Shown piece after piece: positions 1 through 64,000 of a DNA stretch of 64,000 nt. The DNA lies in contig MKTZ01000025.1 in assembly GCA_001898505.1 (NCBI GenBank), positions 62,001 to 126,000 of the forward strand. The letters run 5' to 3'. The notes under the pieces were generated by a model. It did no database searches, was not told the DNA's origin, and saw nothing but the letters and a program-made list of their open reading frames with translations. The stretch comes from Sphingobacteriales bacterium 50-39. GTDB taxonomy: Bacteria; Bacteroidota; Bacteroidia; Chitinophagales; Chitinophagaceae. A program made the translations under genes and the position numbers. Each line of letters begins with the position of its first letter. The first letter of the stretch is position 1.

Positions 1-651
1 CTCTTGCCCCTCCTGTGATCCGTCCGTCCGGGCCAGGTATTCTCCGTCCCGTGTTTCGAGGCTGGCCATCAGGGAGCCAAGCGAGCTGCTGTCCTCATTG
101 TTATAATATCTTTTTTCCGCCAGATCGAACCCTTTCTGACCGAACTGCCGCTCGTTATAGAAGAGGACAAGGGTGCCGGAAAGGCTGTCCGTCTGTGTGC
201 TGCGATAGCCCATGATCGCTACAAAGTCTTCACCCGGCCGTGGATTACGGTTTATCTTCATTTCGATGTTGCCGGAGCCATGAAAGAAATGGGAGGCCCA
301 GACATTGCCCGGGACTTTCTTTTTTATTTTCACCGGGCGGGGGCGGGTGGGGGGCGCCTTGCCGTCGTCATAGTTATTGGTGGCATAGAGCCGGACCTGG
401 TAGATACCCGTATCGCGATAGGCATATAAGGGTTCTTTGTCAAAGCTGAAGCGGCCGTCGCCCAACTCCCAGAAATAGGTGTAGAAAGCTGCAGGCGCTC
501 CGGCGATCTGCCTGAGAGGGCGAAGCTGGGATGAGAAATGGACGCTGTCGCCGGCTTCCTCGACATGGATCACCGGCGGGATCGAGTCCTGTGCCCGGGC
601 GATGCAGGATGTTACCAGCAAGGATGCTATGACAAGTACGGGTTTCAGCAT
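1..651 (-). CDS. PKD-domain exported protein, 3' part missing
   Basis: The frame is open from an ATG at 651 to the left edge, 217 codons without a stop, so the C-terminus lies outside the window. The first 20 residues form a signal peptide. VTSC could be a lipobox, but a signal peptidase I site after ARA is equally possible. Residues about 55-90 match a PKD/polycystin fold: FWELGDG is followed by the YAYRDTGIYQVRLYA strand pattern. PKD domains are extracellular Ig-like spacers or binding modules in cell-surface proteins. The remainder visible here has no recognised domain. Function unknown; exported location likely. Confidence 0.8.
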   Translation of the reverse strand, partial: MLKPVLVIASLLVTSCIARAQDSIPPVIHVEEAGDSVHFSSQLRPLRQIAGAPAAFYTYFWELGDGRFSFDKEPLYAYRDTGIYQVRLYATNNYDDGKAPPTRPRPVKIKKKVPGNVWASHFFHGSGNIEMKINRNPRPGEDFVAIMGYRSTQTDSLSGTLVLFYNERQFGQKGFDLAEKRYYNNEDSSSLGSLMASLETRDGEYLARTDGSQEGQE

Positions 652-724
652 TGGTAAATATAGGGAAGTTAACGAAAAATAGAGCCTATACATTGTATAG
701 ACTCTATATATGTATCGATCCGTC

Positions 725-1786
725 CTACTTGGTATTCATTTGCGTGATCAAGCTCACCATGGTGCTTTCAGAAACTTCCTGGGGGTCGAAGGTAAAGGTC
801 GTATAGTTGTTGCTGCCGGAAGGGGCAGGAATGGTAACGTCCTTCATATCCGCATAGAACTTGCCATTGATGGTGCTCATGGCCAGGAAGGTGCCCTGCA
901 TGCCGATAGGCATAGATTGCTGATAGCTGTAGAATCCCTGGTAGCCGGCAGGGGCGTTGAGGATGACGTCATACAGCCTGATCAGTGTGTTCTGGTTATG
1001 GGGTTTGAAGAAAAGGATCGTAGGCTGATCGCCCTGATAGCTTTGCTGTGTCCGGGCATTATAGTGGCTGGTAAAATAGCCCAGCACCGTGGTCTTCGGG
1101 TCGGAAGGGTTGCCGATGATCTGGTCGCAGTTCTTCCATTGTACCAGGCTGTCGATGGTAAAGTTCAGGGTACCATTGGAGCCATTGAAAAAAGCATAGC
1201 TTTCTGTGGTCAGCTGGTCCCATACAATGCCTTTGTTCACCGACATCTGTACGCTAAGCGTGACCTGTACGTTCAGGTAATCATACCCGCTGACAGAGGT
1301 GGTGATGGCGGAGTCACCGCTCCACATGGGTATCTCCTGACCATTGGGTTTGGCCTTGACCGCGACCTTGATGCCGCTGTCCTTTTTCAACTGCAGATCC
1401 AGGTTATTCTGGGCGGCCTTGATAAAGAACTCGCCATAGGAGGCCAGCAACTTACCGTCGCGGGTAAGCGTGGGTTTGTTGCTAAAGATCATGTCAGCAG
1501 GGGAGCTGATCTCTTTTATGCTGACCGTCACATTACCTGTTACGGAAGCTCCCGCTTTTGTCTGGAAAGCGCCCGCTGGTATTGTATATGTGGTGCCATT
1601 AGACGAGGTGATCACGGCGCCGGCATCTGCATTAATATTAAAATTTTGGAATGCGGGGCCGTTGTTCTTCATAAATGCAGCCATGTTCTCTCCGTCCGCA
1701 TTGTTCTGCTGCGGAGCGGGCGTATCGCTTTTTTTGCAGGCGACCATCGTAAGGGCCGCGCTGATGATGAGTGTAATCTTTTTCAT
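725..1786 (-). CDS. Putative lipoprotein with a ZU5-like segment
   Basis: This 353-residue protein starts MKKITLIISA and has the lipobox MVAC followed by KKSD, so it is expected to be a lipoprotein. Residues about 60-130 contain the pattern G-T-x-Y-x-IPAGAF followed by G-x-V-x-V-x-I, which resembles ZU5-like beta domains of Bacteroidota surface lipoproteins; this is a weak resemblance, not a firm assignment. It is transcribed away from the sigma-factor gene at 1878, sharing a 91-bp divergent region that contains a run of eight C's. No enzymatic motif was seen. Function unknown. Confidence 0.8.
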   Translation of the reverse strand: MKKITLIISAALTMVACKKSDTPAPQQNNADGENMAAFMKNNGPAFQNFNINADAGAVITSSNGTTYTIPAGAFQTKAGASVTGNVTVSIKEISSPADMIFSNKPTLTRDGKLLASYGEFFIKAAQNNLDLQLKKDSGIKVAVKAKPNGQEIPMWSGDSAITTSVSGYDYLNVQVTLSVQMSVNKGIVWDQLTTESYAFFNGSNGTLNFTIDSLVQWKNCDQIIGNPSDPKTTVLGYFTSHYNARTQQSYQGDQPTILFFKPHNQNTLIRLYDVILNAPAGYQGFYSYQQSMPIGMQGTFLAMSTINGKFYADMKDVTIPAPSGSNNYTTFTFDPQEVSESTMVSLITQMNTK

Positions 1787-1877
1787 AAAAGGAGTGTTGT
1801 TTGGGTCATATCAACAGGGCGCGCCGGATGTTACCCCCCCTTTTGGCCTTTTTTTTCGATATTCGCCAAAAACCTCG

Positions 1878-2456
1878 ATGGCCATCCATCCCGATCAGCG
1901 CTACCTAGAAGGCTTGTTAAGTAATGATAATCAATTGGTTGATGAAATTTACCGGCTTTTTTCACCCGGGATCCGAAGCTGGATCATACAAAACAGCGGT
2001 ACAGAGGACGATGCCGCGGACATTTTCCAGGAATCCCTGATCGATATTTATAACCAGGCCAAATACAAGGGTCTTGAGCTGACATGTCCTTTTCAGCCTT
2101 TCTTATTATTGGTGTGCAAGCGGAAATGGCTGAATGAAATAAAGAAAAGAGGGGCCAGGCAGGTAACAAAATCAAGTGACGACTTATCTGAATATGGAGA
2201 GGATGTATTTGCCGTCGCCGAACGGGTGGGAGTAGAGGAGGAAAAGGCAAAGCTTTTCTTTCAGCAGTTTGAGAGGCTGGGAGAAAAATGCCGGGAGATA
2301 CTCCGGATGAGCCTGACAGGGCAGCGGCAGGAGAAGATCGCTGAAGCGCTGGGCGTCACTTATGGGTATCTGCGTAAAAAGAAATCGGAATGTATGGCGA
2401 CGTTGATGTCGTATGTGCAAGCGGCCACCGGTGCGACCAGTCAGGGGGCGATCTGA
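1878..2456 (+). CDS. RNA polymerase sigma factor, sigma-70/ECF type
   Basis: 192 residues from the ATG at 1878. The reading frame is open further upstream to 1470, but that stretch runs across the divergent lipoprotein gene and does not look like sigma-factor sequence. Region 2 is at about residues 25-90 (TEDDAADIFQESLIDIY, then KRKWLNEIKKR). Region 4 is near the C-terminus (KCREILRMSLTGQ..KIAEALGV..GYLRKKKSEC), a helix-turn-helix for -35-type elements. It sits 21 bp before a membrane protein of anti-sigma type, the usual pairing. The likely role is a dedicated alternative sigma factor; its stimulus and targets are unknown. Confidence 0.88.
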   Translation: MAIHPDQRYLEGLLSNDNQLVDEIYRLFSPGIRSWIIQNSGTEDDAADIFQESLIDIYNQAKYKGLELTCPFQPFLLLVCKRKWLNEIKKRGARQVTKSSDDLSEYGEDVFAVAERVGVEEEKAKLFFQQFERLGEKCREILRMSLTGQRQEKIAEALGVTYGYLRKKKSECMATLMSYVQAATGATSQGAI

Positions 2457-2477
2457 TAAATTGAAAATATCTTATTT

Positions 2478-3278
2478 ATGTCAACCTATACCAACGAAGA
2501 TGTCATACGCTATGTAGAAGGCGAGCTGTCTTTGGAAGAAAAGCAAAAGATGGAGGAGGACCTGCGGTCCGATGCCGCTCTTGCGGAGAGTGTAGCGCTT
2601 TATCGGCAGCTGAAAGTGACGCTGGAGCAGCGTTTGCCTGCCGATGAGGGGGCGGCCGCCTTGCGTCGAACGCTGGGGAGTATGCGGGGAAGATATTTCT
2701 CCGGGGGAGGCAGCGGAACATCAGGGGGAAGTATCGATACCGGAAGGCTGTCGGGGGAGAATGATGGAAGCAGTATGAAGGTGGTTAAAATGAAAACGCG
2801 GTTCCCAAGATATATAGCCGGTATGGCTGCTGCCGCTGCTATCCTTATCGCTGTAGTGATGTTATGGCCTTCCGACTACCTGAACAGCTATGGGAAGACA
2901 CAGATGGCGGGTGTTACGGAGCGGGGAGAGGGTAATGATACGTTGATGGAGAAGGCTTCCGAATATTTCAATGCGGGCGCCTTTGACAAGGCTTTGCCAC
3001 TGCTGGACCATGCATACAAGGCTGATACTACGAACCAGACTGCACTGTTCTACAGAGGGGTGGCGGGACTGCACAAGGGGGCGACAGAGGAGGCCCGCCA
3101 GGATCTTCAACTGGTATTTTCAGGCGGAAGTCTTTTCAAGTATGAGGCTGCCTTTTATATGGCGCTGAGCTATGCGCAAAAAGGGGATAAGGCGACTGCC
3201 AGGTCGTGGATCGACAAGATACCCGCCGGTGCACCGGGCGCCGATAAAGCAGCCGGGCTACGCAGGAAGTTGGAGTAA
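2478..3278 (+). CDS. Membrane anti-sigma-like protein with TPR repeats
   Basis: 266 residues. The N-terminus (NEDVIRYVEGELSLEEKQ...) has the helical layout of the sigma-binding region of Bacteroidota anti-sigma proteins, without zinc-finger cysteines. A single membrane segment lies at about residues 113-132 (AGMAAAAAILIAVVML). The C-terminal half carries about three tetratricopeptide repeats (residues ~155-260), presumably periplasmic. It follows the sigma gene by 21 bp, so the two are very likely one operon, with this protein holding the sigma factor at the membrane. The TPR output domain suggests a protein or peptide ligand; that is inference. No terminator is seen before the his leader. 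Confidence 0.8.
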   Translation: MSTYTNEDVIRYVEGELSLEEKQKMEEDLRSDAALAESVALYRQLKVTLEQRLPADEGAAALRRTLGSMRGRYFSGGGSGTSGGSIDTGRLSGENDGSSMKVVKMKTRFPRYIAGMAAAAAILIAVVMLWPSDYLNSYGKTQMAGVTERGEGNDTLMEKASEYFNAGAFDKALPLLDHAYKADTTNQTALFYRGVAGLHKGATEEARQDLQLVFSGGSLFKYEAAFYMALSYAQKGDKATARSWIDKIPAGAPGADKAAGLRRKLE

Positions 3279-3308
3279 TAGTCCATCGAACGGGTGGTAA
3301 AATAAAAT

Positions 3309-3339
3309 TTTGGTCATTCACTTTTCACGCTTAATTTTG
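3309..3339 (+). promoter_or_regulatory. Promoter of the hisGDC operon
   Basis: TTTG at 3309-3312 and TAATTTTG at 3332-3339 are separated by 19 nt, an exact match to the Bacteroidota housekeeping consensus (TTG, 17-23 nt, TAnnTTTG). The end of the -7 box is only 9 nt before the leader-peptide ATG at 3349, so the transcript should begin within a few nucleotides of that start codon. Confidence 0.8.
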
Positions 3340-3348
3340 GGCCTCGTT

Positions 3349-3423
3349 ATGAAAATCAGAACGCACCATCATCACCATCATTTTTTCTTACCGAATCATA
3401 TGTCCGGCGTTCGCCGGTGGTAG
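3349..3423 (+). CDS. hisL: Histidine operon leader peptide
   Basis: A 24-codon open frame (ATG 3349, TAG 3421-3423). Its residues 6-11 are six consecutive histidines (codons 3364-3381, both CAC and CAT), with a seventh His at residue 17. It lies between a strong promoter and a terminator hairpin, directly upstream of hisG. That is the arrangement of ribosome-mediated attenuation: low charged tRNA-His stalls the ribosome in the His run. An inverted repeat (CCGGCG at 3404-3409, CGCCGG at 3412-3417) lies between the His codons and the stop and could act as a polymerase pause hairpin. The peptide itself probably has no function. It is shorter than standard gene-calling thresholds and is likely to be missed by automatic annotation. 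Confidence 0.93.
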   Translation: MKIRTHHHHHHFFLPNHMSGVRRW

Positions 3424-3490
3424 GCCGGTGATGTTTTGTATATAAAACAACTTATTAAGGGGCTTACCAGAGGTAAGCCCCTAATTTTTT
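3419..3490 (+). terminator. His attenuator: terminator with competing antiterminator
   Basis: The terminator stem is GGGGCTTACC (3459-3468) with GGTAAGCCCC (3472-3481), loop AGA, followed by TAATTTTTT (3482-3490). The upstream segment GGTAGGCC (3419-3426) overlaps the leader stop codon and can pair with GGCTTACC (3461-3468): 8 bp with one G-U, which would break the terminator. A ribosome that finishes the leader covers 3419-3426, so the terminator forms; one stalled at the His codons leaves it free, so transcription continues into hisG. The pairing was read by eye, and its energetics were not calculated. Confidence 0.9.
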
Positions 3491-3531
3491 ACCGGAACCG
3501 CTGGAAGCGGTTCGACCGACAGGTCAGACAT

Positions 3532-3580
3532 TAGCCCTTTGCGGGAAAAGGGTTAGGTTTCAAAATACTCTTTTCCCGCA
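3532..3580 (+). promoter_or_regulatory. Mutually exclusive hairpins in the hisG 5' region
   Basis: Beyond the attenuator, TGCGGGAAAAG (3540-3550) pairs perfectly with CTTTTCCCGCA (3570-3580). An alternative hairpin, TAGCCCTTT (3532-3540) with AAAGGGTTA (3547-3555, one G-U), uses the same bases, so the two cannot coexist. A third small hairpin, GAACCGCT/AGCGGTTC, lies at 3495-3513. None has a U-tract. They may influence translation start at hisG (ATG 3598) or stabilise the processed transcript. Function is inferred only from geometry. Confidence 0.5.
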
Positions 3581-3597
3581 CAAACCAAGTACTGGCA

Positions 3598-4452
3598 ATG
3601 AAGCTAAAAATCGCCATTCAAAAATCGGGTCGCCTGTATGACGACTCCGTAAAGCTCCTGAAAGATTGTGGTATCGATCTTAAGAACGGAGTAAACAAGC
3701 TAAAGACAGAAGCGGACAATTTCCCTATGGAGATCTATTTTCTCCGGGATGACGATATTCCTCAGTATGTCGAGGATGCGGTGGCCGACATCGGCATTGT
3801 AGGGGAGAATGTGTTGTACGAGAACAACAAGAAGGTGGACATCGTGGAGCACCTGGGGTTTGGCAAATGTCGTCTGTCGGTGGCAGTGGGCAGGAGCGAC
3901 CAATATACAGGTGTGGAATCCCTGCGGGGCAAAAGAATAGCCACTACATATCCGACCCTCGTGCGCCAGTTCCTGGATAAGAACAAGGTAGAAGCCGAGA
4001 TACATGAGATCAGCGGTTCCGTAGAGATCGCTCCCGGTATTGGACTGGCGCATGCCATCGTGGACCTGGTAAGTAGTGGTAGTACCCTGTTCATGAATGG
4101 GCTGAAAGAAGTGGAGACCGTCCTGAAGTCACAGGCTGTCCTTGTCCGGAACAGGGATCTGGATGCCGGACTGCAAGCCATTTTAGATAAATTCCTTTTC
4201 CGTATCCGGGCTGTAAAGCAGGCGAAGAATAATAAATATATCCTGTTGAATGCGCCGAACGACAAATTAAACGAGATTATCGGACTGCTGCCGGGCATGA
4301 AGAGCCCCACTGTGCTGCCATTGGCGCAGCCCGGCTGGAGCAGCGTTCACAGCGTACTGAACGAAAATGACTTTTGGGATATCATCGAGCGGTTGAGAGA
4401 TGCGGGTGCACAGGGCATCCTGGTAGTGCCGATAGAAAAAATGATCATTTAA
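3598..4452 (+). CDS. hisG: ATP phosphoribosyltransferase, long form
   Basis: The committed first step of histidine synthesis: ATP + PRPP gives phosphoribosyl-ATP. 284 residues, the long HisG form that carries its own C-terminal ACT-like regulatory domain (from about residue 205 to the end, including KNNKYILLNAP and IGLLPGMKSPTVLPL) and needs no HisZ. The catalytic domain begins MKLKIAIQKSGRLYDDS, and the PRPP-binding loop region is SSGSTLFMNG. In this class the C-terminal domain binds histidine for feedback inhibition, so the enzyme adds allosteric control to the transcriptional control by hisL. First structural gene after the attenuator; hisD follows 9 nt later. Confidence 0.97.
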   Translation: MKLKIAIQKSGRLYDDSVKLLKDCGIDLKNGVNKLKTEADNFPMEIYFLRDDDIPQYVEDAVADIGIVGENVLYENNKKVDIVEHLGFGKCRLSVAVGRSDQYTGVESLRGKRIATTYPTLVRQFLDKNKVEAEIHEISGSVEIAPGIGLAHAIVDLVSSGSTLFMNGLKEVETVLKSQAVLVRNRDLDAGLQAILDKFLFRIRAVKQAKNNKYILLNAPNDKLNEIIGLLPGMKSPTVLPLAQPGWSSVHSVLNENDFWDIIERLRDAGAQGILVVPIEKMII

Positions 4453-4461
4453 TATATCGAT

Positions 4462-5745
4462 ATGCAATTGATTGACATTCGCCATTTCACATCCATCTCC
4501 CCGGCACAGCGGCGGGAGTGGTTGTCGCGGCCCGTGCTGGATACTTCGATGCTGGAGCAGAAAGTAGCTGACATTCTTCGGACTGTCAGGGATGGCGGGG
4601 ACGAGGCTGTGCAGCATTTTACCCTGCAGTTCGATAAAGTAGCGCCGGAGCCATTGCAGGTCAGCGAAGAAGAGCTGGCGCAGGTGGAGGTTAGTGAGGC
4701 ATTGCGCTCGGCCATCCATCAGGCGCATCAGAATATCGAAGCCTTCCACCGTACACAGCATCAGGCAAGGGAGGCTGTGGAAACTATACCTGGTGTGCGT
4801 TGCTGGAGGAAGGCTGTCGCTATCGAGAAAGTGGGATTGTATATACCTGGTGGTACGGCCCCCTTATTTTCCACTTTGTTGATGTTAGGTATACCTGCGA
4901 AACTGGCGGGTTGTAAGGAGATCGTTCTGTGTTCGCCTCCTGATGCACAGGGCAGGCTGCATCCGGCCATCCTTTATGCGGCAAAGGTCGTAGGTGTTAC
5001 GAAGATATACAAGGCAGGCGGTGTGCAGGCCATCGGCGCTATGGCATATGGGACGGAGACCATACCTGCCGTCTATAAGATATTCGGCCCCGGTAATCAA
5101 TATGTCACCTGCGCCAAGCAGCTTATCCAAAGGGATGGAATTGCTATCGACATGCCTGCAGGCCCGAGTGAGGTCGCTGTTTATGCCGATGAAAATGCCA
5201 ATCCCGAATTTGTTGCGGCTGATCTGCTTTCACAGGCAGAGCATGGACCGGATAGCCAGGTGGTGCTCGTCTGTCTGTCCTCCAGGATGGCGGGGTTAGT
5301 GCAGGAGGCCGTTCAACGGCAATTGACGTTGCTGCCCCGTGCCGATGTGGCCGCCCGGGCGCTGGCTTCCAGCCGCCTGTTTATAGCCGGGGATGCCGGG
5401 CAGGCCATGGACCTGTTGAACGAATATGCTCCCGAACACCTGATACTGGCTTGTGACGATGCGGTGGAATTGGCAGGGAAAGTCGTAAACGCAGGCTCCG
5501 TTTTTATCGGGCATTATTCGCCGGAAAGTGTCGGCGATTATGCCAGCGGCACCAATCACGTGCTGCCCACCAATGGATATGCCAGGGCGTATAGCGGGGT
5601 AAGTCTCGATAGTTTTGTAAAAAAGATCACATTTCAACAGCTGACCCGGGAAGGCATTCAAGGCATCGGCCCTGCTGTCGTCGAGATGGCGGAGACCGAG
5701 GGGCTTCGGGCGCATGCGAACGCGGTCAGAGTGAGAATGTCATAG
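4462..5745 (+). CDS. hisD: Histidinol dehydrogenase
   Basis: Catalyses the last two oxidations, L-histidinol to L-histidine with two NAD+, using zinc. 427 residues, the normal length. Family motifs are all present: VGLYIPGGTAPLFSTLLML, FGPGNQYVTCAKQ, DMPAGPSEVAV, LLSQAEHGPDSQ (zinc/substrate Gln and His), APEHL, and SPESVGDYASGTNHVLPT near the C-terminus. It starts 9 nt after hisG in the same operon. Its stop codon overlaps a hairpin GTGCGC-TATG-GCGCAC at 5745-5760, between hisD and hisC. Confidence 0.97.
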   Translation: MQLIDIRHFTSISPAQRREWLSRPVLDTSMLEQKVADILRTVRDGGDEAVQHFTLQFDKVAPEPLQVSEEELAQVEVSEALRSAIHQAHQNIEAFHRTQHQAREAVETIPGVRCWRKAVAIEKVGLYIPGGTAPLFSTLLMLGIPAKLAGCKEIVLCSPPDAQGRLHPAILYAAKVVGVTKIYKAGGVQAIGAMAYGTETIPAVYKIFGPGNQYVTCAKQLIQRDGIAIDMPAGPSEVAVYADENANPEFVAADLLSQAEHGPDSQVVLVCLSSRMAGLVQEAVQRQLTLLPRADVAARALASSRLFIAGDAGQAMDLLNEYAPEHLILACDDAVELAGKVVNAGSVFIGHYSPESVGDYASGTNHVLPTNGYARAYSGVSLDSFVKKITFQQLTREGIQGIGPAVVEMAETEGLRAHANAVRVRMS

Positions 5746-5777
5746 TGCGCTATGGCGCACACAAATTTTTATATGTT

Positions 5778-6821
5778 ATGTTTCAACTGGACAAATTACT
5801 GAGGGATAATATCCGAAAGCTGGTACCCTATTCGTCTGCCAGGGATGAGTTCAAAGGAGAGGCACAGGTTTTTCTCGATGCCAATGAGAACAGTCTGGGG
5901 TCACCGCTGACCCGGTGGTACAACAGATATCCTGACCCGCTGCAATGGAAAGTAAAGGAAGCGCTCAGCCGCGTGAAGGGGATTGCTCCGCAGCACATCT
6001 TTCTTGGCAATGGCAGCGATGAGTGTATCGATATATTGTATCGGGCATTTTGCGAACCCGGTAAAGACAATGTCATTATCAATCCGCCAACCTATGGGAT
6101 GTATGAGGTCAGCGCGCATATCAACGATGTGGAAGTGCGCAGGGCCACCTTACTGGATGATTTTCAGCTGGACCTCGTGCACCTGGAGAACCTGGTGGAT
6201 GAGAATACCAAGATCATCTGGATATGCAGCCCGAACAACCCGACGGCCAACTCGATGAATCGTCAGGATGTGGAGGTCGTCCTGAATAATTTCCCCGGAC
6301 TGGTGGTGGTGGATGAAGCATATATTAATTTTTCCCGTCACAGGAGCTTTATCCAGGAGCTGACGGATTACCCCAATTTGGTAGTGATGCAGACGATGAG
6401 CAAAGCATGGGGGCTGGCAGGACTTAGGCTCGGTATGGCTTTTGCAAGTGAGGCTATTATAAATGTTTATAACAAAGTAAAACCTCCGTACAACATTAAT
6501 CAGGCCACTCAGGAACTGGCTTTAAAAGCATTGGAAGATACGGATCAGGTCAATGATATGATACGGGCCCTGGTGACCATGCGGGAACAGATGACCATTG
6601 AGCTGGCAGCGCTTCCTGTCGTCAAAAAAATATACCCCAGCGATGCCAATTTCCTGCTGGTGAAAGTCACCGATGCGAAAGCCGTCTATCAATATCTTTT
6701 GAACAAGGGGATCGTGGTCCGTGATCGCAGTAAGGTCGAGCTGTGTGAGGGTTGTTTGCGTATCACGGTGGGTACGGCATCGGAGAATCGTCAATTGCTG
6801 GAAGCGCTCGGCCAATTCTAA
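5778..6821 (+). CDS. hisC: Histidinol-phosphate aminotransferase
   Basis: PLP-dependent transfer of an amino group from glutamate to imidazole acetol-phosphate. 347 residues from the ATG at 5778; an alternative GTG at 5745 would add 11 residues inside the hairpin region and is less likely. The fold-I aminotransferase pattern is clear: GNGSDECIDILYRAF (phosphate-binding start), SPNNPTAN, VVDEAYINF, and the Schiff-base lysine in TMSKAWGLAGLRLG. Third gene of the hisGDC operon. The his cluster is interrupted after this gene: the next his gene (hisB) is 2.4 kb away, and no terminator is seen in the 65 nt before the sugar dehydrogenase. Confidence 0.96.
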   Translation: MFQLDKLLRDNIRKLVPYSSARDEFKGEAQVFLDANENSLGSPLTRWYNRYPDPLQWKVKEALSRVKGIAPQHIFLGNGSDECIDILYRAFCEPGKDNVIINPPTYGMYEVSAHINDVEVRRATLLDDFQLDLVHLENLVDENTKIIWICSPNNPTANSMNRQDVEVVLNNFPGLVVVDEAYINFSRHRSFIQELTDYPNLVVMQTMSKAWGLAGLRLGMAFASEAIINVYNKVKPPYNINQATQELALKALEDTDQVNDMIRALVTMREQMTIELAALPVVKKIYPSDANFLLVKVTDAKAVYQYLLNKGIVVRDRSKVELCEGCLRITVGTASENRQLLEALGQF

Positions 6822-6886
6822 GGTAAAAATTAGTGATTGTGCGGTGGATGCATTCACGTAAATTACACATTCAATAGATTTTTTCC

Positions 6887-8236
6887 ATGAACCAGCTAAT
6901 CAACACATCAACGACAATGCCGCGCAAAGCCCTGCATCTTGCTCTGGGTTTGTGCATGACAGGACTTTTCGCCTGTAATGGTGGGGGGAATAAAGGAGAA
7001 CCTTCCGCAGGAACCGATTCAAACAAAACGGCGCAGCCTTCGGTTGTGACAGGGGGTATTGACTCCACTATCAAGCTACCTGCCGGATTTATGGCTACTA
7101 CGGTAGCGGAAGATCTCGGGAGGGCCCGTCATATTGTGGTGGCGCCCAATGGCGTCATCTTTGTGAAGCTTGGCGGGCTGAAGAATGGGAAGGGTATCGT
7201 TCGTTTGCAGGACACGAATGGGGATGGAAAACCGGACCAGGCCACCAGCTTTGGAACATACGGCGGCACCGGTATTGCTATTAAGAATGGTTATCTCTAT
7301 GCTTCATCCAATGAAGAGGTTTACCGGTACAAGCTGGATTCTAATTTCAATGTGACGAATCCGGACAATCCCGAAAAGATCATTACGGGGCTGCTGGATC
7401 GGCATGAACACGAATCGAAATCCATTGCATTGGATAATGAGGGTAATATATATGTCAATATCGGCGCTTATTCCAATGCCTGTCAACTGGAGGACAGGAA
7501 GAAGGGGTCGCCTTCACAGAGACCATGTAAAATATTGGATTCGGCCGGCGGTATCTGGCAATTCAAGGCAGACAAGCCTGATCAGACCTATGGTACGGGT
7601 GTACGTTATGCTACGGGGCTGCGCAATGTGGTAGGGCTGGACTGGAATATGACTACCAATAGCCTGTTTGTTATGCAGCATGGAAGGGATCAACTGCACG
7701 ATCTTTTCCCTGATATGTTCGATACTAAGCAAAGCGCTGAGCTGCCTGCGGAATGTATGTATGAGCTGCATAAGGGGTCGAACTGTGGCTGGCCTTATAT
7801 GTACTACGACCCCTTCCAGCATAAGAAGATCCTGATGCCGGAATATGGCGGGGATGGCAAGAAAGAAGGTGGTAAGGATGCGCAGGACCCCGTCGTAGCT
7901 TTCCCTGCTCACATGGCGCCCAATGGTCTGTTATTCTATACGGGGGATCAGTTCCCTGACAAATACAAGAATGGGGCATTTATCGCCTTCCATGGCAGTT
8001 GGAATAGGGCGCCCGAGCCGCAGAAAGGGTTTTTGGTGGCGTTTGTGCCTTTTAGCAATGGCAAGCCCAGCGGGGATTGGGAGGTGTTTGCAGATAACTT
8101 CTCCGGCAGCGCTGAAAACACTGCTGCTGCCAAGGCGGATCATCGTCCGTGTGGACTGGCGCAAGGGCCTGATGGATCGTTGTATGTGACGGATGATGCG
8201 AAGGGGTATGTTTGGAAGATAAGCTACAAAAAGTGA
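6887..8236 (+). CDS. PQQ-type sugar (sorbosone-like) dehydrogenase lipoprotein
   Basis: 449 residues. The sequence resembles soluble glucose/sorbosone dehydrogenase six-bladed beta-propellers: TVAEDLGRARHIVVAPNG, repeated blade motifs (ALDNEGNIYVNIG, YATGLRNVVGLDWN, GLAQGPDGSLYVTDD) and the conserved HGSWNRAPEP near the end. A lipobox (GLFAC) follows an N-terminal hydrophobic stretch, so it should be a periplasm-facing or outer-membrane lipoprotein. The start at 6887 gives 10 extra residues before a second Met (6917), which may be the true start. It oxidises a sugar or aldose using PQQ by family analogy; the substrate is unknown. It lies 65 nt after hisC and may be read from the his promoter, although it has no role in histidine synthesis. 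Confidence 0.85.
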   Translation: MNQLINTSTTMPRKALHLALGLCMTGLFACNGGGNKGEPSAGTDSNKTAQPSVVTGGIDSTIKLPAGFMATTVAEDLGRARHIVVAPNGVIFVKLGGLKNGKGIVRLQDTNGDGKPDQATSFGTYGGTGIAIKNGYLYASSNEEVYRYKLDSNFNVTNPDNPEKIITGLLDRHEHESKSIALDNEGNIYVNIGAYSNACQLEDRKKGSPSQRPCKILDSAGGIWQFKADKPDQTYGTGVRYATGLRNVVGLDWNMTTNSLFVMQHGRDQLHDLFPDMFDTKQSAELPAECMYELHKGSNCGWPYMYYDPFQHKKILMPEYGGDGKKEGGKDAQDPVVAFPAHMAPNGLLFYTGDQFPDKYKNGAFIAFHGSWNRAPEPQKGFLVAFVPFSNGKPSGDWEVFADNFSGSAENTAAAKADHRPCGLAQGPDGSLYVTDDAKGYVWKISYKK

Positions 8237-8255
8237 AGGGCTGTGAATTTTTTTG

Positions 8256-8285
8256 GGGCCGGTGCGATAGTGCCGGCCCTTTTTT
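8256..8285 (+). terminator. Intrinsic terminator after the sugar dehydrogenase
   Basis: GGGCCGGTGC (8256-8265) pairs with GTGCCGGCCC (8270-8279) across a GATA loop (two wobble pairs), followed by six T's. It ends the rightward hisGDC-dehydrogenase transcript before the reverse-strand gene pair. Confidence 0.85.
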
Positions 8286-8298
8286 ATGTGCGGAATAG

Positions 8299-8520
8299 TT
8301 ATTTTTTGTTGGCTTTGTTCTTTATCAATTCCATCTGCATCATAAAAAATTCAGCGTGTTCCTTGGTCTTAATGACTTTGGCCAAAGAGTCATTCTCCCA
8401 GGGATCGCCGGGATAAAAGAAATTGGGGTCGCCAGTTCTTTTGGCTTCCGCTGAAAGTTCTCTGGCTTTCTGAAATATCTCTTGCCTTTCTTCCTCTGTC
8501 ATGCGTCTTTGTTCTGCCAT
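8299..8520 (-). CDS. Small hydrophilic protein, unknown
   Basis: 73 residues, highly charged and predicted helical (EEERQEIFQKARELSAEAKR), with a central PNFFYPGDPWENDSL segment. It has no signal peptide or membrane segment and I do not recognise it. It starts 33 nt downstream of the 186-residue gene on the same strand, so the two are likely co-transcribed. Base composition is visibly more AT-rich than the flanking his genes. A two-gene, small-plus-medium cytoplasmic module inserted in a conserved operon is compatible with an acquired cargo or toxin/antitoxin-like pair, but no such activity can be claimed from sequence. Confidence 0.75.
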   Translation of the reverse strand: MAEQRRMTEEERQEIFQKARELSAEAKRTGDPNFFYPGDPWENDSLAKVIKTKEHAEFFMMQMELIKNKANKK

Positions 8521-8553
8521 AGATGTAAAGTTAATTGTTTTTTGAAATAATAG

Positions 8554-9114
8554 TTATAGAGGTTTGATATTGAAAATGAAGTAATTGTATAGTTTTTCGG
8601 GATTGATTATTTCGTTTGCCTCAATCTCTTTGTATTTTGTATGCATATCGTCAGTATCCAGATCGCAATTGCCGTCTTCTTCCTGTCTAAGCATCCGAAT
8701 ATAATAATTAACACCTATGATCGTGAATATCGAACTGAGATATGTAAAATTATTTTGGATGCATCTGTAATACATATATGCCCTGGCATTATCAGAACCA
8801 TCGATGCCTACATAGCTACCAGGGTGCTCTTCTAAAAAAGATATCGCATCAAGAAGTGCCGTTGAAAAAACCTTTGAATAATCTTTATGGGAAAGCCTGA
8901 CCTTGTCATCGACAGCGCCATTTTTCCTTATTGGTCCGAAGGCCAAATTATAGGTATTAGGGATCAAGGGGTGAGAGGTATGGCTTATCCTAATGCCCAA
9001 CCGGACACATTCTGTATTTGTTAGAATAGAGTCAAATTCGCTGGCCTGTTGGCCAGGATCTTTGGCAACGATGCGGTATACATTCTTCAGGTCTATCTTC
9101 ACATTAAGTCCCAT
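8554..9114 (-). CDS. Uncharacterised protein, possibly DUF6934 family
   Basis: 186 residues. The NTYNLAFGPI segment, then a charged turn, then a helix (FSTALLDAISFLEEHPGSYVGIDGSDNARAYMYYR split over about residues 85-115) recalls a family of ~150-190-residue Bacteroidota proteins that I believe is Pfam DUF6934; this is from memory and not verified. No catalytic residues are obvious. The gene is AT-rich relative to neighbours and, with the 73-residue gene, forms a reverse-strand unit between hisC and hisB. Its promoter region is shared with hisB (112 bp divergent gap). Horizontal acquisition is a reasonable inference. Confidence 0.75.
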   Translation of the reverse strand: MGLNVKIDLKNVYRIVAKDPGQQASEFDSILTNTECVRLGIRISHTSHPLIPNTYNLAFGPIRKNGAVDDKVRLSHKDYSKVFSTALLDAISFLEEHPGSYVGIDGSDNARAYMYYRCIQNNFTYLSSIFTIIGVNYYIRMLRQEEDGNCDLDTDDMHTKYKEIEANEIINPEKLYNYFIFNIKPL

Positions 9115-9226
9115 TCCTTTTTGATTTTCAGACCCGACGAAATTCCAACATATTTAACGTAGGTTTGCGGAGATTTTACCATTACTTAAAAAATGTTAAA
9201 AGGCCAATAAGTTCATTTTTTTATTC

Positions 9227-10366
9227 ATGAAAAGAGTTTTATTCATCGACCGCGACGGGACCCTCATCAACGAAGCTCCTCCTACCTACCAGATCGATAG
9301 TTTCGACAAGCTGGAATTCTATCCCAATATGTTTGAGTTCATGGGGCGGATAGCCCGGGAGATGGACTATGAGCTATTGATGGTGACCAACCAGGATGGC
9401 CTTGGGACAAAGGATTTCCCGGAAGATACGTTCTGGCCTGTGCAGCAGTTTATCATGAAGAGCCTGGAAAATGAAGGTATTTGTTTCAAGGACGTATACA
9501 TCGACAAAAGCTTTCCCAGGGACAATGCGCCTACCCGGAAGCCGGGCACGGGCATGCTGACCCGCTATATCGACAATCCCGAGTATGACCTGGCTAATTC
9601 ATTTGTCATCGGGGACAGGATCACCGACGTGCAGCTGGCGAAGAACCTGGGGTGCAAGGCCATCTGGCTGAACAATGAGCCGGGGCTGGGGGGCCGCGAG
9701 GTGAAGGATACGATGACGGAGCTGAATGAAGTGGTGGCGTTGGAGACGGGGGAATGGAGCAAGATATATGAGTTCCTGAAGCTGGGTCTGCGTCGTGTGA
9801 TCCATGAGCGCAATACCAGCGAGACGCAGATAAAGATCGAGCTGAATGTAGATGGCAGCGGCAAGGCTGCGATCTTCACGGGATTAGGCTTCTTCGATCA
9901 TATGCTGGAGCAGATAGCGCGGCATGGTAAGATGGACCTCACCATCCGTACGAATGGGGACCTCCATATCGACGAGCATCATACCATCGAGGATACGGGT
10001 ATCGCATTGGGAGAAGCGTTTGCGATGGCGCTGGCGGACAAGCGGGGGATGGAGCGGTATGGGTTTGCGTTGCCCATGGACGAGGCGGATGCCAAAGTGC
10101 TGATCGACTTTGGGGGAAGGAACTGGATCGTCTGGCATGCGGAGTTCAAACGGGAGCATATTGGGGAGATGCCGACCGAGATGTTCTTTCATTTCTTCAA
10201 ATCCTTTTCGGACGCTGCCAGGTGCAATCTGAATATTGAGTGCAGGGGGGAGAACGAGCATCATAAGATCGAGGCTATTTTCAAGGCTTTTGCAAAAGCC
10301 ATACGGATGGCTGTCAGGCGGGACCCACTGAGCAATTACCTGCCGAGCACGAAGGGGGTGCTGTAG
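9227..10366 (+). CDS. hisB: Bifunctional histidinol-phosphatase / IGP dehydratase
   Basis: A two-domain HisB of 379 residues. The N-terminal HAD phosphatase (residues 1-~165) has the nucleophile motif DRDGTLI near the start, the thiol/Lys motif region and [15 protein letters not shown]. It removes phosphate from histidinol-phosphate. The C-terminal imidazoleglycerol-phosphate dehydratase (residues ~185-379) has the two Mn-binding His clusters, [13 protein letters not shown]...[10 protein letters not shown] and [24 protein letters not shown]. The gene stands alone between the reverse-strand cargo and the trp leader. A TAGGTTTG -7 box at 9160-9167, with no convincing -33 element, may drive it. 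hisB ends 73 nt before the Trp leader peptide, so it is not under the Trp attenuator. Confidence 0.97.
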
Positions 10367-10400
10367 GGGTGGTGGGCCTGTCCAGGGCGGTGAAAAAAAA

Positions 10401-10432
10401 TTTGGAAAAGTGATTTTTGCGGGTCATATTTG
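10401..10432 (+). promoter_or_regulatory. Promoter of the trp-his operon
   Basis: TTTG (10401-10404), a 20-nt spacer, then CATATTTG (10425-10432), one mismatch to TAnnTTTG. Only 7 nt separate the -7 box from the leader ATG at 10440, so the mRNA should be leaderless or nearly so, as at hisL. Confidence 0.7.
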
Positions 10433-10439
10433 CCGTGCA

Positions 10440-10502
10440 ATGACAAAAAAGCTTATAAATAAACTGTGGTGGTGGCATACTAACTCCAAACGGGGCAAGT
10501 AA
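10440..10502 (+). CDS. trpL: Tryptophan operon leader peptide
   Basis: A 20-codon frame (ATG 10440, TAA 10500-10502) with three consecutive Trp codons, TGG at 10467-10475 (residues 10-12). Trp codons in tandem are rare in ordinary proteins. Position directly upstream of an attenuator hairpin and trpE identifies it as the sensing peptide: scarcity of charged tRNA-Trp stalls the ribosome here. It follows the promoter by 7 nt and is too short for routine gene finders. Confidence 0.93.
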   Translation: MTKKLINKLWWWHTNSKRGK

Positions 10503-10555
10503 TGCTATTACTACATGTATTACCATATTGGGCCCCGGTATACCGGGGCCTTTTT
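10491..10555 (+). terminator. Trp attenuator: terminator with competing antiterminator
   Basis: A perfect 20-bp palindrome at 10531-10550 (stem GGCCCCGG/CCGGGGCC) followed by TTTTT is an intrinsic terminator. CGGGGC at 10491-10496, inside the last codons of trpL, is exactly complementary to GCCCCG at 10532-10537, giving a 6-bp all-GC antiterminator. A small hairpin, AGTAAT-GCT-ATTACT (10498-10512), sits between the two strands. A ribosome reaching the TAA covers 10491-10496 and lets the terminator form; stalling at 10467-10475 leaves it available. Read by eye, no folding energies computed. Confidence 0.9.
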
Positions 10556-10578
10556 CATTCCAAGAATCGTTGAACGTC

Positions 10579-11997
10579 ATGAAAAAAATAGAGATCAAAA
10601 CGCATTGCCGGAAGCTGTTATCGGATATCTACACGCCTGTGGGTATCTACCTCCGGCTGCGGGACAGGTTCCGGGACACCATTCTGCTGGAAAGCACGGA
10701 TTATCATGTGGCCGAGAACAGCTATTCCTTTATCTGTATCAACGCCATCGCAGGCATCGAGATATCCGACACCCGGAACATCGAGTTCAAACTGCCGGGG
10801 CTGCCCCCTGAAAAGAAGCCATTGGGCAATCTGGCAGATACTCCCCAACTCTTGTGGGAATTCATGCAACGGTTTGACTCGAAGCCTTCTTCCGAGCGGC
10901 CGGTGAGGGCCGTGCAGGGGCTGTTTGGCTATACCACGTTCGACGCTGTACAATTCTTCGATACCATCAAGCTGAGTTCCAGCGAAGAGAGGGCGGGTAT
11001 ACCGCTGATGCGCTACCGGCTCTATCAATATGTCATAGCTATCAATCATTTCAAGGACGAGCTGTACATCTGCGAGAACCAGATCGCGGGGCTGGAATCG
11101 GAGATCGGGATCGTGGAATCCCTGATAAAGAGCAAAGATGTTCCTGTATATCCTTTCCGGGTCAAGGGCGAGGAGACCTCGAATCTAAAAGATGAGGAAT
11201 ATATCGAGATCGTAAAAAAAGGCATCAGGAGCTGTCACCGTGGGGATGTTTTTCAGATCGTGCTCAGCCGTCGTTTTCAGCAGGGATTTACCGGCGACGA
11301 GTTCAATGTATACAGGGCCCTGCGCAGCATCAATCCCTCGCCTTATCTCTTCTTTTTCGACTATGGCGATTACAAGCTGATGGGGTCTTCACCCGAGTCG
11401 CAGCTGATCCTGCAGAATGGGGAGGCCATTGTACATCCTATAGCTGGTACGTTCAAGCGGAGCGGCGACGATGGGATAGACAAAATGATGGCCGACAAGC
11501 TGTTAAAGGATGCAAAGGAAAATGCGGAGCATGTTATGCTGGTGGATCTGGCCCGCAACGATCTCAGCCGTAATTGTGACGAGGTCACCGTGGCGCAGTA
11601 CCGGCAGGTGCAATATTATTCTCATGTCATCCACCTCGTGAGCGAGGTTAGGGGAAAGCTACGGGATGGCTACAATCCATTCGAGCTGCTGGCCACTACT
11701 TTCCCTGCGGGTACGCTTAGCGGCGCCCCCAAGTTCAAGGCAATGGAGCTGATCGATGAATACGAGCCTACTACCCGGAGCTATTATGGAGGCTGTATCG
11801 GGTTCATGGGTTTTGATGGCAGCTGTAATCACGCGATCATGATCCGCAGCCTGCTGAGCAGGAACAATACCCTGATCTATCAGGCAGGCGCCGGTGTGGT
11901 AGCCGCCAGTCAGCCCGAGAGTGAGCTGCAGGAAGTAAATAACAAATTAGGAGCTTTGAAGAAAGCTATTTTGTTTGCGGAGGAAATAAGTCATTAA
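10579..11997 (+). CDS. trpE: Anthranilate synthase component I
   Basis: Converts chorismate to anthranilate with ammonia from TrpG. 472 residues from the ATG at 10579 (MKKIEIKTH). The frame is open to 10528, but that would begin inside the attenuator hairpin. The tryptophan-binding LLES motif for feedback inhibition is present near residue 37. Chorismate-binding motifs follow in the C-terminal half: GDVFQIVLSRRF, PIAGTFKRSGDD, HVMLVDLARNDLSR, FPAGTLSGAPKFKAMELID, and SYYGGCIGFMGFDGS. First structural gene after the Trp attenuator; trpG follows after 22 nt. Confidence 0.97.
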   Translation: MKKIEIKTHCRKLLSDIYTPVGIYLRLRDRFRDTILLESTDYHVAENSYSFICINAIAGIEISDTRNIEFKLPGLPPEKKPLGNLADTPQLLWEFMQRFDSKPSSERPVRAVQGLFGYTTFDAVQFFDTIKLSSSEERAGIPLMRYRLYQYVIAINHFKDELYICENQIAGLESEIGIVESLIKSKDVPVYPFRVKGEETSNLKDEEYIEIVKKGIRSCHRGDVFQIVLSRRFQQGFTGDEFNVYRALRSINPSPYLFFFDYGDYKLMGSSPESQLILQNGEAIVHPIAGTFKRSGDDGIDKMMADKLLKDAKENAEHVMLVDLARNDLSRNCDEVTVAQYRQVQYYSHVIHLVSEVRGKLRDGYNPFELLATTFPAGTLSGAPKFKAMELIDEYEPTTRSYYGGCIGFMGFDGSCNHAIMIRSLLSRNNTLIYQAGAGVVAASQPESELQEVNNKLGALKKAILFAEEISH

Positions 11998-12019
11998 TAA
12001 TTCTATAAAACTACATATA

Positions 12020-12616
12020 GTGGCCCGTATTCTTGTATTCGACAATTACGATTCATTCACCTATAATCTTGTGCACCTGGTGGAGAAGCTGATCCGTCAA
12101 CGGGTGGAAGTGCACCGCAATGACAAGCTGCCACTGGAGAAAGTAAAGGAGTATGATAAGATCATTCTTTCGCCGGGACCTGGTATCCCTGAAGAGGCCG
12201 GGCTGCTGTTGCCTCTTATAAGGGAATACGCCGCGTCGAAGTCTATTTTGGGAGTATGTCTGGGGCATCAGGCCATCGGGGAGGCATTCGGTGGCCGGCT
12301 GGTGAATCTCAGCACCGTATATCATGGGGTGTCGACCCCAGTGAAGATATTGCGGCCCTCGGAAAGAAATGGTGTAAAGAGAGATAATGACCTGTTCGAG
12401 GGGCTTCCAAACGAGATGGAAGTCGGCCGGTACCATAGCTGGGTCGTCAGCGAGGAAGGATTTCCGGCAGAGCTCGAGGTGACGGCAAGGGATGAGAAGA
12501 ATTATATCATGGCCCTGCGGCACAGGACGCTGGATGTGCAAGGGGTGCAATTCCATCCTGAGAGTGTGCTGACACCACAAGGCGAACAAATATTAAAAAA
12601 CTGGTTGAAAGCATAG
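12020..12616 (+). CDS. trpG: Anthranilate synthase component II (glutaminase)
   Basis: Class-I glutamine amidotransferase of 198 residues that supplies ammonia to TrpE. It starts at a GTG (12020). The oxyanion region is SPGPGIPEEAG. The nucleophile Cys lies in GVCLGHQAIGEAFGG and the catalytic His-Glu pair in VQFHPESVLTP. Same operon as trpE, 2 nt before trpD. As in many bacteria it could also serve aminodeoxychorismate synthase; nothing here decides that. Confidence 0.96.
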   Translation: MARILVFDNYDSFTYNLVHLVEKLIRQRVEVHRNDKLPLEKVKEYDKIILSPGPGIPEEAGLLLPLIREYAASKSILGVCLGHQAIGEAFGGRLVNLSTVYHGVSTPVKILRPSERNGVKRDNDLFEGLPNEMEVGRYHSWVVSEEGFPAELEVTARDEKNYIMALRHRTLDVQGVQFHPESVLTPQGEQILKNWLKA

Positions 12617-12618
12617 TT

Positions 12619-13611
12619 ATGAAGAAGATATTACAATACCTGTTTGAACACAAGACACTGACCAGGCCGCAGGCCCGGGAAGTGCTGACGAATATCGCCG
12701 GAGGCGCTTACAACGAGAGCGAGATCGCCGCCTTTATTACGGTGTTCCTCATGCGTAGCATCACGATCGATGAGCTGCAGGGTTTTCGCGACGCGCTCCT
12801 GGACCTTTGCGTCCGGGTGGATCTGAATGGACATGACGCCATCGATATTGTCGGTACGGGAGGGGATGGGAAAAATACATTCAATATATCCACGCTGTCG
12901 TGTTTCATAGTAGCCGGGACGGGCCAGAAAGTGGCCAAACATGGAAACTACGGCGCCAGCACCATCAGCGGAGCTTCCAATGTCATGGAGTCGCTGGGAT
13001 ATAAGTTCAAGAATGATGCAGGCGCCTTGAAAAAGGAGATAGATCAAGCCGGTATCTGTTTCCTGCATGCCCCCCTATTCCATCCCGCCCTCAAGACCGT
13101 GGGGCCTATCCGGAAGAACCTGGGTGTGCGGACATTCTTCAATATGCTGGGTCCCATGGTAAATCCCGCCAGCCCGAAATTCCAGCTGGTAGGGGTCTAT
13201 AATCTGGAAATGGCCAGGATATACAATTACCTGCTGCAGCAGACGGAAGGATATTACACTATTATCCATGGCCTGGACGGATATGATGAGATATCCCTGA
13301 CCGGTGATACGAAGGTGATCACCCAAAAAGGAGAAAAGATCATGACACCCGAAGAATTGGGCAAACGAATGGTAAATGCTTCCGATATTTATGGGGGCAA
13401 TTCGGTGGACGAGGCGGCGAAAATATTTACAAAAATATTGAAGGTTGAAGGCAGCTGGGCGCAGAATGCCGTGGTATTGGCGAATGCCGCCATGGCCCTT
13501 TATTCCACGGGTAATTATGGGAAATACGACGATGCATATGCTGCGGCGGTGGATAGCCTGGAGAGCGGAAAAGCCTATGCGGCATTGAATACATTGATAT
13601 CCTTACAATAA
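12619..13611 (+). CDS. trpD: Anthranilate phosphoribosyltransferase
   Basis: Transfers phosphoribose from PRPP to anthranilate. 330 residues, full length. Glycine-rich PRPP-binding motif GTGGDGKNTFNIST, then KHGNYGASTISGASNVMESLGY, NLGVRTFFNMLGPMVNPA and GLDGYDEISLTG, all characteristic of TrpD. It begins 2 nt after trpG. It consumes PRPP, as HisG does, which is one metabolic reason the two pathways could be co-regulated. Confidence 0.97.
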   Translation: MKKILQYLFEHKTLTRPQAREVLTNIAGGAYNESEIAAFITVFLMRSITIDELQGFRDALLDLCVRVDLNGHDAIDIVGTGGDGKNTFNISTLSCFIVAGTGQKVAKHGNYGASTISGASNVMESLGYKFKNDAGALKKEIDQAGICFLHAPLFHPALKTVGPIRKNLGVRTFFNMLGPMVNPASPKFQLVGVYNLEMARIYNYLLQQTEGYYTIIHGLDGYDEISLTGDTKVITQKGEKIMTPEELGKRMVNASDIYGGNSVDEAAKIFTKILKVEGSWAQNAVVLANAAMALYSTGNYGKYDDAYAAAVDSLESGKAYAALNTLISLQ

Positions 13612-13640
13612 GCGCCTGTGATGGGCGGAGGAATGAACAA

Positions 13641-14429
13641 ATGAACATACTGGATAAAATAATCGAGCACAAAAGAGTGGAAGTTGCGCAACGAAAGGAA
13701 GCCGTTCCCGTGGCACAGCTGGAGAGCAGTCCTTTGTTCACCCGGCGGGTGCTGTCGTTGAAGCAATTTCTGACAGACCCGTCCAGAACGGGTATCATTG
13801 CGGAGTTTAAAAGAAGAAGCCCTTCAAAGGGGGTGATCAACGACCAGGTGGATGTGGCGACCGTTACAAAAGGATATGCGGCGGCGGGGGCATCCTGTCT
13901 GTCCGTGTTGACCGACCCGGTCTTTTTTGGCGGCAGCTCGGACGATCTGCAGCGGGCGCGTGTCAACGAGATCCCTATCCTGCGAAAGGATTTTATTATC
14001 GATGAATACCAGATCATCGAGGCAAAGGCCATCGGCGCCGATGTGATCTTGCTGATAGCGGCCTGCCTGACGCCGGAAGAAGTGCAGCGACTGGCGGAGT
14101 TTGCCCGGGGGCTGGGGTTGGAAGTGCTGCTGGAGATACATAACGAGGATGAACTGGAGCATATCTGCGAAGCAACGGAAATGGTGGGGGTGAACAACCG
14201 GGACCTGAAGACGTTCACCGTAGATATACAGCGGAGTATCGATCTCAGTAAGAAGATCCCGGAGGGTAAGATCCTTGTTGCGGAGAGCGGGATCAGCAAG
14301 ATAGAAACCATCCTCCACATGAAGGACGCCGGCTTTACCGGATTTCTTATCGGGGAGAATTTTATGAAAGAAAAGGACCCGGGGGCAGCTTTTGGAGCAT
14401 TCGTAGCTGAACTTAAAGAAAAACCATGA
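13641..14429 (+). CDS. trpC: Indole-3-glycerol-phosphate synthase
   Basis: Ring closure of CdRP to indole-3-glycerol phosphate. 262 residues with TIM-barrel motifs: IIAEFKRRSPSKG (catalytic Lys), SVLTDPVFFGGS, ILRKDFIIDEYQI, LLIAACL, VGVNNRDLKTF and VAESGI. It starts 29 nt after trpD, and its last 4 nt overlap trpF (ATGA), pointing to translational coupling. TrpC and TrpF are separate proteins here, not fused as in E. coli. Confidence 0.97.
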   Translation: MNILDKIIEHKRVEVAQRKEAVPVAQLESSPLFTRRVLSLKQFLTDPSRTGIIAEFKRRSPSKGVINDQVDVATVTKGYAAAGASCLSVLTDPVFFGGSSDDLQRARVNEIPILRKDFIIDEYQIIEAKAIGADVILLIAACLTPEEVQRLAEFARGLGLEVLLEIHNEDELEHICEATEMVGVNNRDLKTFTVDIQRSIDLSKKIPEGKILVAESGISKIETILHMKDAGFTGFLIGENFMKEKDPGAAFGAFVAELKEKP

Positions 14430-15067
14430 GAGTAAAAGTCTGCGGAATGACCGAGATCGACCAGGTCAGGCAACTCGACGCCATGGGGGTGGATTTTGCG
14501 GGGTTTATATTTTACCCCAGATCGCCCCGATATGTAGTTCGTCACTTGACGGGTGACCAGGTCAAACGGGCGAAGCTGCGGCTGGGTAAGGTGGGTGTCT
14601 TTGTCAATGCCACGTATGACGATGTCATGAAGCAGGTGGACAGCTATGGTCTGGATATGGTGCAGCTGCATGGGGATGAGACCCCACGGTTTTGCGAGCA
14701 GCTATCCAACTATATCACCGTGATAAAGGTCTTCCGGCTGGGTGAGGATGATCCTATCGACTGGCTGGTCCGCCCCTACCAGGAGTCCTGTGATATGTTC
14801 CTTTTCGACACAGAGGGGGCGGGATATGGGGGAACGGGGAAAAAATTCAACTGGAATACCCTGAAGTCGGCCCATATCGATAAACTGTTCTTTTTGAGCG
14901 GAGGCATCGAGCCGGGTGATGCAGAAAAACTGAAAGCATTCTCCAAGGAGCCCGTTGCAAAAAAGATGTTTTCCATCGACATCAACAGCAAGTTCGAAAC
15001 GAGCGCAGGAGTAAAGGACCTGAAAAAAATAAGAACGATGCTGGATAACCTTAAGAATAATATATGA
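14426..15067 (+). CDS. trpF: Phosphoribosylanthranilate isomerase
   Basis: Amadori rearrangement of PRA to CdRP. 213 residues, TIM barrel. The catalytic Cys is in VKVCGM at the N-terminus, with [43 protein letters not shown] (catalytic Asp region) and FLSGGI. It overlaps trpC upstream and trpB downstream by 4 nt each, so the trpCFBA genes are strung together by ATGA junctions. Confidence 0.96.
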
Positions 15068-16278
15068 GTACCATTCAACAAAAGGCTGTTTCTTCCTATA
15101 CCCCGGACAAACAGGGGTATTATGGAAAATTCGGAGGGGCCTATATCCCGGAGATGCTTTATCCCAATGTGGAAGAGCTGCGTACCCGCTATTTGGAGAT
15201 CATGCATGAAGCTTCTTTCCAAAAGGAGTATCAGTCATTGCTGAAAGACTATGTAGGGCGTCCTTCACCCTTGTACCTGGCCAGAAGGCTCAGCAACAAG
15301 TACAATACAGAGATATTCCTCAAGCGGGAGGACCTCAATCATACCGGGGCGCATAAGATCAACAATTCCATAGGACAGATACTTTTAGCACAGCGGCTGG
15401 GTAAGAAGAGGATCATTGCCGAGACGGGCGCAGGACAGCATGGAGTGGCCACAGCCACTGTGTGTGCGTTGAAGGGAATGGAGTGCATCGTTTATATGGG
15501 ATCGAAAGACATCGAGCGGCAAGCGCCAAACGTGGCTCGCATGAAGATGCTGGGCGCCAAGGTAGTGCCTGCTACCAGCGGTAGTCAGACCCTGAAGGAT
15601 GCTACCAACGAAGCCATACGGGACTGGATCAACAACCCGACAGATACCCATTATATCATTGGCAGCGTGGTAGGACCGCACCCTTATCCCGACATGGTTG
15701 CCCGTTTCCAAAGTGTGATCAGCGAGGAGATCAGGGCGCAGTTAAAGGAGAAGACAGGGAGCGAGCTGCCTACGCATGTGATAGCATGTGTGGGTGGAGG
15801 TAGCAATGCCGCCGGAGCTTTTTATCATTTCCTGGACGAGCTCAGTGTAGAGCTGATAGCCGTGGAGGCCGCGGGACATGGGGTACATAGCGGGCAAAGC
15901 GCCGCCACCACGCAATTGGGCAAACCGGGTGTCCTGCATGGCAGCAAGAGCCTGGTCATGCAGACAGAAGACGGGCAGGTGGTAGAACCTCACAGCATTT
16001 CGGCGGGCCTGGATTATCCTGGCATCGGTCCGTTGCACGCGCATTTATATGAGAGTGGCCGGGCTACCTTTCTCAGCGCGACAGACGATGAGTCGTTGAA
16101 GGCGGCGTTCGAGCTTACCCAACTGGAGGGGATCATACCCGCGCTGGAGTCGGCGCATGCGCTGGCAGGGCTGGATCAATTACAATTAAATGAAAAGGAT
16201 ACGGTAGTCCTCTGTCTCAGCGGCAGGGGTGATAAAGATATGGCGACCTATATGCGGGCTATGGAGGGAAAATTATGA
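15064..16278 (+). CDS. trpB: Tryptophan synthase beta chain
   Basis: Condenses indole with serine using PLP. 404 residues, TrpB1 type. PLP lysine in [22 protein letters not shown] phosphate/substrate loop in [16 protein letters not shown], and [12 protein letters not shown] binding the cofactor phosphate. Overlaps trpF and trpA by 4 nt each, in line with the one-to-one alpha/beta complex. Confidence 0.98.
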
Positions 16279-17045
16279 GCAGAATAACGGATCTATTCAC
16301 AAGAAAGAATCGGCGGGTATTGAATGTCTATTGTACGGCAGGATATCCGCAACTGAACAGCACGTTGGAAGTGATGAAGGCGTTACAGGACAACGGAGCG
16401 GACATGATCGAGCTGGGCATGCCATACAGCGACCCTTTGGCGGATGGCCCCGTGATACAGGCCAGCAGCATGAAGGCATTGGAGAACGGAATGACCATTG
16501 CTGTTCTCTTCGATCAATTAAAAAGCCTTCGTAGCACCATCCAGCTGCCTGTATTGTTGATGGGCTATATGAACCCTGTGCTGCAATATGGGTTTGAAAG
16601 ATTTTGCGCTGCTGCGGCGGCCGTGGGCGTAGACGGGCTGATCCTGCCTGATCTGCCGATATACGAATTCGAGACGGAATATGGCCCCATCATACGCAAG
16701 TATGGACTGGACTTTGTTTTTCTTGTCACACCAGAGACCTCTTCCGAGCGCATCGCCAAGGTGGATTCGCTGAGCTCGGGATTTTTGTATGCCGTCTCAT
16801 CCTCCTCCACGACAGGCAAGGATAAGGATATGGGGGGACAGCAGGCCTATTTCGAGAAACTTCAAAGCATGCAATTGCGCAATCCGGTGCTGGTGGGATT
16901 TGGAATAAAGGACAAGACCACGTTCGAGACGACATGCCGGTATACCAACGGCGCTATCATCGGGACGGCGTATATAAAGGCACTGGATAATACAAAAGAT
17001 ATCAACGCAGCAACTTCCACATTTTTAAAACCTATCCTGGGATGA
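16275..17045 (+). CDS. trpA: Tryptophan synthase alpha chain
   Basis: Cleaves indole-3-glycerol phosphate to indole and G3P and channels indole to TrpB. 256 residues. The catalytic Glu is in [16 protein letters not shown] and the catalytic Asp in [20 protein letters not shown] forms the phosphate loop region. The gene overlaps hisH by 4 nt (17042-17045, ATGA). This is a direct junction between the trp and his pathways, so hisH translation is probably coupled to trpA. Confidence 0.97.
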
Positions 17046-17644
17046 GCACTGTTATTGTCAAATACAACGCGGGCAATATCCAGTCAGTCCTGTATGCACT
17101 GGAACGCATCGGGCAGCAGGCTGTCGTGACGGACGATCCCGGGCAGATACGTGGAGCGGATAAGGTGATCTTTCCCGGAGTGGGGGAGGCCAGCACTGCC
17201 ATGGAGTATTTAAAGGGCAGGGGGCTGGATGTATTGCTGAGGGAATTAAAGCAGCCTGTGTTGGGCATTTGTCTGGGCATGCAGCTCATGTGCAGCTACA
17301 GTGAAGAGAATGACACGACCTGTCTGGGTATTTTCGAGGAGAAGGTCAAGAAGTTCGCTGGTCTGGGAGAGAATGGCGAAAAGCTGAAGGTCCCGCAAAT
17401 AGGATGGAATAATATCTATGACCTAAAGACCCCGCTGCTGGAGGGATTGCCGGAAAACAGCTTTTGTTATTTCGTACATGGGTATTATGCGGATCTGGGG
17501 AAGCATACGATAGCCACGACTCGTTATGGTCAGCCGTATAGTTCGGGTCTGCACAGGGATAATTTTTACGGTGTCCAGTTCCATCCGGAGAAGTCGGCGA
17601 CAGTGGGCGAGCGGATATTAAAAAATTTTTTAGAGAACGTTTAA
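17042..17644 (+). CDS. hisH: Imidazole glycerol phosphate synthase glutaminase subunit
   Basis: Releases ammonia from glutamine for HisF. 200 residues, class-I amidotransferase. Nucleophile in GICLGMQLMCSYS, catalytic His-Glu in VQFHPEKSATVGE, PGVGEAS oxyanion region near residue 47. The ATG lies inside the end of trpA. Being downstream of trpL with no visible terminator or new promoter in between, hisH and the following three his genes are expected to be transcribed with trp. Confidence 0.97.
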   Translation: MSTVIVKYNAGNIQSVLYALERIGQQAVVTDDPGQIRGADKVIFPGVGEASTAMEYLKGRGLDVLLRELKQPVLGICLGMQLMCSYSEENDTTCLGIFEEKVKKFAGLGENGEKLKVPQIGWNNIYDLKTPLLEGLPENSFCYFVHGYYADLGKHTIATTRYGQPYSSGLHRDNFYGVQFHPEKSATVGERILKNFLENV

Positions 17645-17653
17645 ATATCAGGA

Positions 17654-18385
17654 ATGGAGATCATACCTGCAATAGATATCATAGATGGTAAGTGTGTGCG
17701 TCTTACTCAAGGCGACTATGCACAGAAAAAGATATACAACGAGCATCCTTTGGAAGTAGCTCGTGCCTTTGAAGATGCGGGTCTTATCCGGCTGCATCTG
17801 GTGGATCTGGATGGAGCAAAGGCGGGCGCTGTCAGGAACTGGAAAGTGTTGGAAACGCTGGCGGGAAGGACTAGCCTGGTCATCGACTTCGGAGGTGGGA
17901 TAAAGAGATCGGAGGATGTGGACATCGTATTCAACTCGGGGGCGGCGCTGGCTACCATTGGCAGCCTGGCTGTCAAGGACCCGGCGACTTTTGCCGGCTG
18001 GTTGCAGCAGTATGGCGCGGACAAATTCCTGCTGGGAGCTGACGTGAAGAATGAGAAGATAGCGGTGGGGGGATGGCTGGAGACCACGGATAAGTGGATC
18101 TATGATTTTATAGAAGAATATACAGGGCGTGGTGTCCGGCAGCTGTTCTGTACGGATGTCAGCAAGGATGGATTGCTGCAGGGGCCTTCTCTGGAATTAT
18201 ACAGGAATATCGTACAGAAATTCCCGGAGCTGCATTTTATCGCCAGTGGCGGAGTTAGTGAACTGGATGACGTATTTCGCCTGGAGGACATCGGCTGCAA
18301 GGGAGTCATCATCGGGAAGGCCATTTATGAAGGGCGTATCACATTGGATGAGCTGACGAAAATTGCGTTAACATCAAAAAAATAA
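17654..18385 (+). CDS. hisA: ProFAR isomerase
   Basis: Isomerises ProFAR to PRFAR (an Amadori rearrangement like TrpF). 243 residues. IPAIDIIDGKCVRLTQGDY carries the first catalytic Asp, with DFGGGIKRSEDV, LGADV, CTDVSKDGLLQGPS (second catalytic Asp) and ASGGVSELDDV. Nine nt after hisH; hisF starts 6 nt after it. A separate trpF exists, so it is a dedicated HisA and not the bifunctional PriA. Confidence 0.97.
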   Translation: MEIIPAIDIIDGKCVRLTQGDYAQKKIYNEHPLEVARAFEDAGLIRLHLVDLDGAKAGAVRNWKVLETLAGRTSLVIDFGGGIKRSEDVDIVFNSGAALATIGSLAVKDPATFAGWLQQYGADKFLLGADVKNEKIAVGGWLETTDKWIYDFIEEYTGRGVRQLFCTDVSKDGLLQGPSLELYRNIVQKFPELHFIASGGVSELDDVFRLEDIGCKGVIIGKAIYEGRITLDELTKIALTSKK

Positions 18386-18391
18386 AGGATC

Positions 18392-19150
18392 GTGCTGACG
18401 AAAAGAATTATACCCTGTCTGGATATCAAGGATGGCCGGACTGTCAAGGGGGTGAATTTTGAAAATATCCGTGATGCTGGCGACCCTGTGGAACTGGGTG
18501 CATTGTATGCCCAACAGGGCGCCGATGAGCTGGTGTTCCTGGATATCACCGCGACGAATGAGAAAAGAAAGACGCTGCGTGAGCTGGTCAACCGCATCGC
18601 ACATCATATTAACATACCCTTCACCGTGGGTGGCGGCATCAGCAGTGTAGAGGATGTGAGCCTGCTGTTGCAGAATGGGGCCGACAAAATATCCGTCAAT
18701 ACATCTGCGTACCGTCGTCCGGAGCTGGTTGGCGAGCTGGCAAAGGAATTCGGTAGTCAGTGTGTGGTGCTGGCCATCGACACAAGGCAGGAGGAAGACG
18801 GAGAATGGTATGTTTATCTCAATGGTGGAAGAGTGAGGACGGATACCCGTTGCGTCGACTGGGCGCGCCAGGCAGTAGACCTGGGAGCAGGAGAGATATT
18901 GCTGACCTCCATGAATCATGACGGCACGAAGAAGGGGTTTGCTATGGATATTACCCGGACGCTTGCGGAATCGCTACCTGTGCCCATCATTGCTTCGGGC
19001 GGTGGAGGCACTATGCCGCATTTCGTAAACATACTGGGAGAAGGCAAGGCTGATGCAGCGCTGGCTGCCAGCATCTTTCACTTTAAGGAAATTTCAATTC
19101 CGGAATTAAAAGGATATTTGCAGGATCAACATATTGCAGTAAGAATTTAA
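18392..19150 (+). CDS. hisF: Imidazole glycerol phosphate synthase cyclase subunit
   Basis: Builds the imidazole ring from PRFAR and ammonia from HisH, releasing AICAR. 252 residues, GTG start at 18392. Half-barrel repeats typical of His[16 protein letters not shown] (catalytic Asp) and LAIDTR (second catalytic Asp), with [26 protein letters not shown] and [12 protein letters not shown]. The usual MDRDGT segment reads MNHDGT here, a mild variant. Six nt after hisA. Confidence 0.97.
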
Positions 19151-19152
19151 TT

Positions 19153-19752
19153 ATGAACGTCGATTTTAAAAAATACGGAGATGGGCTGGTACCAGCCATC
19201 ATACAGGATGCTGTTACACAGAAAGTGCTGATGCTGGGATTTATGAACCAGGAAGCGCTGGATAAGACAAAGCAGGAAGGGAAGGTCACTTTTTTCAGCA
19301 GGAGCAAGGGGCGGCTGTGGACCAAGGGGGAGGAGAGCGGTAACTATTTGCTTATGAAGAGCATTGCGCTGGATTGTGACCGGGATACCCTTTTGATCAA
19401 GGCGGAGCCCCTGGGGCCCGTATGTCATACGGGGGCCGACACCTGCTGGGATGAAAAGAACCAACACGAAGACTTTCTTAGCAGCCTGGAGGAGATCATT
19501 CAGCAGCGGCGGGAGCAGGCCGATCCATCCGGATCGTATGTAGCAGGGCTTTTTCATAAGGGAATCAATAAGATAGCTCAAAAAGTAGGGGAGGAGGCCA
19601 TAGAGCTGGTCATAGAGGCGAAGGATCATGATGAAAAGCTGTTCCTGAACGAGGCGGCCGACTTACTTTTTCATTATTTGATACTCCTGAACGCAAAAGG
19701 CTTTAATTTGCAGGACGTCACCGACGTGCTAAAAGCAAGACATAAAAAATAA
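19153..19752 (+). CDS. hisIE: Bifunctional PRA-CH / PRA-PH
   Basis: Second and third steps of histidine synthesis. 199 residues. The N-terminal cyclohydrolase HisI (to about residue 105) has FFSRSKGRLWTKGEESGN, DCDRDTLL and CHTGADTCW (Zn/Mg ligands). The C-terminal pyrophosphohydrolase HisE (about 108-199) has QKVGEEAIELVIEA and NEAADLLFHYLILL. This completes the histidine pathway: G, D, C, B, H, A, F and IE are all in the window. The next gene begins 6 nt later. Confidence 0.97.
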   Translation: MNVDFKKYGDGLVPAIIQDAVTQKVLMLGFMNQEALDKTKQEGKVTFFSRSKGRLWTKGEESGNYLLMKSIALDCDRDTLLIKAEPLGPVCHTGADTCWDEKNQHEDFLSSLEEIIQQRREQADPSGSYVAGLFHKGINKIAQKVGEEAIELVIEAKDHDEKLFLNEAADLLFHYLILLNAKGFNLQDVTDVLKARHKK

Positions 19753-19758
19753 TTAAAT

Positions 19759-20856
19759 ATGAAGAGATTCTGCTGGGTGCTGGGTTTGATGCCGTTGTTG
19801 TCCTTCGGTCAGGAAAAAAAGGATACTCAATTTACTATTACGGGAGATATTAAAGGTTTGGAGGATAGCGCGCTGGTATTTCTGACGGATGTGTCCAATC
19901 CTACCGATACGGTGGCGAAGGCCCCTGCAAGGAGCGGACATTTTGTGTTGAACGGGCATGTCGCAGAGCCGAATCTTTTTGAGCTGAATTTGGGGAGCGC
20001 CAAGACGAAGGCCCCTCTTTTTATGGGTAACGACAATATCTCCGTCAGCGGGTCACAGGAAGATCTCAAGGGCCTGGTGGCAAAGGGGTCGCCCTCCAAT
20101 GATGATTTTGTGGAGTTCCAAAAGGAATTCAATCCATATTTTACCCGTATCAACGGCGTGATGCAGCTGGCCAACTCACCCGAAGGTATGAAGGTCAAGG
20201 ATTCTCTTTTTAAGATATACAAGCGGGTGGCGGACTCGACGATGAATGAACTGGATGCGTTTGTGGCGAACAAGCGTTCGTCTTATGTGTCGCCTTTTGT
20301 CATGGTGGTATTGAACCAGCTGTCCGAAGATGTGGGAAGGCAGCTAAAGAGATATAATAGTCTTGCTCCGGAGGTGCAGAAGGGATTTTACGGCCAATAC
20401 ATAAAAGGCAAGCTGGATGAAGCAAGCATTGGGGCTATTGGGACGGATGCGATGGATTTTACGCAGAGCGATACGTCCGGAAGAGCTATAAGTCTTTCTT
20501 CTTTCAAGGGTAAATATGTGCTATTGGATTTCTGGGCCAGCTGGTGTGGTCCCTGCCGTATGGAAAATCCCAATGTGGTCAGCATGTATAAAAAATTCAA
20601 GGGTAAGAATTTTACCGTGCTGGGTGTTTCGTTGGACAAGTCCAAAGAACCCTGGCTCAAGGCCATCAAGGACGATGGTCTCGCCTGGACGCAGGTGAGT
20701 GATCTGAAATACTGGTACAATGAGGCGGCCTTAAAATATCATATACAAAGTATTCCACAGAATTTTCTGATAGATCCCAACGGCAAAATTGTTGGAAAGA
20801 ATCTTCGCGGGCCCGACCTCCAGGCAAAGCTTTGCGAATTATTGGGCTGTAATTAG
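19759..20856 (+). CDS. DUF4369/TlpA-like thiol-disulfide oxidoreductase
   Basis: 365 residues with an N-terminal signal peptide (MKRFCWVLGLMPLLSFGQ). Residues ~25-120 look like the DUF4369 beta domain (FTITGDIKGLEDSALVFL). The C-terminal ~140 residues are a TlpA/ResA-type thioredoxin fold with active site WCGPC (Cys263 and Cys266) and the cis-Pro segment YHIQSIPQNFLIDPNG. Such periplasmic proteins reduce or exchange disulfides, often in cytochrome maturation or envelope redox. It lies 6 nt after hisIE and shares its transcript, but no link to amino-acid synthesis is known. Confidence 0.88.
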   Translation: MKRFCWVLGLMPLLSFGQEKKDTQFTITGDIKGLEDSALVFLTDVSNPTDTVAKAPARSGHFVLNGHVAEPNLFELNLGSAKTKAPLFMGNDNISVSGSQEDLKGLVAKGSPSNDDFVEFQKEFNPYFTRINGVMQLANSPEGMKVKDSLFKIYKRVADSTMNELDAFVANKRSSYVSPFVMVVLNQLSEDVGRQLKRYNSLAPEVQKGFYGQYIKGKLDEASIGAIGTDAMDFTQSDTSGRAISLSSFKGKYVLLDFWASWCGPCRMENPNVVSMYKKFKGKNFTVLGVSLDKSKEPWLKAIKDDGLAWTQVSDLKYWYNEAALKYHIQSIPQNFLIDPNGKIVGKNLRGPDLQAKLCELLGCN

Positions 20857-20880
20857 GGCAGGCCGCAGAGCGGCCCGCCC
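20856..20880. terminator. Hairpin between convergent genes
   Basis: GGGCAGGCCGC and GCGGCCCGCCC pair around an AGA loop with one A-C mismatch, beginning at the last base of the preceding gene's stop codon. U-tracts are poor on both strands. It probably ends the long trp-his transcript and may serve the opposite gene too. Confidence 0.5.
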
Positions 20881-20889
20881 CAGACGATT

Positions 20890-22014
20890 TTAGTTGATGT
20901 CTTTCCCTTGCTCGGCCAGCTTGAGCAATTTTGCTATATTATCCTTATTGACCTGGTCTGGCGCCTGTGGTTGCGCCTTTTGAAGGAAGGCCAACGCTTT
21001 CTTATAATCTCCCATAGCAGACCATGCTCTTGCCATACCCATATTTGTGGTGAACTCTCCAGGATGTTTGTCGTAATTCAGTTTAAAGGCATCGAAGGCT
21101 TCCTTTGTTCTTTTTTGCATCAGCAGTTGACGCGCATATTGATGAATATCGGCCACCTGCCCAAGGGGCAATGCTTCCTTCATGGCGGCATCGGCTTCGG
21201 CTGTCTTGCCTTGCAGGGTGAGCACCTGGGCCTTGGTGGAGAGTGTCATGAAATTTTTCTGCCCGATGAAAGTGCCGCTAACGGCCGTATTGGCCCAATC
21301 CAATGCTTCATCCAGATCAGTCTTGTGCTGGATACAGAACTGTGCAGCCTGTACCCATGCCTCCCACCTGAAGCCTTTATCGCTGCGCAGCTCGCGGCGG
21401 AATGATTCCAATTGGGTCTTGACAATATCCGTTTCTATCCTGAAGGGGATGGCCAGCTTTTCCCATTCCAATGCAATGGTAGCGGAGCTCTCCTGCTGGT
21501 CCTTGAATTCATACTGCAGCCTTTCCACGCTCTTGTCTAAAGCAACTGGTTTTACTTTTACCTGCAGGGCATCTTCCTTTGGATCGTAGAAGAAGCTTCC
21601 CCATGAGGTAGAGTTCCTGGAGAAGATCACGGTACATTCATTAGGGTCGTAGGTGACGAAGAGACCGTATTTGCCGGCTGGGAGATCCTGTCCTTCGATC
21701 TTTACATCGGTGTTGAATTCAATAGTGGTATTCTCGTTGGCGCCTGCCCTCCAGGGAGCTGCTTTGCTGGTGCCAAAGCCCTGGTCGGTGAGGCCGGTGG
21801 GGATCAACTTGCCCCAAATCTGTCCTTCCCTTCCTTTTACACCCGGACGGGAGTATTTGATGGTGACATTGGTGATACCTACCGACTCGCTAACGGTGGC
21901 TCTGTTATTACCGCCATCCGGCAAGGCAGTCAATTGTGCATGTGTAAGGGAAACGGCTCCGAATTGAAGCAACAGCAGCAGTATGCTGACGGTGAGTCCT
22001 TTTTTGTATGACAT
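20890..22014 (-). CDS. DUF2911 protein with TPR repeats
   Basis: 374 residues from the ATG at 22014; a TTG two codons earlier is also in frame. A signal peptide ends at about residue 27 (LTHAQ). Residues ~35-170 match DUF2911: ITNVTIKYSRPGVKGRE, WRAGANENTTIEF, LPAGKYGLFV. The C-terminal half has three or more TPR units. DUF2911 proteins are exported Bacteroidota proteins of unknown function. Transcribed alone, convergent with the his-trp block. Confidence 0.87.
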   Translation of the reverse strand: MSYKKGLTVSILLLLLQFGAVSLTHAQLTALPDGGNNRATVSESVGITNVTIKYSRPGVKGREGQIWGKLIPTGLTDQGFGTSKAAPWRAGANENTTIEFNTDVKIEGQDLPAGKYGLFVTYDPNECTVIFSRNSTSWGSFFYDPKEDALQVKVKPVALDKSVERLQYEFKDQQESSATIALEWEKLAIPFRIETDIVKTQLESFRRELRSDKGFRWEAWVQAAQFCIQHKTDLDEALDWANTAVSGTFIGQKNFMTLSTKAQVLTLQGKTAEADAAMKEALPLGQVADIHQYARQLLMQKRTKEAFDAFKLNYDKHPGEFTTNMGMARAWSAMGDYKKALAFLQKAQPQAPDQVNKDNIAKLLKLAEQGKDIN

Positions 22015-22154
22015 ACGCAATAGTTTTTGGTGAGTGCCTACAAATGTGTAGTATCCAAATATAAAATTAGTTGCCCCAAAGCATGGAGAGTTTTATACTG
22101 AAGTGGGACAAATGAACTATGAAAGTGCAGAAAGAAGGGATAAATGGTAAGCCG

Positions 22155-22874
22155 TCACCGGGATTTTAAGGACCTTTCCACGTCATGGCGATACATCCGG
22201 CCAATGGGCAGCTCCTGCTGCGCAATCTCAATGAGCTCATTGGTATAGGACTCTACTTTATTGACAGATACGAGATAGCTTCGATGAATGCGGATAAAGC
22301 TGTCCGCAGGGAGGTTGTTCTCGATGGAAGAAATGGGCTGACGGGTAATGATCTTCTTTGAGGGTGTGACAATCTTACAATAGTCCCTCAGGCTTTCGAT
22401 ATAGATGATGTCATCGATGGCTATCTTTTGCATTTTTCTGTCGGCGCGGATATGGATAAATTCCGGCGAGCCGTTTTTTGCGGGGGTAGGGGGAAGCGTC
22501 TCCTGTACAGACAGGTCCATTACCTTGTTTACTGCTTTTAAGAAGCGTTGGAACGTGATAGGCTTTAACAGATAGTCTACAGCATCCAGCTCGAATCCTT
22601 CCACTGCAAATTTTCTGTAAGCAGTGGTAAAGATCACCTTTGGGGGATTTTTCAGCGTGCGCAGGAATTGGGTGCCAAGGATCTGGGGCATTTGTATATC
22701 CAGGAAGAGCAGGTCGATGGGGTGTTGCTGCAGCATGGACAGGGCTTGTACTGCGTTGGCGCAGGCGCCTGCGAGGTGCAGTTGAGGGATGGCGCCGATG
22801 TAACGTGTAACCACATCCAGTGCGGGTGGTTCGTCATCGACGGCCAGGCAGGTAATGATCTTGTTAGTTGACAT
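22155..22874 (-). CDS. LytTR response regulator
   Basis: 239 residues. The receiver domain (1-~120) has acidic residues D13/D14, phospho-acceptor D59 (LLFLDIQMP), Thr in FTTAYRKFA and Lys in YLLKPI. The LytTR DNA-binding domain (~135-239) carries FIHIRADRKMQKIAIDDI, YIESLRDYCKI and FIRIHRSYLV. It is the output of the LytS-type kinase whose 3' end overlaps its start by 11 nt. LytTR domains bind direct repeats; targets are unknown. Confidence 0.95.
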   Translation of the reverse strand: MSTNKIITCLAVDDEPPALDVVTRYIGAIPQLHLAGACANAVQALSMLQQHPIDLLFLDIQMPQILGTQFLRTLKNPPKVIFTTAYRKFAVEGFELDAVDYLLKPITFQRFLKAVNKVMDLSVQETLPPTPAKNGSPEFIHIRADRKMQKIAIDDIIYIESLRDYCKIVTPSKKIITRQPISSIENNLPADSFIRIHRSYLVSVNKVESYTNELIEIAQQELPIGRMYRHDVERSLKSR

Positions 22875-23910
22875 GCGCAGAAGTTTGTAAAGGAATTTTT
22901 ACAAGGGTCCGGTATGTCCCGGGTGTAGCATCTATTTCCAGGTGATGATCGCCGGGGTAAAGCAATTCCAGCCTTTTGCGAACTGTCTTTAGTCCAATGC
23001 CTCCCTTTTCGTGCTGCGTCGTAGGGCGAACAGGTCTGTTATTACTGACCTCCATCTGAAGCATGGTGTTGTCGATAAAGATATGCATTTTGATCCAGGA
23101 ACCGTCTATCATCTGGCTGGCTCCGTGTTTAAAGGAGTTTTCGATAAAGGGTATCATAAGCAAGGGGGCGATCATTTTATGATCCGCATGGCCCTGTATA
23201 TCAGTGATCACGGTAAGTCGAGGGCCATACCTCACTTTCTCCAATTGGATATAGTCCGTGATCATTTTCAGCTCCTTCTCCACGGACACCAGGCTGGCCT
23301 CGCAATCCCTGATCATATAACGCATGGTACTGGAAAAGCTTTCGGCGAGACGGGCTGCATCGGTGGGCCTGTCGTATGCATAGGAGTAGATATTGTTCAA
23401 GGTATTGAAAAGAAAATGCGGGTGGACACGGGCTTTGAGCAGTTGCGATTCGGCGTTGGCATTTTCACGGAGGAGGATCTCTTTTTCCTCCATCTTTTTA
23501 TTATACAGCTTTAGCATCCGGATGGCGAGGAATACGGCGCATACAGAAGGAGGGCCATAGCCTATATAACCCCAGAAGGAAGCCCACCGGTTGAGGAAGG
23601 CCATAGAGTCGTTGGCAGGTGTCCAGTGGTTCATATAATGCGATAACCTGTCGTCGAGATACTGGATCAGCAACATATAAAGTAGGGCGATGGTAAAGAA
23701 AGCGACGTATTTTTTTTTCAGGAGGAACCGCGGCAGTATAACATAGGCCATTACATACGTGTATACCATTTCGTTACGCAGTTCCGACAGGAGGGATAGT
23801 GACAGGCTGTAATCAGGTGTATTATTCAGGAGAAACCCGGTGATAAAAGCCGAAGAGAGCAGGAACAGGTACCTGGCTGACCAGAATGCAATATGACGAA
23901 GGCTACGCAT
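22864..23910 (-). CDS. LytS-type sensor histidine kinase
   Basis: 348 residues. Four hydrophobic segments in the first ~135 residues form the sensor. The His_kinase motif HPHFLFNTLNNIYS has the acceptor His165, followed by a HATPase region with PFIENSFKHGAS (N box) and GGIGLKTVRKRLELLY (G box). It autophosphorylates and passes phosphate to the adjacent LytTR regulator (11-nt overlap). Its 5' end overlaps the 3' end of a degenerate paralogue by 8 nt, so the three genes form one tightly packed operon. Confidence 0.94.
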   Translation of the reverse strand: MRSLRHIAFWSARYLFLLSSAFITGFLLNNTPDYSLSLSLLSELRNEMVYTYVMAYVILPRFLLKKKYVAFFTIALLYMLLIQYLDDRLSHYMNHWTPANDSMAFLNRWASFWGYIGYGPPSVCAVFLAIRMLKLYNKKMEEKEILLRENANAESQLLKARVHPHFLFNTLNNIYSYAYDRPTDAARLAESFSSTMRYMIRDCEASLVSVEKELKMITDYIQLEKVRYGPRLTVITDIQGHADHKMIAPLLMIPFIENSFKHGASQMIDGSWIKMHIFIDNTMLQMEVSNNRPVRPTTQHEKGGIGLKTVRKRLELLYPGDHHLEIDATPGTYRTLVKIPLQTSAHVN

Positions 23911-24577
23911 TTTCTTCCTCCTCGTAGAGCCAGCGGCTCAATTTGTCAGAGAGATCGACGATCTTATCCGGGGCGTCGGGGCTGCCCGTCCTGATGCGAT
24001 GGACAATATTATCCAGCGACCCGAGGAGGAAGTCGGGATGCAGCTTCGTTTTCTCCAGGTCCAGGGCCGTACGTGCCGTCTTTTGAGCCAAAAGGTGGTT
24101 TTCTTTTACCTGCACATACCAGTTCCTGGTCAGCCGGATACCCAGCGCGAGCACACCCGCAATGATGGCATTCTGGCTATTGAGATAGCCCAGTGAAAAT
24201 TTTCTCATAAAGGGGACGTGCGCAACATTGCAATGACAGGACTGCTGAAAGAACAGGAGGCTGAAAAAATAATTTATAAAGATCAGGATCGCAAAGAGGG
24301 CAAAATAGCCAAGGAGGGCGATGATATATCTTTTTTTGTGTTGGATATATGAATAGAACACCGTTAGTGAGACATAGACGCTGATGATACAGGCCGGGAG
24401 GAAGCAATACAAACTGACGAAGGCATAGCTGAATACATCCTTCGAGTCGAGCTCTTTTATACAATTCGGTGAAATGCTTTGCATATAAAAATAGCTGGCG
24501 TAGACGCACCAGAATACCAGGTGACGTTGCTGCCGGTATTTTTTTTCCGTGGAGAATATGAAGGTATGAAGCGACAA
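23903..24577 (-). CDS. Degenerate, truncated LytS-like membrane sensor
   Basis: Four membrane segments are followed by a dimerisation helix (EKTKLHPDFLLGSLDNI) that aligns with the kinase downstream (KARVHPHFLFNTLNNI). The phospho-accepting His is replaced by Asp, and the protein stops about 43 residues later, before any ATPase domain. It cannot be an active kinase on its own. The frame is open to an ATG at 24748, but homology seems to begin near the TTG at 24577, and the longer form would overlap the divergent gene at 24743. The true start is uncertain. A non-catalytic partner for the neighbouring kinase, or a decaying duplicate, are the two readings. Confidence 0.7.
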   Translation of the reverse strand: MSLHTFIFSTEKKYRQQRHLVFWCVYASYFYMQSISPNCIKELDSKDVFSYAFVSLYCFLPACIISVYVSLTVFYSYIQHKKRYIIALLGYFALFAILIFINYFFSLLFFQQSCHCNVAHVPFMRKFSLGYLNSQNAIIAGVLALGIRLTRNWYVQVKENHLLAQKTARTALDLEKTKLHPDFLLGSLDNIVHRIRTGSPDAPDKIVDLSDKLSRWLYEEEENA

Positions 24578-24742
24578 GCAGCGGCTATTTTTACAAAAGT
24601 AGATATCTTTTTCGGGCAATATGGTTTTCCTGCTCCTAATAGCGACGAATGGCGTTTGTCGCAGATCGGCGGTATTTGGTCGAGACTCCGTTTTTTCCGC
24701 TGGTGTCGATATTAATTTAGCCTGTAAATAAAAACGAGATGT

Positions 24743-25192
24743 ATGCAAAAGCTATTATTTACCGGTATATGGATCAGTCTGGTCCTGCTGGCCAACGCAC
24801 ACGCGCCTGGTGACAATTCCCCGGATATAAGGGCGATAAGGAATTTCGTCAGGATCTATAAGGATGCTTCGGATGCCAAATGGCAATCGTTGCATGATGG
24901 CGGTTATGTCTGCCGGTTCATGCAAAGCGGCGTGATGAAGAGAGCCATTTATGATGAAAAGGGAAGGTGGCTTACCACTATAGCCGGCTATACGGCGGAG
25001 CATCTGCCGGCGGATGTAAGAAGGCAGGTTCACAGCGTGTATTATGATTATTCCATTCTCTATGTGAATGAAATCAATGTGCCCGGCAAGCCCGTTGCGT
25101 ACGTGGTGCAGGTGCAGGATCAGCGGACGATCAGGGTCGTACGGGTTGTGGAGGGAGAAATGGAAGAGATACGGGAGATAGAAACCTTGTAA
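24743..25192 (+). CDS. Small secreted protein, unknown
   Basis: 149 residues with a cleavable signal peptide (about 1-20, LLANAHA). The mature part (GGYVCRFMQSGVMKRAIYDEKGRWL and later YVVQVQDQRTIRVVRV, both in the region 50-140) has the alternating strand/turn look of PepSY/BLIP-like periplasmic modules; that is a fold-level impression only. Divergent from the LytS-like operon. Followed by a good terminator. Confidence 0.75.
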   Translation: MQKLLFTGIWISLVLLANAHAPGDNSPDIRAIRNFVRIYKDASDAKWQSLHDGGYVCRFMQSGVMKRAIYDEKGRWLTTIAGYTAEHLPADVRRQVHSVYYDYSILYVNEINVPGKPVAYVVQVQDQRTIRVVRVVEGEMEEIREIETL

Positions 25193-25219
25193 AAAGGTCA
25201 TATCATAAAGCAGAAGTGC

Positions 25220-25248
25220 GAAGCCCCTTTTTAGGGGCTTCTTGTTTT
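25220..25248 (+). terminator. Intrinsic terminator
   Basis: GAAGCCCC (25220-25227) pairs with GGGGCTTC (25234-25241) across TTTTTA, then TTGTTTT. It ends the gene at 24743-25192. Confidence 0.85.
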
Positions 25249-25261
25249 CGGCCCTTCGGAC

Positions 25262-25280
25262 AACCGACCCGTGGTCGGTT
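25262..25280. repeat. Three-nt-loop hairpin at the pdxJ stop codon
   Basis: AACCGACC-CGT-GGTCGGTT, a perfect 8-bp stem that abuts the pdxJ stop codon (25281-25283). Similar CC-NNN-GG hairpins occur at 40989, 43837, 43856, 43951, 50032 and 51672 with different stem sequences. Confidence 0.7.
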
Positions 25281-26006
25281 CTATTCTATGGGTTGTAGCT
25301 GTCGTTTGTACAGCTGTACCGTATTTTCATATCCCAGATAGAGGGCATCGCAGACCAGGGCATGTCCGATGGATACTTCGGAGAGGTTGGGAATATTTTG
25401 AGCGAAGTAGGCGAGATTGTGCAGGTCGAGGTCATGACCGGCATTCAGGTCGAGGCGCAGCTCGGTGGCGCGGATGGCAGCGGTGCGATAAGGGGTTATC
25501 GCCTTTTCCCTGTCGGTGGGGAAACCATGAGCGTAGGCTTCGGTGTAGAGCTCGATACGGTCCGTGCCTGTCTCAGCAGCGCCCTCCACCATTGCGATGA
25601 CGGGGTCTACGAATAGAGAGACACGGATGCCGGCTGCCTTGAACTTTCCTACGATGTCCACCAGGTAGGCCTTATGGCGGATGGTATCCCATCCATGGTT
25701 GGAGGTGATCTGGCCCAGGGCATCGGGCACCAGCGTCACCTGGTGGGGGCGTACATCCAGCACCAGGTCTACGAATTTCTGTTCCTGTGGATTGCCCTCT
25801 ATATTGAATTCGGTGGTGATGATCTTTTTGATGTCGTAGACGTCCTTATAACGGATGTGCCGCTCGTCGGGGCGCGGGTGTACAGTGACCCCATCTGCTC
25901 CAAACAATTGTGCATCGATAGCTGCCTTGACCACGTCCGGATTATCTCCCCCCCTGCTATTTCTCAGGGTGGCGAATTTGTTGATATTCACCGATAGCTT
26001 TGTCAT
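25281..26006 (-). CDS. pdxJ: Pyridoxine 5'-phosphate synthase
   Basis: Condenses 3-amino-1-hydroxyacetone-phosphate with 1-deoxyxylulose 5-phosphate in the DXP-dependent vitamin B6 route. 241 residues. Motifs: LSVNINKFATLRNSRGG, GADGVTVHPRPDERHI, LVPDALGQITSNHGWD, VSLFVDP, ELYTEAYA and LNAGHDLDLHNL. PLP made through this route serves HisC and TrpB elsewhere in the window. A -7 box lies 4 nt before the ATG, so the mRNA is probably leaderless. Confidence 0.97.
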   Translation of the reverse strand: MTKLSVNINKFATLRNSRGGDNPDVVKAAIDAQLFGADGVTVHPRPDERHIRYKDVYDIKKIITTEFNIEGNPQEQKFVDLVLDVRPHQVTLVPDALGQITSNHGWDTIRHKAYLVDIVGKFKAAGIRVSLFVDPVIAMVEGAAETGTDRIELYTEAYAHGFPTDREKAITPYRTAAIRATELRLDLNAGHDLDLHNLAYFAQNIPNLSEVSIGHALVCDALYLGYENTVQLYKRQLQPIE

Positions 26007-26010
26007 GGTG

Positions 26011-26063
26011 CAAAGTTAATGTGCGGGAATTGAACAGCCCGTAAAATTAGTTCAATTCCCGCA
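26011..26063 (-). promoter_or_regulatory. pdxJ promoter with 14-bp inverted repeat
   Basis: On the reverse strand TAACTTTG (26018-26011) matches the TAnnTTTG -7 box and ends 4 nt before the pdxJ ATG. Just upstream is a perfect inverted repeat, TGCGGGAATTGAAC (26022-26035) with GTTCAATTCCCGCA (26050-26063), spacer 14 nt. It covers the -15 to -55 region, where a dimeric regulator or RNA polymerase would sit. No -33 TTG is evident, which fits an activated promoter. Operator function is inferred. Confidence 0.55.
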
Positions 26064-26071
26064 AACTGGGC

Positions 26072-26108
26072 CGTCGTCGGAGCTGCTTCGACACGCTCCT
26101 CCTTGGTC
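26072..26108. repeat. Dispersed 37-nt repeat, copy 1
   Basis: 35 of 37 positions match 43800-43836, and an inverted copy is at 43998-44034 (core GCTGCTTCGACACGC identical in all three). It lies between pdxJ and the T9SS-domain gene and is followed by GAACC...GGTTC, a hairpin-forming arm as at the other copy. Confidence 0.75.
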
Positions 26109-26154
26109 AGAACCTTCGCAGAGCTCGGTTCTATCTGTCCTTCGGACGAGGGGA

Positions 26155-26188
26155 TATAAAACAGAAAGAGCACCGGGTCAGTGCTCTT
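26155..26188 (-). terminator. Terminator of the stand-alone T9SS-domain gene
   Basis: Read on the reverse strand, AAGAGCAC pairs with GTGCTCTT (7-nt loop), followed by a T-rich stretch TCTGTTTTAT. It lies 32 nt past the stop of the gene at 26220-26486. Confidence 0.65.
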
Positions 26189-26219
26189 AAATCCTGTTGT
26201 CGAAAGGCTGCTCGTATCT

Positions 26220-26486
26220 TTATTGCTTAATAAGCATGGTCTCGTAGATGGATTCTCCTGTGGGGTCTTTGATGTCCAGTTGGTATTCGCCAAGCTGCAA
26301 GGATTGCAGATCATCCAGCGGGATCTTGTTCACCCCTTTCTCAAGTCCGGCGCCAAGCATCCGAATGATCCTGTTGTCCTTCAGATCCGCCAGTAAAATG
26401 ATACAATCTCTGTTCTCTGCACAAGTCAACTCTATCTGTATGAAATGATCGAAAGGGTTGGGATAAACTGATATGGCTGTGGACAT
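26220..26486 (-). CDS. Stand-alone T9SS type A sorting domain
   Basis: 88 residues that consist of nothing but a type IX secretion C-terminal domain: ISVYPNPFDHFIQIEL, a middle strand pair, then LQLGEYQLDIKD and the terminal ETMLIKQ. A normal T9SS cargo has this domain at the end of a large exported protein with a Sec signal. Here there is no signal peptide and the ATG is immediately before the domain. Either it is the relic of a larger gene or a free-standing domain with its own role. A 41-codon frame ends 11 nt upstream. Confidence 0.75.
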   Translation of the reverse strand: MSTAISVYPNPFDHFIQIELTCAENRDCIILLADLKDNRIIRMLGAGLEKGVNKIPLDDLQSLQLGEYQLDIKDPTGESIYETMLIKQ

Positions 26487-26497
26487 GAAAAAATATA

Positions 26498-26623
26498 TTA
26501 ATGATGATCACGATTAACCTTGGTGATGACCCTCACGGGTATCAGGGCGGGCATCTTTTGATTGGTCTCAGAGTTGCTAAGCTGGTGGATAAAGGTTTCG
26601 ATTAACGCGAGGATAGTTTTCAT
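26498..26623 (-). CDS. Possible 41-residue small protein
   Basis: ATG at 26623 to TAA at 26498-26500, starting MKTILALIETFIHQLSNS and ending VNRDHH. It is followed 11 nt later by the stand-alone sorting-domain gene and could be co-translated with it. It has an amphipathic N-terminal helix but no clear signal peptide, and I recognise no family. Coding potential rests on the ATG, the spacing and the absence of other explanation for the interval, so confidence is low. Confidence 0.35.
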   Translation of the reverse strand: MKTILALIETFIHQLSNSETNQKMPALIPVRVITKVNRDHH

Positions 26624-26814
26624 ATAGGTGCGTGTTTGATTATTTGATATAGGCTATTTTCTGGCCAAAAATTCAACTATTTGTTAATCAATTAGTTGTG
26701 GGTATTTTAGGAGAATATTTTTTCCCAATATGGGAATAATTGGTGGCATATGGGAAAAAATTGCGTGTTTGCACGGGAGAAATTGCGGGAAACAACTAGT
26801 CGGATTTGCGGATT

Positions 26815-29295
26815 TTAGAACCTCCCTACCAGCTTTAGGTTGAGCATGCGGGGTGTCAGGCGATTGGGCAATGCATAGGTGGTATTGGAGAAATCCTTGA
26901 TCAGCATATAGGAGACGGTATTGTCCCTGTCGATGAGATTGAATACCTCGAGGGTGGCCCAGATATTCTCGAAGTTGCGGAAGGGGCTATGGCTGCGGCG
27001 GTTGCCTTTTTCGCTGTCCAGCAGCAGGGCGCTAAAGCCCACGTCGATGCGGATATAGGGTGGGATCGTCAGGGCATTGCGATAACGGATGCTGCCCGGG
27101 ATATTGAAAGGCAGGTCGCTTCCATAAAGGAAGTTGAGGAACACTTTCAGGTTCTTATTGGTAGCGAGATAGTCTTGCATAAAGAGGCCAAAGGTGAAAA
27201 ATCTGTCGGAGGGCCGTCTTACCCAACCTGCATTCGTGCGGGCGCTGTCAATAGGATGATGCAGAGAATCCAGGGTATAGGTGTAATAGGATGTATCGAT
27301 CCTTTCCATGGTCTTCATAAAACCCAGACTGACCCAGCTTTCGGCGTCCTTTACCAGCTCGCCGAACAGGCGGAACTCCAGACCGGCCGCATAGGCTTTC
27401 GCTTTATTTTCTCCGAAGTATTGGATATGTACATTGTTGATGTCATAGGGATCGACCCTTGACATTTGTTTGTAATAGCCCTCTGTTGTCCAGCGGAAGG
27501 GGCGGGAACCCATCTTGAAATTTTGTTCGAACCCGGCGACTATCTGCCAGCTGCGCTGCGCTTTCAGCTCTTTGTTGAGCGTGCCGTCCGGCCTTAGCAT
27601 TTCTCTGAAGAAGGGGGGCTGGTCATAGATACCCAGGGCCGCCCGGTAGATGATGTCCTTTGTCGAGTGCTGAGGTTTCCAGGAGAGTGCTACGCGTGGC
27701 GAAAGCAGCAATTCCTTGTTCAGGGTATTGTAGTTGTACCGGACGCCGCCTTGTAATGTAAATCCTCCGGGATTGCTGAAGAGGATATTATCCTGTATAA
27801 AGCCTGTCAGGCGGGTAATAGTGAAGTTGTCATTTGACTGTACATAGTTGCTGACAGCAGGCTGGCCGGGTGTATATGGCAATGAATAACCTGCCGAGTC
27901 CTGGTATTGCCATTCGTTGAGCCGGCTGTTCACCACCTGCTGTTCGGCGCTGACGCCCCATTGGAGGTAGTGTTTGTCGAGATTGAGATAGCCCTTATGG
28001 GTGGCGTTCCAGACTGCGATGTTCAATCTATCCCGGGCATAGTTCTGATAAACACCGGCGCCCAGGGGATCTGTGATCAGGCCAAAAGTGGAGCTGCTCT
28101 TATCGAAATTGCGTTCGCCAAAAAGATAGGCGCCTGTGATATCGTAAGATTGCTGTTCGTTATCGCCAAACCGGGAGACCATCCATTTTAAGCGCAGGTC
28201 CTTTCTCAGCTGTTGGGTGAGGGACAGGCCGATCATATTGGTTTGATAATGGTCGATCTCCTGCCCGTCGAAGTAGATGTCCAGGCCCAGGTTGGAAGCA
28301 TAGTAAGGGGAGAATACGGAAGAAGTGAGCTGACTGGATTGGGGGATGAGATGAAACCTTGTCTGGGACAGTGTACCCATCAGCTCGAGTATATTTTTAC
28401 GATTGAGCTGCCATGTAAATAATCCCTGGATATCTGCCGAGGAGGGAGCGTAGTTGCCTTTTGTCTCCTGGCTGCTGAGCAGGGTGCGGTTGGTGCGGTT
28501 GCGTACTCCCAGCAGGTAGGTGAATTTTTTCCCGGCTCCTGTTCCTTCCAGGTGCAGTCCCTGTTCTAACAGGCCCAGGTAAGCCGAGCCGCCGAACTCC
28601 GTTGGCTTTTTGTACTGTATGTCCAGCGCGGAGGACATTTTATCGCCGTATTTAGGTTGGAACCCGCCGGTGTAAAAGCTGACGCTACGGGTCATCTCGG
28701 GGTTGATAAAGCTCAGGCCTTCTTGTTGTGCATTATTTACCAGATAGGGGCGGAATACTTCGAAGTCGTTGACATAGATAAGATTTTCGTCATAGTTGCC
28801 ACCTCTGACGGAGTATTGGGATGTCAGCTCATTGTTGGAGCCGACGAAGATCTTCAGCAGGCTCTCGATACCGCCTGTTGGAGAGGGGATATTGATGGCG
28901 TTCTTGGGATTGATCTTTACGAGTCCTGCTTCGCGGCTCTCGCGGTTGTCGGAAATGACCACTTCCTGCAGTTGACGGGCGCCCCTTTCCATGCGTACTA
29001 CTATATGCTCTTCCTCATTTTCGTTGAGCAGGAAATTGCGTTGTTCCGTCTTGTAGCCAGCATAGGAAAATACCAGGGCGAAAGCTCTATCAGCAGGAAC
29101 TTTTATACGGAAGACGCCGGAGTCGGTGGTCAGGACGCCTGTGGGGCGGCCCAGGATAGCGACCGAAGTGCCGGGCAGTGGATGCTCGTTCTCGTCCAGC
29201 AACTTACCCGATATGTAGGCTGACCTCTTTTGCGCCAGCACTGACTGGAAAAACAACAGGAAAGGGATAAGAAGGGTTACGAGTACAATTCTCAA
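26815..29295 (-). CDS. TonB-dependent outer-membrane receptor
   Basis: 826 residues from a TTG start (29295), followed directly by a signal peptide (MRIVLVTLLIPFLLFFQSVLAQ split at about residue 21). Residues ~25-110 form a CarboxypepD_reg/CNA-B-like domain (ISGKLLDENEHPLPGTSVAI). A TonB plug follows (IPSPTGGIESLLKIF, QYSVRGGNYDENLIYVND), then a beta-barrel ending in the aromatic residue F (LKLVGRF). It imports a ligand with energy from TonB/ExbBD. No SusD partner lies beside it, so a siderophore, vitamin or peptide substrate is as likely as a glycan. It is divergent from the lipoprotein at 29341. Confidence 0.93.
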   Translation of the reverse strand: MRIVLVTLLIPFLLFFQSVLAQKRSAYISGKLLDENEHPLPGTSVAILGRPTGVLTTDSGVFRIKVPADRAFALVFSYAGYKTEQRNFLLNENEEEHIVVRMERGARQLQEVVISDNRESREAGLVKINPKNAINIPSPTGGIESLLKIFVGSNNELTSQYSVRGGNYDENLIYVNDFEVFRPYLVNNAQQEGLSFINPEMTRSVSFYTGGFQPKYGDKMSSALDIQYKKPTEFGGSAYLGLLEQGLHLEGTGAGKKFTYLLGVRNRTNRTLLSSQETKGNYAPSSADIQGLFTWQLNRKNILELMGTLSQTRFHLIPQSSQLTSSVFSPYYASNLGLDIYFDGQEIDHYQTNMIGLSLTQQLRKDLRLKWMVSRFGDNEQQSYDITGAYLFGERNFDKSSSTFGLITDPLGAGVYQNYARDRLNIAVWNATHKGYLNLDKHYLQWGVSAEQQVVNSRLNEWQYQDSAGYSLPYTPGQPAVSNYVQSNDNFTITRLTGFIQDNILFSNPGGFTLQGGVRYNYNTLNKELLLSPRVALSWKPQHSTKDIIYRAALGIYDQPPFFREMLRPDGTLNKELKAQRSWQIVAGFEQNFKMGSRPFRWTTEGYYKQMSRVDPYDINNVHIQYFGENKAKAYAAGLEFRLFGELVKDAESWVSLGFMKTMERIDTSYYTYTLDSLHHPIDSARTNAGWVRRPSDRFFTFGLFMQDYLATNKNLKVFLNFLYGSDLPFNIPGSIRYRNALTIPPYIRIDVGFSALLLDSEKGNRRSHSPFRNFENIWATLEVFNLIDRDNTVSYMLIKDFSNTTYALPNRLTPRMLNLKLVGRF

Positions 29296-29340
29296 TGAAA
29301 AAAGCGTTTAAGATGACCGAAATTATGTTTATTTAGCACT

Positions 29341-30264
29341 ATGAACAAGCTCTTACTTCATTATTTATTCCTGTTGACCGTGCTTTCTTCTTGCCGGCAT
29401 GCGAGCTCTTCTACTCACAAGGGCGGGTCGGATACTATTTCTCTGACCGAGGTTGCTGAAAAGACTCCATCGGAGAACACGTTCACCGACCTGGACAGCT
29501 CGATGGTCTCGCTAAAGACCTTTCGATCCCTTTCCCTGGAGAGCGCTATCAGCCAGGTATGGGAGTTCGAGGATGCTGACAAGGTCCATTGGAACGCCAT
29601 ATTCTGGGACAGTGCCACCGACACCCGGCAATATCCGGAACTGGCCCTTTTCCCGGACCATTCCGCTCTTCTGAACCCCCGTTGCGGGCTGAAGATCGGG
29701 ACATGGAACCTGGATAAGGAAAATGGCGAGATGAGCCTACAATGGAAAGACGGTTCGGCAGACCTTTTTATTGTGCGTCAACGAGCGTTACGGCAGATGG
29801 AGCTGTTATGGCATAGAAGGGGGGATATAGCCCTTGTACGGTTGAAATCAGATGCTATTACCCATAAGGATATGAAAAATGATCCTTACTATCCAGCCAA
29901 TAACACATGGCGGATACGTCCTGCCATTCCGGAGACGCACGATCAGCTCCGGCGCCGGGTAAAGGGATGTATACACTGGTATTCGCTGTTCTTCCTGGAC
30001 AATCATCTCCGGCAGAAGACGGATATTTCCTATAGCGGCCTCCCTTCCTGTTTTGAGTGGTATAATGGTGGTATTGGGATGAAGGCGAAACAGGATCTCG
30101 ACAAATCCTGGAAAAGTATATTTTACTCCGAGGATCAGGCTTTTACGGCCTATGACTTGATCGCAGATGAGCTGGGAAAACATGGGCTCAAATGGCCGGA
30201 GCATCCTACCAGCTGGGTCGAACAGGAAGGACAGGTGTTGGAGCAGCTGGCCGGGAAGTTCTGA
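29341..30264 (+). CDS. Hypothetical lipoprotein
   Basis: 307 residues with a lipoprotein signal (LLTVLSSC, Cys18). Residues 70-165 resemble the beta-rich 'lipocalin-like' layout of Bacteroidota lipoproteins (VWEFEDADKVHWNAIFW, LKIGTWNLDKENGEMSLQW); the C-terminal half is helical and unassigned. It starts 45 nt from the divergent TonB receptor and is convergent with rpe. I cannot name a function. Confidence 0.8.
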   Translation: MNKLLLHYLFLLTVLSSCRHASSSTHKGGSDTISLTEVAEKTPSENTFTDLDSSMVSLKTFRSLSLESAISQVWEFEDADKVHWNAIFWDSATDTRQYPELALFPDHSALLNPRCGLKIGTWNLDKENGEMSLQWKDGSADLFIVRQRALRQMELLWHRRGDIALVRLKSDAITHKDMKNDPYYPANNTWRIRPAIPETHDQLRRRVKGCIHWYSLFFLDNHLRQKTDISYSGLPSCFEWYNGGIGMKAKQDLDKSWKSIFYSEDQAFTAYDLIADELGKHGLKWPEHPTSWVEQEGQVLEQLAGKF

Positions 30265-30294
30265 ATGGCGAATTCGACACCCGGAAGGGGCCTG

Positions 30295-30951
30295 CTAAAT
30301 AGCGTTCTTCAGGGCATGGATCGTGGCTTTAGGATCGGCGGATTTAAAGACGTTGCTGCCTGCCACCAGGACGTCTGCGCCAGACCGTAAGATGGCTGCT
30401 GCATTTTCTGTCGTTACGCCTCCATCAATTTGTATCAGCGTATCCAGCCCTCTCTCGTGTATCATTTTTTTCAGGTTACGGATCTTTTGAAAAGTATGGG
30501 GTATGAACTCCTGGCCTCCGAAGCCGGGGTTCACGCTCATGATCAGCACCATGTCCAGGTCGCCGAGGATGTCGCTGAGGAGCTCGACCGGAGAGGCGGG
30601 ATTGAGAGCCACGGCCGCCTTCATGCCCAGGGATTTGATCTGTTGTATATTCCGGTGGAGATGCCGGCATACTTCCAGGTGTACGGTGAGTCTGTCTGCC
30701 CCTGCCTTTCTAAAGGCTTCCGTGAATTTCTCCGGCTCTTCGATCATCAGGTGGACATCGCAAACTTTGGTAGTTGCCTTGCGGATCTGTTCGATGACGG
30801 GAAGGCCAAAGCTGATATTAGGAACAAAACGTCCGTCCATCACATCCAGGTGGAACCAATCTGCCTGGCTGTCGTTGAGCATTTTGCATTCTTCTTCCAG
30901 GCGGAGGAAGTTGCTGGCGAGCAGAGATGGCGCAATTATCGGTGTGGGCAT
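30295..30951 (-). CDS. rpe: Ribulose-phosphate 3-epimerase
   Basis: Interconverts ribulose 5-phosphate and xylulose 5-phosphate in the pentose phosphate pathway, which also supplies PRPP for the his and trp pathways. 218 residues, TIM barrel: IIAPSLLASNF, DWFHLDVMDGRFVPNIS (metal His/Asp), CDVHLMIEEPE (His), LIMSVNPGFGGQEFI, LIQIDGGVTTENAA (catalytic Asp) and LVAGSNVF. It is 23 nt downstream of a TPR lipoprotein on the same strand, presumably one transcript. Confidence 0.97.
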   Translation of the reverse strand: MPTPIIAPSLLASNFLRLEEECKMLNDSQADWFHLDVMDGRFVPNISFGLPVIEQIRKATTKVCDVHLMIEEPEKFTEAFRKAGADRLTVHLEVCRHLHRNIQQIKSLGMKAAVALNPASPVELLSDILGDLDMVLIMSVNPGFGGQEFIPHTFQKIRNLKKMIHERGLDTLIQIDGGVTTENAAAILRSGADVLVAGSNVFKSADPKATIHALKNAI

Positions 30952-30974
30952 TTTGTTTTTGTTTATGGTTTGTG

Positions 30975-31988
30975 TTATTTGAGTCTTTGTATCCTCTCCC
31001 TGGCTTCTGTAAAATCCTTGTCGAGGGCCAGTGCGCGTTGATAGAAGAGTGTAGCCTCCTCCTTATGGCCGGTGGCTTCATAGCAGCGGCCTATCCAGAA
31101 ATATCCGTCGGCATAGGTATTGGAAACCTTTATCGTCATCTGGAATACTTCGAGGGCTTCTGCGTATTTGCCCTGGTGAAAGAGCACGATGCCTTTTTCA
31201 CGGTAGGCGTCGGTGAATTTCCAGTCGCGCCTGATACAGGAGTCGAACTGGGCGATGGCTTGTTTACCCTCTCCGATGCCGGCGTAGTAGATACCTTTGA
31301 TAAACAGGGGGTCGATGAGCTCGTGTGTGCTGTCCTTTCCCAAGACTTCGTTACAAAGGTCGATGGCTTCGGCGTTCCTGGTCAAAGCATAGATATAGGC
31401 CAGCTCCAGGGCATAGGTATTGACGGGCTGCAGGGTATAAGCTTTTCGAAGAGAAGCCAGGGCGCCGGTAGTGTCCAGGGTCTTTTCCTGCAGGAGCCCT
31501 TTTTCATACCAGGCTTCGAAGTCCGTCGAGTCGGCGTGAAGCATATCGTTATAGAGCTGTAAGGCTTGTTTTGTCTGACCTACCTGAAGGTATAGGTCAC
31601 CCAGCATATTGGAGAAGCCCGTATTGTTTGGGAATTTTTTCCGGCAGTCTTCCAGGAGCCGTATGGCTTCCTGCGGGCGACTGATGATGCTGAGCGTTGA
31701 GGCAAAGCGAAGACCTGTGATCTCGTCGGGGCGAAGCTCCCAGGCTTTCTTATAATCGTTGGCTGCGAGTTCGTGCAGATCGTTCCTCGACAGGAGATCC
31801 CCTCTTCTGAAGTAGATACCTGCCTTGTCGCCTGCGTCTCCATTGAGACTGTCGGTGAGGGCGGCGAAGGGTGGTTTTTTCAAAATGGCGTCCTCTTCTT
31901 TAGTATTCCCTCCGTGCCCGTTGCAGGCTGTCGCCGACAGACTGAGGCTAAGCAATATATAAAAGCATGATCTTTCTAATTTGCTCAT
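30975..31988 (-). CDS. TPR-repeat lipoprotein
   Basis: 337 residues. The signal peptide ends in a lipobox (LSATAC, Cys22). Eight or so tetratricopeptide repeats fill residues 55-335 (AGIYFRRGDLLSRNDLHELA, ALQLYNDMLHADSTDFEAWY, and similar). Such proteins scaffold envelope complexes by protein-protein contacts; the partner is unknown. It precedes rpe in the same orientation. A TAGATTTG -7 box (31994-32001, reverse strand) is 5 nt before the ATG. Confidence 0.88.
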   Translation of the reverse strand: MSKLERSCFYILLSLSLSATACNGHGGNTKEEDAILKKPPFAALTDSLNGDAGDKAGIYFRRGDLLSRNDLHELAANDYKKAWELRPDEITGLRFASTLSIISRPQEAIRLLEDCRKKFPNNTGFSNMLGDLYLQVGQTKQALQLYNDMLHADSTDFEAWYEKGLLQEKTLDTTGALASLRKAYTLQPVNTYALELAYIYALTRNAEAIDLCNEVLGKDSTHELIDPLFIKGIYYAGIGEGKQAIAQFDSCIRRDWKFTDAYREKGIVLFHQGKYAEALEVFQMTIKVSNTYADGYFWIGRCYEATGHKEEATLFYQRALALDKDFTEARERIQRLK

Positions 31989-31993
31989 GAGAG

Positions 31994-32001
31994 CAAATCT
32001 A
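31994..32001 (-). promoter_or_regulatory. -7 box of the TPR-lipoprotein/rpe transcript
   Basis: TAGATTTG on the reverse strand fits TAnnTTTG exactly and ends 5 nt before the ATG at 31988, again predicting a nearly leaderless mRNA. No clear -33 TTG at the expected distance. Confidence 0.45.
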
Positions 32002-32004
32002 CAC

Positions 32005-32071
32005 TTATTGTGCCAATACCGTAAATGTTTGCATCATTGCCCCTACTGGGCCAATACTGTAAATGTTTGCG
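32005..32071 (-). repeat. Duplicated 3' tail of the T9SS cargo gene
   Basis: The last codons of the cargo gene at 32043-33920 (...QTFTVLAQ stop) recur 38 nt downstream: 32012-32032 and 32050-32070 differ at one of 21 positions. On the reverse strand the second copy forms a mini-frame at 32034-32005, ATG then QTFTVLAQ and TAA, in a different frame from the gene. It looks like a short tandem duplication of the gene end. Confidence 0.8.
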
Positions 32072-33920
32072 TACGTCCGTTGCCGATGATCTGCACAAGC
32101 AGGCAGGTATTCGTAACGAGCGTAGCGGGCAATTGTACGGTGTACTGGGTCTGCCCCTTGAGGGGGCTGAGCAGCAGGGGCTGACCACTGACCGTGAACA
32201 CCTTCAGAACCACTGCATCGGTAGAAGGGGTCTTTAGGAAGAAAGTATGTCCTTTTATAGGGTTAGGGAAGACTGCCGTTTGTCCGACAACTGCGTCGAG
32301 GGTTGCAGAGGCGATAGCGGACCAGGCGGAGCGTCCATCCCTGTCCACTACCTGGAGACGATAGTAATTGGCGCCGGGCTGTGCCTGTGCGTCCTGCATG
32401 CTATAAGTGGATAAGAAGTCATTGACCGTCACTTCACCGACGAGTGTCCAATCAGTGCCATTAGCGCTGTGCTGGATAAGAAAACGATCGATACTGCTGC
32501 CTGTCCTGATCTGCCAGGAGAGAAGCACCTGTCCGTTGGAGACGTGTGCGGTGAGCTCCGGTATCGACAGGGCGAGGGTCACACAACCAACCGCGCCGCT
32601 ATTGTTCAATGTAGCACATCCGTAGACATAGCCTGAAGCGCAGGCATTGGAGTGCCCCGCGCCGCAGCTGATATTGTTGGTCCCTATCGTATAGGTGTGC
32701 GAGCCGTCGGTATAAGTATTAGACGAGGTGTAGAGGTAGTTGTTGCCGTTGGCAATCCCCAATTGCGAACCGCCCAGGACCTGCAGTGAATTGTTGGTCA
32801 TTATATGGGCCGTGCTGGCGGAGCTGCCGTCACCGACGGTGACCTTGCTGGCGCCTTCGATGATAAACGCGTTTTTTGCGTTGGCCCATGCGCTGCCGTT
32901 GAGGACCATTCTGCTGCCATTGATATCTATGTTGTTGTTGGAGGTCAGGTTGGAGGTGCCGCTCATGGTCACCGTGCTGGAGGATTGCGCGGTGAAGGAG
33001 CTGGCTGTTATAGCCGTACTGCCGCTGGTAGTCAGGCTGCTGCCTGTGAGCGTGATGGCGTTGCTCGACGTGATCGTACCGCCGGAGGCAGTGATCGTGG
33101 TGCTTGTAGCGGTGATGGAGCTCGCCTTGACGGTGGAGTTGCTGTTCATCGTCATCTTGCTGTTGCTGACCGTCAGGGCGTTGGAGGACGTGAGGCTGTT
33201 GGAAGTCCCGTCCATTGTGATATTGCTGTTGTTGCTTATCGTTACTGAGCTGGCTTTCATCGTGCTGCCGTCGTGCATGGTAAAACTGGTGCCGTCGGAG
33301 CTAAATGCGTTGCTGGTGTTCAGGGTAGAGTTATTTGAAAGCACCACGTTGCTGCTTGTAAAGGAGGCGGCATTGAGGGATATGGAACCGCTGTTGCCTG
33401 AAACCTCTATAAAAGAAGAGGTAAAGGAGGCGGTCGAGTTATTGACCTGGAGCGTCGTATTGGCTATATGGATCGAGTCATTGGTAAAGGTGGCCGAGTT
33501 GAATGTCACGTTAGCGTTCATTTGCATACGAGTATGGCTGATCGTAGAAGTGCTGTTCGAGCTGGACAGCGCGAAATTAACGGCAACGCTGTCGTTGGAA
33601 AAGCTGACGTTGTTGAAAGAAGTGGTCTTATTGATAAGCAGCGTGTCGTTATTAAAAGTAGTAGACCCGTTGCTGAAATCGAAGTTAGAAGTAATGTTTA
33701 CTGTGCCTCCATTGAATGTACAGCCTTTACAGGTGCCATTGGAATTCAGCAGGAGTGTCCAGCCTGCGGGGATATTAATGGTACAGTTGTTACAGGTGCC
33801 GCCTGAGACGAGGGATGCCCAGGTCTGGTTGTTACTGGTGACCGTGTAGGTCTGGGCATTCCCGGATAGGGACAATGTCAGGGCCAGGATCAATGCTGCA
33901 ACATGGGTACAGGGTTTCAT
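32043..33920 (-). CDS. Ser/Thr/Asn-rich T9SS-secreted surface protein
   Basis: 625 residues. A signal peptide ends at about residue 22 (SGNAQ). Residues ~30-60 hold two Cys pairs (CNNC, CKGC). Residues ~65-400 are low-complexity, beta-strand-like repeats made mostly of S, T, N, A and hydrophobics (TITSSNAITLTGSS type), suggestive of a right-handed beta-helix passenger. Residues ~450-540 look like a fibronectin-III/Ig module (VLLSWQIRTGSSIDRFLIQ, YYRLQVVDRDG). The last ~75 residues are a T9SS sorting domain (TAVFPNPIKGHTFFL ... QTFTVLAQ). Likely an outer-surface adhesin-like protein exported by the type IX system; ligand unknown. Confidence 0.85.
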   Translation of the reverse strand: MKPCTHVAALILALTLSLSGNAQTYTVTSNNQTWASLVSGGTCNNCTINIPAGWTLLLNSNGTCKGCTFNGGTVNITSNFDFSNGSTTFNNDTLLINKTTSFNNVSFSNDSVAVNFALSSSNSTSTISHTRMQMNANVTFNSATFTNDSIHIANTTLQVNNSTASFTSSFIEVSGNSGSISLNAASFTSSNVVLSNNSTLNTSNAFSSDGTSFTMHDGSTMKASSVTISNNSNITMDGTSNSLTSSNALTVSNSKMTMNSNSTVKASSITATSTTITASGGTITSSNAITLTGSSLTTSGSTAITASSFTAQSSSTVTMSGTSNLTSNNNIDINGSRMVLNGSAWANAKNAFIIEGASKVTVGDGSSASTAHIMTNNSLQVLGGSQLGIANGNNYLYTSSNTYTDGSHTYTIGTNNISCGAGHSNACASGYVYGCATLNNSGAVGCVTLALSIPELTAHVSNGQVLLSWQIRTGSSIDRFLIQHSANGTDWTLVGEVTVNDFLSTYSMQDAQAQPGANYYRLQVVDRDGRSAWSAIASATLDAVVGQTAVFPNPIKGHTFFLKTPSTDAVVLKVFTVSGQPLLLSPLKGQTQYTVQLPATLVTNTCLLVQIIGNGRTQTFTVLAQ

Positions 33921-34043
33921 AAGGTATTGTTTTCAATATTTCTGTCCCCAATAAGCCTAAAACGATGCCATTTTTGCAATTATTTGATAATCAATATAGT
34001 AAAGACGGATGAATATACTTGGCCCCTCCCATTTCCGGAAAAT

Positions 34044-34074
34044 TTTCCCATCCGTCGTGTGCTTTGTAGCTTTG
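34044..34074 (+). promoter_or_regulatory. Promoter of the cytochrome b-like gene
   Basis: TAGCTTTG (34067-34074) fits the -7 box exactly. TTTC (34044-34047), one base from TTTG, lies 19 nt upstream. The gene starts at 34107. Confidence 0.55.
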
Positions 34075-34106
34075 GGCACCTTTCCAAAATTTAAAATTCA
34101 AATTAC

Positions 34107-34553
34107 ATGTACACTGGACTTCTGCACTTACACAGTTTTTTGAGATGGGTTATTCTTTTATTGCTTGTTATAAGCGTTTTAATGAGCCTGGCCGGCATGA
34201 CGGGGAAAAAGCCCTTTAGTGCGGGTCAGGCCAAAATAGCGTTGTTCCTGATGATCTCAGCGCATATAGAGCTGCTGGTGGGGCTATATCAGTGGATATT
34301 TGGCCCCTGGGGGGTAAAGAGACTGGGGGACATGGGAACGGACAGGGTAGCACGGTTTTATGGGGTGGAGCATATCACGGCCATGATCATTGCCATTGTA
34401 CTGATCACTATTGGCCGGCGTGTAACGAAGAAGAGTATTCCGGATGCGGCGAAGCAGAAAAGGACGTTCTGGCTCTTCCTGATAGCCCTTGTGATCATTC
34501 TGGCGTCTATACCCTGGCCTTTCAGGGAGGGTATTGCCAGGCCTTGGTTCTAG
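34107..34553 (+). CDS. Four-helix membrane protein, cytochrome b-like
   Basis: 148 residues with four hydrophobic segments (about 10-30, 43-65, 87-105, 123-140). Histidines in or next to the helices (HLHSFLRW at residues 7-9, ISAHIELLVGLYQWIF, VEHITAMIIA) are consistent with haem ligation. The sequence resembles small proteins labelled cytochrome B in Bacteroidota. Haem binding has not been shown for this family to my knowledge. Monocistronic, between a good promoter and a strong terminator. Confidence 0.75.
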   Translation: MYTGLLHLHSFLRWVILLLLVISVLMSLAGMTGKKPFSAGQAKIALFLMISAHIELLVGLYQWIFGPWGVKRLGDMGTDRVARFYGVEHITAMIIAIVLITIGRRVTKKSIPDAAKQKRTFWLFLIALVIILASIPWPFREGIARPWF

Positions 34554-34589
34554 GGGCTGGCATGGGCCAGATCAATCGCGTAAAATAAA

Positions 34590-34625
34590 GATGCCGCGGA
34601 GCTATCCGCGGCATCAATTTTTTTG
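34590..34625 (+). terminator. Strong intrinsic terminator
   Basis: GATGCCGCGGA (34590-34600) and TCCGCGGCATC (34605-34615) pair perfectly across GCTA, then AA and eight T's. Confidence 0.93.
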
Positions 34626-34784
34626 TCAGGGCCAACGATCTTTCGGCTAATTCTAGCGATCAAAATTTAGTCATCATTCGGACGGATTCACTATTCCAGG
34701 TTTTGCCCAGGCAGGTGTTTCTTTCGGACGATTGGATCTTTGCACTACTCTTTTTTTTCAGTTGTCGGGATAAAGAGATCTTCT

Positions 34785-34978
34785 GGTTTTTCTTTGATTC
34801 GGATCGTGGCGGTTTTTCGGATTTGGATCAGTTCGGTTTCTCGGATTAGGATCTTTCTTGGTTTTTCTTGATCTGGATCAGGTTTTTCAGGATTTAGGGA
34901 TTCTTCTTAGTCTTTGTTCGGATCTGGATTTAGGGTTTTTCTTGGTTTGGACCTTTGCTTGGTTTTTTCAGGATCGGG
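34785..34978. repeat. Degenerate ~25-nt direct repeat tract
   Basis: The 476 nt between the terminator and the LytTR gene hold no gene. They contain at least seven imperfect copies of GGTTTTTC..GGATTTGGATC, starting at 34785, 34811, 34835, 34860, 34881, 34934 and 34961 (spacing 21-27 nt, one gap of 53). The plus strand is G/T-rich and the minus strand A/C-rich. Frames through it carry stops, so it does not look coding. Just outside it (34626-34784 and 34979-35101) nothing else was recognised. Confidence 0.75.
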
Positions 34979-35101
34979 TTTGTTTCGTTTGCTGATACAA
35001 AGATGTAAAATCCCTGCGGATGCAAAGAGTTTTTTCGACCAAAATGCTGTTCTGCCCGACGAAAGAAAGATTAGCCCGATGAAGGGAAAAACGGGGGCGG
35101 A

Positions 35102-35812
35102 TTATTGGAGGTTAAGGCGGGCGGCAAGCTCTTCTTTATGTCCTTTACCTACGGGAATGGCGTTCCCTTGTACGTATATGGTATTACCCCTGATGTCATC
35201 GATCTTATTGATGTTGATGATATAGGAGCGATGCACTTTTATAAAGGAGGGACCACCCAGCTTTTCTTCCATGCTTTTCAGGGTGCTGTAGGTTACATAT
35301 GTCTTGCCGGGGGTTACAAACTTGACGTAGTCGCGCATGCTCTCCATAAAAAGTATGTCCTCTTTTTTTAGTCTGACCAGTTTATCGTCCGCCCGGATGA
35401 AGAGGAAGTCGATGTCCGAGGGAGGGGGCGTGGCGGGGGTGGGCCCTGTTCCAGGGGCCGGCAGGCCCTGGACCTTGTGAATGGATTCCAGGAACCGCTT
35501 GTATGTAAAAGGTTTTTTTAAATAGTCGTTGACATTGTATTGAAAGGCGTCGAAAGCATATTCGGTCTTGGAAGTAGTGAGTATGATCTTAGGAGAATAA
35601 GTAAGGCTGTCCAACAATTGGAATCCATTGGCTCCAGGCATTTCTACGTCGAGAAAGATAAGGTCGGGCTTGTGTTCATCGAGGAATACCAGCGCGTCGG
35701 GGACGTTGAGGAAATGTCCTTTAACTTCCACAAGACCTGACTTCTCGCAGAATTTTTTGAGAAAGTCTGCGGCGATCTGGATATCTTCCACTATGATACA
35801 GGTTGTCTTCAT
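35102..35812 (-). CDS. LytTR response regulator of a phosphorelay
   Basis: 236 residues. The receiver domain has E9/D10, phospho-acceptor D55 (LIFLDVEMPGANGFQ), LTTSKTEYAF and YLKKPF. A Pro/Thr-rich linker (GTGPTPATPPPS, ~120-132) leads into a LytTR DNA-binding domain (FLFIRADDKLVRLKKEDI, MESMRDYVKFV, FIKVHRSYIIN). It overlaps the Hpt gene by 4 nt and faces a hybrid kinase across a divergent promoter region, so phosphate probably comes through Hpt and not directly from a LytS kinase. Its 3' flank is the repeat tract. Confidence 0.94.
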   Translation of the reverse strand: MKTTCIIVEDIQIAADFLKKFCEKSGLVEVKGHFLNVPDALVFLDEHKPDLIFLDVEMPGANGFQLLDSLTYSPKIILTTSKTEYAFDAFQYNVNDYLKKPFTYKRFLESIHKVQGLPAPGTGPTPATPPPSDIDFLFIRADDKLVRLKKEDILFMESMRDYVKFVTPGKTYVTYSTLKSMEEKLGGPSFIKVHRSYIININKIDDIRGNTIYVQGNAIPVGKGHKEELAARLNLQ

Positions 35813-36204
35813 GCCCCTTCATTGTATCTTTTCAGTCTTTTATATTCATTTTCTATTATATGTTGTGCTTCCTGCTTTTTTCGAACAAGGGTAGCGAAGT
35901 CGGTCTGTAGCTCTTCTGCTGTATAGATAGCGCATTTGTTCTCAAATTCCTGGCAGAGCTCCTGGAGGTCTGTAAATCCCACGTAGCCGAATAATGTCTT
36001 GCAGGTGTGGATATTTGTGCCCAGCAGAGGCAGGTTCTTATGCTGGTAGGACGTTTGAACCCTTTCCCAGTAGGTGGGTAGATCGCGTAGAAAATCCTCA
36101 AAGACAGTCTCTGCGTAAATAGTATCGCCTTCGAACAGCTCCGCCAGAAAAGTAGCGTTTAGCCTTTCGTGAAAGGTGAATTGATCGGAGCGGAGCTCGT
36201 TCAT
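35809..36204 (-). CDS. Hpt phosphotransfer protein
   Basis: 131 residues, all-helical. The motif NIHTCKTLFGYVGF with His66 matches the Hpt signature (H-x-x-K-G/T). A free Hpt protein relays phosphate from the receiver of a hybrid kinase to a separate regulator. Both candidates are adjacent: the hybrid kinase is divergent at 36386 and the LytTR regulator overlaps by ATGA. The usual Gly after the Lys is Thr here. Confidence 0.88.
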   Translation of the reverse strand: MNELRSDQFTFHERLNATFLAELFEGDTIYAETVFEDFLRDLPTYWERVQTSYQHKNLPLLGTNIHTCKTLFGYVGFTDLQELCQEFENKCAIYTAEELQTDFATLVRKKQEAQHIIENEYKRLKRYNEGA

Positions 36205-36341
36205 GGATATCGCAATTTTTTTATAATGAATCCGTTAAGAGTATATATGGAGGGTAGAACTGCATATAGACCGGATAACAGGATCAGGTACTTATCCATA
36301 CGGGATTTACCCGTAATTATTGTTTCAAAATCCAGTTTGTT

Positions 36342-36392
36342 ATGAAAAAATTTAGACCCCTGCTTGTCTTCCTGACGGCCTATTCATGCTGA
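36342..36392 (+). CDS. 16-codon upstream frame overlapping the hybrid kinase start
   Basis: ATG 36342 to TGA 36390-36392 encodes MKKFRPLLVFLTAYSC. This is a lipoprotein signal peptide that ends exactly at the lipobox Cys. Its stop overlaps the kinase start codon (ATG 36386) in another frame, which would allow translational coupling. It may be a regulatory upstream frame or the remnant of a lipoprotein gene. Confidence 0.35.
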   Translation: MKKFRPLLVFLTAYSC

Positions 36393-38713
36393 AGAACCTC
36401 CTCAAAGCAAAGAACAGGAGCGCCGGAAAAAATAAGGGCGCTGTCCGGGCAAACTCGGACGCGCGTTCGCATTTATATAAGTCTTTGTTCGACTATCTTA
36501 TTTCCCGCATCCCTGCCACGGCTAGTGCTCCTCAGCTGATACAACTGGGAAGCAAAGCATCGGGAAAAAAGGTGGAAGAGATCTTTTCCACTTATCTCCT
36601 TTTTGAAAAATATCTCACCACTTTCGAGGCGGAGCTATTTACCAGGGACACCCTCCGGGAAAGCGTGCGTCAACGATTCCCCGGTATCCTCCAGGACCAT
36701 ATCTTCAATATTCTTTTTGTACCGGAAAGTGAGCAGAAGAATATTTTAGCCATTGAATTCCTGCGCAGCTTTCTCGATGATGTGAGTGATAAATTCGGAA
36801 GGGCGGGAGAAGGTTATGTAGAAAAGAAACTAAAGGATCTGAACGAGTTGCAGGAGGGGATCAGAGAAGGCGAGGCATTCCGCAAGCTGCAATTCCTCAG
36901 CTTCGAGGTCTTTAAATTCATCGGCGGCAACTATGGGGAGCCGCTGGCAGGCAAGATATTCGAAAAGACATACGAGGCCTTCTCCGCCAGCTATAAGGAA
37001 CTGGAAGCTTTCCCGTATATGCTTACGCTGATACCCAAGGAGATCGTCGACCGCGAGCATCTGGGCATATTTACGCAGGCACAGATAGAGCAGATATTCC
37101 TGGAAAAGCTGGCCGAATCCGAGCAGCTGAACATCGCGCTGGACCAGAAGATAAAAGAGAACGAGCAAACACAGAAACTTCTCCGGAAGAACGAGATCAT
37201 GCTCAGCGGCGTGATATCTTCGGCGCTGGATGCCATTGTGCTGGTAGATGAGGTGGGACATATCATTCATTGGAACAAGGCGGCTGTAGAGATATTCGGA
37301 TATGCCGAGAACGAGGTAAAAGGCCGGACCCTGATGGAAACGATTATCCCCATGTCCTATCAATATTCCAGCTGGAACGGGTTCAAGGGTTTTGCCGGCG
37401 AGACAAGCGAATCCTTTGTGAACCAACGTATCGAGCTGACTGCCGTTAGAAAAGGCGGAGAGGAATTCCCCATAGAGCTAACGATAACGGGCATACGGGA
37501 TGAGAATGAATCCTATTATAGCGCTTTTATAAGAGATATTTCTTCCCGCCGGCAACGTGAGGAGGAGCTGTTGCAGATGAAGGAGAAGGCCGAGCAGGCT
37601 GCCAAGGCCAAGTCGCAGTTCCTGAGCGTCATGAGCCATGAGCTGCGGACCCCGTTGAATGCCGTCATCGGCATCACGCATTTGATGTTACAGGGCAATC
37701 CCAGAGAGGATCAACAAGAAGACCTGCGTACGTTACAATTCTCGGGAGAGAGCCTTCTGTATATTATAAATGATATCCTTGATTTTACCAAGCTGGATTC
37801 CGGGAAGATCGAGCTGTCGGCCATCGACTTCAATCTCAGGGAGCTTGCTCAAAGCCTGTATCAGTCCTTTAGCTATAAGGCCAGGGAGAAGGGCATCGTA
37901 TTCGATGTGGAATATGACGAGAAGATGCCTTTTATGGTGAGGGGGGATAATTTCAGGCTTTCGCAGGTATTGAACAACCTGATCAGCAATGCTATAAAAT
38001 TCACCCGGGAGGGGTCGGTGAAGCTGAAGATATCGATGATAGAGGAAAGAGGCGCCGCCTATGTCACCAAATTCTCCGTCATCGACACCGGCATCGGCAT
38101 TGCCGAGGAAAAGAAGAATAAGATATTCGAGCGGTTCACACAGGCGGACAGCAATACCACCCGCCTGTATGGGGGCACCGGTTTGGGGCTTTCCATATCG
38201 GCCAGGCTTGTGGAACTGATGGACAGCGCCATCGTCGTAGACAGCGAGGTGGGGAAGGGGTCTGATTTTAATTTTACCGTTCTGCTTCAGCCAGGCAATG
38301 CGAATGAGCCGGCTGCTCCCGTGCAGAAGGCGGCGGTCAGGGGCAATGAGCCATTCCGCAATAAGCTGATCTTACTGGCGGAAGACAATACGTTTAATGC
38401 CAATATTGCACGACGTTTTATCACAGGATGGGGTGCGAATATGGATGTAGTGGCGGATGGCTGGCAGGCAATAGAGTTTGTCAGCAGGAAAAAATACGAC
38501 CTGATCCTTATGGATGTGCAGATGCCTGTGCTGGATGGGTTTGCCTGTACCCGGAAGATCCGCAAGCATTTTAAAGACATTCCCATCATAGCCGTTACGG
38601 CTTCTCCCAAAAACGAGATATTGCAGGATATACTTTTATGCGGTATGAATGATTTTGTAAGCAAGCCGTTCAAGCCGAATGAGCTGCGGAGCAAGATACT
38701 GGAATATCTATGA
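36386..38713 (+). CDS. Hybrid sensor histidine kinase (PAS-HisKA-HATPase-REC)
   Basis: 775 residues, no membrane segment seen. Residues ~25-270 are an unassigned helical region, then a coiled coil. A PAS domain follows at ~275-390 (LDAIVLVDEVGHIIHWNKAA ... YSAFIRDISSRR). HisKA has His418 (SVMSHELRTPLNAVIG). The HATPase has NLISNAIKFT, DTGIGIAEE and GGTGLGLSISARL. A C-terminal receiver has D710 (LILMDVQMP) and KPFKPNEL. It is predicted cytoplasmic, so it may sense an internal signal through PAS. It probably feeds the adjacent Hpt (35809) and LytTR regulator. Its 3' end overlaps the convergent phosphoesterase gene by 6 nt. Confidence 0.95.
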   Translation: MLKNLLKAKNRSAGKNKGAVRANSDARSHLYKSLFDYLISRIPATASAPQLIQLGSKASGKKVEEIFSTYLLFEKYLTTFEAELFTRDTLRESVRQRFPGILQDHIFNILFVPESEQKNILAIEFLRSFLDDVSDKFGRAGEGYVEKKLKDLNELQEGIREGEAFRKLQFLSFEVFKFIGGNYGEPLAGKIFEKTYEAFSASYKELEAFPYMLTLIPKEIVDREHLGIFTQAQIEQIFLEKLAESEQLNIALDQKIKENEQTQKLLRKNEIMLSGVISSALDAIVLVDEVGHIIHWNKAAVEIFGYAENEVKGRTLMETIIPMSYQYSSWNGFKGFAGETSESFVNQRIELTAVRKGGEEFPIELTITGIRDENESYYSAFIRDISSRRQREEELLQMKEKAEQAAKAKSQFLSVMSHELRTPLNAVIGITHLMLQGNPREDQQEDLRTLQFSGESLLYIINDILDFTKLDSGKIELSAIDFNLRELAQSLYQSFSYKAREKGIVFDVEYDEKMPFMVRGDNFRLSQVLNNLISNAIKFTREGSVKLKISMIEERGAAYVTKFSVIDTGIGIAEEKKNKIFERFTQADSNTTRLYGGTGLGLSISARLVELMDSAIVVDSEVGKGSDFNFTVLLQPGNANEPAAPVQKAAVRGNEPFRNKLILLAEDNTFNANIARRFITGWGANMDVVADGWQAIEFVSRKKYDLILMDVQMPVLDGFACTRKIRKHFKDIPIIAVTASPKNEILQDILLCGMNDFVSKPFKPNELRSKILEYL

Positions 38714-39205
38714 CCGTCGTCCCAGCTCGATCACCTCACAATCCCGCATATCTTTCCCATCGATGGTAAAACGAACGATGGTACGGACCTGGTGCCATCC
38801 CTGGTTGCCGGCTGCGCCGGGATTCATGTGCAGGCAATTGAGCTTGTCATCGTACATGATCTTGAGGATATGGCTATGACCGCAAATAAACAGACCCGGA
38901 GGATTGGCCTGGAGCTCTTTTTTTACCGTTGGGTTATAGCGGGGAGGATAGCCGCCGATGTGTGTCATATAAACATTGACCTCTTCGGAGGTCCATCTCA
39001 ATTTCTCGGGGTAGAGGCTTCGGATATCCTGTCCGTCGATGTTGCCATATACGCCGCGCAACGGTTTAAAGGAGGACAGGCGCTGAGCCAGCTGGGCCGT
39101 GCCGAAGTCTCCTGCGTGCCAGATCTCGTCGCAGGCGTCGAAATGGCGGAATATATTTTCATCGAGGAAATGATGGGTGTCAGATAGGAGACCGATGCGC
39201 AACAT
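38708..39205 (-). CDS. YfcE/MJ0936-type metallophosphoesterase
   Basis: 165 residues, two-metal calcineurin-like fold. Metal ligands are visible in order: LLSDTHH (Asp, His), WHAGDFG (Asp), VYGNIDG (Asn), THIGG (His; the family usually has THGH) and CGHSH. Members hydrolyse phosphodiesters in vitro; physiological substrates are mostly unknown. The Nudix gene ends 11 nt upstream on the same strand, so both probably belong to one housecleaning-type operon. Confidence 0.92.
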   Translation of the reverse strand: MLRIGLLSDTHHFLDENIFRHFDACDEIWHAGDFGTAQLAQRLSSFKPLRGVYGNIDGQDIRSLYPEKLRWTSEEVNVYMTHIGGYPPRYNPTVKKELQANPPGLFICGHSHILKIMYDDKLNCLHMNPGAAGNQGWHQVRTIVRFTIDGKDMRDCEVIELGRRS

Positions 39206-39216
39206 GATGCTGTTTT

Positions 39217-39624
39217 TTAATCGATAAGGCCGTCTGACCGCAATTGGTGCATGACCATGACCACGCCGGGGACCTGTTGGGATTGCTCTTTATAGGTATG
39301 TGTATTGAAATAGCGGAGATCGCCGATCTCGGCCGAGGGGGTTGGCTGCTGGTGCAGTTCATAGAGAAAGCAATCCTGTTCCATGATGATGCCGTCAAGC
39401 TCTCCGAAGGCAGGGGCTGTGATATGGGTATAGAACCGGATCTTTCCGGGGTCCAGCGTGATATCCAGCTCTTCGCTGACTTCCCGCCGGAGGGCGTTTT
39501 CCGTAGATTCTTCCCGGTCCGTCTTGCCGCCCGGAAGATAAAAAGCCTGTTTGTTGTTGCTGAAAGCCAATAATAATTTCCGGTCCTTTATCACGATGAG
39601 GCCGGCTGTTGTCAAGGTGCGCAT
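39217..39624 (-). CDS. Nudix hydrolase
   Basis: 135 residues. The Nudix box is GKTDREESTENALRREVSEE with a following LDI, that is G-x5-E-x7-REVSEEL, the final Gly being Asp. Cleaves nucleoside diphosphates linked to another moiety; the substrate cannot be told from sequence. First gene of a two-gene unit with the phosphoesterase, divergent from hmgA. Confidence 0.92.
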   Translation of the reverse strand: MRTLTTAGLIVIKDRKLLLAFSNNKQAFYLPGGKTDREESTENALRREVSEELDITLDPGKIRFYTHITAPAFGELDGIIMEQDCFLYELHQQPTPSAEIGDLRYFNTHTYKEQSQQVPGVVMVMHQLRSDGLID

Positions 39625-39827
39625 GCTAATTATTTCGGCTGTAAATTAAGATTTATTAACTTTATCCCAACGAACGCGTATGCCATACTTCCGCAATTTC
39701 ACGTATTGGATAGACAAGCGCAACTGGAAATATTATTTCCTGATGGTGGCCCTGGAAATGGGGAGTTGAAAGAGATCACCCCGTTGTACCCATTTATTTT
39801 ATCTGCACACCATACAAAATCATTTAC

Positions 39828-40985
39828 ATGCCACATTATTATAAGTTGGGGTCTATTCCTCACAAACGTCATACACAATTCCGTCAACCCAATGGCGCAC
39901 TTTATGCTGAACAGCTTTTCTCGACCGAGGGGTTTTCCAACGATTATTCGCTGATGTATCATTGTCATCCGCCTACGGAGATCATCCATGTGGATGAGCC
40001 ATATGATGTCCAGCCGCGTGTGGCGGAAGAGAAGATGCTGAAGCACCGCAGCTTTGAGGGCTTCAATATCCGTCCTCAGAAAGATTATCTTCAAAGCCGC
40101 AAACCGGTGCTTGTCAACAATGATTGTCATATCGTGCTGGCGGCTCCGCAAGAAAGCATGTCCGGCTATTTTTATAAGAATGCGGACGCAGATGAGATGA
40201 TCTTTATTCATAAAGGCAGCGGGACCTTGCGGACGATGTACGGCAACTTGGATTTTGGATACGGGGATTACCTTGTCATTCCCAGAGGCACCATTTATCA
40301 GATGTCTTTTAGCGATGCCGATAATCGTCTTTTTATTGTGGAGTCTTTTAGCCCCATACGCTACCCCCGGAAATATCTAAGCAAATATGGACAGTTGCTG
40401 GAGCATTCACCTTACTGTGAGCGGGACATCCGGCCTCCACATGAGCTGCAAACGATAGATGAAGAAGGGGACTTTCTTATCAAGACAAAGAAGAAGGGGA
40501 GGGTCTATGGTATTCACTATGGGCGGCATCCTTTTGACGTCGTGGGCTGGGACGGCTGCTGCTATCCTTTTGCGTTCAGCATACATGATTTCGAGCCTAT
40601 CACCGGTCGCGTGCATCAGCCGCCGCCTGTTCATCAAACCTTTGAAGGCAATAATTTCGTTGTATGCTCTTTTTGCCCCCGGCTGTTCGACTATCATCCA
40701 CAGTCCATCCCGGCGCCGTATAATCACAGCAATATCGACAGCGATGAAGTATTGTATTATGTAGACGGAGACTTCATGAGCCGGAAGAATGTCACAAAGG
40801 GTATGATCACACTGCACCCCAGTGGCATCCCTCATGGACCTCATCCGGGCGCCGTCGAACGCAGCATCGGAGCGAAGGAAACAAAGGAACTGGCCGTAAT
40901 GGTGGACACTTTTCATCCCCTGATGCTGACTGTGGAGGCATTGGAGATCGAAAATCCGGGGTATACGATGAGTTGGGCGGAATAA
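39828..40985 (+). CDS. hmgA: Homogentisate 1,2-dioxygenase
   Basis: Opens the aromatic ring of homogentisate in phenylalanine/tyrosine breakdown, using Fe(II) and O2. 385 residues, shorter than the ~440 of the animal enzyme but usual for bacterial members. Cupin-like motifs: DADEMIFIHKGSGTLRTMYG, PFAFSIHDFEPITGRVHQPP, SDEVLYYVDGDF and HPSGIPHGPHPGA (iron ligands). It is the only gene of that pathway in the window. A hairpin with a GGA loop follows the stop at 40989-41009. Confidence 0.95.
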   Translation: MPHYYKLGSIPHKRHTQFRQPNGALYAEQLFSTEGFSNDYSLMYHCHPPTEIIHVDEPYDVQPRVAEEKMLKHRSFEGFNIRPQKDYLQSRKPVLVNNDCHIVLAAPQESMSGYFYKNADADEMIFIHKGSGTLRTMYGNLDFGYGDYLVIPRGTIYQMSFSDADNRLFIVESFSPIRYPRKYLSKYGQLLEHSPYCERDIRPPHELQTIDEEGDFLIKTKKKGRVYGIHYGRHPFDVVGWDGCCYPFAFSIHDFEPITGRVHQPPPVHQTFEGNNFVVCSFCPRLFDYHPQSIPAPYNHSNIDSDEVLYYVDGDFMSRKNVTKGMITLHPSGIPHGPHPGAVERSIGAKETKELAVMVDTFHPLMLTVEALEIENPGYTMSWAE

Positions 40986-40988
40986 ATC

Positions 40989-41009
40989 GAACGGGCCGGA
41001 GGACCGTTC
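40989..41009. repeat. Three-nt-loop hairpin after hmgA
   Basis: GAACGGGCC-GGA-GGACCGTTC with one G-A mismatch, starting 3 nt after the hmgA stop codon. Same CC-NNN-GG core as the hairpins at 25262 and 43837. Confidence 0.55.
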
Positions 41010-41050
41010 CGGACTTTAGAGTATATTCGGAGGGAGAAAACAATTGAATT

Positions 41051-42688
41051 ATGTTTCCCCGTCTATCGACTTTTGCCATTTTATTATTGGTCTTACTGTC
41101 GGACTGTCATTCACGTCAGTCTGCCGACCTGATTATTTACAACGCTGTCGTCTACACCGTAGACAACGCCTTTTCCAAAGCGGAAGCCTTTGCCGTGAAG
41201 GATGGAAAGATACTGGGGGTAGGAACAGACAAGGATATCCTGGATGGGTTTTCCTCGGCGCAGACCGTGGATGCGGGCGGGAGATCTATATATCCCGGCT
41301 TTATCGACGCCCACGCACATTTCGTCGGGTATGGTCATTCCCTGTATGCTGCCGATCTTTTTGGGAGTACGAGTTCTGACGAAATGGTGCGAAGGGTGCA
41401 GGAGTTTGCCAAGGCGCATCCTGGTCTGGAGTGGATCATGGGGCGTGGGTGGGATCAGAATAAATTCCCAGGCAAGGCATTCCCTGATAATAAGAAGTTG
41501 AATGAGCTGTTTCCCACAACTCCTGTTGTGCTGGAGCGGGTGGATGGACATGCGCTGCTGGCGAATGCACGGGCGTTGGAGCTGGGGGGCGTGAAACCCG
41601 GGCAGCGGTTGACCGGCGGGATGATAGAGACAAAGAAGGGGAGACTGACGGGTATACTGATCGACAATGCCCAACATTTGGTGAGAGCTGTGGCGCCTCC
41701 TGTGTCATTCGATGAGTTTGCCGCGCAGCTGGCGGCGGCCGAGCAGCATTGTTTTGCCCAGGGACTGACGACAGTGACCGATTGCGGACTCGACCGGAAG
41801 GATATTGAAGGTATCGACAGTTTGCAACGGGCGGGGAAATTACGGATGCGGATGTATGTTATGATAAGCGACCGGCCCGAGAATCTCGATTATTATATCC
41901 CCAAGGGACCTTATAAGACGGACAGATTGTATGTAAAAGGCGTCAAAGCTTATGCAGACGGAGCGTTGGGGAGCAGGGGCGCCTGTCTGTTACAGCCGTA
42001 CGCTGACCGGCCCGGGTGGTCGGGATTCCTGCTGAGCGATCCGGCTCATTTCGACAGTCTGGCGCAAAGGCTGCAGGGGACGGATTTCCAATTGTGCACC
42101 CATGCTATCGGGGATTCTGCCAACAGGGTCATGTTGACCATTTACAATAAGCATCTGGGAGGTAAGAATGACAAGCGATGGAGGATCGAGCATGCGCAGA
42201 TCATCAATGAAGGTGATTTCGACCTGTTTGGTAAGGCGTCGATCGTACCGTCTGTGCAGCCCACGCATGCCACCAGCGATATGTATTGGGCCCGGGACAG
42301 GCTGGGAGCGCAACGGTTGAAAGGTGGGTATGCTTACAAGCAGCTGTTGCAGCAGAATGGATGGATACCGTTGGGCACGGACTTCCCCGTAGAGGACATA
42401 AGCCCTTTTAAGACCTTTTTAGCGGCCGTTTTCCGGGTGGATGCCAAGGGATGGCCGGAGGAGGGATTTCAGCCTGAGAATGCGCTTAGCAGGGAGGAGG
42501 CTATCCGTGGTATGACCATTTGGGCGGCCAGGGCAGATTGCCTGGAAAAGGAGATAGGGAGCATCGAGCCCGGCAAAAAAGCTGATTTTATCATTCTTGA
42601 TAAAGATCTGATGAAGGTGACATGGGATGAGGTGCTGCAAACGAGGGTGGTTTCCACCTGGTCTGCGGGGGTGAAAGTACACTCATGA
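41051..42688 (+). CDS. YtcJ-type amidohydrolase lipoprotein
   Basis: 545 residues. The N-terminus is hydrophobic and ends LLSDC, a possible lipobox. Amidohydrolase_3 features: IYPGFIDAHAH (HxH metal ligands), GRGWDQNKFP, VKGVKAYADGALGSRGA (metal-bridging Lys region), HAIGDSANR, WRIEHAQ, GTDFPVED (Asp ligand) and the C-terminal IEPGKKADFIILD strand. YtcJ-like enzymes hydrolyse amide or related C-N bonds; substrate unknown. Confidence 0.92.
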   Translation: MFPRLSTFAILLLVLLSDCHSRQSADLIIYNAVVYTVDNAFSKAEAFAVKDGKILGVGTDKDILDGFSSAQTVDAGGRSIYPGFIDAHAHFVGYGHSLYAADLFGSTSSDEMVRRVQEFAKAHPGLEWIMGRGWDQNKFPGKAFPDNKKLNELFPTTPVVLERVDGHALLANARALELGGVKPGQRLTGGMIETKKGRLTGILIDNAQHLVRAVAPPVSFDEFAAQLAAAEQHCFAQGLTTVTDCGLDRKDIEGIDSLQRAGKLRMRMYVMISDRPENLDYYIPKGPYKTDRLYVKGVKAYADGALGSRGACLLQPYADRPGWSGFLLSDPAHFDSLAQRLQGTDFQLCTHAIGDSANRVMLTIYNKHLGGKNDKRWRIEHAQIINEGDFDLFGKASIVPSVQPTHATSDMYWARDRLGAQRLKGGYAYKQLLQQNGWIPLGTDFPVEDISPFKTFLAAVFRVDAKGWPEEGFQPENALSREEAIRGMTIWAARADCLEKEIGSIEPGKKADFIILDKDLMKVTWDEVLQTRVVSTWSAGVKVHS

Positions 42689-42723
42689 CAGCCGCCTCCT
42701 GCAGCTCATTAAAATGTAAGTAA

Positions 42724-42753
42724 TTAGCCTGCTGGCGCCGTTGGTTACCTTTG
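42724..42753 (+). promoter_or_regulatory. Promoter of the aldo/keto reductase gene
   Basis: TACCTTTG (42746-42753) fits TAnnTTTG. TTA at 42724-42726 is one base from the -33 TTG, spacer 19 nt. Start codon at 42775. Confidence 0.45.
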
Positions 42754-42774
42754 AGGTGCTAAAAAAATACAACT

Positions 42775-43770
42775 ATGGAATACAGGCAATTAGGTGAATC
42801 GAAGCTGTCAGCATCTGCCATTACATTCGGGGCTTGGGCCATTGGGGGCTGGATGTGGGGTGGGGCCGAAAGAAAGGATGCGGTGGAGGCCATTCGTGCT
42901 TCTTATGATCAGGGGGTGACATCCATCGATACGGCGCCGATCTATGGGCAGGGGCTTAGTGAGGAGATAGTAGGGGAGGCGCTGGTGGGGATACCCAGGG
43001 ACAAGGTTCAGATCATGACCAAGTTTGGGATGCGATGGGATGTTAAGGTCGGTGAGTTTGGCTTTAAGAGCCAGGATAATAATGGGCTGCCATTGGAAAT
43101 ATATAAATATGCGGGCAAGGACGGTATTATCAAAGAATGTGAGGACAGTCTCCGGCGATTGAGGACAGACTATATCGATCTGTACCAGATACACTGGCCC
43201 GACACCACGACCGCTGTATCGGAGACTATGGAGGCTGTAGCATCCTTATTAAAGCAAGGGAAGATCAGGGCGGCTGGGGTTTGCAATTACAATATGGAGT
43301 TGATGAAAGAGGCTGAGAAGACCCTGAGCCTGGCTTCCGACCAGGTGCCCTTCAGCATGGTGAACAAGGACATCGAGGAGGACCTGGTGCCCTGGTGTAT
43401 AGAGCACAAGAAGGCGATCCTTGCGTACAGTCCTTTACAGCGGGGATTGCTGACCGGCAAGATCAAGCCGGGACATTCCTTTGGGGAAGGGGACACGCGC
43501 GCGGGGAGTAAGTTTTACAAGCCGGATAATATACTGAGTATCAATTCTTTTTTGGATAAATTGCGTCCTTTGGCTGAATCGAAGTCCGCTACGCTGGCCC
43601 AGCTTGTCATACGCTGGACCCTTGAGCGTCCGGGCATTACGATTGCCTTGGTGGGGGCGAGGGATGCCGCGCAAGCAGTGCAGAATGCCAGGGCTATCGA
43701 TGTAAAGCTGACTCCGGAGGAGATAGTCTTCATAAACAGTCAGTTAGCGGCTTTGAGATTAGTGGACTGA
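42775..43770 (+). CDS. Aldo/keto reductase
   Basis: 331 residues, NADPH-dependent TIM-barrel oxidoreductase. Catalytic tetrad visible: Asp in SIDTAPIYGQGLSEE with its Tyr, Lys in VQIMTKFGMRW, His in DLYQIHWPD. Cofactor-binding C-terminal region: YSPLQRGLLTGKI and GARDAAQAVQNARA. Closest in style to general-stress YhdN/IolS-like members; substrate unknown. Monocistronic. Confidence 0.94.
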   Translation: MEYRQLGESKLSASAITFGAWAIGGWMWGGAERKDAVEAIRASYDQGVTSIDTAPIYGQGLSEEIVGEALVGIPRDKVQIMTKFGMRWDVKVGEFGFKSQDNNGLPLEIYKYAGKDGIIKECEDSLRRLRTDYIDLYQIHWPDTTTAVSETMEAVASLLKQGKIRAAGVCNYNMELMKEAEKTLSLASDQVPFSMVNKDIEEDLVPWCIEHKKAILAYSPLQRGLLTGKIKPGHSFGEGDTRAGSKFYKPDNILSINSFLDKLRPLAESKSATLAQLVIRWTLERPGITIALVGARDAAQAVQNARAIDVKLTPEEIVFINSQLAALRLVD

Positions 43771-43799
43771 CCGTCCTCACGGCATCTAATGTCTGAGGC

Positions 43800-44034
43800 C
43801 TTCGTCGGAGCTGCTTCGACACGCTCCTCCTCGGTCGGGACCTATGGTCCCAGACAATGGACCCTTGGTCCATTAAGGCCGTCCTTCTGACCTGTGGGAA
43901 AGTTCTTGGGATTTACTCGCAAAAAGCCGTAAATTAGAAAATAATCCAAGATGGACCACAGGTCCATTGGCTGTGACCGAGCCTTGGCGAAGGTCATGAA
44001 CGAGAAGGGGCGTGTCGAAGCAGCCCCGCCGAAG
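43800..44034. mobile_element. Possible miniature inverted-repeat element
   Basis: The 339-nt gap between two genes holds a 37-nt repeat at 43800-43836 and an inverted copy at 43998-44034 (32/37 identical). Between them are three short palindromes with 3-nt loops: GGGACC-TAT-GGTCCC (43837-43851), AATGGACC-CTT-GGTCCATT (43856-43874) and ATGGACC-ACA-GGTCCAT (43951-43967). There is no transposase and no target duplication that I could see. A further copy of the 37-mer lies at 26072. It may be a non-autonomous element or an extragenic palindromic repeat cluster. Confidence 0.5.
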
Positions 44035-44109
44035 TTACCGTCATTAAACTGTGCAGCGGGGATGGGTAAATTTCGGAATAAACAGACCCGACGCACAAAC
44101 GATTGCCGT

Positions 44110-44523
44110 ATGATCAGATATCATGAACTAAAAGTTGGAGACTACCTGCTGGCCGATTTCGAAGGCCGGCGCTCTGAAGGTGAAGTGATCGGTCTCAATG
44201 AGCCGGACAAGATGGCCTGTGTGCAGACCAGCGTGCAGGACTTCTGGTACACTATGGATCAATTATTTCCTATCCCATTGGATGACAATCAGTTAATCCT
44301 TATTGGATTTGAGAAAGAGGCATTCGGGACAGGGATAAAGTACAAAAGGGGGCCATTCCGCATCCTTTTGGCTAGCCCTGGTGATTTCTCTCATTTCGAG
44401 ATGTGGTACAGGGAGGACAGGCGTCACATCACCCAACCGCTGTATGTGCATGAATTACAGAACCATTATCGTCAAATGACGAAGGTGGAGCTTGTAAGGC
44501 CCCAAGGTATCCAGGCCTCTTAA
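44110..44523 (+). CDS. Conserved-looking hypothetical protein
   Basis: 137 residues from the ATG at 44110. The frame is open to 43951, but those 53 codons run through the inverted-repeat element, so the later start is preferred. Residues 5-45 (LKVGDYLLADFEGRRSEGEVIGL) look like a small beta-barrel of SH3/KOW type; the rest is mixed (FRILLASPGDFSHFEMWYRED). No signal peptide, so cytoplasmic. I do not recognise the family. It precedes the infA operon but has its own terminator-like hairpin downstream. Confidence 0.75.
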   Translation: MIRYHELKVGDYLLADFEGRRSEGEVIGLNEPDKMACVQTSVQDFWYTMDQLFPIPLDDNQLILIGFEKEAFGTGIKYKRGPFRILLASPGDFSHFEMWYREDRRHITQPLYVHELQNHYRQMTKVELVRPQGIQAS

Positions 44524-44566
44524 GAGGCTTTTTCCCAGGGATCTTTCTGTTTTGACCGATATTTGT

Positions 44567-44585
44567 CGGGTCCGTGTCGGACCCG
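44567..44585. repeat. Three-nt-loop hairpin upstream of the infA promoter
   Basis: CGGGTCCG-TGT-CGGACCCG, perfect 8-bp stem, 44 nt after the stop of the preceding gene. There is no U-tract. It may end that transcript or insulate the infA promoter. Confidence 0.6.
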
Positions 44586-44610
44586 CCGGAAAATTATGTT
44601 TTTGCATTAT

Positions 44611-44641
44611 TTTGATCCAAATTAAATTATTCCTATCTTTG
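44611..44641 (+). promoter_or_regulatory. Promoter of the infA-alpha operon
   Basis: TTTG (44611-44614), 19-nt spacer, TATCTTTG (44634-44641): a textbook Bacteroidota promoter, 16 nt before the infA start codon. Confidence 0.88.
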
Positions 44642-44657
44642 CGCTCCCAAAATCTGT

Positions 44658-44876
44658 ATGGCTAAACAAGCACTCATTAAACAAGATGGTACGATCATAG
44701 AGGCCTTATCCAATGCTATGTTTAAGGTAAAGTTGGAAAATGGTCATGAAATACTGGCCACCATCTCTGGGAAAATGAGAATGAATTATATCCGCATCCT
44801 GCCGGGTGATAAGGTAGGGGTGGAGATGAGTCCTTATGATTTGACAAGGGGTAGAATTATATTCAGATACAAATAA
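44658..44876 (+). CDS. infA: Translation initiation factor IF-1
   Basis: 72 residues, OB fold, standard length. [40 protein letters not shown] and [12 protein letters not shown] are the family signature. Binds the A site of the 30S subunit during initiation with IF-2 and IF-3. First gene of the operon; rpmJ starts 8 nt later. Confidence 0.98.
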
Positions 44877-44884
44877 ATATAATC

Positions 44885-45001
44885 ATGAAAGTTCGTGCAT
44901 CCATTAAGAAGCGCAGCGCCGATTGTAAGATCGTGAGGAGGAAGGGGAAGCTGTATGTTATCAACAAGAAGAATCCTCGTTTCAAACAAAGACAAGGATA
45001 A
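44885..45001 (+). CDS. rpmJ: 50S ribosomal protein L36
   Basis: 38 residues, [17 protein letters not shown]... ending NPRFKQRQG, the expected sequence and place between infA and rpsM. Only one of the usual zinc-binding cysteines remains (Cys14), so this is a zinc-free type L36. Small and easily missed by length filters. Confidence 0.97.
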
Positions 45002-45054
45002 TTCAGGGCCAAAGGCCTGTTAACCAGTTAGTGAATAATAAACAGAAATAAAAT

Positions 45055-45435
45055 ATGGCTCGTATTGCCGGTGTAGACTTACCAAAAAACAAAAGAGGGG
45101 AGATCGGACTTACCTATATATTCGGTATTGGCCGCAGCACTGCCCAATATATCCTGAACAAGGCAGGCATCAGCTTTGACAAGAAGGTGCATGAGTGGAA
45201 TGACGATGAGCTGAATTCCATCCGTAACATCATCACCAATGAGTTCAAGGTGGAAGGTGCGCTTCGCAGCGAGGTGCAGATGAGCATCAAGCGTCTGTTG
45301 GATATTGCCTGCTATCGCGGGTTGCGTCATCGTAAGGGTCTGCCAGTCCGTGGTCAGCGTACCAGGACCAACAGCCGTACGCGTAAGGGCAAACGGAAGA
45401 CAGTAGCCGGCAAGAAGAAAGTAGCCAAGAAATAG
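45055..45435 (+). CDS. rpsM: 30S ribosomal protein S13
   Basis: 126 residues: [20 protein letters not shown], helix-two-turns-helix fold, ending in a basic tail ([23 protein letters not shown] within the last 35 residues) that reaches the tRNA in the P site. Standard length. Followed by a hairpin at 45444-45474. Confidence 0.98.
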
Positions 45436-45443
45436 TAAGTTTT

Positions 45444-45474
45444 AGCTGCAACCTGCCATTGGCAGGTTGCAGCT
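45444..45474 (+). promoter_or_regulatory. Hairpin between rpsM and rpsK
   Basis: AGCTGCAACCTGCC (45444-45457) pairs perfectly with GGCAGGTTGCAGCT (45461-45474) across a 3-nt loop. No U-tract follows. It lies 8 nt past the rpsM stop in an unusually long (158-nt) gap inside the operon, and may set mRNA stability or be a processing site. Confidence 0.65.
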
Positions 45475-45593
45475 TATTACATAATGCACCATTTGAAGGA
45501 TCAACTACGGATACCCGGTGCAGGAGGAGGGTTGGTCCAGGCTCCGGATGGGGCCGATCTTAAAAAATTAAAGATTACCTTTTATTTGACAAC

Positions 45594-45998
45594 ATGGCAA
45601 AAGCACAAGCACCCAGCGCAAAAGTCGCTGCGAAGAAAAGAGTTGTAAAGGTGGACATTTATGGCGATGCACACATCGTTGCCAGCTTTAACAACATCAT
45701 CATCAGTCTCACTAACAAGAATGGCCAGGTGATCTCCTGGAGCAGCGCCGGCAAGATGGGCTTCAAGGGTTCCAAGAAGAACACTCCCTATGCTGCGCAG
45801 ATGGCATCTTCCGACGCCGCCAAGACGGCTTTGGATGCCGGGCTGAAGAAAGTGGACGTATACGTTAAAGGTCCTGGTTCCGGTCGCGAAAGCGCTATCC
45901 GCGCCCTGGCCAACAGCGGTATTGAAGTAGTAATGATCAAGGATGTGACTCCGCTGCCTCACAATGGCTGCCGTCCTCCCAAGAAACGTAGAGTTTAA
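45594..45998 (+). CDS. rpsK: 30S ribosomal protein S11
   Basis: 134 residues. [51 protein letters not shown] and [13 protein letters not shown] are signature segments. Lies on the 30S platform next to S6/S18. Usual alpha-operon position between rpsM and rpsD. Confidence 0.98.
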
Positions 45999-46001
45999 TC
46001 C

Positions 46002-46082
46002 GGAACCACCCTATGGGGTGGATTCCTTATTTGTATAAAGCTGGGTAAGATTGAATTTTAAGATTTTTAAATAATCTTATCC
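46002..46082 (+). promoter_or_regulatory. Structured leader of rpsD
   Basis: Two hairpins fill the gap before rpsD: GGAA-CCACCC/GGGTGG-TTCC with a bulge (46002-46027), and GGGTAAGATT (46043-46052) with AATCTTATCC (46073-46082, one G-U). S4 is the autoregulator of this operon in E. coli and of its own leader in Bacillus. A structured rpsD leader could be an S4 target here, but no S4-site consensus was tested. Confidence 0.45.
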
Positions 46083-46110
46083 GGGAACTTAAAAATCTAA
46101 CAATCAAATT

Positions 46111-46716
46111 ATGGCACGTTACAGAGGTCCAAAGACCAAAATCTCCCGCATTTTCGGTGAGCCCATCTTAGGTAATGGAAAGTATTTAACAAAGAACAGC
46201 AACCCTCCCGGTCAGCATGGTCCTACCCGCAAGAGAAAGACCCTGGGTGAATATGCCCTGCAGCTGAAGGAAAAGCAAAAGGCAAAATATACTTACGGAG
46301 TGTTGGAGCGTCAGTTCCGCAAGACGTTTGAAGAAGCTGTACGTCGTAAAGGCGTTACGGGTGAGAACCTGATCAAGCTGCTGGAAGCACGTCTGGACAA
46401 CACGGTGTTCCGTCTTGGAATAGCTCCTTCCCGTCCCGGCGCCCGTCAGCTGGTTACGCACAAGCATATCACTGTCAACGGGGAGATCGTCAATGTTCCC
46501 TCTTTCCAGTTGAAGCCAGGTGATGTCATCGGCATCAAGGAAAGCACACAGGGTAATACAGGTATTACCAGCCAGATCCGTGGTAAGAATGCCAAATTCA
46601 ACTGGCTGGACTGGACCGAAGCCGAATTCAAAGGTACTTTTATCGCATACCCTGAGCGTGAGAGTGTACCAGAGAACATTAAGGAGCAGTTGATTGTTGA
46701 ATTGTATTCCAAGTAA
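46111..46716 (+). CDS. rpsD: 30S ribosomal protein S4
   Basis: 201 residues: MARYRGPKTKISRIFGEP at the N-terminus without zinc cysteines (C-minus form), and an S4 RNA-binding domain (LEARLDNTVFRLGIAPSRPGARQL in ~95-120, then HKHITVNG). Primary 16S binding protein and a common translational repressor of the alpha operon. Confidence 0.98.
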   Translation: MARYRGPKTKISRIFGEPILGNGKYLTKNSNPPGQHGPTRKRKTLGEYALQLKEKQKAKYTYGVLERQFRKTFEEAVRRKGVTGENLIKLLEARLDNTVFRLGIAPSRPGARQLVTHKHITVNGEIVNVPSFQLKPGDVIGIKESTQGNTGITSQIRGKNAKFNWLDWTEAEFKGTFIAYPERESVPENIKEQLIVELYSK

Positions 46717-46760
46717 AGATTTGCTTTCACTTGTTAAATCGTTAAATCGAAATTTTAAAT

Positions 46761-47756
46761 ATGGCCATTTTAAATTTCCAGAAACCAGACAAAATCATTC
46801 TTCAAAAAGCGACTGATTTTGAAGCTCAATTCGAATTTCGTCCTTTAGAGCCGGGATATGGTGTCACCATCGGGAATGCCTTGCGCAGGGTATTGCTGAG
46901 CTCGCTCGAAGGTTACGCGATCGTTGGGGTCAAGATCGAAGGAGCCGACCATGAGTTTGCCACGCTGAAAGGTGTGACAGAGGACGTGGTTGAGATCATC
47001 CTTAACCTGAAGCAAGTTCGGTTCAAGAAGAAAGTTGAACATGAAGTGACACAGGAAAAGATCACGCTGAGCTTGAAGAACAGAACGGAATTCACTGCCG
47101 GAACCCTGGGAGAAGCAACCCCCAGCTTCGAGGTAATGAACCCCGGTCTGCTGATCTGTACCCTGGATTCTTCTGCCAAACTGGACATCGAGATCACCAT
47201 CGGCAAGGGCCGTGGTTATGTTCCTGCAGAAGACAACAAGCCTAAGGATGCACCCTTTGGCTATATCCCGACAGATGCTATCTTCACGCCTATCAAGAAC
47301 GTGAAGTACTCTATCGAGAACACCCGCGTTGAACAACGTACCGACTTCGAAAAGCTGATCATGGAAGTATCCACCGATGGCACTATCCATCCGGAAGAAG
47401 CTGTTAAACAGGCTTCCAGGATCCTGATCCAGCATCTGATGATCATCACCGACGAGAATATCACTTTCGACAATAAAGAAGAGAAGAAGGAAGACCTGGT
47501 GGATGAGCAAACGCTGCAACTGCGCAAGATCCTGAAGACGCCTTTGGAAGACCTCGATCTTTCCGTACGTGCCTTCAACTGTCTGAAAGCCGCGAAGATC
47601 AACAGCCTTAGCGAGCTGGTGACCTATGAACAAGAGGACCTGATGAAATTCCGCAATTTCGGTCAGAAATCCCTCGCTGAGATCGAGCAGGTACTGGGCG
47701 AAAGAGGCTTGCACTTCGGTATGGACCTGGGTAAGCTGAAAGTGGATGACGAATAA
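46761..47756 (+). CDS. rpoA: RNA polymerase alpha subunit
   Basis: 331 residues. The N-terminal dimerisation and assembly domain (EFRPLEPGYGVTIGNALRR, LSSLEGYAIVGVKIEG) runs to about residue 230. After a linker, the C-terminal domain (DLSVRAFNCLKAAKI, FRNFGQKSLAEIEQ) contacts DNA and activators. Forty-four nt after rpsD. Followed by an intrinsic terminator before rplQ. Confidence 0.98.
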   Translation: MAILNFQKPDKIILQKATDFEAQFEFRPLEPGYGVTIGNALRRVLLSSLEGYAIVGVKIEGADHEFATLKGVTEDVVEIILNLKQVRFKKKVEHEVTQEKITLSLKNRTEFTAGTLGEATPSFEVMNPGLLICTLDSSAKLDIEITIGKGRGYVPAEDNKPKDAPFGYIPTDAIFTPIKNVKYSIENTRVEQRTDFEKLIMEVSTDGTIHPEEAVKQASRILIQHLMIITDENITFDNKEEKKEDLVDEQTLQLRKILKTPLEDLDLSVRAFNCLKAAKINSLSELVTYEQEDLMKFRNFGQKSLAEIEQVLGERGLHFGMDLGKLKVDDE

Positions 47757-47771
47757 GTTTTTTAATAATGG

Positions 47772-47806
47772 CCGGTCCCGAGCCTTCGGGACCGGTCTCT
47801 TTTTTA
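47772..47806 (+). terminator. Intrinsic terminator between rpoA and rplQ
   Basis: CCGGTCCCGA (47772-47781) pairs perfectly with TCGGGACCGG (47786-47795) across GCCT, followed by TCTCTTTTTT. Placed within a normally continuous ribosomal operon, so it probably reduces read-through into rplQ. A second small hairpin, CCTTACA/TGTAAGG, lies just before rplQ. Confidence 0.85.
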
Positions 47807-47855
47807 ATACAGCCTTACAATTCCTGACACGGTGTAAGGTTTAAAATCAAATGTC

Positions 47856-48395
47856 ATGCGTCACGGAGACAAAATCAACAATCTCGGCAGGACCACCGCG
47901 CATCGTAAAGCGCTGTTGAGCAACCTGGCCACACAACTGATCGCTCATAAGAGGATCGTTACTACTCTGGCTAAAGCCAAGACCTTGAGGACTTATATCG
48001 AGCCTCTGATCACCAAGGCAAAGGACAATACCACCCATCAGCGCAGGGTTGTATTCAGCTATCTGCAGGACAAGGAAGCTATTGCCGAGCTGTTCGGACC
48101 TATCGCTGAAAAGGTTGCCGGACGTCCTGGTGGCTATACCCGTATCATCAAGCTGGGAACCCGTGTCGGGGATAATGCCGAGACTGCCCTGATCGAGCTG
48201 GTAGATTTCAACGAGGTTTATGGTAAAGGCAAGGGCGAGGCTAAAGAAGCCACGGGTAAGAAGACTCGTAGAGCAGGTGGAGGCAAAAAGAAAGCCCAGG
48301 CAGAAGCCAGCGGCGCTACTGAGGCAGCTACCGAAGAGGCTCCTGCAGCAGAAGCTCCCAAAAAGGAAAAGAAAGAAAAGAAAGCAGCTGAATAA
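47856..48395 (+). CDS. rplQ: 50S ribosomal protein L17 with extended tail
   Basis: 179 residues. The L17 core (about 1-120) is clear: [53 protein letters not shown]. The last ~55 residues are a Lys/Ala/Glu-rich, probably disordered extension ([12 protein letters not shown] ... [11 protein letters not shown]), common in Bacteroidota L17 and absent from the ~127-residue E. coli protein. The tail's role is unknown. Confidence 0.97.
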
Positions 48396-48415
48396 ATTGT
48401 TCAATTCTTTTGTAC

Positions 48416-48445
48416 AAAAAGAGCGTCCCAGGACGCTCTTTTTTT
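48416..48445 (+). terminator. Intrinsic terminator between rplQ and carA
   Basis: GAGCGTCC (48421-48428) pairs with GGACGCTC (48431-48438), extended by A/T pairs, followed by seven T's. It separates the ribosomal operon from carA. Confidence 0.9.
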
Positions 48446-48470
48446 GTAATTTCGCGAAATTTTCTACAAC

Positions 48471-49565
48471 ATGCCCAACGCCATCCTGTTACTCCAAGAC
48501 GGTTCTGTTCATTACGGTAAAGCATTCGGTAAGAGAGGCACCACCTCCGGCGAGATCTGCTTTAATACGGGCATGACGGGCTATCAGGAAGTGTTCACAG
48601 ACCCGAGCTATTACGGGCAGGTGCTGATCATGAACAGCGTCCATATCGGGAATTACGGGGTAAAGGATGCGGACATCGAATCCGATGGCGTCAAGATCCG
48701 CGGTCTCATCGGCAGGAACCTGGAAGAGCAGTTCTCCCGTCTGCAGGCCAAGGGCTCCCTGGATGAGTACCTAAAAGCCAATAATATCGTCTGTATCGAA
48801 GGAGTGGATACCCGCGCCCTGGTGGCTCATGTACGGGTCAAAGGAGCAATGAACTGTGTCATCTCGTCTGAAATAACCGATATCGATCAGTTAAGGGAGA
48901 TCCTGGCCAAGACCCCTTCCATGGACGGGCTGGAACTGGCCTCTGTCGTCAGCACTGAAAAGGAATATGAACTGGGCGACCCCGGCGCCGATATACGGAT
49001 TGCTGTGATGGATTTTGGGGTAAAGCAACATATCCTTCAATGCATGGTGGAAAGAGGGGCTTTTGTAAAAGTATTTCCGGCCAGGACCCCGCTGGATAAG
49101 GTACGTGCCTTCCATCCGCATGGCTATTTCCTCTCCAATGGCCCCGGCGACCCGGCTCCCATGGATTATGCCATTCCTACCGTAAAAGAGATATTAAAGG
49201 AAAAGAAGCCTCTCTTTGGGATCTGTCTGGGACATCAACTCCTGGCTCTTGCCAACGATATACCCACCTTTAAGATGCACCACGGGCACAGGGGGCTCAA
49301 TCACCCTGTAAAGAACCTGGTGACCGGCAGATGTGAGATCACTACGCAGAACCACGGTTTTGGCGTGGATCCCGTGGCGGTGAAAAAAGCCTCCAATATC
49401 GAGGTTACGCATGTCAACCTGAATGATGACTCCATCGAGGGCATACGGCTGAAAGACCGGCCCGCGTTTTCGGTACAATATCACCCGGAAGCTACCCCCG
49501 GACCGCATGACAGCCGTTACCTCTTCGACGACTTTATCGAGCTGATCAAAAAGGGCCAATCATGA
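48471..49565 (+). CDS. carA: Carbamoyl-phosphate synthase small subunit
   Basis: Glutaminase subunit that feeds ammonia to CarB for arginine and pyrimidine synthesis. 364 residues. The N-terminal CarA domain includes TSGEICFNTGMTGYQEVFTD (split near residues 25-45). The amidotransferase domain has its nucleophile in GICLGHQLLALA and catalytic His-Glu in VQYHPEATPGPHD. carB is not in the window. Overlaps aroQ by 4 nt. Confidence 0.97.
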   Translation: MPNAILLLQDGSVHYGKAFGKRGTTSGEICFNTGMTGYQEVFTDPSYYGQVLIMNSVHIGNYGVKDADIESDGVKIRGLIGRNLEEQFSRLQAKGSLDEYLKANNIVCIEGVDTRALVAHVRVKGAMNCVISSEITDIDQLREILAKTPSMDGLELASVVSTEKEYELGDPGADIRIAVMDFGVKQHILQCMVERGAFVKVFPARTPLDKVRAFHPHGYFLSNGPGDPAPMDYAIPTVKEILKEKKPLFGICLGHQLLALANDIPTFKMHHGHRGLNHPVKNLVTGRCEITTQNHGFGVDPVAVKKASNIEVTHVNLNDDSIEGIRLKDRPAFSVQYHPEATPGPHDSRYLFDDFIELIKKGQS

Positions 49566-49975
49566 ACATAGCCATTATCAACGGACCTAATCTCAACCTG
49601 CTGGGTACCCGGGAGCCGGATGTATATGGCAGTAAGACCTTTGAACAGTATTTTAAGGAGCTGCAGCAGTTGTTCCCGGCAGTGAAGTTCGATTATTTCC
49701 AGAGCAATGTAGAGGGCGAGCTTATCGATCAGCTACAGAAGGTGGGATTCTCCTATGATGGGATTATCATCAATCCGGGGGGGTATACCCACACATCTGT
49801 TGCGATAGGGGATGCTATTGCCGCCATAACGACCCCGGTAATAGAAGTGCATATCAGCAATGTACATGCAAGAGAGGATTTCCGCAAGCTGTCCCACGTT
49901 TCTGCCAAGGCAAAGGGGACGATCATGGGATTGGGATTGAAGGGGTATGAGCTGGCGGTGCGGTACTTTCTTTAA
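49562..49975 (+). CDS. aroQ: 3-dehydroquinate dehydratase, type II
   Basis: Third step of the shikimate pathway, leading to chorismate, the substrate of TrpE. 137 residues: IAIINGPNLNLLGTREPDVYG (split after Asn; catalytic Tyr in the lid), NPGGYTHTSVAI, VIEVHISNVHAREDFR. ATGA overlap with carA indicates coupled translation. A GC-rich hairpin follows the stop. Confidence 0.96.
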   Translation: MNIAIINGPNLNLLGTREPDVYGSKTFEQYFKELQQLFPAVKFDYFQSNVEGELIDQLQKVGFSYDGIIINPGGYTHTSVAIGDAIAAITTPVIEVHISNVHAREDFRKLSHVSAKAKGTIMGLGLKGYELAVRYFL

Positions 49976-49977
49976 TT

Positions 49978-50003
49978 GTCGGGCCTGGTCGGCCCGGCTT
50001 CTT
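49978..50003 (+). terminator. GC-rich hairpin after aroQ
   Basis: GTCGGGCC and GGCCCGGC pair (one wobble) over TGGTC, followed by TTCTTC. A probable but weak intrinsic terminator for carA-aroQ. Confidence 0.5.
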
Positions 50004-50031
50004 CACGGACGCTAATGATGGCCCTTCGGGC

Positions 50032-50050
50032 ATTGCGCCTGTGGCGCAAT
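50032..50050. repeat. Three-nt-loop hairpin at the parvulin stop codon
   Basis: ATTGCGCC-TGT-GGCGCAAT, a perfect 8-bp stem whose last base is the first base of the parvulin stop codon on the other strand (50050-50052). Same core as the pdxJ hairpin. Confidence 0.65.
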
Positions 50051-50796
50051 TACAGCCACACGCGCATCATGAGGGCGAAACCTGTATCTTGTTTGGGATT
50101 CTCCACCTTTCGGATGATATGAAGCCCATTAGCGCTCCAAATCCTGAATACTTCTCCTTTTTTATGTGCGTTGACCTCGTGCTCTATCTGTGGCACCATT
50201 GCGCCCCGTGCTATCCATCCCAGGTCGCCTCCTCCCTCTCCTCCCATCGAATAGGTTTTGGCCATCTGATCGAAGCTGGCGCCGCTGTCCTGTAATTTAC
50301 GTAGGATGAGATTGCCAAGGGAATCCGCGATGCGATAGCGGAAGATAGATGTGTCGATAAAGATCTGGCTGATGTGGTAGAATTGATTGGGCGCCTTGGT
50401 AAGCAGTTGTACGAGGAACCGGTTGCTTTTATCACCGTAAGGGCCATATACTTTTTTGATCTTACCCGTATAAGCCAAACTGTCGGCCAGGCTGCTAAAA
50501 TTGCGTGTCTTTGTTACAATGATCGTGTCGATCTTAAACCTTTTCTGGAGTATTTGCTTGGCGTATAGCACCGGATTGGGGCTTTGTTCCAGGGCCGCCT
50601 TCATCTGGGGTATAGTGAACTTCTTGGCTTCTGCCTGCATCTGGGCGACGATCTTTGCCTCTTGCTCGGGCGTAAGTTTTTGACCTTCAGGCTGTGCGGA
50701 GGGCTTAGCCGCCGGATTTTGCGCACGGGTCACGGATGGGGCAAGGATCAATATGCTGCTGAATAGCAGGCAGGTGAGCATAACAAATTTGTTCAT
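50050..50796 (-). CDS. Periplasmic PpiC-type peptidyl-prolyl isomerase
   Basis: 248 residues. Signal peptide 1-~25 (SVTRAQ). Residues ~140-235 are a parvulin domain (FYHISQIFIDTS, AKTYSMGGEGGGDLGWIARGAM, VFRIWSANGLHIIRKVE). Related to SurA/PrsA folding helpers of envelope proteins. The N-terminal part, with a Gln/Lys-rich helix, may be a chaperone-like arm. Convergent with aroQ. Confidence 0.9.
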   Translation of the reverse strand: MNKFVMLTCLLFSSILILAPSVTRAQNPAAKPSAQPEGQKLTPEQEAKIVAQMQAEAKKFTIPQMKAALEQSPNPVLYAKQILQKRFKIDTIIVTKTRNFSSLADSLAYTGKIKKVYGPYGDKSNRFLVQLLTKAPNQFYHISQIFIDTSIFRYRIADSLGNLILRKLQDSGASFDQMAKTYSMGGEGGGDLGWIARGAMVPQIEHEVNAHKKGEVFRIWSANGLHIIRKVENPKQDTGFALMMRVWL

Positions 50797-50888
50797 CCCG
50801 GAAAGTTAAGGGTTAGATCATAAATTGGAATGATTTTCGTTCTTTTTTAAGACAATGGGGCGGTGTCCGCTCCGTAAAATCAACGATC

Positions 50889-51554
50889 ATGCGGTGGATA
50901 TTCTTTCTTTTCTCATTGATTATCTTGCAGATACATCCGGTGAAGAGCTTCGCTCAATGGAAAGATTATAAGATCAGCCCCAATGGGGATACCCTGAACT
51001 GCACCGATAAACAGGACAAGAAGCAGGGGCGATGGGTGAACCATTACGATGAAGTAAGAGGGGAGCCCGGGTATGAGGAGGAGGGGATATATAAGAACGA
51101 CCGTAAAGAAGGTACCTGGAGGCTCTATAACCTGCAGGGGGACCTGACAGGGGTAGAGTTCTATAAATGGGGGTTCAAGGATGGGGTTTGCCAGTATTTT
51201 GGCATGAACGGGACGTTGCTGCGTGAGGAAAGCTGGAAAGCATTGAACCCCGATAAAGAATATGATACTATACAAGTTGAGGATATCGATCATCTCGATA
51301 ACTACAAGACCGTCATCATAAAGAACGAGGGAGCTGGTCTTAAGCACGGCGTCTGGAAGTTCTATGATCCCACCACGGGTATGGTTGCGCGTACCGAGAC
51401 CTATACGTTGGGCAAGCGAGAGACATCCAAGAGTTCAACCTCGTCTACTGCCGCTACAGCGCCAGCAGCGAATACCAAGCCGAAGGAAGTGTTGGAGTTC
51501 GAGAAGAAGGCGGGGAAGAAGGGGAGGAAAGTGCAGAATGGGAGCACGTATTAA
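50889..51554 (+). CDS. Exported YwqK/MORN-variant protein
   Basis: 221 residues with a signal peptide (about 1-22, VKSFAQ). MORN-like beta-hairpin repeats: GRWVNHYDEVRGE, EGIYKNDRKEGTWRLYNLQG, GVWKFYDPTTGMVARTETY. The C-terminus is Ser/Thr/Ala-rich, then basic. Database names often say YwqK antitoxin; the export signal here argues against a cytoplasmic antitoxin role. Function unknown. Confidence 0.8.
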   Translation: MRWIFFLFSLIILQIHPVKSFAQWKDYKISPNGDTLNCTDKQDKKQGRWVNHYDEVRGEPGYEEEGIYKNDRKEGTWRLYNLQGDLTGVEFYKWGFKDGVCQYFGMNGTLLREESWKALNPDKEYDTIQVEDIDHLDNYKTVIIKNEGAGLKHGVWKFYDPTTGMVARTETYTLGKRETSKSSTSSTAATAPAANTKPKEVLEFEKKAGKKGRKVQNGSTY

Positions 51555-51671
51555 TTTTTTTGTCTCCGGGTTATTGAAAAAGTCCCTTCGCCAAAGAAAT
51601 ATCTAATGATGGTGTTACCTCGAACATTAATGTCTTTTCAAAGGACTCGGTGAATGCTTCGCATTTCGGCC

Positions 51672-51690
51672 AGTGGGCCGGTGGTCCACT
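51672..51690. repeat. Three-nt-loop hairpin
   Basis: AGTGGGCC-GGT-GGTCCACT, 8-bp stem with one G-U, in the 259-nt gap between the YwqK-like and protease genes. Nothing else was recognised in that gap. Confidence 0.5.
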
Positions 51691-51813
51691 CTGTAGTTTA
51701 AGTCCTGGAAAAGTTTCCAAAAAATTTTAGTGGGTAAATGCGAAATTTGTTTTAGTACCTGATGGCGTGTCCAGCGGGGATGAAACCATTTTTTCATTTT
51801 AAACTTTTATCGT

Positions 51814-52254
51814 ATGGGAATGGTGTATGCAGAAATTGAATTGATCAACAGCACAGACATGGCGATGGCCCGGAAGCATATCATCGGGGAAGAAGAGGTG
51901 AAACGAATGCAGGTGAGGATGGTGGTGGATACGGGGTCATGGCTCATGGCGATTAACGAAAGCATCAGGGATTACCTGGACTTGCAGGTGGTTTACCAGA
52001 CGACATTGGCGATGGCCAATGGCCAGCCGATAACACGGGATGTGGTCGGGCCTATCGAGGTACATTTTGGGGATCAGAAGTCTGTTTGTAACGCATTCGT
52101 GCTGCCCGGGGACAGTGAGCCTTTGTTGGGAGCCATTCCAATGGAGGAGATGGATCTACTTGTCGACCCTAAGAGACAGCAGCTTGTGTTGAATCCTGAA
52201 TATCCCTATAATGGGATGTTGAGGTTGGGCCGCAGGCCGCCAAAAGTAAATTGA
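51814..52254 (+). CDS. Small clan AA (retropepsin-like) aspartic protease
   Basis: 146 residues, a single protease half-domain that would have to dimerise. Catalytic motif MVVDTGSWLMAI (DTGS), later flap region TTLAMANGQPI and the hydrophobic-Gly motif LLGAIPMEEMDL. No signal peptide, no transmembrane segment. Similar small proteins are frequent in bacteria with unknown substrates. Ends with a terminator at 52265. Confidence 0.85.
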   Translation: MGMVYAEIELINSTDMAMARKHIIGEEEVKRMQVRMVVDTGSWLMAINESIRDYLDLQVVYQTTLAMANGQPITRDVVGPIEVHFGDQKSVCNAFVLPGDSEPLLGAIPMEEMDLLVDPKRQQLVLNPEYPYNGMLRLGRRPPKVN

Positions 52255-52264
52255 GTTTTCCAGG

Positions 52265-52290
52265 GACCGCCCAAGAGGGGGTCTTTTTTA
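52265..52290 (+). terminator. Intrinsic terminator after the aspartic protease
   Basis: GACCGCCC and GGGGGTC pair with one bulged G over AAGA, followed by TTTTTTA. Confidence 0.75.
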
Positions 52291-52328
52291 TCTAATTGTT
52301 AAGTAAGAAGATGAAATAAATTAGCATT

Positions 52329-52336
52329 TATCTTTG
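52329..52336 (+). promoter_or_regulatory. -7 box of the ECF sigma gene
   Basis: TATCTTTG, exact match to TAnnTTTG, 20 nt before the ATG at 52357. No TTG at the usual distance upstream. Confidence 0.5.
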
Positions 52337-52356
52337 CAGCGCAGTACTAATTGCTC

Positions 52357-52932
52357 ATGGTGGATATGGAGATACCTGATGTCAATATTGCAGACCTGTT
52401 AATTCGTATCCAGCAGGATGATCCCGCGGCTTTTGAGAGCCTGTATTTACAGATGTGGGAGCCGCTGTTCGTATTTGCCATGAAGCGGCTGCAGAGCGAG
52501 CCCGACGCAGAGGATGTAGTGCAAAACGTGTTTGCCGCTGTCTGGACCCGCCGTCACTCCCTGCGTATCAATACTGGTTTTTCAGGATACCTGTTTACTG
52601 CCGTCAAATACCAGGTGCTTGACCGCCTTAATGAGATGCTGCACTCCCCATCGGGGATCGAAGAGGTGAGCCAGGCTATTCTACCTGAGCTGAACGATGT
52701 GATGGATACCGTCCTGATCAAAGAGCTACAGGCAACCATCGACAAGGAAATAGGCGAGCTGCCGGAGAAAATGCGGCAGATCTATCTCATGAATCTCGAA
52801 GAACATTGTTCCATCTCCCAGATAGCCGAACGGCTGCAACTTTCCGAGCAAACTGTCCGCAATCAATTGAATACAGCCAGACAGCGGCTGAAAGTCTCTC
52901 TCAAGAACGCGATGACCTTACTTTTCTTTTAG
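52357..52932 (+). CDS. ECF sigma factor of a FecI/FecR cassette
   Basis: 191 residues from the ATG at 52357 (a TTG at 52351 is in frame). Region 2 (about 20-90): DDPAAFESLYLQMWEPLFVFA, EPDAEDVVQNVFAAVW. Region 4 (about 125-185): LPEKMRQIYLMNLEEHCSIS, IAERLQLSEQTVRNQLN. Typical of the expanded FecI-like group of Bacteroidota. Followed by a FecR anti-sigma gene and a receptor with a signalling STN domain: the classical three-part cell-surface signalling system. Confidence 0.94.
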   Translation: MVDMEIPDVNIADLLIRIQQDDPAAFESLYLQMWEPLFVFAMKRLQSEPDAEDVVQNVFAAVWTRRHSLRINTGFSGYLFTAVKYQVLDRLNEMLHSPSGIEEVSQAILPELNDVMDTVLIKELQATIDKEIGELPEKMRQIYLMNLEEHCSISQIAERLQLSEQTVRNQLNTARQRLKVSLKNAMTLLFF

Positions 52933-53005
52933 TAACCTTATGTTAACATTGGGGTCTGGTTAAAAAAGTATGGATCGGAGACATAGGTAGTAAAGGTCTG
53001 CTGAC

Positions 53006-53974
53006 ATGACTATCGACCAACTGAAAAGACTGCTGCAAAGATATTTAACCGGTAAGGCTACGGATGAAGATCTGCAGATCGTCGAAGGGTGGTTTCACCG
53101 CACGGAAGAAAAGGAATATCATCTAAGTGAAGAGAAGAGAGCAGCGATTGCAGCCCGCCTGCTGCCCCGCCTGCATGCCATAGCATACCCGGCGAAAAAA
53201 GCGCCTTCCATTATTTCTTTGTTGCGATGGCAGCGTGTCGCTGCTGTCTTTATACTTGTTGCCAGCATGGCGGCAATAATCTACCATTATCGTTATCCCA
53301 TCCTGGACCGTATCGATCCTATCGCACAGCATACGGTGATAGCCGGTAGTTATGAGATCAGGACGGTGACCTTGCCTGACAGCAGCCGGGCTGTATTGAG
53401 GAGCGGGAGCAGCATTACTTATCCTGTCCGTTACAGAGGCGACGAGAGAAAGGTAAATATGGAAGGAGATGTATTCTTCGATGTGCGCAAAGATCCGTCT
53501 ATGGTCTTTGCCGTGCATTCGGCACAGATGGATATACGGGTGCTGGGGACATCTTTTGTAGTATCCGATTCACAGAATGCGACCCGTGCAATTGTGCAAG
53601 TGCTTAGCGGAAAGATAGGTGTGGCACATGAAGGAGCGGACATGGGTGATTTGCAGGCCGGTAAAGCGCTGATCTATGACCGGAACACAGGACGGGCCTG
53701 GCGTCAAAAGGCGGATAGTTCACAGGCAATTGCCTGGATACATAAAACTTTTTCCTTTTCCGAGACTCCTCTGCAGTCGGTGTTCACTGCCCTGGAAAGC
53801 AGGTTCGGTGTCCATTTTGTCATCCGGAGGCGAAAGCCGGATACGATTAAATTATTTACGGGCATGTTCTCGGAGGATGATACATTGAAAGATATATTGA
53901 TGGCCCTTTCCTTATCTACGGGCATCCGTTGTTCTGCCATTGATAAAAGCACCATAGAAATTTATTATCCATAA
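53006..53974 (+). CDS. FecR-type anti-sigma factor
   Basis: 322 residues. A short cytoplasmic N-terminal sigma-binding region (QLKRLLQRYLTGKATDEDLQ), a membrane segment at ~75-93 (VAAVFILVASMAAIIY), then the periplasmic FecR domain (VTLPDSSRAVLRSGSSITYP, GDVFFDVRKDP, VLGTSFVV) and a C-terminal DUF4974-like domain (ETPLQSVFTALESRFGVHFV). It relays the ligand state of the receptor's STN domain to the sigma factor. Starts 73 nt after the sigma gene. Confidence 0.95.
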   Translation: MTIDQLKRLLQRYLTGKATDEDLQIVEGWFHRTEEKEYHLSEEKRAAIAARLLPRLHAIAYPAKKAPSIISLLRWQRVAAVFILVASMAAIIYHYRYPILDRIDPIAQHTVIAGSYEIRTVTLPDSSRAVLRSGSSITYPVRYRGDERKVNMEGDVFFDVRKDPSMVFAVHSAQMDIRVLGTSFVVSDSQNATRAIVQVLSGKIGVAHEGADMGDLQAGKALIYDRNTGRAWRQKADSSQAIAWIHKTFSFSETPLQSVFTALESRFGVHFVIRRRKPDTIKLFTGMFSEDDTLKDILMALSLSTGIRCSAIDKSTIEIYYP

Positions 53975-53978
53975 AAGC

Positions 53979-54038
53979 ATTCCCCAAGGGGAATAACCCC
54001 GGGCAAAACCCGCGTTGACATAGCCCTATGGGCCGTGA
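53979..54038 (+). promoter_or_regulatory. Short hairpins between fecR and the receptor gene
   Basis: ATTCCCC/GGGGAAT (53979-53994), CGGG/CCCG shortly after, and GCCC-TAT-GGGC near 54023-54033. No U-tracts. They may stabilise or partly terminate the transcript between regulator and receptor genes. Confidence 0.4.
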
Positions 54039-54067
54039 AGGGAATCATTTTAACACATCTCGAAATT

Positions 54068-57000
54068 ATGAAGCAATCGACCATTTTCATGTTCAGGCTG
54101 GGGACGGCCCTGGCAATGCTCCTTGGCCTGCTGTATTATAACAACGGGTACGGGCAGGAAACCAAGGTATTGGAACAGTCGCTGACCATTCAATTCAAGG
54201 ATGACAATATCATCAGCGCGTTGCATAAGCTGGAGCAGCAGCTACCGGGGAGGTTCATGTATGATGCCGGCGAACTCCGGCGGAGTGAGACAAAAATAAC
54301 GGCCGACTTCAAAGCCGTGAAGCTATCCATCATTCTGTCGGCCATACTAAAGGGGTCGGGCCATGAGTACAGCTTGTTAAAGGATAAGATCATTATTCAT
54401 AAAACATCTATCACGAAGGGGCAGGTTTCGGCAGCCTTTTCTGTCAGTGGGCAGGTCACAGATGGGAAGACCGGGCAGCCGCTTGCCGGGGTCACTGTGC
54501 TTGTAAGGGGGGGAAAGGCAAATACTGTCACGGACGCGGGAGGGCATTTTACCGTCACTGTTCCCGATGCAGATGTTGTACTGACAGTGAGCTATGTGGG
54601 ATATGAAGGCCGGGAGATAAAGGTGGCAGGCAGGTCTGCCGTCAACATATCATTGAATGTGGATAGCAAGTCGCTGGGTAGTGTCGTGGTACAGGCCCAC
54701 CGGAAAGTGAACAATGAAAGCGCTTTACTGAATGAGCGCAAGACGGCTGCTGTCGTGTCGGACGGTATCTCTTCCGAGAACATCCAAAAGACGGCGAGTC
54801 TTACGACTACGCAGGCTTTACAGCGTGTCACGGGTGTGACGATCACCGACGACAGATATGTTGCCATCCGGGGCATGGGCGATCGGAGTGTCATTGCGGA
54901 ATTGAATGGCGCCCGGCTGTCTTCTTCCGACCCTGACCGTAGCGCCGTCCCTTTGGACCTGGTCCCTGCCGGACTGCTGGATAACCTTACCGTCTACAAA
55001 ACTATGACACCGGACAGGCCGGCCGATGCATCGGCCGGCATCGTAGAGCTAAAGACAAAGTCGGTGCCGGACAGCCTGATGCTGGAATTTTCCGCGCAGC
55101 TGGGAACCAATTCGACCATTGGCATTAGTGGCAAGTACAATAGCTTTATAGGCAGCGACATGGGTTTTGGGGGACAGAAGGTCAGCGATCACAATCTGTC
55201 TAATGCTTTTTTGAAATTGAAGGATCAGTATCCCGGGGGGCTGCCACAGATACAGCAGCTCTTTCTGCAGAGCCGTAACAGTCCGGCGTTGGCGGCAGAG
55301 GCTTTGCGCATCAACAATATCATGCAGTCTTTTCCCGCCGTGTTGACCACTTCTTACAAACCTGCGGCGCCGAACCAGATCTATACGATCAACTTCGGTA
55401 ACAAATACCGGGTCTATGGGCATGATCTTGGGGTTGTGCTGGGCGTCAATTATTATAGCCGTACGGAAGACAGGTACAATGGACAGGTCAACCAATACAG
55501 CATCTATCAGGGCATCGTTACCGGAACGCCCGACATCTTCAGTCCCTTGCATATTCCGGGATTCATCACACCAGACCATCCCCGGCTGGGTAAGTATCTT
55601 GGCTATCAGGAGAACTCCGGCGTAACGACGCTGAACTATGGCGTGCTGGCGGGATTGACCTACCGGTTCAACACACGCAACCAGGTGCAGTTCCAATATG
55701 TCGGCAGTCGTGGAGCGGAGACACATGCCAACAACCTGAACGGGTCGTGGCAAAATACCGGATTACAATTCCCGGTATACAACCAGGTGAATCAGCTGAA
55801 GCAATCCTACCGGGTCTTCAATACTTTCAATCTACAGGGGGAACACAGGGTCGTGCCGGGAAAATATTCACCTACGCTGAGCTATAACCTCAGCTCTTCC
55901 AAATCTACACAGAACGAACCCGACTTCCGCTTCACCGACCTGGCCGATTATCGGAAGACAGCGTTTATCGATCCCAACGGACAGGGGATCAACAGTGATA
56001 CCTATGCGTTCGTAGTGGGCAGCGTACATGGGGTAGGGCCGAATGGGGTGTTAAATGCCGACCCCAATGGAAGGAAGTATCGTTTCCTTACGGAGAATAA
56101 CTACAATGCCAAGGCGGATCTTACGCAGCCATTTTGGGCGGGCGGGCGAAAGCAGCTGTTGAAATTCGGGTATAATTTTCTCAGGAGAAGCCGGGATTTT
56201 ACGGAGAACGTGCTGGGACTGCCCGGGAGCTCTGCGGGAGGAGACCAGGCCCTGCTGGCAAAGGCGGCTGGGAATCTCGACCAGTTGGTGTCCTATAACA
56301 ACATCGGGCTGAACCCGTCAGGATACGATGCCGAGGGCGCTCCAAGGACCGGAGGTTTCCTCTACCAGATACGCAAATCGCCCAATAACTACCACGGTAC
56401 GTATGAGACGCAGGCATTTTACGGCATGCTTGATGCGCATATCGGCGAACGCCTGCGGGTGACAGGGGGTGTGCGGTTCGAGTCCACCAATATTCATGCT
56501 CATGTCGATACGGCCAATGTCTTCAATCCGCAGGTGGCGGCTGGCTCTGCAGCCAACGGCTCGACCAACCAGGGCGGAGGAACGACACAGCCCAACACCG
56601 GCTATAAGGTGGATTTTAAACCCTATTATTCAGCGAATATAACTTATACCCTCAACCGAAATATGAATTTCCGCCTGGGATACAGTACGACCCTGGCCCG
56701 TCCGGAACTAAGGGAGCTGACGAATATCTTCGAATTCGATCCTTTCCAGTTCGCGGTGGTCGGCGGCAACCCCAATCTAAAGAACCAGTTCACCCGCAGC
56801 GAGGATTTTCGGTGGGAGTGGTTCCCTAATCCGGGCGAGGTCCTTGCAGCCTCTGCCTTTGCCAAGCAGGTCGACAACCAGCTGAACAAGGTATTTATCT
56901 ATCATGCGCAGGGGGCGGTGAGCACTTTCCCCGAATTCCCTTTGATCGAATATCAGAATGATCCCAACCAGGGTCAACTTTTCGGGATCGAGCTGGAAGT

Positions 57001-57505
57001 ACGTAAGGACCTGGGGCGGATCACCGGGGCTCTGCGTAATTTCTTTGCCGGCACCAACCTGATGCTGGCATCCAGCCAGATCACCAAGAATCCCGAGCGG
57101 CTGGACGCGTCCCGGACCATCGACCGGGCGGCATCCGACAAGAGCCCGCTGTTCGAGCAGCCGCCGTATTCTATCAATGCGTACCTGGACTATGACAACA
57201 GGAGATTGGGAACGCAGCTGTCTGTCAACTTCAATATGGTGGGAGAAAGGCTGGTGCAGGTGCAGCTGGATGGGAGCCCTGATGTTTACAGCCGCCCTGT
57301 TCCGCTGCTGGATGTGGTATTCAGCCAGCGTGTCCTCAAAAGATTCGTGGTGAAAGGGTTTGCCAAGAACATCCTGAACCCGCCCTACAGGGACGTATAT
57401 GCAACCCCGGCATCGGGTGGTCTTTTTCATAACGTATTATACATTCAGCATCAATATTGGAGAGGGGCGGAATATGCCTTGGGTATAACCTATAACCTCT
57501 TTTAA
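54068..57505 (+). CDS. STN-type TonB-dependent receptor
   Basis: 1145 residues from the ATG at 54068; a GTG 11 codons earlier is in frame but precedes the signal peptide. Signal peptide to ~33 (NNGYGQ). STN signalling domain ~40-110 (LTIQFKDDNIISALHKLEQQ), which contacts FecR. CarboxypepD_reg domain ~125-205 (VSGQVTDGKTGQPLAGVTVL). Plug: TTTQALQRVTGVTITDDRYV, IRGMGDRSVIAELNGARL. A large beta-barrel ends in Phe (GAEYALGITYNLF). It is FecA-like in layout and is not accompanied by SusD. Twelve nt before the first of five lipoprotein genes. Confidence 0.95.
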   Translation: MKQSTIFMFRLGTALAMLLGLLYYNNGYGQETKVLEQSLTIQFKDDNIISALHKLEQQLPGRFMYDAGELRRSETKITADFKAVKLSIILSAILKGSGHEYSLLKDKIIIHKTSITKGQVSAAFSVSGQVTDGKTGQPLAGVTVLVRGGKANTVTDAGGHFTVTVPDADVVLTVSYVGYEGREIKVAGRSAVNISLNVDSKSLGSVVVQAHRKVNNESALLNERKTAAVVSDGISSENIQKTASLTTTQALQRVTGVTITDDRYVAIRGMGDRSVIAELNGARLSSSDPDRSAVPLDLVPAGLLDNLTVYKTMTPDRPADASAGIVELKTKSVPDSLMLEFSAQLGTNSTIGISGKYNSFIGSDMGFGGQKVSDHNLSNAFLKLKDQYPGGLPQIQQLFLQSRNSPALAAEALRINNIMQSFPAVLTTSYKPAAPNQIYTINFGNKYRVYGHDLGVVLGVNYYSRTEDRYNGQVNQYSIYQGIVTGTPDIFSPLHIPGFITPDHPRLGKYLGYQENSGVTTLNYGVLAGLTYRFNTRNQVQFQYVGSRGAETHANNLNGSWQNTGLQFPVYNQVNQLKQSYRVFNTFNLQGEHRVVPGKYSPTLSYNLSSSKSTQNEPDFRFTDLADYRKTAFIDPNGQGINSDTYAFVVGSVHGVGPNGVLNADPNGRKYRFLTENNYNAKADLTQPFWAGGRKQLLKFGYNFLRRSRDFTENVLGLPGSSAGGDQALLAKAAGNLDQLVSYNNIGLNPSGYDAEGAPRTGGFLYQIRKSPNNYHGTYETQAFYGMLDAHIGERLRVTGGVRFESTNIHAHVDTANVFNPQVAAGSAANGSTNQGGGTTQPNTGYKVDFKPYYSANITYTLNRNMNFRLGYSTTLARPELRELTNIFEFDPFQFAVVGGNPNLKNQFTRSEDFRWEWFPNPGEVLAASAFAKQVDNQLNKVFIYHAQGAVSTFPEFPLIEYQNDPNQGQLFGIELEVRKDLGRITGALRNFFAGTNLMLASSQITKNPERLDASRTIDRAASDKSPLFEQPPYSINAYLDYDNRRLGTQLSVNFNMVGERLVQVQLDGSPDVYSRPVPLLDVVFSQRVLKRFVVKGFAKNILNPPYRDVYATPASGGLFHNVLYIQHQYWRGAEYALGITYNLF

Positions 57506-57517
57506 ATTATTCTATTC

Positions 57518-59365
57518 ATGAACAGCTATTCAAATTATTTTCACCGGCTAAAAAACGGGTCCCGGCTTTTCCTCCTGCTGCTGCCAGTGATATTCAATGC
57601 CTGCCGCAAGACAAAGGTCGACAATCCCTATCCGTTGACGGGTGTCCAGGTGGCGGGTTCGTCTCCTTCGAGCGTTCGGTTGTTTAACTTTTACAATGCC
57701 ACGCTGGATGTCAAGGCGAACAATGTGCCTTTGACCGCCTTTTCCAGCTCGAGCGTCCAGGGCAACCAGATAGGGCTTTCTCTCTTTCCTTCGGGCGCCT
57801 GGAGCAGCGGCGATGACGGCAGCCCGGTGACCATGCCCGTCTCCCTGTTCGACAAGAACGGGCAGCTCCATATTATCATCCAGAGCAGAGGGGTACAGGG
57901 CTATCAGGGATTGCCCGACATTCCCATGCTACGTGTGGATACGGTATTGAGCAACGATCCGCTGCATCCAAAAGACTATTATGTCATGGGTGGCGGCTAT
58001 CTGAAGGTCATCGACAGGAATATTACCGCTCCCTCACAAGCAGATCATTTCAAGCTGCGGATCATGAATTTCGGACAGCCGAAAGATACGTTGGGATTGA
58101 CCGGTCCGGTGGTGCTGACCTATGCCGACGGGACGCCGGTGAAGGAGCTGGATACGGTGGGGGTGGGTAAGACATCACCTTATGTAGAGCTGCCATATGG
58201 GTCTTATCAGTTCAAGCTGTATGTAGCCAAGGCGTCAGGGGAACCTGATTATACGAAGCAGCTGGCCGAATTGCCGGTGTACCCCAATTTCTCGAATGGA
58301 GGGAATACTCCGCAACAGGATCTGGTGACACGGGTTCGTGGTTTCAAGCCGGGGGGCACATACACGATGATGGTAACTCCTAATGTTCTTGGGTACAATT
58401 TCAGCACCAACGGGGAGAGCCCCACGTTCTTCCTGATCAACTCTTACCGGGTCCTGACCGAGCAGGCTGCTCCGCAGAATATATCATGGGCCAGGATACA
58501 GGCTGTCAATGCCTGGCAGGATCAGTCCGTCAGTTTCAGGCTGGATGGGATGACGATCTCCGGCGGGCTTGGGCTGGGGCAGAGCGGGGATTACAGCGCC
58601 GTCATTCAGGGTGCACACCACCTGGAGGCGGTGGATGGCTCGGGCAATACGATCGCTGCCGGGGACATCGTGCTCTACCCGTATGATAATATTACGGCGT
58701 GGGTATTCGCCAGGGGCGGCAAGGCGGCTATCGCTTTCACCAACACGGATATGACCAGTACATTGTATGAGAGCATGTCCAATTACACAGTCGATGACGG
58801 AACGGATGGCTCGAAGAATACCTGGCATTTCAATTATGCGATCCAGACGCGATTTCTGAATCTTAGCGATGTGCCCTATGTAACCTTCACCAAGGACGGG
58901 GTATTGTTTAACCCTTATGTCAGCGGCAACCTGATCAACCAGGGGCAGAACGATACGGTGGCCTATCCCCAGGCATATATCAACCTGCAGCCTGGTGTTC
59001 CGGTGGTTTATAATCCTTTTGTAGTGTTCCCATCGCTGGAAGGTGGATGGCTGATGAAGTTGAACGGGCAAACCTACATCGAGGGAGGGGGCTCTAACAA
59101 TATAGGGTTGGCCCAGAGTGATCCGCTGCCTATCCGCGTTTTTCAGTCCAGCCCCCAGGATGGGGTGTATGAGGGGCAGGTGCCGGGTGCGTTGCTGGGT
59201 AATGTTACGCCGTTGAAGGAAAAGGATTTCGCCAGCGGGACCCTGATCTATCCCGACAGCAATCTGAGGGCCGAGAACGGTTTTTATACGGTGGCGCTCA
59301 TCGGCAATGCGCTGGGAAACTCCGGACCTGCCGGAAAACTTATCGTCGTCAAGCATAATAAATAA
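57518..59365 (+). CDS. DUF4397-like lipoprotein
   Basis: 615 residues. Lipobox FNAC (Cys29) then RKTK. Repeated beta segments, SPSSVRLFNFYNATLDVKAN and HFKLRIMNFGQPKDTLGL..., follow the 'V-R-x-x-N-x-S' opening of DUF4397 domains. At least two such modules appear. DUF4397 proteins are extracytoplasmic, of unknown function. The gene is second in the receptor operon, 12 nt after the TonB receptor, where SusD would normally be. Confidence 0.8.
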   Translation: MNSYSNYFHRLKNGSRLFLLLLPVIFNACRKTKVDNPYPLTGVQVAGSSPSSVRLFNFYNATLDVKANNVPLTAFSSSSVQGNQIGLSLFPSGAWSSGDDGSPVTMPVSLFDKNGQLHIIIQSRGVQGYQGLPDIPMLRVDTVLSNDPLHPKDYYVMGGGYLKVIDRNITAPSQADHFKLRIMNFGQPKDTLGLTGPVVLTYADGTPVKELDTVGVGKTSPYVELPYGSYQFKLYVAKASGEPDYTKQLAELPVYPNFSNGGNTPQQDLVTRVRGFKPGGTYTMMVTPNVLGYNFSTNGESPTFFLINSYRVLTEQAAPQNISWARIQAVNAWQDQSVSFRLDGMTISGGLGLGQSGDYSAVIQGAHHLEAVDGSGNTIAAGDIVLYPYDNITAWVFARGGKAAIAFTNTDMTSTLYESMSNYTVDDGTDGSKNTWHFNYAIQTRFLNLSDVPYVTFTKDGVLFNPYVSGNLINQGQNDTVAYPQAYINLQPGVPVVYNPFVVFPSLEGGWLMKLNGQTYIEGGGSNNIGLAQSDPLPIRVFQSSPQDGVYEGQVPGALLGNVTPLKEKDFASGTLIYPDSNLRAENGFYTVALIGNALGNSGPAGKLIVVKHNK

Positions 59366-59391
59366 TTACGTTGAACTTAAGCAAAGAATAT

Positions 59392-60702
59392 ATGAATGTC
59401 TTGTTTTGTAAAAAGGTGGCGTCGCTGTCCCTGGTGATGGTGGTGTTGCTGACGAGCTGTTATAAATACAAAGAGCGGCCGCAGGTGTCCAACCCGGCCT
59501 ATATCAGGGTATTCAATTCACTGCCATACACGGTGGATGCGCTGCATGCCGGCCAGGCGGCTCCTTTCCTCTGTTTCCTGATGGACCCTGTGAATGATGC
59601 TGCAGGGGTACCGGATAATGGGGCTGTTGTCGGCGACTGGCTGCATACACGGGAGCTGTTCTCTCTATCCTATGCAGCCGATGCGGGCACGGCGCTGAAT
59701 GCGCAGTCGACCATCGATCAGATCAATTCCGGCCTGCCTGCGCAAGATGTGATCAACGCCAACTATGAATACCCGGGCAAGCTGCACGTGCTGACGGCGC
59801 CGGCCATGAATGGTATCGATATGTCTGCTTGGGCGCAGGCGCCTTCCGGGAAGCACCGGTTGATCTTCGTCACCAGGCCACAGGACGACAGGCCTTTCGA
59901 TCAACTGCCCGTGAGCCTGCGCAGGAATGTCATCATCGACACGACGGTGGATCTGCAGGCAGGGGAGGTATATACCATCAATGCGCTGGCGACAGATATA
60001 GATAAGAGTCAATATGGGGTGGACGTGCGTCATGAACAGTTCGTCCATGAGAAGTTCGATCCGGGACGTATCTACGCGGCTTTCTATAATCTCTCCAGCG
60101 TGAGACCCTACCTGGCTACCGACCCGCATTTCCCTTACTATTGGTATTATTCCGACACCCTGACCATTTCCTATACTTGCTGGATCAACGATAATAACTA
60201 TACCAACTCCTATTCATTGAACTCATGGCCGCTGCCCGGCGCCAGCGATATTTTCCTGTCAACCATCTATCGCGGGAAGAATGACGGCGTTGTATTTGCG
60301 CCGTTGCCTTTTCTGACCCGGGATTATTTCTTTGATCAGCAGGGAGTGCTGAGGACCCTGACCACGGCAGGCAGCAATGGCAATATAGGCGGGGGGACCA
60401 TGCCTTACTTTAGCTTCCAATTCAGCGATGCGGACCCGCGGAGGATAACATATGGCAAATTTCCTACGCTGTTGTGCAGCATGGATCCGGCCAGCTTCAA
60501 TACGCTGGACCCGAATACGAATACCAGCGGAGCAACGCCGCTGCAGGGACCCCAGTCAAAGATCTATCAGCCCAATCTTTTCAGGGTGATACAGTCGGGC
60601 GGATCGGTAAATATCTATCCTACTGTCAACGTCTTCGAGGTCATCAATGACCGGATCTATTTGCTGCAGCTGCAGCGGGATTTTGTGAAGGTTCCACAAT
60701 AA
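59392..60702 (+). CDS. Lipoprotein with DUF4397-like start
   Basis: 436 residues from the ATG at 59392 (an in-frame TTG at 59371 precedes it). Lipobox LLTSC, Cys23. NPAYIRVFNSLPYTVDALHAG near residue 40 has the DUF4397 opening; the rest has no recognised domain. It contains repeated Tyr/Trp-rich strands (YYWYYSDTLTISYTCW), suggesting a beta-rich surface protein. Twenty-six nt after the previous gene. Confidence 0.78.
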   Translation: MNVLFCKKVASLSLVMVVLLTSCYKYKERPQVSNPAYIRVFNSLPYTVDALHAGQAAPFLCFLMDPVNDAAGVPDNGAVVGDWLHTRELFSLSYAADAGTALNAQSTIDQINSGLPAQDVINANYEYPGKLHVLTAPAMNGIDMSAWAQAPSGKHRLIFVTRPQDDRPFDQLPVSLRRNVIIDTTVDLQAGEVYTINALATDIDKSQYGVDVRHEQFVHEKFDPGRIYAAFYNLSSVRPYLATDPHFPYYWYYSDTLTISYTCWINDNNYTNSYSLNSWPLPGASDIFLSTIYRGKNDGVVFAPLPFLTRDYFFDQQGVLRTLTTAGSNGNIGGGTMPYFSFQFSDADPRRITYGKFPTLLCSMDPASFNTLDPNTNTSGATPLQGPQSKIYQPNLFRVIQSGGSVNIYPTVNVFEVINDRIYLLQLQRDFVKVPQ

Positions 60703-60731
60703 TTTATTGGATAAGGAAAACATTAAATACC

Positions 60732-61835
60732 ATGTATACATTATTTCGCAGATATTTTTTAGGAGGGTTGCTCCTGTTGTGCGTCTGGCTATGGGCGGCC
60801 TGTTCCAAGAGCAACAGCGGGAACGGCGCTGCGGTGACCAGGGTTGACGCCACGGTGCAGCCTCTCCGGTTCATGCTGGACAACAATAGCGCCTTCAGCA
60901 ATTTCGATACGCTGATGAAAGTTTCGGGGTATATGGACAGCCTTGGGAAAGGGAGGTCGTATACCTTGTTAGTCCCGGACAATACCGCCTTTATCAATGC
61001 GGGTATCGGCATCGATAGTCTGCTGGCATTGCCAAAGGATTCTCTCCGGTTGTTTGTGGGCAATCATATACTTCCGGGGGTGGTGACGACCGACCTGGTG
61101 CCGCAGACCATCACCAATCCGCTGACGGCGGTCAATGGTCAGACGCTGTATCTGAGCAAGCCGTTGATATCCAGCTATGTTTATCAATATCCGGACTTGT
61201 TAAGGCAATATCAGCATACGCTGCATGTAAATGGTATAAAGGTGACGCTGACGGACCAGAAGGCGGTTGACGGCATCCTGCACACGCTGCATTTCCCACT
61301 GCGTCTGACCGTTCCTTCCGTAGCAAGGTATCTGCTGTCGCAGCCGCAATACAGTCTATATGTGGCGGGGCTCCGCAAGTTCAATTTGTTCGATCAGCTG
61401 GATTCTGCGGGACCCTTTACGATATTTCCCTGCCCTAATGACGCGATGATCGCATATGGTATGACCCTGGACAGGATCAACAGCGACACCTTCGACCTCG
61501 AACACTATACTCCCTGGCTGTTTACATCCGGGATACTTGATTCCAGAACCTTCATGTCGGATTTTACCGATGCGCAGCTGCCGAACAATAACACCGGGTA
61601 CACCCGGTACGGTACGATGCAGTATGGCTATGGGGATTATGGACAAGCAGACCCCATCATGAGCATCCAGATCACCAACTACACTTCGCCACTGGGTCCA
61701 AACTATTCGATCTATAATAATATCGGTCCCACGGCCAATTCACATTTGAAAGACCAGCAGCCTGCCCTCAATGGTGTGATCATGCCCCTCGACAAAATCC
61801 TGGTATATCCGGATAGTGTATATATAACTCATTAA
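60732..61835 (+). CDS. Fasciclin-domain lipoprotein 1
   Basis: 367 residues. Lipobox WAAC (Cys24). Two fasciclin/FAS1 modules: the first has SYTLLVPDNTAF (H1 box) and a VDGILHTLHFPL end; the second has GPFTIFPCPNDAMIAYG and GVIMPLDKILVYP. FAS1 domains are ~140-residue adhesion or ligand-binding modules; in Bacteroidota they occur on surface lipoproteins. Third of five consecutive lipoproteins. Confidence 0.88.
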   Translation: MYTLFRRYFLGGLLLLCVWLWAACSKSNSGNGAAVTRVDATVQPLRFMLDNNSAFSNFDTLMKVSGYMDSLGKGRSYTLLVPDNTAFINAGIGIDSLLALPKDSLRLFVGNHILPGVVTTDLVPQTITNPLTAVNGQTLYLSKPLISSYVYQYPDLLRQYQHTLHVNGIKVTLTDQKAVDGILHTLHFPLRLTVPSVARYLLSQPQYSLYVAGLRKFNLFDQLDSAGPFTIFPCPNDAMIAYGMTLDRINSDTFDLEHYTPWLFTSGILDSRTFMSDFTDAQLPNNNTGYTRYGTMQYGYGDYGQADPIMSIQITNYTSPLGPNYSIYNNIGPTANSHLKDQQPALNGVIMPLDKILVYPDSVYITH

Positions 61836-61858
61836 AAAGAACTTTTAAAAATAGTTTT

Positions 61859-63142
61859 ATGATAAAGCGTTACGGTCCTGGAATTGTGCTGGCTTTTGGC
61901 ATCTTGGTTTTTTCCTGCCAGAAAAAAGGGGTGAACGATCTTATCGCCGCTGCCCATCCTTTTCCGGATAGCAGCTCGGACCTCCGGACAGTGTTGAAGA
62001 GCAGCCCTTTCAGCCTTTTTCGTCAGGCGGCGCAGAAGATAGGATTGGATAGCCTGTTGCCGGCCGGCGGGTATTTTACCATATTTGCGCCTGTCGACAC
62101 GGCCATGGTTGCAGCGGGGCTGGACCAGGGACATATTGCAAGCCTGCCCGTGGATTCGCTGCGGGCGATCATCCTTTTCCATGTAGTTCAGGGCTCCTAT
62201 AGCCAGGGGGCGCTGACTTCGGCGCTTTATAATGTGGAGGCGAAAAGCCTGCGCGAGGACCTGACCATCGATCGCAGCAGCGCCAGCTCGATACTGTACC
62301 AGCAAAACGTGTACGCCAAAATATCAGGCGGGATATTATATGTCAATGGGGAACCTGTCACTAGCGCCGGTGATACGGCCTGGACGGCATCCAACGGCTA
62401 TATATGGCCGATACATTATGTGCTGCAGGCGCCAACGCAAAACATATGGCAGATCGCCCAAGGCAGGCCTGAGCTGAGCATGTTCCTGATGGCCATGCGC
62501 ATCGATGACAGCATCTATCGATCGAACTATTTGCTGCCGGATACTCCCTTTGTCACGGGACAGTATTATAGCAAGTCGGTGGCGGGCGACAGCATCAGCT
62601 ATAGCTGGGTGGTTTACGACAACCTGCCTAATACACAACGTTACGGTTTCACCCGTCCGACAGTATTTGCGCCGACCAATGCGGCTTTTGCAGCGGCCGG
62701 CCTTTATACTTATCAGGATATTCTGGACTATAACAGCACGGTTCCTAATCCCGGTCCCTCGATCGATTTTAACACATGGGTCACTACCTGGACCTATTTA
62801 CCGATGGATAGTGTCCTGAAAAATCATGTGATCATCTATGCGGGGAACAATACTGCCGTCCCAATCCCTTATCACGTGAACCTGTACAATGATCTGCTGT
62901 TCAACCCGGATGTCAATGATGGAGGTTTCAATACGGTGGACTTCTGGAGTCTTGGCAATGGGAACAAGGCGCCCCTGCCGAACCCGCTGTTACAGTTCTC
63001 CAACAATAGCGGGACCGTGAATATCAACTGGCAGCCCGGCGGGCCACCTGCGGTGCTTCCTGCCTCTAAGAGCAGGCATATCATGGCGCTGAACGGAGCG
63101 GTCTATGAAACAGACAAATTATTCTTCCACCCTCACAATTAA
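61859..63142 (+). CDS. Fasciclin-domain lipoprotein 2
   Basis: 427 residues. Lipobox VFSC (Cys20) then QKKG. FAS1 module 1: GYFTIFAPVDTAMVAAG, IILFHVVQGSY. Module 2: RPTVFAPTNAAFAAAGLYTY, KNHVIIYAGN, and a C-terminal closing strand. Twenty-three nt after the previous fasciclin gene; clearly the same operon and a distant paralogue. Confidence 0.9.
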   Translation: MIKRYGPGIVLAFGILVFSCQKKGVNDLIAAAHPFPDSSSDLRTVLKSSPFSLFRQAAQKIGLDSLLPAGGYFTIFAPVDTAMVAAGLDQGHIASLPVDSLRAIILFHVVQGSYSQGALTSALYNVEAKSLREDLTIDRSSASSILYQQNVYAKISGGILYVNGEPVTSAGDTAWTASNGYIWPIHYVLQAPTQNIWQIAQGRPELSMFLMAMRIDDSIYRSNYLLPDTPFVTGQYYSKSVAGDSISYSWVVYDNLPNTQRYGFTRPTVFAPTNAAFAAAGLYTYQDILDYNSTVPNPGPSIDFNTWVTTWTYLPMDSVLKNHVIIYAGNNTAVPIPYHVNLYNDLLFNPDVNDGGFNTVDFWSLGNGNKAPLPNPLLQFSNNSGTVNINWQPGGPPAVLPASKSRHIMALNGAVYETDKLFFHPHN

Positions 63143-63156
63143 AAACAGACGATAAA

Positions 63157-64000
63157 ATGAGCTATAGAAGTTTGAGATACTTGCTGGGAGTGCTGCTTGC
63201 AGCAACTATGGGAGCCTGTCATAAGGACAATGGCGGCCCTGTCACTCCTCCGCAGTACGATAAGAATTATTATGGCCGGCAGGCATTTGTCATAGCGCTC
63301 AACGATACTTACCAAAATTACGATTCCGCGCTGAAGAAAGGAAGATATATCGATACCCTTGCGAGCCCTGGTCCGTATACTACTTTTTTGTTGGACAACA
63401 ACGCAGTGGGAGCATGGGGCTACCAGTTGCCTGATAATATCAATTTCCTGTTGAGCTCGCTGATCCTGGCTGGGGATCATCCCCTGAAAGGGCTGCCTTA
63501 CAGCCGCAACCAACGTTTTGCGACTTTGGCCGGAAATCATGTTTATGTGAGCAAATACCCCGCGGGTACGGATTCGGCTACTTATATGGTGAATGGGACG
63601 CCCGTATTCGCCGCGGATATACCTTCGACGAACGGGCATATCAACGTGGTCCATCAGAACTATCCGAACCTGGAGCGGTATTCCAGCATACTGGCTTATG
63701 TGCAGGGTTCCAAGGATCTGACTTTTCTGGCGCTGGCCTTGAAAAGGACAGGAATGGACAAGATGCTGGCCGATACCACCATGACATGGACCCTGCTGGC
63801 GCCGGCGGATGCTGCTTTTAAGAAATCCACGGACAGCGACTTCAACAGCTATGATGGACTATTGCAGGCAGACACGGCCAAGCTGGCGCGAATGCTACGG
63901 TACCATATCCTGAGCGACAGGACGTTTTATAATGAATTTATCCAGCAGCTGGGTCAGGCGGACAGTCTAACGGTGACGCCTATTCTGTCAAATGCCGCGC
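63157..64000 (+). CDS. Fasciclin-domain lipoprotein 3, cut by window end
   Basis: The frame is open from the ATG at 63157 to the right edge (281 codons). Lipobox GAC (Cys21) then HKDN. FAS1 module 1: GPYTTFLLDNNAVGAWG. Module 2: WTLLAPADAAFKKS and MLRYHILSD. Fourteen nt after the preceding gene. The C-terminus and any following genes are outside the window, so the full size of this lipoprotein cluster is unknown. Confidence 0.87.
   Translation, partial: MSYRSLRYLLGVLLAATMGACHKDNGGPVTPPQYDKNYYGRQAFVIALNDTYQNYDSALKKGRYIDTLASPGPYTTFLLDNNAVGAWGYQLPDNINFLLSSLILAGDHPLKGLPYSRNQRFATLAGNHVYVSKYPAGTDSATYMVNGTPVFAADIPSTNGHINVVHQNYPNLERYSSILAYVQGSKDLTFLALALKRTGMDKMLADTTMTWTLLAPADAAFKKSTDSDFNSYDGLLQADTAKLARMLRYHILSDRTFYNEFIQQLGQADSLTVTPILSNAA

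Follow-up and report, generated by a model that had tools for sequence, protein, structure and literature searches.

A tryptophan operon nested in the histidine operon of Chitinophagaceae, with hisHAFIE probably read out behind the tryptophan attenuator

In many members of one bacterial family, a pair of complete biosynthetic operons is interleaved, and either operon has a sensor of its own. We have analyzed a window of 64,000 nucleotides from Sphingobacteriales bacterium 50-39 (Chitinophagaceae; contig MKTZ01000025.1, positions 62,001 to 126,000), together with related loci. It is likely that an ancestral hisGDCBHAFIE operon here encloses a trp operon which has a separate promoter and leader, and that hisHAFIE is read out distally by trp attenuation. 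Half of histidine synthesis would probably be read out together with tryptophan synthesis. The genes found in the window are the following.

3598..4452, + strand: hisG, open reading frame (TIGR00070, 192 bits, cut-off 76)
4462..5745, + strand: hisD, open reading frame (TIGR00069, 522 bits, cut-off 244)
5778..6821, + strand: hisC, open reading frame listed from GTG 5745, ATG at 5778 (TIGR01141, 368 bits, cut-off 277)
9227..10366, + strand: hisB, bifunctional HisNB (NF003937, 521 bits, cut-off 443)
10579..11997, + strand: trpE (best match TIGR00564, 405 bits, below the cut-off of 518)
12020..12616, + strand: trpG (TIGR00566, above cut-off)
12619..13611, + strand: trpD (TIGR01245, above cut-off)
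13641..14429, + strand: trpC (NF001377, above cut-off)
14426..15067, + strand: trpF (best match NF002298, 161 bits, below the cut-off of 215)
15064..16278, + strand: trpB (TIGR00263, above cut-off)
16275..17045, + strand: trpA (TIGR00262, above cut-off)
17042..17644, + strand: hisH (TIGR01855, 199 bits, cut-off 105)
17654..18385, + strand: hisA (TIGR00007, 238 bits, cut-off 229)
18392..19150, + strand: hisF (TIGR00735, 348 bits, cut-off 295)
19153..19752, + strand: hisIE (NF002747, 274 bits, cut-off 187)
19759..20856, + strand: TlpA-like thioredoxin-fold gene with DUF4369, starting 6 bp past hisIE

A sequence-only reading of this DNA had described a gene run from trpE to hisIE. Open reading frames and NCBIfam models agree with it: trpE-G-D-C-F-B-A continues unbroken into hisH-A-F-IE. 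Nine of the 11 products reach the curated NCBIfam cut-off; the exceptions, TrpE and TrpF, still have these families as their best matches. The overlap which that reading saw between trpA and hisH is also present in the open reading frame coordinates, as an ATGA at 17042-17045, and overlaps of the same type are found at trpC/trpF, trpF/trpB and trpB/trpA. The hisA gene is the only strong HisA match in its own genome. We have discarded the possibility that its product is PriA, the bifunctional HisA/TrpF: it scores 143 with TIGR01919 (cut-off 306), it meets TIGR00007, and a separate TrpF-like gene is present. The hisB gene, the fourth of the ancestral hisGDCB block, was not mentioned in the earlier reading; it ends 73 bp before the trp leader.

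Each of the two units is preceded by its own leader.

3309..3339, + strand: promoter of the his leader, TTTG-N19-TAATTTTG, a perfect match to the Bacteroidota consensus
3349..3423, + strand: his leader peptide MKIRTHHHHHHFFLPNHMSGVRRW, an open reading frame with a His run, HHHHHH
3458..3482, + strand: terminator of the his attenuator, a stem-loop followed by a T run (from the sequence)
10401..10432, + strand: promoter of the trp leader, TTTG-N20-CATATTTG, near-consensus (1 mismatch; motif search)
10440..10502, + strand: trp leader peptide MTKKLINKLWWWHTNSKRGK, 20 amino acids with WWWH (Trp codons 10467-10475, His codon 10476-10478)
10491..10496, + strand: CGGGGC, proposed antiterminator strand inside the leader open reading frame, complement of GCCCCG in the 5' arm of the terminator
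10530..10551, + strand: intrinsic terminator of the trp attenuator, followed by TTTT (sequence and fold)

The separate leader proposed earlier for hisG-D-C does exist, with its own His run and its own terminator upstream of hisG. Of 30 loci, including that of the window, 28 have a leader of this type before hisG. As promoter motif we have used TTTG-N18-21-TANNTTTG, which we take to be the Bacteroidota consensus. On the + strand of positions 1-20900, matches with at most one mismatch are found at the his leader (perfect), at the trp leader (one mismatch) and at 8183, six start positions in these three places, versus 2.6 positions expected from mononucleotide shuffles; none lies in trpA or at hisH. 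Matches of the sigma-70 type are about as frequent as expected by chance (17 versus 14.3).

The proteobacterial trp and his attenuators, such as trpL and hisL of Escherichia coli, have tandem regulatory codons, alternative pairing and an intrinsic terminator in the leader. The trp leader of the window shares these features: an open reading frame with tandem Trp codons lies upstream of trpE, and an intrinsic terminator lies between both. The CGGGGC strand begins 15 nt beyond the last Trp codon and lies 3 nt before the leader stop, so that by position and complementarity it would be covered by a ribosome at the stop codon and free if the ribosome stalled at Trp; covariation is weak. In 46 of 55 leaders the -7 box is followed by the leader ATG after 4-7 nt, which makes it probable that, unlike in E. 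coli, a near-leaderless RNA serves for translation of the peptide. No Rfam family matches the window at gathering score (two unrelated matches have E >3), and there is no T-box riboswitch match upstream of trpE or hisG.

For this leader we propose the classical mechanism of ribosome-mediated attenuation. A shortage of charged Trp-tRNA would stall the ribosome at WWW; CGGGGC would then stay free and pair with GCCCCG, the terminator would be blocked, and polymerase would read from trpE to the end of hisIE. With ample Trp, the ribosome would arrive at the stop codon and cover CGGGGC, and the terminator would form. HisH, HisA, HisF and HisIE, encoded with the tlpA-like gene in the distal part of the trp transcript, would be made along with the Trp enzymes. 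HisG, HisD and HisC would be set by His, as hisGDC stays behind its His-sensing leader, with hisB between the two units. We infer the RNA switching, and any effect on histidine flux, from sequence, and a two-input (Trp and His) physiological control of histidine synthesis would follow from this model; the flux itself is probably still determined by HisG, which catalyzes the first step.

The elements of the trp leader are conserved in relatives. All 55 leaders examined have a promoter site with at most two mismatches within 60 bp upstream of their ATG, and a terminator is found in 66 of 71 distinct family leaders, according to a loose rule whose picks in L021 and L218 look wrong. No leader open reading frame was found in L031. 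In 49 of these 66 leaders, five or more bases of the terminator 5' arm can pair with a stretch that begins 11-18 nt beyond the final Trp codon; in 44 of the 49 it begins at 13-16 nt. An alignment of 35 leaders shows TGGTGGTGGCAT and GGGG to be invariant, and the leader of the window folds with z = -5.6. Two observations count against the switching model: 17 of the 66 leaders have fewer than five complementary bases, and the free fold gives the terminator and a 1:2 hairpin, without the antiterminator. Matched leader and terminator pairs are barely more complementary than mismatched ones (5.41 versus 5.10, sd 0.11; 5 of 500 shuffles as high), because both strands hardly vary.

The survey of gene order suggested earlier has been carried out for the family. 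In 33 of the 44 sampled genomes which hold both genes, trpA adjoins hisH, so we have rejected the idea that hisHAFIE is a recent attachment particular to the source genome. Among 80 named HisF loci, hisH comes immediately after trpA, in the same orientation, in 72; six of the other eight are cut by contig ends, L056 has an intact his operon, and L059 has no hisH in 10 kb upstream. Related arrangements are found in two other families. The joining of hisHAFIE to trp described by the sequence-only reading is real, but the his genes are not merely appended: in relatives the whole trp operon lies between hisB and hisH. In 11 of the 33 fused genomes hisG is found 10-15 kb upstream, and the loci read gene by gene give hisGDCB-trp-hisHAFIE. 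One exception is G069: there trpA-hisHAFI-tlpA and trpE-B are on different contigs, and the 7.7 kb examined upstream of the former contains no trpB.

Some of these data may be read in another way: hisHAFIE might be co-transcribed without regulatory meaning, with basal read-through being enough, HisG feedback and the his leader alone governing histidine, and gene order kept by descent. This has a substantial chance of being correct, somewhat below even. In favor of it, a search of the contig and strand of hisH finds no hisG in the preceding 25 kb in 22 of the 33 fused genomes (among them, G069 does have hisGDC-B before trpE). In 13 of 60 sampled family genomes, 10 of which also have trpA, hisG precedes hisH by 3.2-3.7 kb, the spacing of an uninterrupted his operon. 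The compact Bacteroidota operon hisGDCBHAFI(E), found in ten unfused family genomes and in L056, has the same genes in the same order, whereas here the whole trp operon interrupts it between hisB and hisH. Unfused genomes are scattered: the Trp tree rejects a single clade of them (ten rows, AU p 6e-10), in a tree whose outgroup rows contain TrpE with no more than a portion of TrpD or TrpC and are not one side of a branch. The fusion state has therefore changed repeatedly. The gene found after hisIE in fused genomes, tlpA, comes after trpA in 10 of 12 unfused ones of the family, which suggests that the link has dissolved several times, leaving trpA beside tlpA.

Horizontal replacement of his operons is possible, and the trees show it in part. 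Tested in the HisHAFI tree, a group of 14 rows that came from the Trp tree is rejected (p 1e-5) and G057 beside G055 is not (p 0.48), while G045 and G057 held together are not rejected by the Trp tree (p 0.29). All these trees are quick ones (LG+G4), with long branches flagged.

Nesting with distal readout of hisHAFIE agrees with the signals found along the locus. The lack of a visible terminator or matching promoter between trpE and hisIE, pointed out earlier for the window, is borne out at trpA-hisH by relatives, which have no excess of either signal there. Terminators are found at trpA-hisH in none of 90 loci (0.6 expected), whereas the 220 bp before trpE contain one in 42 of 53 (0.8 expected). 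In a survey of 102 loci, in which four genomes were entered twice, the promoter motif is found within 300 bp upstream of trpE in 46 of 57 cases (4.1 expected), of hisG in 7 of 10 (0.9 expected), and of hisH in 1 of 94 (3.3 expected). The trpA-hisH gap has a median of 18 bp and is at most 100 bp in 80 of 90 loci; several other junctions of the unit exceed 100 bp more often, and this tightness argues against a passenger without regulatory meaning. The putative co-transcription of hisHAFIE behind the trp attenuator is well supported by sequence, because tight junctions are conserved, there is no excess of signals at trpA-hisH, and leader, antiterminator and terminator are conserved in relatives.

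An independent promoter for hisHAFIE, within trpA or at hisH, would make its expression independent of Trp. A poor match with two mismatches is found inside trpA, at 16528, and upstream of trpA the motif is slightly commoner than expected (8 of 90, versus 4.0). Long trpA-hisH junctions are also found in some relatives (403 bp in L040, 538 bp in L070 and 560 bp in L041), and an antisense tRNA-Gly gene lies between both genes in 10 loci, chosen because their junction sequence showed a tRNA. We consider such a promoter very unlikely, given the low frequency of the motif upstream of hisH. Small His- or Trp-rich open reading frames within 600 bp upstream of hisH number only 5 in 94 loci, none of them convincing as a leader, and we have rejected a separate His leader or promoter at hisH, where nothing exceeds chance. 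A mild excess of the motif is also found upstream of trpB (12 of 79, 4.0 expected), trpC (7 of 81, 2.8 expected) and hisI (9 of 92, 3.9 expected); together with that upstream of trpA, it indicates that transcription may also start inside the unit in some relatives. A slight excess of terminator-like sites is found at hisA-hisF (7 of 92, 1.6 expected) and hisH-hisA (4 of 90, 1.4 expected).

The trp leader had been described as a Trp sensor, and the Trp run is indeed there; the nearly invariant His codon which follows it had not been weighed. This residue is H in 58 of 59 distinct fused leaders (G036 has Q), in 7 of 12 unfused family leaders and in 4 of 23 outgroup leaders; a wider set gives 61 of 62 fused versus 18 of 51 unfused leaders. 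As unfused leaders carry WWWH too, we have rejected it as a feature exclusive to the fusion. Among fused leaders the H position changes once, the W positions 2, 1 and 0 times, and the next three positions 10, 8 and 13 times. A His codon kept as strictly as the Trp codons also speaks against passive co-transcription.

Such conservation might mean that the leader is bivalent: WWWH would stall the ribosome when either charged Trp-tRNA or His-tRNA is lacking, so that the trp-his transcript would also sense histidine. We regard this as rather unlikely. It is favored by the smaller number of H changes in fused than in unfused lineages (1 versus 12, with TrpE branch lengths of 18.6 and 27.6; binomial p 0.012), by the presence of H in all three fused genomes seen outside the family, and by the position of the His codon, which ends 12 nt before the CGGGGC strand in the window. 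On the other hand, H is found in unfused leaders too and so is not tied to fusion, one fused leader has Q, and tree-corrected pairs are too few (3.2 same and 0 opposite of 5, not significant). The codon is CAT in 56 of 58 cases, versus a CAT use of 71% in six trp and his genes of the same loci, which hints at a constraint on nucleotides; in 29 of 58 fused leaders the His codon is part of the best pairing with the region past the stop. Pairing in the RNA or simple descent is a serious competing explanation. That shortage of Trp or His switches on trp-hisHAFIE through WWWH, with selection keeping the His codon while his genes lie downstream, is an unlikely proposal. If true, histidine synthesis would be under two attenuators: that of hisGDC would respond to His alone, and that of hisHAFIE to Trp or His. 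With the WWWH leader it can be asked directly whether the codons of a leader follow the genes downstream of it. Fused and unfused relatives are a natural experiment on cross-pathway regulation between two pathways which consume PRPP.

A comparable case, in the part of the source covered here, is the Bacillus subtilis supraoperon, a trp operon inserted in an aro operon and controlled by TRAP (PMC1173090). In both cases a trp operon lies inside another biosynthetic operon, here according to gene order and with a single transcript being likely; unlike that aromatic host operon with TRAP, the host here is a his operon and the proposed control is by a leader peptide. The B. subtilis gene called hisHb is described there as coding for an aromatic aminotransferase, not the HisH amidotransferase (PMC1173090). 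According to Rfam, Bacteroid-trp (RF01692) is a Bacteroidota tryptophan peptide leader; the part of Weinberg et al. (2010; PMC2864571) covered here has it as one table row. It is found upstream of trpE in the outgroup locus L162 (88.5 bits). It does not match the other five of six outgroup loci scanned, nor the window or the four family loci scanned (L156, the window's own, L192, L211 and L212). The portion of the open-access literature covered, with PMC4833913, PMC1173090, PMC2864571, PMC1963479 and PMC1590026 among the sources, contains no description that we could find of the his-trp arrangement in Bacteroidota; the likeliest places, Xie et al. (2003, 2004), are outside this scope.

The tlpA-like gene which follows hisIE was not mentioned in the earlier reading. 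It is probably the last gene of the trp-his unit: in relatives, the hisI-tlpA gap is at most 100 bp at 77 of 80 junctions.

The his and trp genes named in the sequence-only reading are confirmed as family matches by a profile search of the window; TrpE and TrpF score below the curated cut-offs. The genome (G000) has 7.9 Mb, with the window on contig 25, and its near relatives include Flavitalea sp. BT771 and Puia dinghuensis, on which basis we assign it to Chitinophagaceae. The main control elements and neighboring genes are:

3309–3349 region, + strand: promoter of the his leader, TTTG-N19-TAATTTTG, leader ATG 9 nt past the box
6887–8236: glucose/sorbosone dehydrogenase-like gene, after hisC
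10401–10440 region, + strand: promoter of the trp leader, TTTG-N20-CATATTTG, leader ATG 7 nt past the box
Upstream of trpE, + strand: trp leader peptide MTKKLINKLWWWHTNSKRGK, with a terminator at 10530–10551
19759–20856: TlpA-like gene with DUF4369, starting 6 bp past hisIE

The ORFs of the window overlap by ATGA at trpA/hisH, as previously noted, and also at trpC/trpF, trpF/trpB and trpB/trpA. Spacings are 9 bp for hisH-hisA, 6 bp for hisA-hisF and 2 bp for hisF-hisIE. A search of the G000 genome finds a strong HisA match only in the hisA of the window. A second HisH/HisF-like pair, 34–39% identical, is found on contig C12 of G000 (locus L093), with no hisA or hisI match in the 20 kb examined around it. 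This pair may be related to surface sugar modification.

The fusion is widespread. Among 80 named HisF loci, the best of 511, trpA lies directly before hisH in 72; the other eight include six at contig ends, one intact his arrangement and one without hisH nearby. A survey of gene order in Chitinophagaceae, suggested by the sequence-only reading, covers 60 genomes from 59 genera: 44 contain both genes, and 33 of these are fused. In 10 of the 44, hisG is 3.2–3.7 kb before hisH and trpA is elsewhere; in G065, hisC-B-HAFI are together and trp is on another contig. In 11 of the 33 fused genomes hisG precedes hisH on one strand, at a distance of 10.3–14.5 kb. The order read out is hisG-D-C-(dehydrogenase-like gene in some)-B-trpEGDCFBA-hisHAFIE, mostly with tlpA next, and the trp operon is thus flanked by hisB and hisH. 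Several relatives retain the dehydrogenase-like gene after hisC and before hisB, as does the his locus of the unfused G065.

When trpE has been located in fused genomes, it is on the same contig, 4–8 kb before trpA, in 19 of 21 cases. In G031 the fused unit is interrupted by contig ends. G069 has trpE-B on one contig and trpA-hisHAFI-tlpA on another, and the 7.7 kb examined upstream of trpA contain no trpB; as far as can be seen, it is a real exception to a continuous trp-his unit.

At the thresholds used, 37 of 119 genomes of the class have TrpA and 71 have HisH. Both are present in 31 genomes outside the family, and are close together in two of them, in lists judged by eye: G150 (locus L263), with trp-aroF-phenylalanine hydroxylase-hisHAFI, and G269 (L265), with hisGDCB-trp-aroF-hisHAF. 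In the order of G150 (59 genomes), TrpE and HisH are found in 40, and the link appears only in G150 and its congener G309. A DAHP synthase gene is placed after trpA and before hisH in L263 and L265, followed in G150 by phenylalanine 4-monooxygenase, and aromatic and his genes share one stretch in both loci.

The trpA-hisH junction appears to lack signals of its own, in agreement with the sequence-only reading, which saw neither a terminator nor a matching promoter between trpE and hisIE. Terminators between trpA and hisH are found in 0 of 90 loci (0.6 expected), and upstream of trpE in 42 of 53. Within 300 bp upstream of hisH the promoter motif is found in 1 of 94 loci (3.3 expected); the same search finds it for trpE in 46 of 57 (4.1 expected) and for hisG in 7 of 10 (0.9 expected), in a count of 102 loci where four genomes are included twice. 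There is a mild excess of motifs upstream of trpA (8/90), trpB (12/79), trpC (7/81) and hisI (9/92), and of terminator-like sites at hisA-hisF (7/92) and hisH-hisA (4/90), which counts against a perfectly uniform trpE-hisIE unit. Taking the nearest ATG as the hisH start, 44 of the 72 named loci with this junction have a trpA-hisH distance of no more than 30 bp, and 65 of no more than 100 bp; the largest is 560 bp, and the exact ATGA is present in 5. An antisense tRNA-Gly(CCC) gene occupies this gap in 10 loci (L023, L024, L025, L027, L029, L032, L035, L049, L050 and L055). A GNAT acetyltransferase gene lies between hisH and hisA, in a gap of about 415 bp, in L215 (by Pfam) and L006 (by eye). 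Other loci, both fused and unfused, have gaps of similar size; the window has no GNAT gene.

As proposed previously, hisG in the window has its own leader, with a promoter, a peptide with six consecutive His and a terminator upstream. Peptides with His runs are found upstream of hisG in 28 of 30 loci, in a scan without shuffle control. For the leaders we have used what we take to be the Bacteroidota promoter consensus. It is borne out, with at most two mismatches within 60 bp, in all 55 leaders examined, and in 46 of them 4–7 nt separate the end of the box from the leader ATG. Since this distance is short (7–9 nt in the window), both leader peptides are probably translated from nearly leaderless RNAs. 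For hisB, the promoter motif is found in 0 of 18 loci (0.7 expected; 300 bp upstream), and in the window it is separated from hisGDC by a convergent DUF6934 gene and, seen in the sequence at 8254–8290, a hairpin and T run.

The best reading of these sequences is that Trp-tRNA-dependent attenuation would set the amount of a transcript carrying trp and hisHAFIE, and that His-tRNA-dependent attenuation would set hisGDC. Leader-peptide attenuation and the insertion of one operon in another are known: one account (PMC1173090) describes the B. subtilis trp operon inserted in an aro operon, while in the relatives of the window trp lies between hisB and hisH. The Rfam Bacteroid-trp model has no match in the window. 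The open-access literature searched gives no account of the his-trp arrangement.

In the window, the Arg-Gly codons of the trp leader ORF are CGGGGC, and GCCCCG is found in the 5' arm of the terminator. The distinct leaders of the family comprise 59 fused and 12 unfused ones, 71 in all, and a loose rule finds a terminator in 66. Of these, 49 have at least 5 bases of the terminator arm complementary to a stretch 11–18 nt past the last Trp codon, and 17 have fewer than 5; the complementary stretch starts 13–16 nt past that codon in 44. TGGTGGTGGCAT and GGGG are invariant in an alignment of 35 leaders, all fused (named loci and the window, with the most divergent leaders excluded). Some leaders have an altered frame (SSGVM instead of SxRGL) and still keep CGGGG, which points to a constraint on the RNA. 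The two strands change together only to a limited extent: complementary bases number 5.41 in matched pairs and 5.10 in mismatched pairs (sd 0.11). A clear case is L215, which has CGAGGC and GCCTCG.

The trp leader might also read His, with the ribosome stalling on a shortage of either charged tRNA. Directly past the Trp run, 58 of 59 distinct fused leaders have H (G036 has Q); among unfused leaders of the family 7 of 12 have it, and among the others 4 of 23. The fused L031 and three outgroup loci gave no leader. A wider set gives 61 of 62 fused and 18 of 51 unfused. In a TrpE tree of 113 rows this residue changes once among fused and 12 times among unfused leaders (p 0.012 by branch length). 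Five divergent fused loci (L216, L217, L218, L225 and L226) have lost the HTNS.RG tail and retain H, although one has only a single Trp. Nevertheless, H is frequent in unfused leaders too, and the tree-corrected pairs are too few. The codon is CAT in 56 of 58, but 71% CAT is usual in six genes of these loci, and in 29 of 58 fused leaders it takes part in the best pairing between the Trp block and the sequence past the stop. For these reasons we consider a double sensor unlikely.

The gene tlpA, which follows hisIE in fused genomes, comes after trpA in 10 of 12 unfused family trp loci; in the two exceptions, G019 and G061, TrpE is far from the remaining trp genes. In the Trp tree, the fused G024, G032 and G071 are among the first family branches, partly unresolved, and unfused genomes appear in several places, with 8–9 changes. 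A single clade of all unfused genomes is rejected in this tree (p 6e-10). A simpler history than several insertions at the same site would be that hisHAFI was lost several times from its place between trpA and tlpA. The HisHAFI and Trp trees partly conflict. Two loci from another order, L261 (G088) and L262 (G168), have no hisH match in the stretch examined; in the Trp tree their trp genes group with those of the family member G058, which suggests transfer of trp genes.
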